Positions 1-32,858 of a DNA stretch of 32,858 bases are shown piece by piece. The DNA is from Thermoanaerobaculia bacterium. Its GTDB lineage: Bacteria > Acidobacteriota > Thermoanaerobaculia > Gp7-AA8. The notes below the pieces were generated by a model, which worked only from the letters and a program-made list of their open reading frames with translations, was not told the origin of the DNA and made no database searches. The stretch is taken from positions 1 through 32,858 of the forward strand of contig JADGNZ010000061.1 in assembly GCA_017883205.1 (NCBI GenBank). The letters run 5' to 3'. A program made the position numbers and the translations under genes. Position 1 is the first letter of the stretch. The number at the start of each line of letters is the position of its first letter.

Positions 1-79
1 TTCTCCAACCCGCCACGAAAACGGAAGAATCAGCGCATCGCCGCCATCCTCCTCTGCGGAGGTCTAAGTTAGCGCCTAT

Positions 80-117
80 GGGCGTCTCGCCCGCGGCCAT
101 CGAGGCGTCCCGCCTCG
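80..117. repeat. two adjacent short hairpins
   Basis: GGGCG-tct-CGCCC (80-92) is followed after 8 bases by CGAGGC-gtccc-GCCTCG (101-117). Both stems are perfect. The arrangement resembles the two-hairpin elements at 7188-7233, 7273-7319 and 24669-24714, but stem sequences, loops and spacer differ, so the relationship is only suggestive. Confidence 0.45.
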
Positions 118-317
118 GTGGTTGGGATCGGCCAGAGAACTCCGGGGTGTTCGATCCGGCGGCGCACTTCGAGACCGCGAGTGAAGGCGCGTTGCGCGAG
201 GGCCAGCTCGCTGTTGGCGAAGAACGCTTCGCCCCAGACCTGTGCCGCGTCGGCTTCGCCGCAGGCGTAGCCGCAGTCCGGATGGGTTGCACGCCTTTCG
301 TACCAGGCGAATGAAGG

Positions 318-383
318 CGTTTCACGCGGAGCCGCGGAGGCCGCGGAGGGTTTCTCCGCATCTCGGCGGCTCCGCGTGAAACG
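318..383. repeat. perfect 18-bp inverted repeat with 9-base periodicity
   Basis: The left arm cgtttcacgcggagccgc (318-335) is matched exactly by its reverse complement at 366-383, with 30 bases between. Within the arm and loop, CGGAGGCCG/CGGAGG-like words recur every 9 bases. It has the same design as the elements at 3441-3503 and 16551-16620. It could fold into a long hairpin downstream of the nitrilase-family gene and act as a transcript end, but there is no T-run. Confidence 0.8.
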
Positions 384-452
384 GTTTCAGCGTTAGCGCG
401 ACATCCCACAGGATGCCTTCCCATCGGCCCGCCGACGCGATCACCCGATCCG

Positions 453-1238
453 CTAGACTCGCGACCGCTGCGATCTCCCTCCGAACACGTAGCGCGGATA
501 GTCGTCCTTCGCCGCCGCCGCGGCGGACAGGTCGATGTTGACGGTCGCGAAGGGTGCGTCGGGCGTCGTCCGCGCAAGGATGGTTCCGTGCGGATCGATG
601 ATCCATCCGACGCCGCCGCATGCGCCTGTTGGATCGACGCGGTTGGATGACAAGCTGAATGCGCCTGAGCGCACTGCCGCCACCACTCCTATCGACAGCC
701 ACTTCGCCGTCGTGGCGGCGGCTGTCGCGCGAGGGGAGAGGATGACCGGCACGCCGCGCGCGGCGTAGGCGGCGTAGGTCTCGACGGCCCACAGCTCGGT
801 GCAGATGTTGAGGCCGAACGACCACGCGCCGGCGTCGTATTCGGTGAAGTGGGCGTCGCCGCGGTCGAACCAGCGCGCTTCCCAGCCGCCCGGTTCATCC
901 GGCAGGTAGAACTTGCGGCGCAATGGAGCCAGTTCGCCCGAGGCGGACCAGAAAAAGCCTTGGTTGAAGCGCCGGTCGTCGATGGTGATGGGACGTGTTC
1001 CCACGACATGTGCGGCGCGCAATTCGGGGAGGCGGTGGCGCCAGAGATCGCTGCGCGCCTCCGCCGCCGCCCAGCGGGCAGCATCGAAGTGCTCGTCCTC
1101 CCAGAGCGGATCGACCATCGCCAGCTCCGGCAGCAGAACCAGCTCGGACGCGTGTCGCGCCGTGTGCTCGCAGAGTGCGGCCCATGCGGCGGCCAGTGCC
1201 CTCGGCTCGTGCGGCAGTTCACAGACGGTGACACGCAT
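453..1238 (-). CDS. carbon-nitrogen hydrolase (nitrilase superfamily)
   Basis: A 261-residue protein of the nitrilase superfamily, whose members hydrolyse non-peptide C-N bonds (amides, nitriles, carbamoyl groups) in the cytoplasm. The catalytic triad is visible: Glu38 in LLPELAM, Lys109 in RRKFYLPDE and Cys146 in NICTELW. The length and spacing are normal for a single-domain member. The DPHGTILART segment near residues 215-223 is the usual second-to-last strand. The gene starts 17 bases after the stop of the M13-type peptidase on the same strand, so the two probably share a transcript. The substrate cannot be told from sequence; a general amidase or omega-amidase-like role is as likely as any. 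The family call is strong. Confidence 0.88.
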   Translation of the reverse strand: MRVTVCELPHEPRALAAAWAALCEHTARHASELVLLPELAMVDPLWEDEHFDAARWAAAEARSDLWRHRLPELRAAHVVGTRPITIDDRRFNQGFFWSASGELAPLRRKFYLPDEPGGWEARWFDRGDAHFTEYDAGAWSFGLNICTELWAVETYAAYAARGVPVILSPRATAAATTAKWLSIGVVAAVRSGAFSLSSNRVDPTGACGGVGWIIDPHGTILARTTPDAPFATVNIDLSAAAAAKDDYPRYVFGGRSQRSRV

Positions 1239-1255
1239 CGTGGCTTCGAGCCTCG

Positions 1256-3349
1256 CTACCAGACCCGCACGCGCGCCGCGGGCTCGAGGTAGAGCCGCTG
1301 CCCGGCGCGCACGTCGAACGCCTCGTACCAGGCGTCGAGATTGCGAACCGTGGCGGCGCGGTAGTCCTCGGGCGCGTGATCGTTCGATGCGACCTGCTTC
1401 CGCAGGGCGTCCTCGCTGATCTTGCGTCGTTGGGTCTGCGCGTAGGCGATGAAGAACTCGCGATCCTGCGCTCGCACGTAGTCCTTATCTGTCGCGCGGT
1501 TGCCAAGCGTCTTGTGGAAGGCGTCGAGCGCCGCGGCGAGGCCGCCGAGGTCGGCGATGTTTTCGCGGAGCGTCAGCTTGCCGTTGATCGAAAGGCCAGG
1601 GAGGGGCTGGTACGCCGCGAACTGATCCGCCAGCGGCTGCGTCACCGCCTCGAAGTGCTGCATATCCTCGGCTGTCCACCAGTGGCGCATCCGGTGCTCG
1701 GTGTCGTAGTCGGCGCCGAGGGTGTCGATGTAGTGCGTGAGATCGTGTCCGATGAGTGCACCGACGGAGCCGTAGGCCGCGGCGTCGGATGACGAGTGAT
1801 CGTACTTGGGAGGCTCCAGCAACGCGGCATCCATGACGTACGAGTTCTGCTGGAACACGAGCAGCGCCGCGACCGTCTGCGGCGCGCTGTACCAGTACTT
1901 CAGGTTGACGGGCTGCCCGAGGCGGGCGAGGGCGTTGCGGTAGGCGCGTTCGGAGACGCGTTGCAGGTTCCCAAGCGGATCGCTTGGGTCAACAGTGAGC
2001 GATCCGTAGTCCTCCCATTGATCGGGATAGCCGAGTCCGACGTACAACGTCTTCAACTTCTCCAGCGAGCCGGCTTTGGTGGCGGGCGACATCCACGTGG
2101 CGGCCTCGACCCGCTTGATCAGAGCCGCGCGGACGTTGTCGGAGATTCGCTCCAGGCGCGCCTTCTGCGCGGCGGGGAAGTAGCGCGCGGCGTACATCCG
2201 GCCGAGCGCGTCACTCATGGCCGATTGCGTGGCGGCGAGCGCGCGCTCGGCGCGGGTTGGTTGTGGAGCAGCCCCGGTTGCGGCCTGCATCGCCAGCGCC
2301 TCCTCGGCGAATGCGCGCGGCAGAACGTCCGCGTAATCGTGGATGGCGTGGAAGCGGAGGTAGTCCTTCCAGACCTCCAGCGGCTGCGATGCGACGAGCG
2401 CCGCCAGACCAGTGACCGCGGTCGGTTGCCAGACCACGAGCTCCGGCTGCCGGCCCAGATCCGCCGCATCGAAAAATGACGTCCAGTCCATCCCAGGGGC
2501 GCGCTGCGCGAAATCGGCGCGCGTCCAGACGTTGTCGGCGTTGTGGTCGTTTGACGATGCTTCGGGTGTGCTGTGGCTTTGCGCGATCGCAGTTTCCAGC
2601 GCCAGCACTGCGCTCGCGCGTTCGTCTGTGCGGTCGAAACCGGCGAGCGTGAGCATCTTCGCGATCGATTGGCGATAGCGTTTCCTCTTCGCGGAATCGG
2701 CGCCGAGGTAATCCTCGCGATCCGGCAGTCCAAGTCCTCCCTGCAGCAGGAACGCGACGTTGGTCTTCTCTCCGTGGATGCTCTGCCCGACCGAGAGGCC
2801 GAGGACGCTGGTGGAATCGTAGATACCGAATCCCTCCGGATCGACGTCGGCGCGCATCCCGCGGCCGAGGAGGCGTGTGAGCTGCGCTTTGTCCGAAACG
2901 TTCTCGACGCGATCGAGCAATGGCTTGAGCGACGCGAGACCTCTGGCCTCGATGGCGGCCTCATTCAAATAGGCCGCGCGGAAGTCGGCAACCTTGCGCG
3001 CCGCTGAACCGGCTGGCGCGGAGCTGGCGGCGTCGAGCAGCTCGGCGATGCGGCGGCGGGCCAACGCCTCGAGCTCGTCGCGCGCTCCCCATCGCGGCTT
3101 CCCCGCCGGAAGCGCGGTGGCCTTGAGCCAGGCGCCGTTGGCGTAGGCGAAGAAATCGTCGCCGGGGTTGATGCCCGCGTCGACGGTGCTCTCGAGCGAC
3201 GGGCTCCGGCCGTTCGTCGCTTGTGCGGCGGACGGGGAGGCGGACCACCACGCGAGCGTCGCCGCCATGATGACCGGCAGCGCGACAGCGATCAGATGTC
3301 CTTCGGGACGACGACGAGGAAGCGTGTTGTGGGATGTGTCGAAGTGCAT
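1256..3349 (-). CDS. M13 (neprilysin/PepO-type) metallopeptidase with altered HExxH motif
   Basis: A 697-residue exported protein. I start at the ATG at 3349 because a hydrophobic signal segment (IAVALPVIMAATLAWW, ending ASPSAAQA) follows; an in-frame ATG at 3406 would put an arginine-rich stretch first. The N-terminal DPGDDFFAYANGAWL-type segment (here INPGDDFFAYANGAWL), the ENIADLGGLAAALDAF block (Glu596) and the C-terminal RLYLEPAARVRVW are M13 hallmarks. M13 enzymes are zinc endopeptidases that cleave small peptides outside the cytoplasm. The zinc helix reads GHDLTHYID: both histidines (535 and 539) are kept, but the catalytic Glu is Asp536. The usual NAYY segment is also degenerate (QQNSYVMDAALLEPP). 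It may be a weak enzyme or a binding protein. It is the first gene of a likely two-gene unit with the amidase downstream. Confidence 0.9.
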   Translation of the reverse strand: MHFDTSHNTLPRRRPEGHLIAVALPVIMAATLAWWSASPSAAQATNGRSPSLESTVDAGINPGDDFFAYANGAWLKATALPAGKPRWGARDELEALARRRIAELLDAASSAPAGSAARKVADFRAAYLNEAAIEARGLASLKPLLDRVENVSDKAQLTRLLGRGMRADVDPEGFGIYDSTSVLGLSVGQSIHGEKTNVAFLLQGGLGLPDREDYLGADSAKRKRYRQSIAKMLTLAGFDRTDERASAVLALETAIAQSHSTPEASSNDHNADNVWTRADFAQRAPGMDWTSFFDAADLGRQPELVVWQPTAVTGLAALVASQPLEVWKDYLRFHAIHDYADVLPRAFAEEALAMQAATGAAPQPTRAERALAATQSAMSDALGRMYAARYFPAAQKARLERISDNVRAALIKRVEAATWMSPATKAGSLEKLKTLYVGLGYPDQWEDYGSLTVDPSDPLGNLQRVSERAYRNALARLGQPVNLKYWYSAPQTVAALLVFQQNSYVMDAALLEPPKYDHSSSDAAAYGSVGALIGHDLTHYIDTLGADYDTEHRMRHWWTAEDMQHFEAVTQPLADQFAAYQPLPGLSINGKLTLRENIADLGGLAAALDAFHKTLGNRATDKDYVRAQDREFFIAYAQTQRRKISEDALRKQVASNDHAPEDYRAATVRNLDAWYEAFDVRAGQRLYLEPAARVRVW

Positions 3350-3440
3350 GGGGTGACGGTACTGGCGCCTCGATGATCTGTCGCGGCGCAGGCCGACATC
3401 TTTCATTCACTTTCGGACAATGCAGCAAATCCAAAAGCAA

Positions 3441-3503
3441 TCACCACAGAGGCACTGAGAGCACAGAGAACTACTCAGTGACCTCTGTGTCTCTGTGGTA
3501 AAT
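3441..3503. repeat. inverted repeat of ACCACAGAG-type nonamers
   Basis: The left arm begins accacagag and the right arm ends ctctgtggt, with 9-base words (accacagag, gcactgaga, gcacagaga) on the left and the complementary ctctgtgtctctgtggt on the right. It lies in the 210-base gap between the divergent M13 peptidase and the GlxA-type regulator. A close relative is at 16551-16620. Confidence 0.8.
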
Positions 3504-3559
3504 CTCGTGATCAGGATGCGCGCGCATGGCATGGACATGTGCTTTGATTCGCGAGGCAC

Positions 3560-4609
3560 ATGAACACGCGCGCCCAGCTCATCGACGTCCTCTTCGTCAT
3601 CGTGCCGCACTCGTTGCTGCTCGACATCGCCGGGCCGGCGGAAGCCTTTCGTCTCGCCAACCAGCACCGCGAGCTTCGCGGACTGCCGCCGCGCTTTCGT
3701 CTCAGCTTCGCGGGGCCGGTGGCAACGTTGCCGACGTCGGTCGGACTCGCCCTCGGCGACCTCGTTCCATTGCCGGAGCAGCTCAACACGCCGACCTGGG
3801 TCGTGATCGTCGGCCAACCGACAGCGCACGTAACGAACGTCACGCCGGAGATCGCGGCTACCGCGCAATGGTTGCGCGATCGGCTTCGCGACACGCTCGT
3901 TCGCGCGGACACACCTCATCGTCTGGTGACGATCTGCTCGGGCACGCTGCTCGCCGCGCGCGCGGGGTTGCTCGGCACGCGCCGCTGCACGACGCACCAC
4001 GAGCTGTTGCCGATGCTTCGGACTCTCGCGCCGCGCGCAAAGGTCATCGACAATCGCGTCTTCGTGGTGGACGGTCCACTCGCGTCGAGCGCGGGGATCA
4101 CGGCGGGGATCGACGTCGCGCTGCATCTCATCGCCGAGGAGTGTGGTGAGGCGCTGGCGGCAAGCGTGGCCGAGGATATGGTGGTGTACCTGCGGCGCTC
4201 GCCGCGCGACACCGAGCTGTCGCCGTTTCATATGCACCGCCGCCACCTCCACCCGACCGTGCACCGGGTACAGGACGCGATCGTCTCCGAGCCGCAGCGC
4301 GACTGGGACATGGCCTCGCTGGCCGAGATTGGCCACGCGGCCGAGCGTCACCTGTTGCGGCTGTTCGTCGACCACGCCGGCATCTCGCCGCTGCACTACC
4401 TGCGCTTGATCCGCCTGGAGCGCGCCCGGCAGTCCCTCGAATACGGCGCGACGGTCACGCGTGCCGCCGCCGTAGCCGGCTTCGGTTCCGACGTGCAATT
4501 GCGCCGCGCCTGGAGCCGCCAGTGGGGCGGCTCGCCCCGCGATGCGGCGAGGGCGGCGGGGGCGGGGGCGTCGGCTTCGCGTACAACACGAGCTCGCGTC
4601 AGGCGGTGA
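3560..4609 (+). CDS. GlxA-family transcriptional regulator (DJ-1/PfpI + AraC HTH)
   Basis: A 349-residue two-domain regulator. Residues about 8-200 form a class I glutamine-amidotransferase-like (DJ-1/PfpI) domain with the nucleophile-elbow segment TICSGTLLAARAGLL (Cys126), followed by the TTHHELLP and DGPLASSAGITAGIDVALHLI blocks typical of GlxA proteins. Residues about 235-335 form an AraC/XylS DNA-binding domain with two helix-turn-helix units (MASLAEIGHAAERHLLRLFVDHAGISPLHYL and VTRAAAVAGFGSDVQLRRAW). The family usually binds an amine, amino acid or related ligand and activates nearby catabolic genes. Nothing catabolic is adjacent, so its target is unclear. The tail after about residue 330 is low-complexity Ala/Gly/Arg. 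A weak GAGG sits about 4 bases before the ATG. Confidence 0.9.
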   Translation: MNTRAQLIDVLFVIVPHSLLLDIAGPAEAFRLANQHRELRGLPPRFRLSFAGPVATLPTSVGLALGDLVPLPEQLNTPTWVVIVGQPTAHVTNVTPEIAATAQWLRDRLRDTLVRADTPHRLVTICSGTLLAARAGLLGTRRCTTHHELLPMLRTLAPRAKVIDNRVFVVDGPLASSAGITAGIDVALHLIAEECGEALAASVAEDMVVYLRRSPRDTELSPFHMHRRHLHPTVHRVQDAIVSEPQRDWDMASLAEIGHAAERHLLRLFVDHAGISPLHYLRLIRLERARQSLEYGATVTRAAAVAGFGSDVQLRRAWSRQWGGSPRDAARAAGAGASASRTTRARVRR

Positions 4610-4695
4610 TAGGTTCCCCGTCCGGTTCGCGAAAGATGTTCCTGCTCCTGGTAACTCCATGACCTTGCCAACCCCGAGACCTCGCAACCGCGTAC

Positions 4696-7107
4696 TTACG
4701 GCCAGTTCAGCACGATGTCCGGAAACTTGGTTCGTCCGCCGCGGCCGTCGATGACTTCGATCTGCGCGTCGGTCCATTGCGGTATGCCGCGCGGACGCTT
4801 CGGGAAGGTGAGTGTGAATCCGCCGTGCTTGTCTTTCGGGTACCAGGGGTACTTCGCCTGCACGTCGTAACGCACGGTGGGAACCGCGCGATAGCGGTAC
4901 TTGCCATTGTGAAGAATCACGTCGACGGCAGCGACGCCGTTGGGCGAGAGGGCCCAGCCGTTGACGATCATCGGTCCTGTGACAGTCGAGTCGTAGCGTG
5001 GCGAATCGACGACGCCGAATGTGTGATTCATGTATGTCGCCTCGCCTCGCAGCGCTCGCTGCAACTCCAACTCCTCGGTGAAGCCCGCGGCATCGCCCTT
5101 CTCCGGCGGCCGCAGATCGCGCCAGTTCGGGACGTTCGACGTCACGGCGAAGATGTAGTCGCCGCCGCCGCGATGATCGAAACGCCGCACGAAGCCGATG
5201 CGCCCGAGGGCGAGCTCGCGCGTGAGCCAGATGTGCGTCGGCTCGGATGCGCCGCGCAGCCAGTCGTCATGCACGAGCAGGAAGTGGCAATCGTTGTGCG
5301 CCAGCAGCGGCAGGAGCTCGTTCGGGATGACCTTCATGCTAGTCATCCCGGCGATCTTCGTATGCAGCGGCGGCTCGAAGCCGGAGGTCCCGTTCATCAG
5401 CGGCTTGTGATGAATCGTGGCGCCGAATTGATAAAGATACTGCGCGATCCCCTCGGATACCGGCATTTCCAGCGTGCCGCCGGAAAACTTCGTGTCGCGC
5501 ATCCAGACGTAAGCGGGATCGGTGATCTCGAGAGCGTGCTCCCATCGAATGATCGGCAGCACGTCGTGGATGGCCAGTGCGATGAGAAGCACGGCCACCG
5601 ACCAGCGCGCAATCTCCGTCCGGCGCCTGTCGATCCATGCCGCGGCGCCGCACGCACTTGCGCCGGCGAGGCCGACGTAGGCGTCGGTAGCCCATCGCGC
5701 GGGCACGCGCATGCTGCGAAACATCATCAGGTGATCGTAGAGGAAGGTGTGTACGAAGGTGTGCAGTCCGAGCGAGCCGAGCACGCCGAGGACGATCCAG
5801 AGCAGCATCACCCAGATCTCGATCGGCATGCGGGAGCGCGCAGCAGCGGTGCGCAGCGATTGCAGCGTCTCGCCCGACAAGCCCTTCGGTAGTTGGAGCG
5901 AGAGCCGCACGAGAATCATCACAATCAGGATGACGAGCGGTACGTCAGAGGACGCAGGTTTGGATGTGGTGTGGAAGGCGACGATCGTGTGCCCGAAGAG
6001 CCGCCACGCATAGTTCTTCGTCGCCGCGCCGATGTAGGTTCCGATGGCCATCGCCACGATGATGGCGTCGAGAAGATGCAGGAGCCATCGCGGGACCGGA
6101 CGGGCATCGAGCGCGACGGGAAGTTTGCGCCTGTCGATCAGCAACGCGCTGGCGGTGAGGAAGAGCATCATCAGCCCCGGAAAGAGCACCGCCTCGGGGC
6201 GCACATTCGCCGGATCGGCGATGTCTCCATACGCGCGATTCCTGCCGTTCGCGGAGAGCCAGTCGGTCCAGAACGCGGAGCCCCACATCGCGGTGTTGCG
6301 GTCGCGCACCATGCCGTACAGCTCGGAGACTTCCTTGTACGGCAGGAGCACGGGAATCATCAGCGCCGCGGCGAGAATGGTCGCCAGCGCCGCGCCGATC
6401 AGCGTGCGCCATTTGAACCGCGTGGTCAGCAGCGCGAGCAGCGCAATCGATAAGACGATCGCCGTCGTGCCGAACAGGAACTGATGAATGTTCGTCAGCC
6501 CGTTCATCAGCACGCAGAGTCCGAAGAGGATGGCGTTGCGCGTCGTCGGCCGCCGCCAGTAGTGCAGCAACGCGGCGAGCATCATCGGCATCCATCCGCC
6601 CCAGACGAACTGCAGGTGAGCGAGATGGTCGGTGCGGAAGTTGACGAACGAATAGAGGATGCCGGCGACGAGGCCGGCGGGGACGGAGCGTGTCAGCACC
6701 CGCCCGAGGACGTACGCGCCGTAGCCGCAGAAAGCGAAGCCGAGGAGGATGGCGATGTTGTAGACGGCGAGAGGCGTGAAGCCGAGGAGGTAGAACGGGA
6801 GCGCGACGATGGCGATGCCGAAGAGGTTCTCGCTGTACGCCAGCGGGTATTTGCTGGGATAGAAAATGTTGGCGTCGTAGATGTGCGTGGGGGCGTTGGT
6901 GATGCTGTAGAGGTCCCAGTCGAGAATCCAGGTGTTGAGCAAAGGATCGCCGAGGTCGGGGACCGCGGTGTTGAGGTGACTGGCGACGGGCCAGATCAGA
7001 ATGACGGTGAAAAGCAGGAAAAAGCCGAACGCGCCCACCTCGCGAAGCAGGCGGAACCAGAACGGGTGGACGTCGTCCGCGCGATAGCCAAACGGCTCGG
7101 ATGTCAT
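4696..7107 (-). CDS. large polytopic membrane protein, GT-C glycosyltransferase-like
   Basis: An 803-residue integral membrane protein. The chosen ATG at 7107 gives MTSEPFGYRADDVHPFW followed by the first membrane helix (GAFGFFLLFTVILIWPVA). The next loop, with GDPLLNTWILDWDLYSI and IFYPSKYPLAYSENL, is the acidic first periplasmic loop seen in GT-C glycosyltransferase-like proteins. About eleven further hydrophobic segments follow. From about residue 550 the chain is mostly soluble, ending in a beta-rich region (GWALSPNGVAAVDVILHNGKY) that resembles the C-terminal domains of such proteins. GT-C enzymes move sugars from polyprenyl-phosphate donors on the outer face of the membrane. No donor or acceptor can be named and no glycan genes adjoin it, so the function is inferred from architecture. 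There is no Shine-Dalgarno; a -10-like TACTCT lies 8 bases upstream. Confidence 0.75.
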   Translation of the reverse strand: MTSEPFGYRADDVHPFWFRLLREVGAFGFFLLFTVILIWPVASHLNTAVPDLGDPLLNTWILDWDLYSITNAPTHIYDANIFYPSKYPLAYSENLFGIAIVALPFYLLGFTPLAVYNIAILLGFAFCGYGAYVLGRVLTRSVPAGLVAGILYSFVNFRTDHLAHLQFVWGGWMPMMLAALLHYWRRPTTRNAILFGLCVLMNGLTNIHQFLFGTTAIVLSIALLALLTTRFKWRTLIGAALATILAAALMIPVLLPYKEVSELYGMVRDRNTAMWGSAFWTDWLSANGRNRAYGDIADPANVRPEAVLFPGLMMLFLTASALLIDRRKLPVALDARPVPRWLLHLLDAIIVAMAIGTYIGAATKNYAWRLFGHTIVAFHTTSKPASSDVPLVILIVMILVRLSLQLPKGLSGETLQSLRTAAARSRMPIEIWVMLLWIVLGVLGSLGLHTFVHTFLYDHLMMFRSMRVPARWATDAYVGLAGASACGAAAWIDRRRTEIARWSVAVLLIALAIHDVLPIIRWEHALEITDPAYVWMRDTKFSGGTLEMPVSEGIAQYLYQFGATIHHKPLMNGTSGFEPPLHTKIAGMTSMKVIPNELLPLLAHNDCHFLLVHDDWLRGASEPTHIWLTRELALGRIGFVRRFDHRGGGDYIFAVTSNVPNWRDLRPPEKGDAAGFTEELELQRALRGEATYMNHTFGVVDSPRYDSTVTGPMIVNGWALSPNGVAAVDVILHNGKYRYRAVPTVRYDVQAKYPWYPKDKHGGFTLTFPKRPRGIPQWTDAQIEVIDGRGGRTKFPDIVLNWP

Positions 7108-7115
7108 CGGAGGGG

Positions 7116-7121
7116 AGAGTA
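7116..7121 (-). promoter_or_regulatory. -10-like TACTCT before the GT-C-like gene
   Basis: On the minus strand TACTCT ends 8 bases before the ATG at 7107, and the spacer has no Shine-Dalgarno. This spacing fits a leaderless transcript. The call rests on the hexamer only; no clear -35 is seen. Confidence 0.35.
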
Positions 7122-7187
7122 GCAGACGTGTTGCGTTGACGGGACGAAGGTCGCCGCTTTGAAGGTCGAGTTGGGCGAGGTGAAGGT

Positions 7188-7233
7188 CGCCACCGAGCCG
7201 GTGGCGGTACAGCCGTCGAGCCGACGGCGCTAC
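7188..7233 (-). repeat. two-hairpin element, copy 1 (minus orientation)
   Basis: Read on the minus strand, GTA is followed by a stem GCCGTCG-gct-CGACGGC, a short TGTAC linker, then CGCCACCG-gct-CGGTGGCG. Both stems are perfect. It has the same plan as copies 7273-7319 and 24669-24714 but different stem bases, with every change matched on the other arm. It lies head to head with copy 2, 39 bases away. Confidence 0.8.
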
Positions 7234-7272
7234 GCCATTCACGGCGCTGCGCAACGCGTGGCGCGGGCGCTC

Positions 7273-7319
7273 GTAGCGCCGCCGGCCTCGGCGGCTGTAT
7301 CGCCGGCGGCCCGCCGGCG
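7273..7319 (+). repeat. two-hairpin element, copy 2
   Basis: GTA, stem GCCGCCG-gcct-CGGCGGC, linker TGTAT, stem CGCCGGCG-gcc-CGCCGGCG. It is nearly identical to the copy at 24669-24714 (one inserted T and a few substitutions). It ends 28 bases before the CoA-transferase start, so it could lie just upstream of that promoter. Confidence 0.82.
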
Positions 7320-7334
7320 GTTCTGAACGTTTGA

Positions 7335-7340
7335 TATCTT
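7335..7340 (+). promoter_or_regulatory. -10-like TATCTT before the CoA-transferase operon
   Basis: TATCTT is followed by 7 bases and then the ATG at 7348, with no Shine-Dalgarno between. The spacing suits a leaderless first gene. It is supported only by the hexamer and by similar spacing at other genes in the window. Confidence 0.4.
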
Positions 7341-7347
7341 CGCGTCC

Positions 7348-8043
7348 ATGATCAACAAAGTGGTCGCATCCGCAGACGAAGCGGTCCGCGACGTCGCCGA
7401 TGGTGCGACGCTCGTCGTTGGCGGCTTCGGACTCTGCGGCATCCCGGAGAATCTGATCCATGCGCTAGTGAAGCGCGGCGTCAAGGGCTTGACCTGCGTT
7501 TCCAACAACGCCGGCGTCGACGATTGGGGCCTCGGCCTCCTTCTGCAGACGCGCCAGATCCGCAAGATGGTCTCGTCGTACGTCGGCGAGAACGCGGAGT
7601 TCGAGCGCCAGTTCCTCGCTGGCGAGCTGGAAGTGGAGTTCGCGCCGCAAGGAACGCTGGCCGAGCGGATGCGCGCAGGCGGTGCGGGTATCCCCGCCTT
7701 CTTCACGCCCGCTGGCTACGGCACGATCGTGGCCGAGGGAAAGGAGACGCGCGACTTCGAGGGGAGGATGTACGTGATGGAGCGCGGCATCGTCGGCGAC
7801 TTCTCGCTCGTCGCCGCACAGAAGGCGGACCGCCTGGGTAATCTTCAGTATCGAAAGACAGCGCGGAACTTCAATCCGATGGCGGCAACGGCGGGTCGCG
7901 TCTGCATCGCCGAGGTTGAAGAGTTGGTCGAACCCGGAGAGATCGATCCCGATTGCGTCCACACTCCCGGCATCTTTGTGCATCGCGTAGTCGTCGCGAA
8001 GCGTGTCAAACGCATCGAGCAACGCACTGTGCGGAAGGGGTAA
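7348..8043 (+). CDS. scoA: 3-oxoacid CoA-transferase subunit A
   Basis: A 231-residue alpha subunit of a family I CoA-transferase, most like succinyl-CoA:3-oxoacid (acetoacetate) CoA-transferase. The enzyme moves CoA from succinyl-CoA to acetoacetate so ketone bodies and polyhydroxybutyrate products can be used in the cytoplasm. Diagnostic segments are [15 protein letters not shown] (near residues 23-37), [12 protein letters not shown], the [22 protein letters not shown] block (the G-AGIPAF CoA-binding turn) and [19 protein letters not shown]. The subunit has full length and no catalytic Glu, as expected. It is followed after 3 bases by the beta subunit. AtoD-type enzymes for short fatty acids are an alternative, but the segments fit ScoA better. 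Confidence 0.93.
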
Positions 8044-8046
8044 CCG

Positions 8047-8703
8047 ATGCCATTAACCAGAGATCAAATCGTTCGCCGCGCCGCCGAAGAGTTGCGCGAC
8101 GGTTTCTACGTCAACCTCGGCATCGGTATGCCGACGCTTGTCGCCAACAACATCCCAGAGGGGATGGACGTCATCCTTCAGTCCGAGAACGGAATCCTCG
8201 GCCTCGGGCCGTTCCCCGCCGACGCCGACGTCGATCCCGATCTCATCAACGCCGGCAAGCAGACAGTGACCGTGCTGCCCGGCGCGTCATTTTTCTCCAG
8301 CGCCGATTCCTTCGGCATGATCCGCGGCGGCAAAGTCGATCTCTCCATCCTCGGGGCGATGCAGGTTTCTGCGCAGGGCGACATCGCAAACTGGATGGTG
8401 CCCGGCTCGATGGTGAAGGGAATGGGCGGCGCGATGGATCTCGTCGCCAGCGCCAAGCGCCTCATCGTGACGATGGAGCACGTCACGAAAAAGGGAGAGA
8501 AGAAGATCCTCGATGCCTGCAACCTTCCGCTGACCGGCGTGAAGTGCGTCGATCGCATCATCACGGACTACTGCGTGATCGACGTGACCGCCGAGGGGTT
8601 GAAGCTGATCGAAGTGGCTCCCGGAGTAAGCGTCGATGAGGTTCAGAAACTGACCGAGCCGCGGCTGCTCATCGGCGGGGACGTGAAAGAAATCCGCGTC
8701 TGA
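8047..8703 (+). CDS. scoB: 3-oxoacid CoA-transferase subunit B
   Basis: A 218-residue beta subunit and partner of the preceding gene. The active-site glutamate that forms the CoA thioester lies in SENGILG (Glu47), preceded by [15 protein letters not shown]. The segment [31 protein letters not shown] is the conserved core, and [17 protein letters not shown] marks the C-terminal part. It starts 3 bases after the alpha-subunit stop, with an AAGGGG-type ribosome site inside the end of that gene, so the two are co-translated and form an alpha2beta2 enzyme. It ends 3 bases from the convergent ABC exporter gene with no visible hairpin terminator between. Confidence 0.95.
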
Positions 8704-8706
8704 CGC

Positions 8707-10449
8707 CTACGTCGCCATCACATCCATCTCATTCGACACATCAAGGCTCTCGAATTGTGCGCCGAGGGCTTTGACGCCAAACCAGAATTCGGCGACGAGG
8801 ACGGCCACCGCGGGCATCGTGGCGACTGCGACGAAGGCGGCGTTGCCCGAAAAGAATTTGTAGGCGAGCCAGAGCGATGGCGCGAAGACGATCGCGGCGG
8901 GAAGTAGCGCGACGACGAGGACGAGGATGTTGCCCGCGAGCGTCACCAGGCGCTGGCCGGTCATGACGAAGCCGCGCGGTTCGTCTTTGCTGCGAACGGC
9001 CCAGCCTGGGAAGAGGACGGGCACAGCGTTGCGGATGAGGAGCTGGATCGCGCAGACGGGAATCGTCAACAGAAGCACGGTGACGATGAACTGAGGTGTT
9101 GCGACCATGCGCAGCCAGCGGTTGGTTTGCTCGGCCATCGCGATCAGGACTGACGCGGACGACGCGAACATCATTTCCAGAATCGAGACGACGGCCAGCG
9201 GCGCAGCGATCTCCGCGGCCACGAGGCGCTCACCGCTGATCGGATAGCTTTTCAGCACCTCGAGGCGCGGCATGTCGAGTCGAAGGTCGTTCGCGAACAT
9301 GTTCGGCCCGAGTAGGGGAAAGAAACCGGCGAGGAAGAGCAGTCCGGTGCCGATCATGAGGTAGCCCGCAGCCTCGTGCGTCCACATCGCCAGCCCCAGC
9401 AACAGGGCCATCGTCGCCGCGAGGATGACGACCCACGTTACGGAGTTGCGCATCAGGGCGATGAGGTTCTTCCAGATGATGGCCACTTCGACGGGTCCGG
9501 TCTCGCCGAGTTTGAAGAGCGCCGGAGCGCGGCGGAACGTGACGCTGGAGCCGATACGCTGATTGTGCATGCGCTCCCGGCGGACTGCTCTGCGCTGCGA
9601 TGTGGCGATGGACGCTTCCTCGAACGAGACGTTCAGCGCGGCAGCGATGAAGAAGAAGATGACGCCGAGTGCGGCGACGACCAACACCGAGATCGCGAGC
9701 GTGCTCAGCGTTCCCGGCAGCGCAGCGGACGCAAAGAATTTCGGAATGAAGAGAATTGCAGCAACGACCGGCTTGTGAAAGAACGCTTCGATCGCCGCAC
9801 GCGAGGAGACTCCCGCTTTGACCGTCTGTTGGTAGTCGGCGGGAATGGTGATGGCTCCGAGGGTGTGGACCTGTTTCAGTACCAGCGCGTAGAGGCCGCC
9901 GATGATCAGCGCGACGACGCCGAGGCGCGGGAGAAAGCCGATGTGAAAGAGACGGAGGCGTGCGCGGCCTTGCGAGACCATCGTGAAATAGACCGACATC
10001 ACGGAGAAAGCGATCCAGGTGCCGATGAAGTATCCCTGCCGCGTGCCGATGATCGTCAGCATCACCGCGCTGAAGAATGCCTGCGGCTGCGCGCGGAGAA
10101 TCTTATAGAGCAAAAGATCCCGTCGTCGCAGCGGCGCAGGAAATAGAAAAGCGATTTCCGCCTCGCTGAAATCGAGCCCGCCGGAATCGCGCGGCAATGC
10201 CCACGCGGTAATCATCATCAACAACACGATGACGCTGGCGAAGTCGACAATGACTGTGTTGAAGGAGAGGTCGCGGATCCTCGCAAGGGCAACCCCGCTG
10301 TTCTGTGCACGCCGGAAAAAGAAGAACCAGAAGTACGCTGCGCCCGCGACGGCGCCGATCAGGTAGCGCGGCTCGCGCAGCTTCCGCAGTCGCTGCAGGA
10401 TGCGGTTCTTGAACGAGAGCAGAGCAACAGTGACAAACGTCCCGATCAC
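8707..10449 (-). CDS. ABC exporter permease (putative ABC exporter family)
   Basis: A 580-residue polytopic membrane protein with two groups of hydrophobic segments: one from about residue 60 to 270 and one from about 325 to the C-terminus. A basic stretch between them (TSQRRAVRRERMHNQR) probably faces the cytoplasm. The layout matches bacterial putative ABC exporter permeases that work with a separate DrrA/EcsA-like ATPase. Its ATG overlaps the stop of the ATPase gene by 4 bases, a strong sign that the two form one transporter. The substrate is unknown. The family assignment rests on topology and partner rather than a sharp motif. Confidence 0.75.
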   Translation of the reverse strand: MIGTFVTVALLSFKNRILQRLRKLREPRYLIGAVAGAAYFWFFFFRRAQNSGVALARIRDLSFNTVIVDFASVIVLLMMITAWALPRDSGGLDFSEAEIAFLFPAPLRRRDLLLYKILRAQPQAFFSAVMLTIIGTRQGYFIGTWIAFSVMSVYFTMVSQGRARLRLFHIGFLPRLGVVALIIGGLYALVLKQVHTLGAITIPADYQQTVKAGVSSRAAIEAFFHKPVVAAILFIPKFFASAALPGTLSTLAISVLVVAALGVIFFFIAAALNVSFEEASIATSQRRAVRRERMHNQRIGSSVTFRRAPALFKLGETGPVEVAIIWKNLIALMRNSVTWVVILAATMALLLGLAMWTHEAAGYLMIGTGLLFLAGFFPLLGPNMFANDLRLDMPRLEVLKSYPISGERLVAAEIAAPLAVVSILEMMFASSASVLIAMAEQTNRWLRMVATPQFIVTVLLLTIPVCAIQLLIRNAVPVLFPGWAVRSKDEPRGFVMTGQRLVTLAGNILVLVVALLPAAIVFAPSLWLAYKFFSGNAAFVAVATMPAVAVLVAEFWFGVKALGAQFESLDVSNEMDVMAT

Positions 10450-11192
10450 GTTGCCGGCGTCTCCTCGGCGGTAATCCGCAGGAACGCTTCCTCGAGCGAG
10501 AGATCGCTGCGGCCTTTGGCGAGCGCGAACTTCAGATTGTCGATCGTGTCGTAGGCGATGCGCGTGCCGTTCCGGATCACGGCCACGGTGTCGCAGAGCT
10601 CCTCGACGAGATGCAGCAGATGTGAGCTGAGGATGACGGACGCACCCGCCTGCGACCGCCGGACGATCGATTCCTTCATGCGCCGGATGCCGAGGGGATC
10701 GAGACCGGTGAGCGGCTCATCGAAGATCAGGACGTCGGGCTCGTGAATGAATCCGCACGCGATCATGAGCTTCTGTTTCATGCCGCGCGAGAGCTCGGCA
10801 GGAAGCGCTTTCCGTTTGTCGGTGAGCTCGAATTCGTTCAGAAGCGGATCCATTTTCTCGCGGACGCCGGTGACCTGATACAGCCGCCCGACGAACTGAA
10901 GGTGCTCTTCGACGGTGAGGTAATCGAAGAGCCGCGGCTCGTCAGGCATGAAGGCGAGATGACGCTTGGCGTCGACCGGATCGTTGCGCAGGTCGAAGCC
11001 GCAGATGCGAATCGTGCCGTCGGATGGCGGATGAATGCCTGCAATCGCGCGGAGCGTAGTCGTCTTCCCCGCGCCGTTCGGTCCAACGAGTCCGAGCACC
11101 TCGCCGCGCTTCACGGCGAAGGAAAGATCCTTCACCGCCACGAGCGAGTCGTAACGCTTGGTGAGCCCGGAGACCTCGATGCCGTAGTCCAT
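10446..11192 (-). CDS. ABC transporter ATP-binding protein (exporter type)
   Basis: A 248-residue ATPase. Walker A is GPNGAGKTT (37-45), the signature is LSRGMKQKL (134-142), Walker B is VLIFDEP (154-160) with the D-loop LTGLDPLG, and the switch His lies in LSSHLLH. The Q-loop position reads FMPDEPRLFDYLT (81-93) with no Gln, which is common in EcsA-like exporter ATPases. It powers the permease encoded immediately downstream with a 4-base overlap. The export direction is inferred from family resemblance, and no substrate can be read from the sequence. Confidence 0.92.
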   Translation of the reverse strand: MDYGIEVSGLTKRYDSLVAVKDLSFAVKRGEVLGLVGPNGAGKTTTLRAIAGIHPPSDGTIRICGFDLRNDPVDAKRHLAFMPDEPRLFDYLTVEEHLQFVGRLYQVTGVREKMDPLLNEFELTDKRKALPAELSRGMKQKLMIACGFIHEPDVLIFDEPLTGLDPLGIRRMKESIVRRSQAGASVILSSHLLHLVEELCDTVAVIRNGTRIAYDTIDNLKFALAKGRSDLSLEEAFLRITAEETPAT

Positions 11193-11233
11193 GTGTGAGG
11201 ATGATACGGCGAATGCGGGAGTCGGTTTTCTTT

Positions 11234-11265
11234 GTGGGGAGTGGGGGGTGGGGTGTGGGGTGTGG
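11234..11265. repeat. TGGGGNG heptamer array
   Basis: About four and a half copies of a TGGGGAG/TGGGGTG heptamer. The complementary type (CCCCACT words) occurs at 11612-11650, so the pair could form arms of a very large hairpin or be two independent arrays. Confidence 0.75.
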
Positions 11266-11611
11266 AAGAACGCTAGTCCGTTTCGCGCCGATCACCAAGG
11301 GATCTCGGTGTGAAGGCTATCGCAGTGGATGTGCTTGCGCCGAATGCGCGTATGGATTCGCGATGACGTTACTGGCTCGGTCGGCGGCGAGGACGCCGCC
11401 GGGCCAGCCGCCGGGACGGCAGCGTTCCGGCGCTTCGCGCCCCACACCCACACCCACACCCACCCTCCACGCCCCGTCCCCCACGTCCCCATTTGCGCTG
11501 CCCACCAATCGAGCGCCTTCTCCATCGCTTTTTGATGGGGAGAAGGTGGACCGAAGGCCGGATGAGGGGCCGAGCGGCTGAAGCGCTGATCAACCAAACG
11601 CAAGTTCTTCT

Positions 11612-11650
11612 CCCACCCGCCACTCCCCACTCCCCACCCCCCCACTCGGC
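11612..11650. repeat. CCACTCC heptamer array
   Basis: Successive ccactcc words with period 7, complementary in sequence to the array at 11234-11265. It ends 28 bases before the start of the next gene. Confidence 0.72.
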
Positions 11651-11678
11651 ATCCTTCGTGAAGGCGAGTCCATTCAGA

Positions 11679-12731
11679 ATGCAACGCCAGGCACCGTGGA
11701 AGCTGATTGCGATTGTGACGACTACGACGAGTCTCTTGCTCTCGTTGCTCGTTCTCCGGGCGTGTTTCGTTAAGGGGCAGCCGGCGACGGCGAGCGGCCC
11801 GCCGGAGGTTGCGATTCCGGCGGCCGGCATGCTGGCGCTTCCTGTTCCGGCCACGGCGGCGGCGAAGGCACCGACGAACGTGTTCATGCGCAACGTCTGG
11901 TTTCGCATCGATCAGAATGCGTACCTTGACATCCATCTGATGCGCGGCGAACTGATGTCGAAGACGGCCGGAACGCCGCTGAACCTCGACGACAAGCGGA
12001 CGTTCGTGATGAAGGTGGACAAAGCGAAGATCGGGATGCGCGCTGGCAGCCTCGACGTGCTGATGAACCGCTATGTCTTCGGCTACGCCCACCCGCCACT
12101 TCACAACCTGCTGGTCGAGACTGCAGGAAAGCAACTCCGGCTGAGCGGCGTCATGCACAAGGGCATCGACATCCATTTCACGATGTGGGCGGATGTGTCG
12201 GTGTCGAACGGCCTCATTCGTATTCATCCGACAAAGATCCAGACCTTCGGTATCAGCGGGATCGGTGTGCTGAAGGCTGTGGGGATGACGCTGGAGAAAC
12301 TGCTGAAAATGCCGAACGAGCGTGGGATCTCGGCGCAAGGGAACGACCTGCTGCTCGATCCGCAACGGGCGTTACCGCCGCCGGAGGTGGAACTGCATCT
12401 CGCCGGCGTCCGCGTCGAGGGCGACGAGCTGATGATGTTCTTCGATGCCGGCCGCCATCTACCCGAGCTGGCGCTCCCGCATCCCGAGGAGAAGAACACG
12501 ATCTACTTCCGCGGCGGCACGCTACGGATGGGGAAGCTGCTGATGGTCGATGCTGACATGCAGGTCGGTGATGCCGATCCGAGCGATCCCTTCGATTTCT
12601 ACATCGACCGTTACAACGACCAGCTCGTGGCCGGCTTCGTGCGCAATCAGCCGAACTACGGTCTCTTCGTCTTCATGCGCGATTTCTCGGACCTCGGCAA
12701 ACCGGCGCGGCCAGGCGAGCGGATGCCCTGA
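11679..12731 (+). CDS. membrane-anchored protein of unknown function
   Basis: I do not recognise this 350-residue protein. The ATG at 11679 is chosen because the chain then begins MQRQAPWK followed by a hydrophobic anchor (LIAIVTTTTSLLLSLLVL). The open frame upstream only translates the repeat-rich gap. After the anchor comes an Ala/Pro-rich linker (about residues 30-70), then a mostly beta-type soluble domain with segments such as FRIDQNAYLDIHLMRGELM and GKQLRLSGVMHKGIDIHFTMWADVSV, and later DDPFDFYIDRYNDQLV-like text (SDPFDFYIDRYNDQLV). The lone helix and linker suggest a periplasmic domain tethered to the inner membrane. There are no Cys pairs or catalytic triad that I can see. It ends at the stem of the cold-shock gene's terminator. 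Confidence 0.8.
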   Translation: MQRQAPWKLIAIVTTTTSLLLSLLVLRACFVKGQPATASGPPEVAIPAAGMLALPVPATAAAKAPTNVFMRNVWFRIDQNAYLDIHLMRGELMSKTAGTPLNLDDKRTFVMKVDKAKIGMRAGSLDVLMNRYVFGYAHPPLHNLLVETAGKQLRLSGVMHKGIDIHFTMWADVSVSNGLIRIHPTKIQTFGISGIGVLKAVGMTLEKLLKMPNERGISAQGNDLLLDPQRALPPPEVELHLAGVRVEGDELMMFFDAGRHLPELALPHPEEKNTIYFRGGTLRMGKLLMVDADMQVGDADPSDPFDFYIDRYNDQLVAGFVRNQPNYGLFVFMRDFSDLGKPARPGERMP

Positions 12732-12764
12732 AACGAAAAAGGACGGCTCGCGGGCCGTCCTTCC
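12731..12764 (-). terminator. intrinsic terminator of the cold-shock gene
   Basis: On the minus strand, a 9-bp stem AAGGACGGC/GCCGTCCTT with a 6-base loop is followed by TTTTTCGTTT. The stem lies 21 bases after the cold-shock stop. On the plus strand no T-run follows, so it should act mainly for the minus-strand gene. Confidence 0.88.
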
Positions 12765-12784
12765 AGGGGTTGTCTGTGCGAACG

Positions 12785-12994
12785 TTACTGGCCTTCGACC
12801 GTGACGTTGGCTGCCTGCAGTCCCTTTGGACCCTGCACGAGGTCGAACTCCACCTGCGCGCCCTCGGCGAGCGAACGGAAGCCCTTCGACTGGATCGCAG
12901 AAAAGTGAACGAAGACGTCCTCGCCGCTGGCCGACGTGATGAAGCCAAAGCCCTTCGCATCGTTGAACCACTTGACCGTACCGGTGCTACGCAT
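12785..12994 (-). CDS. cold-shock domain protein
   Basis: A 69-residue single-domain CspA-type protein that binds single-stranded RNA or DNA and melts RNA structure. RNP1 is KGFGFIT and RNP2 is VFVHFSAI; the N-terminal [15 protein letters not shown] is the family standard. The ATG at 12994 is fixed by an AGAGGAG ribosome site 8 bases upstream, the best in the window. A longer frame starting at 13063 is untranslated leader. The leader of more than 100 bases to the next gene may carry cold regulation, but no specific element could be identified. An intrinsic terminator follows. Confidence 0.95.
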
Positions 12995-13149
12995 TCTGAA
13001 AATCTCCTCTAGTTGGTTTCTTCTTAGCTCGCAAACGTAAGGCACGGCCACTCGTCGCGCCAAGCCCGGACCAACATTCGGTTACGGATGCCTATTTCCA
13101 TCCGGGCTATGGCTGAGTGCGAATGTTTTTCGCCAAGGAGCGAGTCGCC

Positions 13150-15249
13150 TTACGAGGTCCGATCCGTCCGATCCGACCGATACGCGTCATTGCGTGGCTC
13201 GATCACGTCGGCCGGTAAGATCATGTTCCCGCGCCGTCTTCGCACCGACAACGACGTGGCCAGTCCGACGAGGGCGATGGCGGCGATGGTGGCGGCCCAG
13301 GGGGTGACAGTAGCGTGGGTTGGCTCGAGGGTGATGTCGAGGCGGTCGCGCATTTCGTTCAGCGCTGCCAGGTGATCGGGAACCTTTGCGACCGGCAGCG
13401 CATCTCGTGTCGAGCGGAGGGTCGTGGTTACGATCAGATCCGGGCCGCGCTGGACGTGTTGTTCGTAGTGCAGTGCGGGGCTGCCGACGACGATGTCGTG
13501 CTCCTGGATCTTGGGGCTCGCTCCGCCGCGGATGGTCAGGCGCTCGGTGACATCGAGCGGATACTCGATCGCCAGCGGGTTGGAGCGGACGAGTGTCGTG
13601 GGACGGTCGAGATGCTTTTCCACGGCGCGCGGGTAGTAGGTCCACGAGCCGGTTTTCCAGAGGTTGCGGATGGTGTAGCGCTCGCGCAGGATGATGACGT
13701 TGCGGAGGCGGTCGTCGTCGATCGACGGCGCGCCGAGCGCTTCGATGCGCGGGTGGTCGGCGGCGTAGCGGTTGAGGTGATCCTTGGCTACGTCGGCAAG
13801 CGATTCCGAGGCGAGCTTGGAGCGAAGCTCGTCGGCGTCGCGGCCGGAGTAGGTCGAAGTCACTGCGAGGAGGTGCGTTGGATTCGCGCCGGGTGCAACG
13901 TTGGCTGCGGGCGAAATCACTTCCTCCACGGCGACGGTGCCGTGCGTGCGAATGACGATCGGCGTCAGGCCTGTCGAATCGGGGCGAACGATGAACGCGC
14001 GCTCGTCGCTCGGCGTGTCGATCGTGGCGAGCGTTCCGCCCTGATCCGAGAGCGTGCCGTCGATCCAATAGATTTTGCCGCCGTCGGCAACCTCCGTGAT
14101 CACGTGATCGAAAAGGAAGGGCGAGGGGAGGTATTCGTCGAGCCGTTGACGCAGCTTGGTATTGACGAGCGCCGGCCAGGCCTGAACGCCGAGTTGACGA
14201 AGGAGCGCCGCGAGCAGGAGCGCTTTGTCCTTGCAATCGCCGTAGCGCTGGGCGAGGACGACGGAGGGCTGCCGCGGCTCGTGGGAGCCGCGGCCCATCT
14301 CGATGCCGAGGTAGCGGATGTCGTCCTGAACGAAGCGGATGGCGGCGACGATGCGGCCATCGCGGCCGGGATGCGCGGCCTCGATCTCCTTTGCGAGCGC
14401 AGCGATTGCGGCGTGCGACGTCTCATCGACGCGAAAGAGAGCATCGGCCCACTTCGCGACTTCGGTCCACGATCCGTACTCGGTGACCTGAAGCGTTTCA
14501 AACGCGTCGTACCAATCCGGCGTCGAATCCTCGGTGTCCGTCGCCGGTACATCGCGCCGCTGCCAGACGTAGATGTCGGTTCCGCCGCGATGCTCGACGG
14601 TGGCCGGTTTGCTCATGTGCAGGGGACGGGACGCGGGCCAGATCAGACGGTGGCGGATGAGCCGGGTTGGAACGGTGACGCCGAAATCGAATTCGCCGGC
14701 GTAGCGTCCGCCGAGCAGAGGGTTCGAGCCTTCCAGCGACCAGGAGTAATCGATGACGTCGCCGGCTCGCACATCTTTGAGGAAGAGCAGCGCGGTGAGC
14801 TGGCCGTCGTAAATGCGGTCTTCCGCTTCCGTCTCTTTCTCGATGATGCGCACGTCTTCGCGGGTCAGCTCGTCGATCCGCTTGCCGTCGCGGATGAGGA
14901 CGACGTCGTGGATCACGAGACGCTCGTAGGAAGGATCGAAGTCGATGCTGATCTCAGACGCGTTCTGCACGCCGGCCGAAGTGAGCACCTTGCGCACATC
15001 GCGGAAGTACTCATCGACGTTGGCGCCAACCACGCGCACCTGGTGATCTTCGAGCAGCCCGTCGATGCCGGAGCGGACGTTCCGCGGCGCAGCGTGGAGA
15101 TCGGGATGGAGCACGTCGGCCCAAACCGGAGCGGGACGGACCTCGAACTGGCCGGCATCATCGGCACGGACAGCCGGTCGAGCAGCCGTCCGTGCAAACG
15201 CGAACGGGCCGAGTGCCGCGATCAGGAACGAGAGGACGATGGAGCGCAA
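13150..15249 (-). CDS. DUF3857/transglutaminase-like exported protein
   Basis: A 699-residue protein. I favour the TTG at 15249 because it is immediately followed by a signal segment (LRSIVLSFLIAALGPFAFA) and lies 5 bases after the endonuclease III stop. Residues about 50-250 match the DUF3857 beta domain (VHDVVLIRDGKRIDELTREDVRI-type text, then YSWSLEGSNPLLGGRY). A transglutaminase-core domain follows with Cys339 (RYGDCKDKALLLAALLRQLG), His382 (FLFDHVITEV) and Asp397 (YWIDGT). A final helix (WAATIAAIALVGLATSL) with a basic flank anchors the C-terminus. Such proteins are thought to act on peptides or proteins outside the inner membrane, but their reaction is not established. The last ten residues (RSDRTDRTS type) are encoded by a 9-base repeat. 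Confidence 0.88.
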   Translation of the reverse strand: MRSIVLSFLIAALGPFAFARTAARPAVRADDAGQFEVRPAPVWADVLHPDLHAAPRNVRSGIDGLLEDHQVRVVGANVDEYFRDVRKVLTSAGVQNASEISIDFDPSYERLVIHDVVLIRDGKRIDELTREDVRIIEKETEAEDRIYDGQLTALLFLKDVRAGDVIDYSWSLEGSNPLLGGRYAGEFDFGVTVPTRLIRHRLIWPASRPLHMSKPATVEHRGGTDIYVWQRRDVPATDTEDSTPDWYDAFETLQVTEYGSWTEVAKWADALFRVDETSHAAIAALAKEIEAAHPGRDGRIVAAIRFVQDDIRYLGIEMGRGSHEPRQPSVVLAQRYGDCKDKALLLAALLRQLGVQAWPALVNTKLRQRLDEYLPSPFLFDHVITEVADGGKIYWIDGTLSDQGGTLATIDTPSDERAFIVRPDSTGLTPIVIRTHGTVAVEEVISPAANVAPGANPTHLLAVTSTYSGRDADELRSKLASESLADVAKDHLNRYAADHPRIEALGAPSIDDDRLRNVIILRERYTIRNLWKTGSWTYYPRAVEKHLDRPTTLVRSNPLAIEYPLDVTERLTIRGGASPKIQEHDIVVGSPALHYEQHVQRGPDLIVTTTLRSTRDALPVAKVPDHLAALNEMRDRLDITLEPTHATVTPWAATIAAIALVGLATSLSVRRRRGNMILPADVIEPRNDAYRSDRTDRTS
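13155..13183. repeat. TCCGATCCG nonamer repeat inside a gene end
   Basis: Three successive 9-base words of the type tccgatccg. It forms the last codons of the DUF3857 protein on the minus strand. The same word family is present at 22804-22850. Confidence 0.75.
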
Positions 15250-15253
15250 GTGA

Positions 15254-15901
15254 TCAGCGTGAACGCGTACGGGAGCGATTGGATTTCGCCGCCCATGAAC
15301 AGATCGGGCACCCGGCTTGATCGTGATTGCGAGCGGGACAGTACTGGCGGCCGAAGTAGATGATCTGAAGATGGCGCCGGCTCCACTCGTCCCGAGGAAA
15401 GACCTTCTTGAGGTCGCGCTCGGTTTGCTCGACACTTTTTCCGTTCGAGAGTCCCCAACGCGCGGCGAGCCGATGGATGTGTGTATCGACAGCGAAGGCA
15501 GGCTCGCCAAAGGCCTGCGACATGACGACGCTGGCGGTCTTGTGGCCGACGCCGGGCAGTTCTTCGAGCGCGTCCATATCTCGCGGAACCTTGCCACCGT
15601 ATTCATCGACGAGAGTTTGCGCGAGTTTGCGGATGTTGCGCGCTTTGCCGGGAGCGAGGCCGCAACTGCGGATGAACGCGAGGATCTCCGCTTCACTCAG
15701 CGCCGCAAGCGCCTTCGGCGTCGATGCTTTCGCGAAGAGCGCGGGAGTGACTTTGTTGACCTGCACGTCGGTTGTCTGCGCGGAGAGAACGACGGCGACG
15801 AGGAGCGTGAAGGGATCAGCGTGTTCGAGTGGGATGGGCGGCGCGGGGTAGAGATCGTCGAGGATTTTTCTGATGCGCGTTGCTTTCTCTTTTCTGGTCA
15901 A
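15254..15901 (-). CDS. nth: endonuclease III-type DNA glycosylase
   Basis: A 215-residue HhH-GPD base-excision enzyme that removes oxidised pyrimidines and nicks abasic sites. The helix-hairpin-helix is LEELPGVGHKTASVV with the catalytic Lys121, and the catalytic Asp139 lies in FAVDTHIHRLA. The N-terminal LLVAVVLSAQTTD is the standard first core motif. The start is TTG at 15901, because no better start precedes the conserved region. The C-terminal iron-sulfur loop is unusual: Cys188-X9-Cys198-X2-Cys201 with no fourth Cys, whereas the classic form is C-X6-C-X2-C-X5-C. The 4Fe-4S cluster is therefore probably absent or altered, although both catalytic residues are intact. It is probably co-transcribed with the DUF3857 gene. 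Confidence 0.94.
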   Translation of the reverse strand: MTRKEKATRIRKILDDLYPAPPIPLEHADPFTLLVAVVLSAQTTDVQVNKVTPALFAKASTPKALAALSEAEILAFIRSCGLAPGKARNIRKLAQTLVDEYGGKVPRDMDALEELPGVGHKTASVVMSQAFGEPAFAVDTHIHRLAARWGLSNGKSVEQTERDLKKVFPRDEWSRRHLQIIYFGRQYCPARNHDQAGCPICSWAAKSNRSRTRSR

Positions 15902-15906
15902 TGGGG

Positions 15907-15996
15907 CCTCGGGTGTCGGCTGTCGGGTGTCGGGGCCAGGGCTGAGCCGGGCGGTTTTTCATTCAACATTCACATTCAACATCCAACATTCAACGC
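15907..15996. repeat. TCGGGTG and CATTCAA heptamer arrays
   Basis: Four heptamers of the tcgggtg type (15910-15937) are followed by five cattcaa-type words (15959-15995, one of them shortened by a base). The second array ends directly at the thioesterase stop. Both have period 7 but unrelated unit sequences. Confidence 0.82.
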
Positions 15997-16509
15997 TCAG
16001 CTTTCCAGTAACGACTTCCACCGCGCAATCGCCTCCGGCATTTCCGGCGACGGCGTCCCGGCCATCCCCGCGAGTGCCAGCAAATCGGAAGGTGCGACGT
16101 TCCCTGACGGTCCGCGCAAGAGCCCGCGCACGTAGGCGTGCGTGACGATCTCCCCGCGGCGTTCCAGGGAGTGCTCGAAGTAGAGCCACTTCTCATCCCA
16201 GCAGGCGATGCGCGAGCGGACGGTGAAACGCTCAAAGGGGAGGAGAGATCGCCGATAACGGATGAAGGTCGCGCCGACCAGAGGCCGCCAGCCGCGCTTC
16301 AGAACCGGGCGCAACATTCTGGTCTGCGCCAGGATCGCCATCCTGCCGACGTCCATCATGCTCACGTAGCGCCCGCTGTTCATGTGGAAGTTGAGGTCGA
16401 GATCGTTCGGCCAGACGCGCATGGCGGTGACGCAGTCGTCGAGGATTCCGATGCGGGGGCGGAAACGGCTCTTGAGGATCGCGAGGAAGAGCCGGATGAA
16501 GACAATCAT
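15997..16509 (-). CDS. acyl-CoA thioesterase-like (hotdog fold) protein
   Basis: A 170-residue protein of the 4HBT/THEM6-like thioesterase group. The N-terminal helix MIVFIRLFLAILKSRFRP is hydrophobic and could associate with the membrane. The hotdog signature is RVWPNDLDLNFHMNSGRYVSMMDVGRM (about residues 31-57), with the D-x-N-x-H-M-N pattern typical of these enzymes. Members hydrolyse acyl-CoA or acyl-ACP thioesters, but THEM6-like ones have no assigned substrate. A heptamer array separates it from the nth gene, and a TAGACT hexamer 9 bases upstream of the ATG may be its -10. Confidence 0.85.
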   Translation of the reverse strand: MIVFIRLFLAILKSRFRPRIGILDDCVTAMRVWPNDLDLNFHMNSGRYVSMMDVGRMAILAQTRMLRPVLKRGWRPLVGATFIRYRRSLLPFERFTVRSRIACWDEKWLYFEHSLERRGEIVTHAYVRGLLRGPSGNVAPSDLLALAGMAGTPSPEMPEAIARWKSLLES

Positions 16510-16518
16510 GGATAGTCG

Positions 16519-16524
16519 AGTCTA
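16519..16524 (-). promoter_or_regulatory. -10-like TAGACT before the thioesterase gene
   Basis: TAGACT on the minus strand ends 9 bases before the ATG at 16509. There is no Shine-Dalgarno in the spacer. The call is weak, resting on the hexamer and spacing only. Confidence 0.35.
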
Positions 16525-16550
16525 TGCTCGTCGTTTTCTGAAGAACAGCA

Positions 16551-16620
16551 ATACAGAGACACAGAGGTCACGGAGGTGGAATCGTAACCTCTGTGACCTC
16601 TGCGCCTCTGTGGTGTGGTG
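16551..16620. repeat. inverted repeat of CACAGAGG-type nonamers
   Basis: The left arm acagagacacagaggtca and the right arm acctctgtgacctctgcg pair over much of their length. The 9-base words match those of the repeat at 3441-3503. It lies between the thioesterase gene and the pirin stop. Confidence 0.8.
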
Positions 16621-16626
16621 ATTCGT

Positions 16627-17316
16627 CTACGCCAGATCGAACAACAACACTTCCCCATCACCCGCGATCGTCACGCGCGATTCGGCCTCGATCGCGGCGC
16701 CGTCGCCGGCGGTGAGCGGCTTGCCGTTCACGGTCACCGTTCCTCGCGCGACCTGCACCCAGCCGTAACGGCCCGGACGAAAGTCCTGCGCCACGCTGGC
16801 GCCGTCGCGAAGCGTGACGGTGTAGAGATCGGCGTCCTGATGGATCGTCAGCGAGCCGTCGCGTCCGTCGCGCGAAGCGACAAGACGCAGACGGCAGTCA
16901 CGCTCGGCTGGCGGAAACGCCTTCTGTTCGTAGCTGGGCGTGATGCCTTGCCGCTCCGGAAGAATCCAGATCTGGAGAAGGTGCACGAGCTCATCCGACG
17001 CATTCTTCTCGCTGTGCATCACGCCGGTGCCGGCGCTCATGCGCTGCACCTCGCCCGGCCGGATGACCGAGCCGGTGCCCATCGAGTCCTGATGACTGAG
17101 CTCTCCTTCGAGCACGTACGTGATGATCTCCATGTCGCGGTGGCCGTGCGTGCCGAAGCCGCGCCCCGCCTGCACGCGGTCATCATTGATGACGCGCAGC
17201 GCGCGGAAGCCCATGAATGCGGGATCGTGATAATCGGCGAATGAGAACGTGTGGTACGTGTCGAGCCAGCCGTGGTCGAAGTGGCCGCGGTCTCCACCCT
17301 TGCGAATTGTGATCAT
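16627..17316 (-). CDS. pirin-family bicupin protein (YhhW-like)
   Basis: A 229-residue bicupin. The four metal ligands fall exactly at the positions known in E. coli YhhW: His57 and His59 in GTHGHRDMEII, and His101 and Glu103 in GVMHSEKN. The N-terminal cupin contains GWLDTYHTFSFADYHDP and VLEGELSHQDSMG. YhhW-type pirins show quercetin 2,3-dioxygenase activity in vitro, but the natural substrate is not settled; redox sensing or detoxification is possible. Its length is normal. The downstream gap to the DUF1259 gene is filled with heptamer repeats, so co-transcription with that gene is uncertain. Confidence 0.93.
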   Translation of the reverse strand: MITIRKGGDRGHFDHGWLDTYHTFSFADYHDPAFMGFRALRVINDDRVQAGRGFGTHGHRDMEIITYVLEGELSHQDSMGTGSVIRPGEVQRMSAGTGVMHSEKNASDELVHLLQIWILPERQGITPSYEQKAFPPAERDCRLRLVASRDGRDGSLTIHQDADLYTVTLRDGASVAQDFRPGRYGWVQVARGTVTVNGKPLTAGDGAAIEAESRVTIAGDGEVLLFDLA

Positions 17317-17359
17317 CGTCGTCTCCTTTGCTAATCAAAACACGCGCGCATTCCCGCGC

Positions 17360-17455
17360 GATCGGGTGTCGGTTCTCGGGAGTAGGGTGTCGGAGCAAGG
17401 GTGCGGTGCAGGTTTACTTCTTTTGCTCCGACCCCCGACTCCCGACCCCCGACGT
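17360..17455. repeat. heptamer array and its inverted partner
   Basis: The words gggtgtc, ggttctc, gggagta and gggtgtc at 17363-17398 are followed by a 30-base unlike stretch, then complementary words ccgaccc/ccgactc at 17429-17452. The right array abuts the DUF1259 stop. Confidence 0.82.
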
Positions 17456-18331
17456 CTACTTCGTGTGCATCTGGTCGAGCGCGCTGCGAACCGCCGTGGC
17501 CAGCTTGATCGCGTCTCCGGTCGCCCAGAAGTGCATGAAGAAAAGCCGCGGCTGTTCTTCAAGCATATGGCTGTGGATGGCGGTCACGCGAACACCTCCC
17601 TTCTGCAGCGCGCGGATCACCGGATTGACCTCGGATGCGATCATGACGAAGTCGCCCGTGATGGCCGCCCGCCCTTCGCCAAGCGGCTGGAAATTCACCG
17701 CTGTGGCTGTGCCCATCGACGGCGGAATCTCCATCCCGTGCTCGGTGATGCGCTCCGCCCGTGGGACGCTGAATTGATCGACGCCACCATTCGCTTTTCC
17801 GGGATGGCCGATGATGCGATCGAGATCGCCGGTCGGAAGATCGAGAGGTGCCGTTGAAGGAGGGGACGGCGGCCCCATCGGCGTCGCCGTCAGCGACAGC
17901 GCCGCGTGAAGCGTGCGTGCCAGCGCGACCGCATCGCCGTGTCCGCTGAAGTGCATGTACATGACGCGCGGAGTCTCATCGATCAGATGATTGTGCAGCG
18001 CGGATTGCTCGATCCCGCCTTTCTGCAGCTCCGCGATCACCGGATTCACCTCGGCAGGCAGAAGGACCAGATCGCCCATCGTCATGGCCTTCCCGCCGTC
18101 CTCTTTGAACGCGATCCAGGAGCCGAGGGCGAGAGCAGGCTTGATCGAGACCCCGTCGAGCGTGACGGCGAGATCGCCGCGAGGAAACGCGACTTTGTAG
18201 ACATCGCCCGGCTGCACCGCGCCGGCGCGCCCGAGGGCGTCGGCGACGGGTGTCCAATCAAAAGGCTTGGGATCCGCATTGATGAGAAGAACGGCGGATG
18301 CGAGAAGAACGATCGAACGAAACGCGCGCAT
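17456..18331 (-). CDS. double DUF1259 (LppY/LpqO-like) exported protein
   Basis: A 291-residue protein. The ATG at 18331 is fixed by GAAGGAGG 5 bases upstream and followed by a signal segment (RSIVLLASAVLLINADPKP). The mature part holds two copies of one domain: the first has ALHNHLIDETPRVMYMHFSGHGDA, the second AIHSHMLEEQPRLFFMHFWATGDA, each preceded by a VNPVI-A-LQKGG helix. These His-rich segments define DUF1259, found in the mycobacterial lipoproteins LppY and LpqO, with no established function. The conserved histidines suggest a metal or polar ligand site in each half. A proline-rich linker (about residues 145-155) joins the halves. No Cys lipobox is seen. Confidence 0.88.
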   Translation of the reverse strand: MRAFRSIVLLASAVLLINADPKPFDWTPVADALGRAGAVQPGDVYKVAFPRGDLAVTLDGVSIKPALALGSWIAFKEDGGKAMTMGDLVLLPAEVNPVIAELQKGGIEQSALHNHLIDETPRVMYMHFSGHGDAVALARTLHAALSLTATPMGPPSPPSTAPLDLPTGDLDRIIGHPGKANGGVDQFSVPRAERITEHGMEIPPSMGTATAVNFQPLGEGRAAITGDFVMIASEVNPVIRALQKGGVRVTAIHSHMLEEQPRLFFMHFWATGDAIKLATAVRSALDQMHTK

Positions 18332-18458
18332 GAGAGCCTCCTTCAGCTCGAATCGCTGTTCCGGCACATGCCTACAGCACGCCAGGTTGCGGAACGCGGT
18401 GATACTAGCGGAACCGCGTTCGGCTCCTCCGTTCCAATCGTGCTACAACAGAGCTCCG

Positions 18459-18644
18459 ATGTCCGACGAACACACCCGCCACATTCCGAGCGAACGAACA
18501 GGCCGGCATGTCTGCGTTCGCTGCCTCTCGGCGGTTGAGCTCGAAGAGTATCTGCGCAACGATCACCTCTGCGACGACTGCGCGGCGGACGGCGACTATC
18601 CGCTGGCATCGACGCCGGAGCCGCGAACGAAGGATGAAGGATGA
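18459..18644 (+). CDS. small zinc-ribbon-like protein
   Basis: A 61-residue protein with two CxxC pairs: Cys19/Cys22 (HVCVRCLSAVE) and Cys38/Cys41 (HLCDDCAADG). This is a typical zinc-ribbon spacing. The middle is acidic and helical. The ATG at 18459 follows a run without other starts. The last six codons and the stop come from the AAGGATG heptamer array that continues to the glycosyltransferase start 10 bases later. Its function is unknown; small zinc ribbons often bind nucleic acid or a partner protein. It may be co-transcribed with the EPS genes. Confidence 0.6.
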   Translation: MSDEHTRHIPSERTGRHVCVRCLSAVELEEYLRNDHLCDDCAADGDYPLASTPEPRTKDEG

Positions 18645-18710
18645 AGGCGGAAGGATGAATGCAGATTTGGATGCATCGTCCGTTTCGCATCCTCCATCCT
18701 TCGGGCGCGT
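18630..18710. repeat. AAGGATG heptamer array spanning two genes
   Basis: aaggatg-type words with period 7 (18630-18660) are followed by complementary catcctt/catcctc words (18690-18706). The array supplies the stop of the zinc-ribbon gene and the ATG and first codons of the glycosyltransferase. Confidence 0.72.
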
Positions 18711-19866
18711 CGCCGTCATCCACGACTGGCTGACCGGCATGCGGGGCGGCGAGAACGTCCTGGAAGCCATTCTCGATCTCTTCCCGGACGCGGAGCTGTT
18801 CACGCTTTTTCATTTTCCCGGCACGGTCTCTTCTTCGATCGAGTCGCACACGATCCACACCTCGCGGCTGCAAGCGCTGGCTTCGCGCGTTAGCGATTAC
18901 CGCACGCTCCTTCCGCTCTTTCCGCGCGCCGTGCGGCAGTGGGATCTATCGAAATTCGATCTCATCATCAGCTCCAGCCACGCTGTCGCCAAAGGCGTCG
19001 ACAGCCGCGGTAAGGCGCACCTCTGCTACTGCCACACGCCGATGCGCTACGTCTGGGACCGCTTCGATGACTACTTTCCGCGCGGCGTGAAGCGGCTTCT
19101 GGCGCGTCCGCTTGCGGCACGTCTGCGCCGGTGGGATGTAGCCAACTCGAAGTACGTCACGCGATTCGTCGCCAACTCGCATTTCGTGTGCGAGCGTATT
19201 CGCGAGTACTACGGCCGCGACGCTGCGGTCGTGCATCCATTCGTCGACGAAGCATTCCTTTCCGCGCCTCTGCGCGAATCACGCGATGATTTTCACGTCG
19301 TGCTCTCCGCGCTCGTTCCCTACAAGCGGGTCGAGCTGGCGATCGAAGCCGCCGAGGCCAGTGGGAGAAGGCTCGTCGTCATCGGCGGCGGTCCGCTCCT
19401 CCCGAAGCTTCGCCGGCGAAGCGGCCCCAACGTTCAGCTCCTCGGACCCGTATCCAGAGAGGTGATCATCGACCACCTCGGCCGCGCGCAGAGCCTCATC
19501 CTTCCCGGTGTCGAAGACTTCGGCATCACTCCATTGGAAGCGATGGCCCTCGGCACGCCGGTCGTCGCCCTCGGCGCAGGCGGCGTGCGCGACTCGGTTA
19601 TGCCCGGAACGACCGGGATCTTTTTCGAGACCGCATCGGTAGACTCGCTTCGCGGAGCCTTGAGCGAGGCGGAGCGTCACGGTTGGAACCGTGCGGCCAT
19701 CCGCGCCCACGCGGCGACCTTCTCGCGTGAACGGTTTCAGCGTGAGATGCTCGCGGAGTTGGAACAAGTCGCAGGAACGGGAGTCGGGAGTCGGGAGTCG
19801 GAGCGCGCGAGTAACTCTGTCTCCGACTCCCGAACCCCGACCCCCGACTCCCGGAATTCACCGTGA
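18655..19866 (+). CDS. GT4-family glycosyltransferase (exopolysaccharide)
   Basis: A 403-residue GT-B retaining glycosyltransferase that moves a sugar from a nucleotide-sugar to a lipid-linked glycan at the cytoplasmic face. Residues 17-40 carry the start motif GRVAVIHDWLTGMRGGENVLEAI. Then come HLCYCHTPMRYVWDRFDDYFP and, in the C-terminal half, EDFGITPLEAMALGTPVVALG with the E-x7-E pair that binds the nucleotide. The ATG at 18655 is the only in-frame ATG before the motif. The first sixteen residues and last thirty (GTGVGSRESERASNSVSDSR and onward) are encoded by heptamer repeats. Its stop overlaps the GTG of the sugar-phosphate transferase by 4 bases, so the two form one unit. Confidence 0.92.
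   Translation: MNADLDASSVSHPPSFGRVAVIHDWLTGMRGGENVLEAILDLFPDAELFTLFHFPGTVSSSIESHTIHTSRLQALASRVSDYRTLLPLFPRAVRQWDLSKFDLIISSSHAVAKGVDSRGKAHLCYCHTPMRYVWDRFDDYFPRGVKRLLARPLAARLRRWDVANSKYVTRFVANSHFVCERIREYYGRDAAVVHPFVDEAFLSAPLRESRDDFHVVLSALVPYKRVELAIEAAEASGRRLVVIGGGPLLPKLRRRSGPNVQLLGPVSREVIIDHLGRAQSLILPGVEDFGITPLEAMALGTPVVALGAGGVRDSVMPGTTGIFFETASVDSLRGALSEAERHGWNRAAIRAHAATFSRERFQREMLAELEQVAGTGVGSRESERASNSVSDSRTPTPDSRNSP
19781..19856. repeat. GGGAGTC heptamer array and its inverted partner, inside a gene
   Basis: gggagtc words with period 7 (19781-19800) are followed by complementary ccgactc/ccgaccc words (19822-19856). The whole array is translated as the C-terminus of the glycosyltransferase. 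Confidence 0.85.
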
Positions 19867-21269
19867 TCGAGAAAAAACACCGGACGCTTTCGTCGATCTA
19901 TCTGATCAACGACGCCCTGGCGTCGAACCTGGCCATGCTCTGCGCCTGGTTTCTCCGCTTCAGCGTCAAGATCATTCCGGTCACGAAAGGGCAGCAGGAA
20001 GTGGAGACCTATCTCCAGCTCCTGCCGATCGTCACGATCGTTTTTCCGCTCGCCTTCGCCGTGCAGGGGCTGTATCGCATCCGGCCGGCGCGATCGAAGA
20101 CTGAAGAGTGGCTCTCGGTGACGATCGGATCGATCGTGGCTACGGTCGTCTTCTCCGGCGTGCTGCTCTGGGTGCGGCCGGGAAGGCCGGACGTTCTCTA
20201 CTCGCGGGCCACGCTGCTGATCTTCCTCCTCTGCGCCATCGTGCTGGTGATTCTCGGCCGCGGCATCGTGCGGGCGGTGGTCGAGCGCGGTTACCGGACG
20301 GGCAAGCGACTCGACCGCGTGCTCATCGCCGGCAGCGGCGAGCTGGCCCGCGCGGTCGTCGAGCGCGTGAACGGGCATCGCGAGCTCGGCTTCACACTGG
20401 TCGGTTACCTTCGCAACGGCGAGCAGTCGGCCCTGGAAGGTCTGGAGTGTCTCGGCACGATCGATGACGCCGAACGTGTCATCGACGAGCGGAAGATCGA
20501 TCACGTCTTCGTCGCGCTGCCGCATGCGTCATCCGACGCGATGATGGCGCTGCTGGATCGACTGGTGCGGAGCGTGGTCGCCATCCACGTCGTGCCGGAC
20601 CTTCTGCAGTTCATGGTTCTCCGCTCGCGCGTCGAGGACCTCGACGGGCTGCCGACAATCAACCTCTCCGAGACGCCGCTCGAAGGCTGGAGCCGCTTTC
20701 TGAAACGCGGCTTCGATCTCGTCGTGGCGCTCACTGCGTTCATCGTCTTCTCGCCGGTCATGCTGATCGTGGCCATCATCATCAAGCTCGAGGATCGCGG
20801 GCCGGTGTTCTACCGGCAGGAACGGATGGGGCTCGACGGCAAGCCGTTCGATATTTTCAAGTTCCGCTCGATGCGCGTCGGCGCCGAGAACGAGAGCGGC
20901 GCGAAGTGGGCGGAGAAAGACGATCCGCGCCGCACGCGCGTCGGCCGCTTCATCCGCAAGACATCCATCGACGAGTTACCGCAACTCCTCAACGTGCTCC
21001 TCGGCGACATGAGCGTCGTCGGCCCGCGCCCGGAGCGGCCGCAGTTCGTCGAGCAGTTCCGCGCCGAGTTCCCGCACTACATGCTCCGCCACAAAGTGCG
21101 CGCCGGCATGACCGGATGGGCGCAGGTCCACGGATGGCGGGGCAACACATCGATCCGCATCCGCATCGAGCACGACCTCTACTACATCGAGAACTGGTCG
21201 CTCATGCTCGACCTGAAGATCCTGTTCATGACGCTGGTGCATGGGTTGAAGCATGAGAATGCGTATTGA
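19863..21269 (+). CDS. polyprenyl-phosphate sugar-phosphate transferase (WcaJ/PglC-like)
   Basis: A 468-residue membrane enzyme that attaches the first sugar-phosphate to undecaprenyl phosphate to start exopolysaccharide repeat synthesis. The N-terminal half has four or five membrane helices (residues about 15-135), then a nucleotide-binding-like region (RVLIAGSGELARAVVERVNGH, about 155-175, and DHVFVALPHASSD). The C-terminal catalytic domain is the bacterial sugar transferase type: KRGFDLVVALTAFIVFSPVM helix-break-helix, GPVFYRQERMGLDGKPFDIFKFRSM, DELPQLLNVLLGDMSVVGPRPE and GMTGWAQVHGWRG. The GTG start overlaps the preceding glycosyltransferase stop (GTGA). No polymerase or flippase is in the window, so the full EPS locus must extend elsewhere. 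Confidence 0.94.
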   Translation: MIEKKHRTLSSIYLINDALASNLAMLCAWFLRFSVKIIPVTKGQQEVETYLQLLPIVTIVFPLAFAVQGLYRIRPARSKTEEWLSVTIGSIVATVVFSGVLLWVRPGRPDVLYSRATLLIFLLCAIVLVILGRGIVRAVVERGYRTGKRLDRVLIAGSGELARAVVERVNGHRELGFTLVGYLRNGEQSALEGLECLGTIDDAERVIDERKIDHVFVALPHASSDAMMALLDRLVRSVVAIHVVPDLLQFMVLRSRVEDLDGLPTINLSETPLEGWSRFLKRGFDLVVALTAFIVFSPVMLIVAIIIKLEDRGPVFYRQERMGLDGKPFDIFKFRSMRVGAENESGAKWAEKDDPRRTRVGRFIRKTSIDELPQLLNVLLGDMSVVGPRPERPQFVEQFRAEFPHYMLRHKVRAGMTGWAQVHGWRGNTSIRIRIEHDLYYIENWSLMLDLKILFMTLVHGLKHENAY

Positions 21270-21274
21270 GCAGA

Positions 21275-21480
21275 GATCAGGGGGTCGGGAGTCGGGTGTC
21301 GGAGAAGCTGACCCGGGGATCAGTGATCGATAGATCGGGATCAATCAGCTCCGGTTGTCTCGATAGCTGCTCGGGTTGCCTGTCTCTTGTTGCTGGTCTC
21401 TTGTCTCCAGTCTCGTGTCTCTGATTCGCGATCTCTTGTTTGTCTCTGATCTCTTGGCTCTGATTCCCTGATCTCTCCAC
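21275..21480. repeat. heptamer arrays upstream of hemL
   Basis: gggagtc-type words (21281-21305) are followed by a long GTCTCTN-type run (about 21377-21480) with words gtctctt, gtctcca, gtctcgt and gtctctg, still in 7-base register despite drift. The gap holds no gene. Confidence 0.78.
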
Positions 21481-21488
21481 GCCCCTCA

Positions 21489-21494
21489 TATAAT
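21489..21494 (+). promoter_or_regulatory. consensus TATAAT -10 of hemL
   Basis: A perfect TATAAT ends 12 bases before the hemL ATG. The spacer is GC-rich with no Shine-Dalgarno, and no good -35 is found at 16-18 bases. A very short leader is likely. Confidence 0.6.
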
Positions 21495-21506
21495 CCCGCG
21501 CCTGAC

Positions 21507-22796
21507 ATGGGAAAAAACTCAGAGACTCTCTTCAGCCGCGCGCAGGAAATCATCCCGGGCGGCGTCAACTCTCCAGTCCGCGCGTTCAAGGGCGTTGGCG
21601 GAACACCGCTGTTCATCGATCAGGCCCTCGGTTCGCGAATCTTCGACGCCGACGGGCTCCAGTACATCGATTGCGTCGGCTCGTGGGGGCCGATGATCCT
21701 CGGTCACGGCCATCGTTACGTGGTCGAGGCGGTGAAGAAGGCCGCCACGCGCGGCTTCTCGTTCGGCGCGCCGACCGTCGGCGAAATCGAGCTGGCCGAG
21801 ATGATCGCGCAGGCCATCCCGTCGATCGAGATGGTGCGCCTCGTCAACTCCGGAACGGAAGCGACGATGAGCGCGCTCCGGTTGGCGCGCGCGGCCACCG
21901 GGCGGAAGAAGATCATCAAGTTTGACGGCGGCTATCACGGCCACGTCGACGCGCTCCTCGTCAAGGCGGGAAGCGGCGGCGCAACGTTCAACGTCCCCGA
22001 TTCCGCCGGCGTGCCGAAGGAAGTGACCGAGCTGACGATCAGCGTGCCCTACAACAATCTCAAGGCCGTGCGCGAGGCGATGGACGGCGAGGTGGCGGCC
22101 GTGATCGTCGAGCCGGTGGCAGGCAACATGGGCTGCGTCCCGCCGGCTGAAGGCTTTCTCCAGGGATTGCGCGACATCTGCACCGAAGCCGGCGCCCTGC
22201 TGATCCTCGACGAAGTGATGACGGGATTCCGCGTTGCGTACGGCGGTGCACAGTCGCTGTACAACGTGAAACCCGACATCACCACGCTCGGTAAGATCAT
22301 CGGCGGCGGCATGCCGATCGGCGCGTACGGCGGAAGCCGCGAGCTGATGCAGCTCGTCTCGCCGCTGGGACCGATGTACCAGGCCGGCACATTGTCGGGC
22401 AATCCGATCGCCGTGGCCGCGGGCAAAGCCACTCTCGGCGTGCTGAAGAATTCATCGATCTACGCCGATCTCGAAGAGCGCTCAGGCGAGTTCCAGACCG
22501 GCGTGACGAAGAGCGCGGAGAAACACGGCGTGCCGCTGACCGTGAACCGCGTCGGATCGATGTGGACGATCTTCTTCACCGAAGGTCCGGTCACGGATTA
22601 CGAAAGCGCGAACAAATCAAATCGCGAGAGGTTCTCCCGCTTCTTCCATCTCATGCTGGGCGAAGGCGTTTACCTGCCTCCGTCGCAACTCGAAGCGGCG
22701 TTCTTCTCCGCAGCCCACGCGAAGAAAGACATCCTCCAACTGATCGAGCGCGCCGACAGGGTGTTGAAGAAGATCAATTGGGAGTTTGAGAAGTAG
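21507..22796 (+). CDS. hemL: glutamate-1-semialdehyde 2,1-aminomutase
   Basis: A 429-residue PLP enzyme of class III aminotransferase fold that converts glutamate-1-semialdehyde to 5-aminolevulinate, the last step of the C5 route into haem and other tetrapyrroles. The start SETLFSRAQEIIPGGVNSPVRAFK, the LVNSGTEATMSALRLARAATGR block (113-132), FDGGYHGHVD and DEVMTGFR are family marks. The PLP lysine is Lys263 in TTLGKIIGGGMPIGAYGG. GTLSGNPIAVAAG follows, as expected. Full length with no oddity. It indicates that the organism makes haem by the glutamyl-tRNA route. It is convergent with the iron/B12-type importer. Confidence 0.97.
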   Translation: MGKNSETLFSRAQEIIPGGVNSPVRAFKGVGGTPLFIDQALGSRIFDADGLQYIDCVGSWGPMILGHGHRYVVEAVKKAATRGFSFGAPTVGEIELAEMIAQAIPSIEMVRLVNSGTEATMSALRLARAATGRKKIIKFDGGYHGHVDALLVKAGSGGATFNVPDSAGVPKEVTELTISVPYNNLKAVREAMDGEVAAVIVEPVAGNMGCVPPAEGFLQGLRDICTEAGALLILDEVMTGFRVAYGGAQSLYNVKPDITTLGKIIGGGMPIGAYGGSRELMQLVSPLGPMYQAGTLSGNPIAVAAGKATLGVLKNSSIYADLEERSGEFQTGVTKSAEKHGVPLTVNRVGSMWTIFFTEGPVTDYESANKSNRERFSRFFHLMLGEGVYLPPSQLEAAFFSAAHAKKDILQLIERADRVLKKINWEFEK

Positions 22797-22803
22797 GGTG
22801 GGA

Positions 22804-22850
22804 CTCACCTGATCGACCGATCCAACTGATCCGACTGATCCGACTGATCT
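22804..22850. repeat. CTGATCCGA nonamer array
   Basis: Words aactgatcc, gactgatcc and gactgatct with period 9, in the gap between the convergent hemL and ABC ATPase genes. Same word family as 13155-13183. Confidence 0.75.
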
Positions 22851-22854
22851 CCGA

Positions 22855-23637
22855 TCACTGCTCACTTCCCCCCACCCGCGGCACCAGCCATGCCCGCCCA
22901 CCCGTTCGCACCGCCTCGGCATCGAAGCCGAAGAGCTCGCGGATGGCGTCCGGTTGCATGACTTCGCCGGGTGTGGCGTCGAGGGCCAGGGCGCCGCGTT
23001 GCATTACGAGCATGCGGTCACTGTAGGCGGCAGCCCAGTTCAGGTCGTGCGTCGCGTAGATCACGGTGACTCCGGTGCGGTCGACGATGTCGCGCAGCAG
23101 CGCCGAGAATTGCTGGACGTGCGAGACGTCGAGTGACGAGAGCGGTTCGTCAAGCAGGATGAGCTGCGGCCGCGCGGCAAGGACGCGCGCGAGGAAGACA
23201 CGCTTTCGTTCGCCGCCGCTCATCTCGTCGAGATAGCGTTCGCCGAGGTGGGCGGCGTCGCAGAGAGCGAGGGCGCGCTCCGCCTCGTCGTAATCGCTGT
23301 CGCGCTCCCACGCGAAGCGGCCGAGGAACGGAGCGCGTCCGGAGACCACCACGTCGAGCGCACGCATCGAGAACGCGGGATCGGGATCCTGCGGCAGATA
23401 CGCCACCTGCTTTGCGTAGTCCTTCGCATGCCAGTCGCGAAGGCGTCTTCCGTCGAGTGCGATCTCGCCCGTGTGCGGCGCGAGAACGCGGGCAACGAGC
23501 TTGAGCAGCGTCGATTTGCCCGAGCCGTTCGGGCCGGTGAGTGCGATGAGTTGCTTCGCATCGAACGTCGCGGTGATGTTATCGACCGCGTTCGCTCCCG
23601 CGTACGCGTAGACGACGTCGCGCAGCTCGAGGATCAT
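22855..23637 (-). CDS. FecE/BtuD-type ABC ATPase
   Basis: A 260-residue importer ATPase for iron-siderophore, haem or cobalamin. Walker A is GPNGSGKST, the Q-loop is VAYLPQDPDPAFS, the signature is MSGGERKRV, Walker B is LILLDEPLSSLD, and the switch His lies in YATHDLNW. The ATG at 23637 overlaps the permease stop by 4 bases; a longer upstream frame has no ATPase content. The last thirty residues (DAIRELFGFDAEAVRTGGRAWLVPR) are a family tail. Substrate is not readable from sequence. The nearby hemL makes tetrapyrrole-linked substrates attractive, but that is inference only. Confidence 0.94.
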   Translation of the reverse strand: MILELRDVVYAYAGANAVDNITATFDAKQLIALTGPNGSGKSTLLKLVARVLAPHTGEIALDGRRLRDWHAKDYAKQVAYLPQDPDPAFSMRALDVVVSGRAPFLGRFAWERDSDYDEAERALALCDAAHLGERYLDEMSGGERKRVFLARVLAARPQLILLDEPLSSLDVSHVQQFSALLRDIVDRTGVTVIYATHDLNWAAAYSDRMLVMQRGALALDATPGEVMQPDAIRELFGFDAEAVRTGGRAWLVPRVGGSEQ

Positions 23638-24617
23638 CGATTCCTCCGCAGGAGCGAGAGGAAAAACGGGACGCCGAGTACGGCGGTGAACGCGCCGATG
23701 GGGAGCTCGGACGAGGTGACGACGACGCGCGAGAGGAGATCGGCAAGCACGACCAGCACGCCGCCGCCGAGTGCGCAGAGCGGCAGGAGAAAGCGGAAGT
23801 CGCGCCGCCACATCATGCGGATGAGATGCGGCACGAGCAGTCCGACGAAGCCGATGATGCCGCTGACCGATACCGCGGCGCCGGTGACGATCGACGCGGT
23901 GATGAAGCCGATCAGCTTCACGCGCTCGACGTTGACGCCACGCGATTTCGCGTCGTCCTCGCCGAATGCCAGCATGCGTAGATCGTTTCCGATCGCGGCA
24001 AGCGTAGCCATGGCGATCACGAGCAGCACGGCTAGCAGCGCTACATCGCTCCACGTCGCGCCGAAGAGCGTTCCCATCATCCAACGAAGCGCCGCAGTCA
24101 GATCGCTTTGCCGCGACAGGCCGAATGAGATCAGGATGACCGCGGAAAAGAACGCGTTGAGGACGAGGCCGGAGAGAAGAAGGCGCGTAGGGTCGGTGTA
24201 CTCGCGCCGCCGCGCCAGCAGGAAGACCGCTCCGGTTGCGCCGCACGCGCCGGCGAACGCGATGAGCGGCACGACGCCGGGCAGTCTCGACAAACCCGCG
24301 GCCGTGGCGATCGATGCGCCGCATGCAGCGCCGCCGGAGACGCCGAGGATGAACGGATCGGCCAGCGGATTGCGAAGCAAGGACTGGAACGTGACGCCTG
24401 CCACCGCCAGCGTCGCTCCGACGAGTGCCGCCAGTAGCGCACGCGGAAGGCGGATGCCGATGAGGATCGAGCGCGCAGTGACGTCGCCCGCGAGCGCCGC
24501 GCGCCACGACACGTTCGTCGCGCCGATTGATGAGGCGAGCACGAGCGCGATGACGAGCAGAAGCGCGAGCATCGCAAACGCTCCGGCAAGACTCGATCGA
24601 TGACGAACAGCGGCCAC
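23634..24617 (-). CDS. FecCD/BtuC-type permease
   Basis: A 327-residue permease of the iron-siderophore/B12 importer family with about ten membrane helices. Hallmarks are IRLPRALLAALVGATLAVAGVTFQSLLRNPLADPFILGVSGGAACGA in the N-terminal half and GIIGFVGLLVPHLIRMMWRRDFRFLLPLCALGGGVLVVLADLLSR near the C-terminus, plus ELPIGAFTAVLGVPFFLSLLRR. The start is a GTG at 24617, which gives normal length; the frame upstream is intergenic. It overlaps the ATPase gene. No substrate-binding protein is encoded next to the pair, so the third part must lie elsewhere or be shared. Confidence 0.93.
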   Translation of the reverse strand: MAAVRHRSSLAGAFAMLALLLVIALVLASSIGATNVSWRAALAGDVTARSILIGIRLPRALLAALVGATLAVAGVTFQSLLRNPLADPFILGVSGGAACGASIATAAGLSRLPGVVPLIAFAGACGATGAVFLLARRREYTDPTRLLLSGLVLNAFFSAVILISFGLSRQSDLTAALRWMMGTLFGATWSDVALLAVLLVIAMATLAAIGNDLRMLAFGEDDAKSRGVNVERVKLIGFITASIVTGAAVSVSGIIGFVGLLVPHLIRMMWRRDFRFLLPLCALGGGVLVVLADLLSRVVVTSSELPIGAFTAVLGVPFFLSLLRRNR

Positions 24618-24668
24618 GTTGCGCAGTGTAGTAGCACGGAGCGCCGCCGCGAACGACGTGGCCAAAGC

Positions 24669-24714
24669 GTAGCGCCGCCGGCCCGGCGGCTGTCCCGCCG
24701 GCGGCTCGCCGGCG
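24669..24714 (+). repeat. two-hairpin element, copy 3
   Basis: GTA, stem GCCGCCGG-c-CCGGCGGC, linker TGTCC, stem CGCCGGCG-gct-CGCCGGCG. It differs from the copy at 7273-7319 by one base deletion and a few substitutions. It lies between the divergent permease and DUF1800 genes. Confidence 0.85.
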
Positions 24715-24782
24715 ACTCTCAACTCGCACATCCAGATCCCTGCTTCCGTAAACACACCCCCACCTCCCCCGTCCAACCCTCC

Positions 24783-26465
24783 ATGAACCCCTTCACGAAA
24801 ATCCTGGTCGGCGCCCTCGGACTGGCGCTCCTGACCGGTGCAAGCACTCCCAATCCCAAACTCACCGAGCGCCAGCGTGCGATGCATGTCCTCAACCGTC
24901 TCGCTTTTGGGCCGCGGCCCGGCGATGTCGACGCGGTCGCGAAAAGCGGCGTCGATGCCTGGATCGAGCAGCAGCTTCATCCGGAAGCGATTCCTGATCG
25001 CGCGGTTGAAGCGCGCATCGCGCTGCTGCCGACGATGACGTTGTCGAACGCGCAGATCGTGAAGACTTACTACGAGCCGGTCCTGATGGCGCGAAAAAAA
25101 GCGAATGCCGAGGCGAAGGATGGCGACGTCGACAAAAAGGACATTCGACGGGAGTTGATGCAGGACATCCCTCCCGGTCAGCGGCCGCAGGTCGTGATGA
25201 ACGATCTTCTTTCGCAGCGGATCCTTCGCGCCGCCGAGTCGGACCGGCAGCTCAATGAGGTGATGGTCGACTTCTGGATGAATCACTTCAACGTCTTTTC
25301 CGGCAAGGGTATCGACCGCTTTCTGCTGACCAGCTACGAGCGCGACGTCATCCGGCCGCACATGTGGGGGCGTTTCGAAGACCTGCTGATGGCGACCGCG
25401 AAGTCGCCGGCGATGTTGTTCTATCTCGACAACGCGCGCTCGATCGCGGCGCCGGAGAATCGTCCTCTCTTTTCGCAGCGCGCGACGTTCGGGGCCAGAC
25501 GCTTCGGACGGATGGATGCGATGCCGCGGCTGCAAGCGAACCAACAGAAGGGCGGCCTCAACGAGAACTACGCCCGCGAGATCATGGAGCTTCACACCCT
25601 CGGCGTCGATGGCGGCTACACGCAGAAGGACGTGACGGAGCTTGCGCGCGTGCTGACCGGATGGACGATCACGCGTGAGCGCGACGGCGGCGGCGAAGGC
25701 GCGGCGTTCATCTTCCGTCCGTTCCTTCACGATGCCGGCTCCAAGGTCGTGCTGGGAGTCCGCTTCCCGGCAGGCGGCGGCATCCAGGAAGGCGAGAAGA
25801 TGATTCAGATCCTCGCGCACCATCCCGCCACCGCCCACCACATCGCATACAAGCTCTGCCAGCGGCTGGTTGCCGACGAGCCACCGCCGGCGCTGGTCAA
25901 TCGCGTGGCTGCGAAGTTCCTGGCCACCGGCGGCGACCTTCGCCAGACAGTGAAGGCGGTCATCAGCAGTCCCGAATTCTGGTCTCAAGAGTCGTATCGA
26001 TCCAAGGTGAAGTCGCCGTTCGAATACACGATCTCGGCCGTGCGCGCGGTCAACGGGAAGATCACCGACGTCACTCCGATCGCGCGTGCATTGCAGCAAA
26101 TCGGCGAGCCGCTTTACGGCGCGCAGCCGCCGACCGGATACAGCGACAAGGCCGACGTCTGGATCAACACCGGCGCGCTGATGAACCGGCTCAACTTCGC
26201 GCTGGCGCTGGCGGCGAACAAGCTGCCGGGCGTGCAGAGCGACATCGTTTCGCTCATTCCGTCGGCCGAGGCGTCGGATGCATCGCGTTCGGTCGAAGCA
26301 CTGGCGCTGGCGCTGACCGGTGGAAATCTAACCGAAGAGACAAGAAGCACCATCAAATCGCGGATCGTCGAGCGGAAAGCGCCGGCGCAAAATCCGTGGG
26401 ACAACACGCAACTACCGACGGTCGCAGGTCTGATCCTCGGATCGCCGGAGTTTCAGAGGCAGTAA
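24783..26465 (+). CDS. DUF1800-family exported protein
   Basis: A 560-residue protein of the DUF1800 family, whose function is unknown. The ATG at 24783 is followed by a signal segment (TKILVGALGLALLTGAS). Family marks are HVLNRLAFGPRPGDVDAV (about residues 36-53), VDFWMNHFNVFSGKGIDRFLL, the central GGLNENYAREIMELHTLGVDGGYTQKDVTELARVLTGWTI and the C-terminal PTGYSDKADVWINTGALMNRLNFALAL. It is followed after 57 bases by a DUF1501 gene, the standard partner. The pair is common in Planctomycetes, Acidobacteriota and Bacteroidetes and is presumed to work together outside the cytoplasm. Confidence 0.95.
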   Translation: MNPFTKILVGALGLALLTGASTPNPKLTERQRAMHVLNRLAFGPRPGDVDAVAKSGVDAWIEQQLHPEAIPDRAVEARIALLPTMTLSNAQIVKTYYEPVLMARKKANAEAKDGDVDKKDIRRELMQDIPPGQRPQVVMNDLLSQRILRAAESDRQLNEVMVDFWMNHFNVFSGKGIDRFLLTSYERDVIRPHMWGRFEDLLMATAKSPAMLFYLDNARSIAAPENRPLFSQRATFGARRFGRMDAMPRLQANQQKGGLNENYAREIMELHTLGVDGGYTQKDVTELARVLTGWTITRERDGGGEGAAFIFRPFLHDAGSKVVLGVRFPAGGGIQEGEKMIQILAHHPATAHHIAYKLCQRLVADEPPPALVNRVAAKFLATGGDLRQTVKAVISSPEFWSQESYRSKVKSPFEYTISAVRAVNGKITDVTPIARALQQIGEPLYGAQPPTGYSDKADVWINTGALMNRLNFALALAANKLPGVQSDIVSLIPSAEASDASRSVEALALALTGGNLTEETRSTIKSRIVERKAPAQNPWDNTQLPTVAGLILGSPEFQRQ

Positions 26466-26522
26466 CGCGGTGAGCGCGGTCTCGAGCGAAACCTCGAGAT
26501 ACTGCGACCGCGAGGAGACCCT

Positions 26523-27755
26523 ATGATCGACAGACGCATTTTCCTGAAATCCTCCGGCCTCGCCCTTGTCGGCGGGAGCCTGTTGCCGAACGTCTTCGTG
26601 AAGATGGCGAAGGCATCGACGACGAAAGGGAGCAAAACGCTCGTCGCGATTTTTCAGCGCGGCGCGGTCGATGGACTGAACGTCATCGTGCCGTACGGCG
26701 AGCAGGCCTACTACGCGGCCCGTCCGACGATTGCCGTGCCGCGGCCGGGCGCCGAGGGCGGAGCGATCGACCTCGACGGATTCTTCGGACTTCATCCGTC
26801 GCTAGCGTCGCTGACGCCGCACTTCAAAGATCACAGCGCCGCATTCGTTCACGCCGTCGGCTCGCCCGATGCCACGCGCTCGCATTTCGACGCGCAGGAC
26901 TTCATGGAGTCGGGCACGCCGGGCGTGAAGTCGACCGAGGATGGATTCCTCTCGCGTGCGGTCGGCTTGAAGAAGGAGCCCAAAGCCTCGCCGTTGCGCG
27001 CGGTTGCGCTCTCGCCTGCATTGCCGCGCATCCTCTCCGGTGCTGCCGGCGCGGTGGCGATGACGAACCTCGGGCAGTTCGGAATCCGCGGCGGTGCGAA
27101 CGTCAGCGGCGGATTCGAATCGATGTATTCCGAGGCGGTGGCAGGCGCGCTCGGAGGAACGGCGAAGGAGTCGTTCGATGCCGCACGCATCCTCAAGAGC
27201 GCCGATCCGCAGAAACTCCAGCCAGAGAATGGCGCCATCTATCCGGCTGGCCCGCTCGCCAACTCGTTGCGCCAGATCGCGCAGTTGATCAAATCCAACG
27301 TTGGTCTCGAAGTAGCGTTTGCCGACGTGAGCGGATGGGACACGCACGCCGGCGAGGGTGGTGCGCAAGGGCAGCTCGCCAACAACCTGCGCACCTTCTC
27401 CGATGCCATTGCCGCCTTCACGCGCGACCTCGGATCACGCATGGGTGACGTCGTCCTCGTGACCATGTCCGAGTTCGGCCGCACGGTCCGCGAGAACGGT
27501 AATCGCGGCACCGACCACGGCCACGCCAACGTCATGCTGATCCTGGGCGGCGGCGTCAAAGGCGGCAAGGTCTATGGCAAGTGGCCGGGCCTGGCATCGC
27601 AGCAGCTCTACGAGAACCGCGACCTCGCCATCACCACCGATTTCCGCGACATCTTCGCCGAACTGCTGACGAAGCAGATGGCGGTGCCGTCGCTGAAGAG
27701 CGTGTTCCCGGGGTACGACGCATCGCCGTCGAAGTGGCGGGGCATTCTGGCGTAG
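26523..27755 (+). CDS. DUF1501-family protein with Tat signal
   Basis: A 410-residue protein of the DUF1501 family, placed in the alkaline-phosphatase-like superfamily. The N-terminus MIDRRIFLKSSGLALVGGSL is a clear twin-arginine signal (RRIFLK), so it is exported folded, possibly with a metal. Conserved blocks are QRGAVDGLNVIVPYG, the GWDTHAGEGG segment and the C-terminal SEFGRTVRENGNRGTDHGHANVM with its HxH pair, expected to bind metal. GAGGAG sits 5 bases before the ATG. It is the partner of the upstream DUF1800 gene. Its reaction and substrate are unknown. Confidence 0.95.
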   Translation: MIDRRIFLKSSGLALVGGSLLPNVFVKMAKASTTKGSKTLVAIFQRGAVDGLNVIVPYGEQAYYAARPTIAVPRPGAEGGAIDLDGFFGLHPSLASLTPHFKDHSAAFVHAVGSPDATRSHFDAQDFMESGTPGVKSTEDGFLSRAVGLKKEPKASPLRAVALSPALPRILSGAAGAVAMTNLGQFGIRGGANVSGGFESMYSEAVAGALGGTAKESFDAARILKSADPQKLQPENGAIYPAGPLANSLRQIAQLIKSNVGLEVAFADVSGWDTHAGEGGAQGQLANNLRTFSDAIAAFTRDLGSRMGDVVLVTMSEFGRTVRENGNRGTDHGHANVMLILGGGVKGGKVYGKWPGLASQQLYENRDLAITTDFRDIFAELLTKQMAVPSLKSVFPGYDASPSKWRGILA

Positions 27756-27758
27756 TCA

Positions 27759-27818
27759 ATCTGCGAACATCTGCGGACAAACCTTTTATCCGCAGATGAC
27801 GCAGATGTTCGCAGATAA
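27759..27818. repeat. ATCTGCG nonamer inverted repeat between convergent genes
   Basis: The left arm tctgcgaacatctgcgg (27760-27776) is paired by cgcagatgttcgcaga (about 27801-27816), with an extra 9-base unit in the right arm. A short T-rich loop (ccttttatcc) separates them. It may serve both the DUF1501 and M16 genes as a transcript end. Confidence 0.8.
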
Positions 27819-27827
27819 AGGCAACCC

Positions 27828-29201
27828 CTACTTCACCACCTTCACATCCCCGAACGGAGCTAGCTGATCCTTGATCTGCTTGTAGTCGCCGACGACCACG
27901 ATCGCGCCGCGGTAGGTGTCGAAGTAGCGTGCGGCGCTGCGCTGCACCTCGGCGGGAGTGATTGCTGTGATCTTGTCGCGGAACGTCTGCAGGAAATCGT
28001 GCGGGAGCTCGTCGATGTAGATCGAGCTGATGCGGCTGGCCAGACTGGACTGTGCCTCCAGCTCCAACTCCATCCCGCCGATGCTGTACGTCTTGGCCGA
28101 TTCCAACTCCTCGGCGGTCACGGGCGCGACTCGCATGCGATCGAGCTCGTACAGCATCTCGAGGATCGTCGGCCCGGTCACTTCGTTGCGCACCGACGCG
28201 CCGGTCTCGAAACTGCCGGCGGCGCGGCGAAGATTGGCCGTGCTGTACGGCGAGTAGGTGTATCCCTTCCCTTCGCGGATGTTGCGCGTCAGCCGCGAGT
28301 AGAACGAGCCGCCGTAGATCATGTTCGTCGTGCGAAGCGGGATGTAGTCGGGCGAGCGGCGCGGCGGTGCGGGAGCGCCGATGATGATCGTCGATTGCAC
28401 CGAGCCGGGCCGGTCGATGACATAGATCTGCCGCTTGTCGCGGAGCGGGAGTACCACCTTCGGCGCCGGTGGAAGTGGAACGCGCTTCCACGATCCGAAC
28501 GTGCGCTCGACCTCGGCACGCATCGAAGCGGGCTCGAAGTCGCCGACGACGACGAGCGTCGCGTTATTCGGCGCGTAGTACGCCGCCGCGAACGTTTTCA
28601 GCGCGGCGCGTGTCACGTTCTTGATCGATGCCGGATCGGGAACCGTGAAACCGTAGGGATGCGCGCCGAACAGCGCCTTGTCGAGCTCCTCCTGCGCCAG
28701 GAAGTCGGGCGTCGATCGCTGCTCCTCGATCTCCTGCGCGAGATTCGTCTTCGCCAGCTTCACCTCGGATTGCGGATACGCGGGATGGCGCGCCACGTCG
28801 CTGAGCAGGTCGAGCAGCTTCGGAGCGAAGTCGGCCAGCGAGGAGGCCGTCATCGTCGTCGCGTCATTGTCGACGCCGATCGTCAGCACGCCTCCGATTG
28901 AGCGTAGCTGCTGCTTGATCTCGATGCTCGTCCGTGTGGCCGTCCCTTCGTTCGCCACGCGCGCGGCAAGCTGCGCCACGCCCGGCTCCGTTTTGTACGC
29001 GGTGCCGCGCCCGGCGAGGAACGAGAGCTCCGCGGTGATCTTTGGTACGTTGTGAAGCGGCACGAGGACGACCGTGAGTCCGTTGCCGAGCTTCGATTCG
29101 ATGACCGATGGCCACTGAATCGGCCGGGCCGGACCGGGCGGGGGGGGCGTGGTTTGCGCGAACGCGAGCGTCGCGAGTGCCAGCGATACCGCGGCGAACA
29201 T
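27828..29201 (-). CDS. M16 peptidase-like, non-catalytic subunit
   Basis: A 457-residue M16-fold protein. The ATG at 29201 gives a signal segment (FAAVSLALATLAFAQ); the frame upstream only translates repeats. The zinc motif is gone: where the family has HxxEH, this reads GVAQLAARVANEGT. The C-terminal half keeps the Arg/Tyr pair in FYSRLTRNIREGKGYTYSPYS, which binds substrate in trans. This is the classic design of the inactive partner in bacterial M16 heterodimers. It follows the catalytic subunit on the same strand. The complex should work in the periplasm on peptides. Confidence 0.93.
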   Translation of the reverse strand: MFAAVSLALATLAFAQTTPPPPGPARPIQWPSVIESKLGNGLTVVLVPLHNVPKITAELSFLAGRGTAYKTEPGVAQLAARVANEGTATRTSIEIKQQLRSIGGVLTIGVDNDATTMTASSLADFAPKLLDLLSDVARHPAYPQSEVKLAKTNLAQEIEEQRSTPDFLAQEELDKALFGAHPYGFTVPDPASIKNVTRAALKTFAAAYYAPNNATLVVVGDFEPASMRAEVERTFGSWKRVPLPPAPKVVLPLRDKRQIYVIDRPGSVQSTIIIGAPAPPRRSPDYIPLRTTNMIYGGSFYSRLTRNIREGKGYTYSPYSTANLRRAAGSFETGASVRNEVTGPTILEMLYELDRMRVAPVTAEELESAKTYSIGGMELELEAQSSLASRISSIYIDELPHDFLQTFRDKITAITPAEVQRSAARYFDTYRGAIVVVGDYKQIKDQLAPFGDVKVVK

Positions 29202-29216
29202 GCTTGGGCGCGGCCC

Positions 29217-29341
29217 TAGCGGGCCGCGCGTTGTCAGTTGTCGGTTGTCGGTTGTCGACAAGTTTCGCAAGGTTGCGTATTCGCGAATCTGACAACGCGC
29301 GAAGCGCAACCAACCGACAACCGACAACGCGCGAAGCGCAA
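29217..29341. repeat. GTTGTCG heptamer array and its inverted partner
   Basis: Four gttgtca/gttgtcg heptamers (29229-29256) are followed about 50 bases later by caaccga words (29310-29330). A second direct repeat, caacgcgcgaagcgcaa, occurs twice (29296-29312 and 29326-29342). The whole lies in the 140-base gap of the M16 pair. Confidence 0.85.
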
Positions 29342-30694
29342 TCATTTCTCCTCCTTCGCTGCCGGGACGCGATCGATCGTCGTCCGGTTCTCCGGCACGA
29401 GGTACTTCTGCGCGACGGACTGGATTTGCGCAGCCGTCACGGCGTCGAAGAGTGGCAGGGCTTTGTTGATCTGGGAAGGATCGTCGCGGAAGAGAGCGAA
29501 CGCGGCGAGGAGATTGGCTTTGCCGGCGGTCGTCTCCAGGGCGTCGTAATAATTCGAGCGGAAGCGGACCTTGGCGTCAGCGAGCTCGCGGGCGGTCGGG
29601 CCTTTCTGCTGGAGGTCGTGGATGACTGCATCGACCTCACGAAGGATCTCGTCCGCGGTGTGGCCCGGTTTGTAGAGCGTGCGGGAGACGAGCAGCATCG
29701 GGCCGTCGTAGTCGAACTCGTTGCCGAGGTCGTAGTTGATGCCGCCGGACCAGTCGATGGAGATCTGTTTTTCCTTGACCAGGCGCTCGTAGAAGCGGGA
29801 ACCGTCATCGCCTTGCAGGATCAGATTGAGCAGGACCGCCGGCGCGTAGTCGGCCGAGTTTTGATCGGGTAGATGCCAGCCGATCGCAAATGCGGGAACG
29901 TTGGCGAGCTTGTCGGTCTGCTTGATGCGCTTTTCCTTCGTTTGCGCCGGCTCGCTGACGTCGGGACGTTTCGGAATCGTCTGCTGCGGAATCGAGGCAA
30001 AGTATTTGTCGACCATCTTGCGGACGGCGGCCGCATCGACGTCGCCGACGATCGTCAGAACTGCGTTGTTCGGCGCGTAGTAGGTTTTGAAGAACTGGCG
30101 AACGTCCTCGATCTTTGCTGCCTCGATGTCGTGAAGATCGCCGTAGAAGTTATGCGCGTTGAACCAGTTCTGGTTGGCGTTCTGCCAGAGGTCGAGCCAC
30201 TCGAAGAGCGCGTACGGCTGGTTGAGAACGTTGACGCGCACCTCTTCGCTGACGACATTCTGCTGGTTCTTCAGGTTCTCGTCGCTGACGTCGAGCGAGC
30301 GCATGCGGTCCGCTTCGAGCCACAGCGCGGTCTCGACGCGGTCGGACGGCAGCGTCTCGTAGTAGTTCGTGTAGTCGAGCCGCGTCGAGCCGTTGAGGTT
30401 GCCGCCGTTGGCCTCGACGATCTTGGCGTGCTCGAATTTCTTCACGTGCTCCGAGCCCTGAAACATCATGTGCTCGAAGAGGTGCGCGAATCCGGTCTGC
30501 CCTTTCGGCTCGACGCGAAAGCCGATGCCGTAGTAGACGGCCACGGTCACGGTCGGCGCCGCGTGGGCTTCGGAGATGACGACCTTCAAGCCGTTCGGCA
30601 GCTTGTCGTAGACGACCGGCACATCGGCAGGACTGGCGTTTGCGCTCGCGCACGCGAGAAGCGACGCTGCGAGCCAGAGACGAGCAGTTTTCAT
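29342..30694 (-). CDS. M16 zinc peptidase, catalytic subunit
   Basis: A 450-residue exported peptidase. The inverted zinc motif HxxEH is FAHLFEHMMFQGS (His71, Glu74, His75), with the distal Glu in VVSEEVR (Glu150 or 151). The N-terminus MKTARLWLAASLLACASANASP is a signal; LLAC could be a weak lipobox, or cleavage may follow ANA. The C-terminal half (GSRFYERLVKEKQISIDWSGG) lacks the Tyr of the substrate-binding pair, which is instead in the partner gene. M16 enzymes degrade peptides and unfolded segments inside a closed chamber. It is divergent from the methyltransferase with only 33 bases between. Confidence 0.94.
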   Translation of the reverse strand: MKTARLWLAASLLACASANASPADVPVVYDKLPNGLKVVISEAHAAPTVTVAVYYGIGFRVEPKGQTGFAHLFEHMMFQGSEHVKKFEHAKIVEANGGNLNGSTRLDYTNYYETLPSDRVETALWLEADRMRSLDVSDENLKNQQNVVSEEVRVNVLNQPYALFEWLDLWQNANQNWFNAHNFYGDLHDIEAAKIEDVRQFFKTYYAPNNAVLTIVGDVDAAAVRKMVDKYFASIPQQTIPKRPDVSEPAQTKEKRIKQTDKLANVPAFAIGWHLPDQNSADYAPAVLLNLILQGDDGSRFYERLVKEKQISIDWSGGINYDLGNEFDYDGPMLLVSRTLYKPGHTADEILREVDAVIHDLQQKGPTARELADAKVRFRSNYYDALETTAGKANLLAAFALFRDDPSQINKALPLFDAVTAAQIQSVAQKYLVPENRTTIDRVPAAKEEK

Positions 30695-30701
30695 GGCGGC
30701 A

Positions 30702-30707
30702 ATCCTA
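30702..30707 (-). promoter_or_regulatory. -10-like TAGGAT before the M16 operon
   Basis: TAGGAT on the minus strand ends 7 bases before the ATG at 30694. It shares a 33-base divergent gap with the possible promoter of the methyltransferase. No Shine-Dalgarno is seen. Confidence 0.35.
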
Positions 30708-30712
30708 CACGC

Positions 30713-30718
30713 TAGAGT
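30713..30718 (+). promoter_or_regulatory. -10-like TAGAGT before the methyltransferase gene
   Basis: TAGAGT ends 9 bases before the ATG at 30728 with no Shine-Dalgarno. The two divergent -10 candidates lie within 17 bases, so the polymerases could interfere with each other. Confidence 0.35.
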
Positions 30719-30727
30719 GCTGGCTGC

Positions 30728-31540
30728 ATGGGAACGAAACGGTTGCGGCGCAAGGTCCGTCACGGGCTCGAATGGACGGCGGCGGCGCTCGACGATCTCG
30801 GCCGCTGGCTGACTCGGAAAACGGACCCGGAACTGCCTCCGCTGCGGCTCCGCTTCGTCGGCATGGGCGACTTCCGCGACGTCGGCGATGAGTTGAAAAC
30901 GCTGCTGATCCGCTTCGGCTTGCGACCATCGGACCGCGTGCTCGATATCGGCTGCGGTGTTGGCCGCGTGGCCATTCCGCTGACGTACTTTCTCGATGAG
31001 CGTGGACGCTACGACGGCTTTGATGTCGTGAGGCGCTTTGTCGCTTGGTGCCAACGCCACATCACGCCGAAACACGCGAACTTCCGCTTTCATCACGCCG
31101 ACGTTCAGAGCTCCGAGTATCGAGAGAAGGGCCTGGCGGCGACGGAGTTTCGCTTTCCGTTCGACGACGCCTCATTCGACTTCGCGTTCGCCACCTCGCT
31201 CTTCACGCATCTCGTCTTCGCAGAAACGCGCCGGTACCTCGGCGAGTCGGCGCGCGTCCTCGCGCCGGGCGGCCGGCTCATCGCTACCTTTTTTCTGCTG
31301 AACGATCATTCGCGCGAGGTGCTGCCGCGGCTCGATTGGCACTATCGCTTTCCGAACGAGAAGGGGCCCGTTTGTTTCGCCAACGCGGCAAACCCTGCTG
31401 CCGGTGTCGCAATCGATGAAGCCGCGCTCGTCCAACTCGTTCGCGATGCCGGTTTCGCTCGCTACGAGATCCACTACGGCAAGTGGGCGGGGCGTGCCGA
31501 CGGCGCGACGTTTCAGGACGTCGTCGTCTGCTGGCGTTGA
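30728..31540 (+). CDS. class I SAM-dependent methyltransferase
   Basis: A 270-residue Rossmann-fold methyltransferase. Motif I is VLDIGCGVGRVAIPL (71-85), the acidic end of strand 2 is RYDGFDVVRRFV, motif post-II is FRFHHADVQ, and motif III follows FDFAFATSLFTHLVFAETRRYLGESARVLAPGGRLIATFF. The segment between 96 and 150 gives no target clue. The N-terminal sixty residues are basic and helical. Small-molecule O- or N-methylation is likely, but no substrate can be named. Its last 28 bases overlap the end of the convergent MFS gene, which adds possible antisense coupling. Confidence 0.9.
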   Translation: MGTKRLRRKVRHGLEWTAAALDDLGRWLTRKTDPELPPLRLRFVGMGDFRDVGDELKTLLIRFGLRPSDRVLDIGCGVGRVAIPLTYFLDERGRYDGFDVVRRFVAWCQRHITPKHANFRFHHADVQSSEYREKGLAATEFRFPFDDASFDFAFATSLFTHLVFAETRRYLGESARVLAPGGRLIATFFLLNDHSREVLPRLDWHYRFPNEKGPVCFANAANPAAGVAIDEAALVQLVRDAGFARYEIHYGKWAGRADGATFQDVVVCWR

Positions 31541-32682
31541 AGCATCAGGATCGCGCCGATGACGCCGAGCACGCCGCATGCGGTCCAGAGCGCGGCCGGG
31601 TTGCGCTCGAAGACGAATGTGCCGGCCGACGGGCCGATCACCATCCCGAACGACCACATCATCATCACGAGGCCGAGGTAGCGGCCGCGATAGCGCTCGG
31701 GGGCGAGTTGCACCGCGTACGCGCTGGCCACCGGGGAGCTGACCATTTCGCCGAGCGTCCAGATGACGACGGTGGCGGCGAGCGCAGGGAGCGTTCGGGC
31801 GATGCCTGTGAGCGCGAATCCGGCGCCGGCCAGAAGGTAGCCGAGCGCGATCATCGGACGCGGCGGGAGACGGCGCGTCCATTGCGTGATGCCGAGCTCG
31901 AAGACGACGATGAGCATGCCGTTCATCGAGATCAGCAGGCCGTAGGCGCGCGAGGGGAATCCGAGCGACTTCACGTGAAGCGCGAAGGTCGAGCCCATCT
32001 GGAAGTCGACGACCGTGATGCAGAGCGTCGCCAGCAGGAAGATGAGGAAGGGGCGGTCGTGCATGGCCACGCGCAGCGCCTCACCGGATCGCTCGCTCTT
32101 CATCCAGGTTCGCAAACCGTGCGGAAGCGCGAAGAGCGCGATCAGGCCGTACACGACCGACGTCCCGGCGTCGGCGATGAACAGCAGGGCGAAGGAGTGA
32201 TCGGCCAGGAATCCAGCCGTGGCCGGTCCGGCGGCGAAGCCGAGGTTGACTGCGAATCGATAGAGTCCGAATGCGACGACGCGATGCTCCTCCGGCACGA
32301 GATCGCCGAGGAGGGCGTAACTGGCCGGCCGGTACAACTCCGCCAGCGATCCGGTGATGCACGTCAGGATCACGATCGCCGGGTACGCTCGAGCCTGCGA
32401 CAACGCCAGCATCGCCGCGGCCGATCCGAACATCGACAGAACGATCGTGTTGCGGCGTCCGATGCGGTCGGCCAGATGTCCGCCCAGCATCGATGCCGCG
32501 AGATGGCCCAATCCGTACGCGCCGACCGCCAGCCCAGCCTTCGCGCTCGTGAAGCCGATGCGGGTGAGGTAGAGGATGAGAAACGGGATGACGAACGTGC
32601 CGAACCGATTGATGAACGTGCCGGCAAAGAGAATCCACGCTGCGGGCGGCAGGGCGCGGAAGTTGTCGCGGAACGAAGTCAT
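31513..32682 (-). CDS. major facilitator superfamily transporter
   Basis: A 389-residue MFS protein with about twelve membrane helices. Motif A in the first cytoplasmic loop is GGHLADRIGRRNTI (67-80). A later segment, DLVPEEHRVVAFGLYRFAVNLGFAAGPATAGFLAD, is typical of drug-efflux-like members, and RYRGRYLGLVMMMWSFGMVIGPSAGTFVF is the matching C-terminal-half block. A drug or metabolite exporter is likely; the substrate is not readable. A TATACT hexamer lies 11 bases upstream. The tandem 21-base repeat begins 30 bases above its start. Confidence 0.92.
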   Translation of the reverse strand: MTSFRDNFRALPPAAWILFAGTFINRFGTFVIPFLILYLTRIGFTSAKAGLAVGAYGLGHLAASMLGGHLADRIGRRNTIVLSMFGSAAAMLALSQARAYPAIVILTCITGSLAELYRPASYALLGDLVPEEHRVVAFGLYRFAVNLGFAAGPATAGFLADHSFALLFIADAGTSVVYGLIALFALPHGLRTWMKSERSGEALRVAMHDRPFLIFLLATLCITVVDFQMGSTFALHVKSLGFPSRAYGLLISMNGMLIVVFELGITQWTRRLPPRPMIALGYLLAGAGFALTGIARTLPALAATVVIWTLGEMVSSPVASAYAVQLAPERYRGRYLGLVMMMWSFGMVIGPSAGTFVFERNPAALWTACGVLGVIGAILMLQRQQTTTS

Positions 32683-32693
32683 CGGGAGAGTGA

Positions 32694-32699
32694 AGTATA
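32694..32699 (-). promoter_or_regulatory. -10-like TATACT before the MFS gene
   Basis: TATACT on the minus strand ends 11 bases before the ATG at 32682. The spacer has no Shine-Dalgarno. Any -35 region would lie in the 21-base repeat. Confidence 0.4.
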
Positions 32700-32711
32700 G
32701 GGAGTGGGGGG

Positions 32712-32858
32712 TGTGAGCCGGGTGGCGTGCAGTGTGAACCTGGCGGCGTGCAGTGCGAGCCGGGTGGTTTGCAGTGTGAACCGGGTGGTTTGCAGTGTGA
32801 ACCGGGTGGTTTGCAGTGTGAACCGGGTGGTTTGCAGTGTGAACCGGGTGGTTTGCAG
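32712..32858. repeat. 21-bp tandem repeat, seven units, running off the window
   Basis: Seven units of exactly 21 bases (3 x 7) start at 32712; the last four are identical and the first three carry substitutions. Each unit contains AACCGGGTGGTT, an imperfect dyad. The last unit ends at the last base of the window, so the array probably continues. One frame has no stop and would encode a 7-residue repeat, but no start is seen. Confidence 0.95.

Follow-up and report, generated by a model that had tools for sequence, protein, structure and literature searches.

The window analyzed here, a 32,858-nucleotide stretch of a Thermoanaerobaculia genome, carries an M13-family metallopeptidase homologue whose zinc helix holds Asp in place of the usual general-base Glu, together with a divergent regulator and a CN_hydrolase-family gene. 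The features are as follows:

453–1238, minus strand: CN_hydrolase-family protein (Pfam PF00795, 3.7e-22), 17 bases downstream of the M13 gene
1256–3349, minus strand: homologue of M13-family metallopeptidases carrying HDxxH, its N-terminus resembling a signal peptide (called ORF, 1256–3406)
1541–1564, minus strand: ENIADLGG segment with the third zinc ligand E615 and D619, read from the sequence and from conservation in the tree rows
1733–1747, minus strand: HDLTH zinc helix, residues 554–558 (H554, D555, H558), Asp replacing the general-base Glu
1859–1870, minus strand: altered NAYY segment, AALL, residues 513–516, with Ala at the place of neprilysin Asn542
3375–3422, minus strand: conserved operator-like element between the divergent genes, with two half-sites at a distance of 21 bp and an additional inverted copy
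3560–4609, plus strand: divergent regulator with DJ-1/PfpI and AraC-type HTH_18 domains (Pfam)

Elsewhere in the window, an adjacent pair of M16 peptidase genes on the minus strand, one without HxxEH (27828–29345) and one with HLFEH (29342–31096), resembles an inactive/active subunit pair. A glycosyltransferase and a WcaJ-type undecaprenyl-phosphate glucose phosphotransferase (18508–21269, plus strand) suggest an exopolysaccharide locus, and a DUF1800 and DUF1501 gene pair lies at 24600–27755 (plus strand). The large protein encoded at 4696–7461 (minus strand) contains stretches that look like membrane segments and matches no Pfam family at E 0.001; by eye, its first ~110 residues look like a wrongly extended start.

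The window protein is a member of the M13 (neprilysin) family by homology, as established by two Pfam domains and a whole-length fold. The minus-strand ORF at 1256–3406 (716 codons) matches PF05649 (3e-91; 307.1 bits against a cut-off of 32) and PF01431 (3.4e-43; 148.1 bits against a cut-off of 24.5). Its AlphaFold2 model, built from an alignment of 52 sequences with a mean pLDDT of 95.0, superimposes on Tannerella PepO (9eyg) with Z 46.3 and 2.7 Å across 637 residues, an M13 fold over the whole length. Other solved matches were Porphyromonas PepO, human ECE-1, neprilysin and Zmp1. An HExxH sister (L041) was modeled with a pLDDT of 94.9. Translation probably begins at the ATG at 3349 (residue 20) rather than at the first ATG of the called ORF, because the operator-like site at 3375–3422 covers that first ATG and because the frame of the nearest relative is interrupted by a stop in the residues upstream. 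The open frame of this relative matches the window protein only from residue 18 on, and the hydrophobic, signal-peptide-like stretch in the sequence comes after the ATG at 3349. Residue numbers below are counted from the first ATG.

The zinc-helix region of the ORF reads GALIGHDLTHYID, with HDLTH where HExxH and its Glu general base would be expected. An earlier note on this DNA had recognized the HDLTH motif correctly but placed it at 1743–1757, ten bases from its true location at 1733–1747; counted on the sequence, the former interval covers mostly LIGHD. The sequence comparison confirms the same note's view that both zinc histidines and a distal Glu596 are retained: all three zinc ligands, H554, H558 and E615, are present, the last being E596 when counted from the start at 3349. 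The substrate-orienting NAYY/NAFY motif is replaced by AALL, within a region reading QTVAALL, and this change is subfamily-wide. The hydrophobic residues of the S1' pocket have also been exchanged (F106 to R109, F563 to K534 and W693 to Q659). Neprilysin numbers were set on the alignment columns of the window protein by what we take to be the right correspondence.

Relatives were obtained from a scan of genome contigs (best 80 of 276 confirmed loci) and from searches of genome samples. After rows with identical ends were dropped, 156 distinct M13 rows covered the motif; having been collected for their similarity to the window protein, they do not form a census of M13. Within the subfamily, for which we required Lys or Arg at 534 together with a residue other than Asn at 513, 13 of 26 rows carry HDxxH and 13 carry HExxH, whereas HExxH is found in all 130 rows outside it (Asp 0/130). 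In the rows departing from HExxH, the residue at the general-base place is Asp in 13/13, never Gln, Asn or Ala, encoded by GAC in 11 and GAT in 2. The Thermoanaerobaculia genome itself carries seven M13 genes, and the other six are HExxH. Subfamily rows occur in at least 2/347 genomes of the window's own phylum, 3/19 of its order, 10/346 of the phylum of L038 (titled Gemmatimonadaceae), 3/399 of the order of L043 (titled Rhodoferax, where a fourth match, L161, is without the signature), 3/236 of the class of L041 (titled Opitutus) and 1/246 of the order of L053 (titled Steroidobacter). These counts are lower bounds owing to strict cut-offs and to the scoring of mostly 2–4 candidates per genome, and the four titles are those of metagenome bins.

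To place the Asp rows, a tree of 41 rows was built without the Asp column, comprising 24 subfamily rows and 17 named as outgroup; L008, L142, L143, L144, L146, L147, L148 and L149 were left out as second fetches of one gene. All 17 outgroup rows are HExxH, and Asp is therefore derived. The fewest Asp/Glu changes on the tree number two, one for a side holding 12 HDxxH rows and one for L145, which stands among HExxH rows; support for the side of 12 is weak (58/99), and the group was defined when the states were already known. Descent of all 13 Asp rows from one origin is disfavored (AU test, p 0.026). As to whether HDxxH homologues form a clade, a check suggested earlier, 12 of the 13 rows do so with weak support, and L145 falls outside. 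Close homologues with HExxH had been named as evidence that would count against the original reading; the result is mixed, as the nearest three relatives (67–79% identity) are HDxxH, while those at 54–64% are of both kinds. Two of the rows named as outgroup, L162 and L163, have the pocket signature, and on the tree they cluster with L044, a subfamily row. The genome G376 holds both L145 (HD) and L039 (HE). The presence of both copies in one genome, with at least two changes on the tree, speaks for a near-neutral replacement, in which Asp and Glu would be interchangeable in a rebuilt site without consequence. We consider this very improbable, given that Asp is absent from all 130 rows outside the subfamily and that 12 of 13 Asp rows fall on one side of a branch, albeit a weakly supported one.

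Residue changes at the substrate site fall into those shared by the whole subfamily and those limited to Asp rows. The Asn542 place is Gly, Ala or Ser in 24/24 subfamily tree rows. The earlier note had read the NAYY alteration as part of one consistent change; a consistent change is borne out in that the Asp is common to related genes, but NAYY as a companion of the Asp was rejected, since all 11 HExxH subfamily tree rows are altered too. Similarly, the place of Phe106 (109) is Arg in 23/24 subfamily tree rows (Gly in L145) and that of Phe563 (534) is Lys in 23/24 (Arg in L040), giving a charged S1' pocket common to the whole subfamily, HExxH members included. The Trp693 place behaves differently. 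Trp is kept in 11/11 HExxH subfamily rows and 17/17 outgroup rows, whereas in the main HDxxH group 8 of the 11 rows that have a letter at this place show Gln, Leu, Tyr or Phe instead; Trp is retained in L145. Within the subfamily tree rows this loss is limited to Asp rows, and Trp693 is also absent in 3/129 rows outside the subfamily. The places of residues 524 and 526 are more variable in the Asp group as well. The changes of the Asp group are weakly clustered in the pocket (3/25 pocket columns vs 16/631, p 0.03, with hand-chosen pocket columns). Replacement of Trp693 in the main HDxxH group could reflect relaxed constraint, which counts against the working enzyme favored below. The neprilysin pocket is listed as Phe106, Ile558, Phe563, Met579, Val580 and Trp693 in PMC11997989, and M13 S1' subsites are described as keeping a hydrophobic character in PMC2259306.

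Despite this variability, the catalytic framework is strictly kept. H554, H558, E615 and the second-shell D561 are invariant in 13/13 HDxxH rows, and D619, H677 and R683 in the 12 complete ones, the remaining row (L158) being cut by a contig end. These 12 complete rows have a mean identity of 62% and only 170 of 657 columns invariant. Across the tree, E615 is kept in 41/41 rows and D619 in all 40 with a letter there. Six pairs drawn from the four closest HDxxH rows gave dN/dS of 0.14–0.20, at synonymous distances of 0.68–1.62 that in part approach saturation; two more HDxxH pairs gave 0.20 and 0.19, and one HExxH pair 0.22. A sequencing error or a decaying pseudogene was rejected, as the same Asp recurs in 13 genomes, the frames are open through the domain and dN/dS among close relatives is 0.14–0.20. 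Beyond the truncated L158 row nothing was found in favor of this explanation, and we regard it as extremely improbable.

The M13 gene appears to belong to a cassette, which was surveyed at 24 loci, one per subfamily row of the tree set. Several of these loci end near the M13 gene, so cassette absences are not firm; L162 and L163, subfamily members by signature, lie outside the survey. A relative of the regulator, which we take to be GlxA-like, is found near the M13 gene at 18 of the 23 other loci with 67–93% identity to that of the window, making 19/24 in all (HDxxH 12/13, HExxH 7/11); at L174 it is found on the opposite flank of the M13 gene. Relatives of the CN hydrolase (61–80% identity) adjoin the M13 gene at 10 of the 23 other loci, or 11/24 overall (HDxxH 7/13, HExxH 4/11), and its Glu, Lys and Cys, presumably the catalytic motif, are kept in 11/11. 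Past the cassette, neighboring genes differ between genomes (10 proteins at 7 loci looked at).

The operator-like element, an intergenic stretch of ~44 bp, is present at 20/24 loci (HDxxH 12/13, HExxH 8/11). It accompanies the regulator at 19/19 loci and occurs at one of the five loci without it, namely L039, in whose genome the regulator neighbors L145. The co-occurrence is significant (Fisher p 0.0005), although the pattern was derived from regulator loci and the test leans that way. A sequence-only site model was built from 21 sites, which score high by construction. In the window's own genome it gave one strong match (E 5.9e-10, the next at 0.17), 150 out of 3370 candidates having been scored. 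At the same depth of 150 candidates per genome, strong sites occurred in 3/19 genomes, only those with the cassette, and the 16 relatives without the cassette held no strong copy (best 0.05). Two sites were observed at L164 (9097–9144 and 9756–9803). The rearranged L174 locus likewise has two (7494–7536 and 10633–10673), of which one precedes the M13 gene and the other the regulator; a second L174 site, outside the model, scored 1.2e-6. Of the G376 paralogues L039 (HE) and L145/L179 (HD), both have the operator-like site, and on the contigs available the regulator was found only beside the HD copy. From this co-occurrence and conservation we infer that the regulator may bind the site and thereby control the M13 gene.

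Taken together, these observations are best explained by a maintained zinc hydrolase that uses Asp as its base, acts on substrates acidic at P1' and belongs to a regulator-controlled cassette, a reading to which we give about an even chance. The M13-fold protein would be exported, bind zinc and be active, with Asp555 activating the water in place of the usual Glu. The S1' pocket of the subfamily has been rebuilt from hydrophobic to basic through Arg109 and Lys534, and the substrate-positioning Asn542 has been lost. Given this basic pocket and the absence of Asn542, the probable substrates would be peptides of small size, or amides resembling peptides, that carry an acidic group at P1'. The divergent AraC-type regulator would control the M13 gene via the conserved site in front of it, which would serve as an operator, and the neighboring CN hydrolase would probably act on the same nitrogen source within the cell. 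A bolder extension, which we hold only tentatively, is that this is a natural gluzincin lineage working with Asp by means of a rebuilt site, on an acidic and perhaps non-peptide amide, from a dedicated inducible cassette.

Another possibility is a changed chemistry. The protein would then be a zinc hydrolase whose substrate is a non-peptide or activated amide, an ester or a carbamoyl-type compound that a shorter base is enough to attack, and it would feed the CN hydrolase. The loss of the peptide-orienting Asn542 and the gain of an S1' Arg and Lys across the whole subfamily would fit such a substrate, as would similarities below cut-off: a weak one of the CN hydrolase to carbamoyl-amidase families and model matches of the regulator that include the choline-metabolism regulator GbdR. 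However, the substrate-contact His and Arg of neprilysin (H711, R717) are kept in 12/12 complete HDxxH rows, and no CN hydrolase turned up at 13 of the 23 other loci, contig ends truncating some of these. We view this alternative as rather unlikely.

What speaks most strongly for a working hydrolase is that the same position behind the same site is taken by HD and HE members alike. What speaks most strongly against it is that a Glu-to-Asp replacement killed rat aminopeptidase B, an M1-family enzyme in which this residue has the same role: E326D retained 0% activity (PMC2241622). In the M13 peptidase PepS, Glu-to-Asp at a zinc ligand, another residue, abolishes activity (PMC4701951), which likewise counts against, suggesting that the site tolerates little. 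The aminopeptidase B result also favors a pseudopeptidase, whose Asp form would bind zinc and an acidic peptide, hardly cleave it and serve the cassette by binding or sensing peptides. A human neprilysin E584D mutant has been crystallised (PDB 6sh1), animal M13 pseudopeptidases are known (PMC2259306 and PMC11266112), and the greater variability of the Trp693 place and residues 524 and 526 in the Asp group points the same way. Nevertheless, rat Kell and Gone early, as described in those two sources respectively, have also lost at least one zinc ligand, whereas here the ligands are invariant, a carboxylate is kept at the general-base place in 13/13 rows and HExxH members occupy the same cassette. 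We consider the pseudopeptidase reading unlikely, if still a serious contender. A peptide binder, as the earlier note had proposed, is possible, and a working enzyme appears preferable because the metal ligands, the second shell, the substrate His/Arg, purifying selection and the cassette shared with HExxH members are all retained.

As a rule, the HExxH Glu is regarded as irreplaceable. The Asp form looks like a maintained natural variant, which tests how far the catalytic Glu can change. Asp genes beside HExxH sisters in the same cassette offer natural pairs for asking what role side-chain length plays and whether the rebuilt pocket compensates for the Asp. The regulator and its operator-like site could lead to the inducer of the subfamily. 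Moreover, a subfamily with a charged S1' pocket goes against the hydrophobic tendency of M13 S1' stated in PMC2259306.

Our literature search, of partial coverage, brought up no M13 HDxxH enzyme; among the matches listed, none named HDxxH in a peptidase and nothing relevant concerned M13 peptidases of the phyla involved. An HDxxH metal motif as in the window protein, in the form HDxxH-x10-13-E, occurs in COQ4 proteins of coenzyme Q biosynthesis, compared here by motif only; in the structure of a homologue, the Asp itself ligands a magnesium ion (an extract of PMC9774615).

Human neprilysin E584D (PDB 6sh1) shares the fold of the window model (Z 38.5, rmsd 5.2, 638 aligned). It carries the same replacement, engineered into an enzyme with a hydrophobic S1' pocket, whereas in the window protein the replacement is natural and the pocket rebuilt. 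The crystal is reportedly that of a trapping mutant, and the literature search, of partial coverage, found no paper on neprilysin E584D or 6SH2. TfPepO (9eyg), PgPepO (9fma, 9kn2) and Zmp1 (3zuk) resemble the window protein in fold and length (Z 46.3, 42.6–43.0 and 38.9) and match it in sequence at E 4e-100 to 4e-89. The zinc ligands, second shell and substrate His are common to all of them; in the sequence alignments the three known proteins show HExxH and NAYY, with Phe at the position of Lys534, in contrast to HDxxH, AALL and an S1' Arg/Lys in the window protein. Its HExxH sisters (e.g., L041, L053, L152 and L159) are closer still, with 55–62% identity and the same pocket signature, and differ from it in their Glu general base and in the Trp693 that all 11 of their rows keep.
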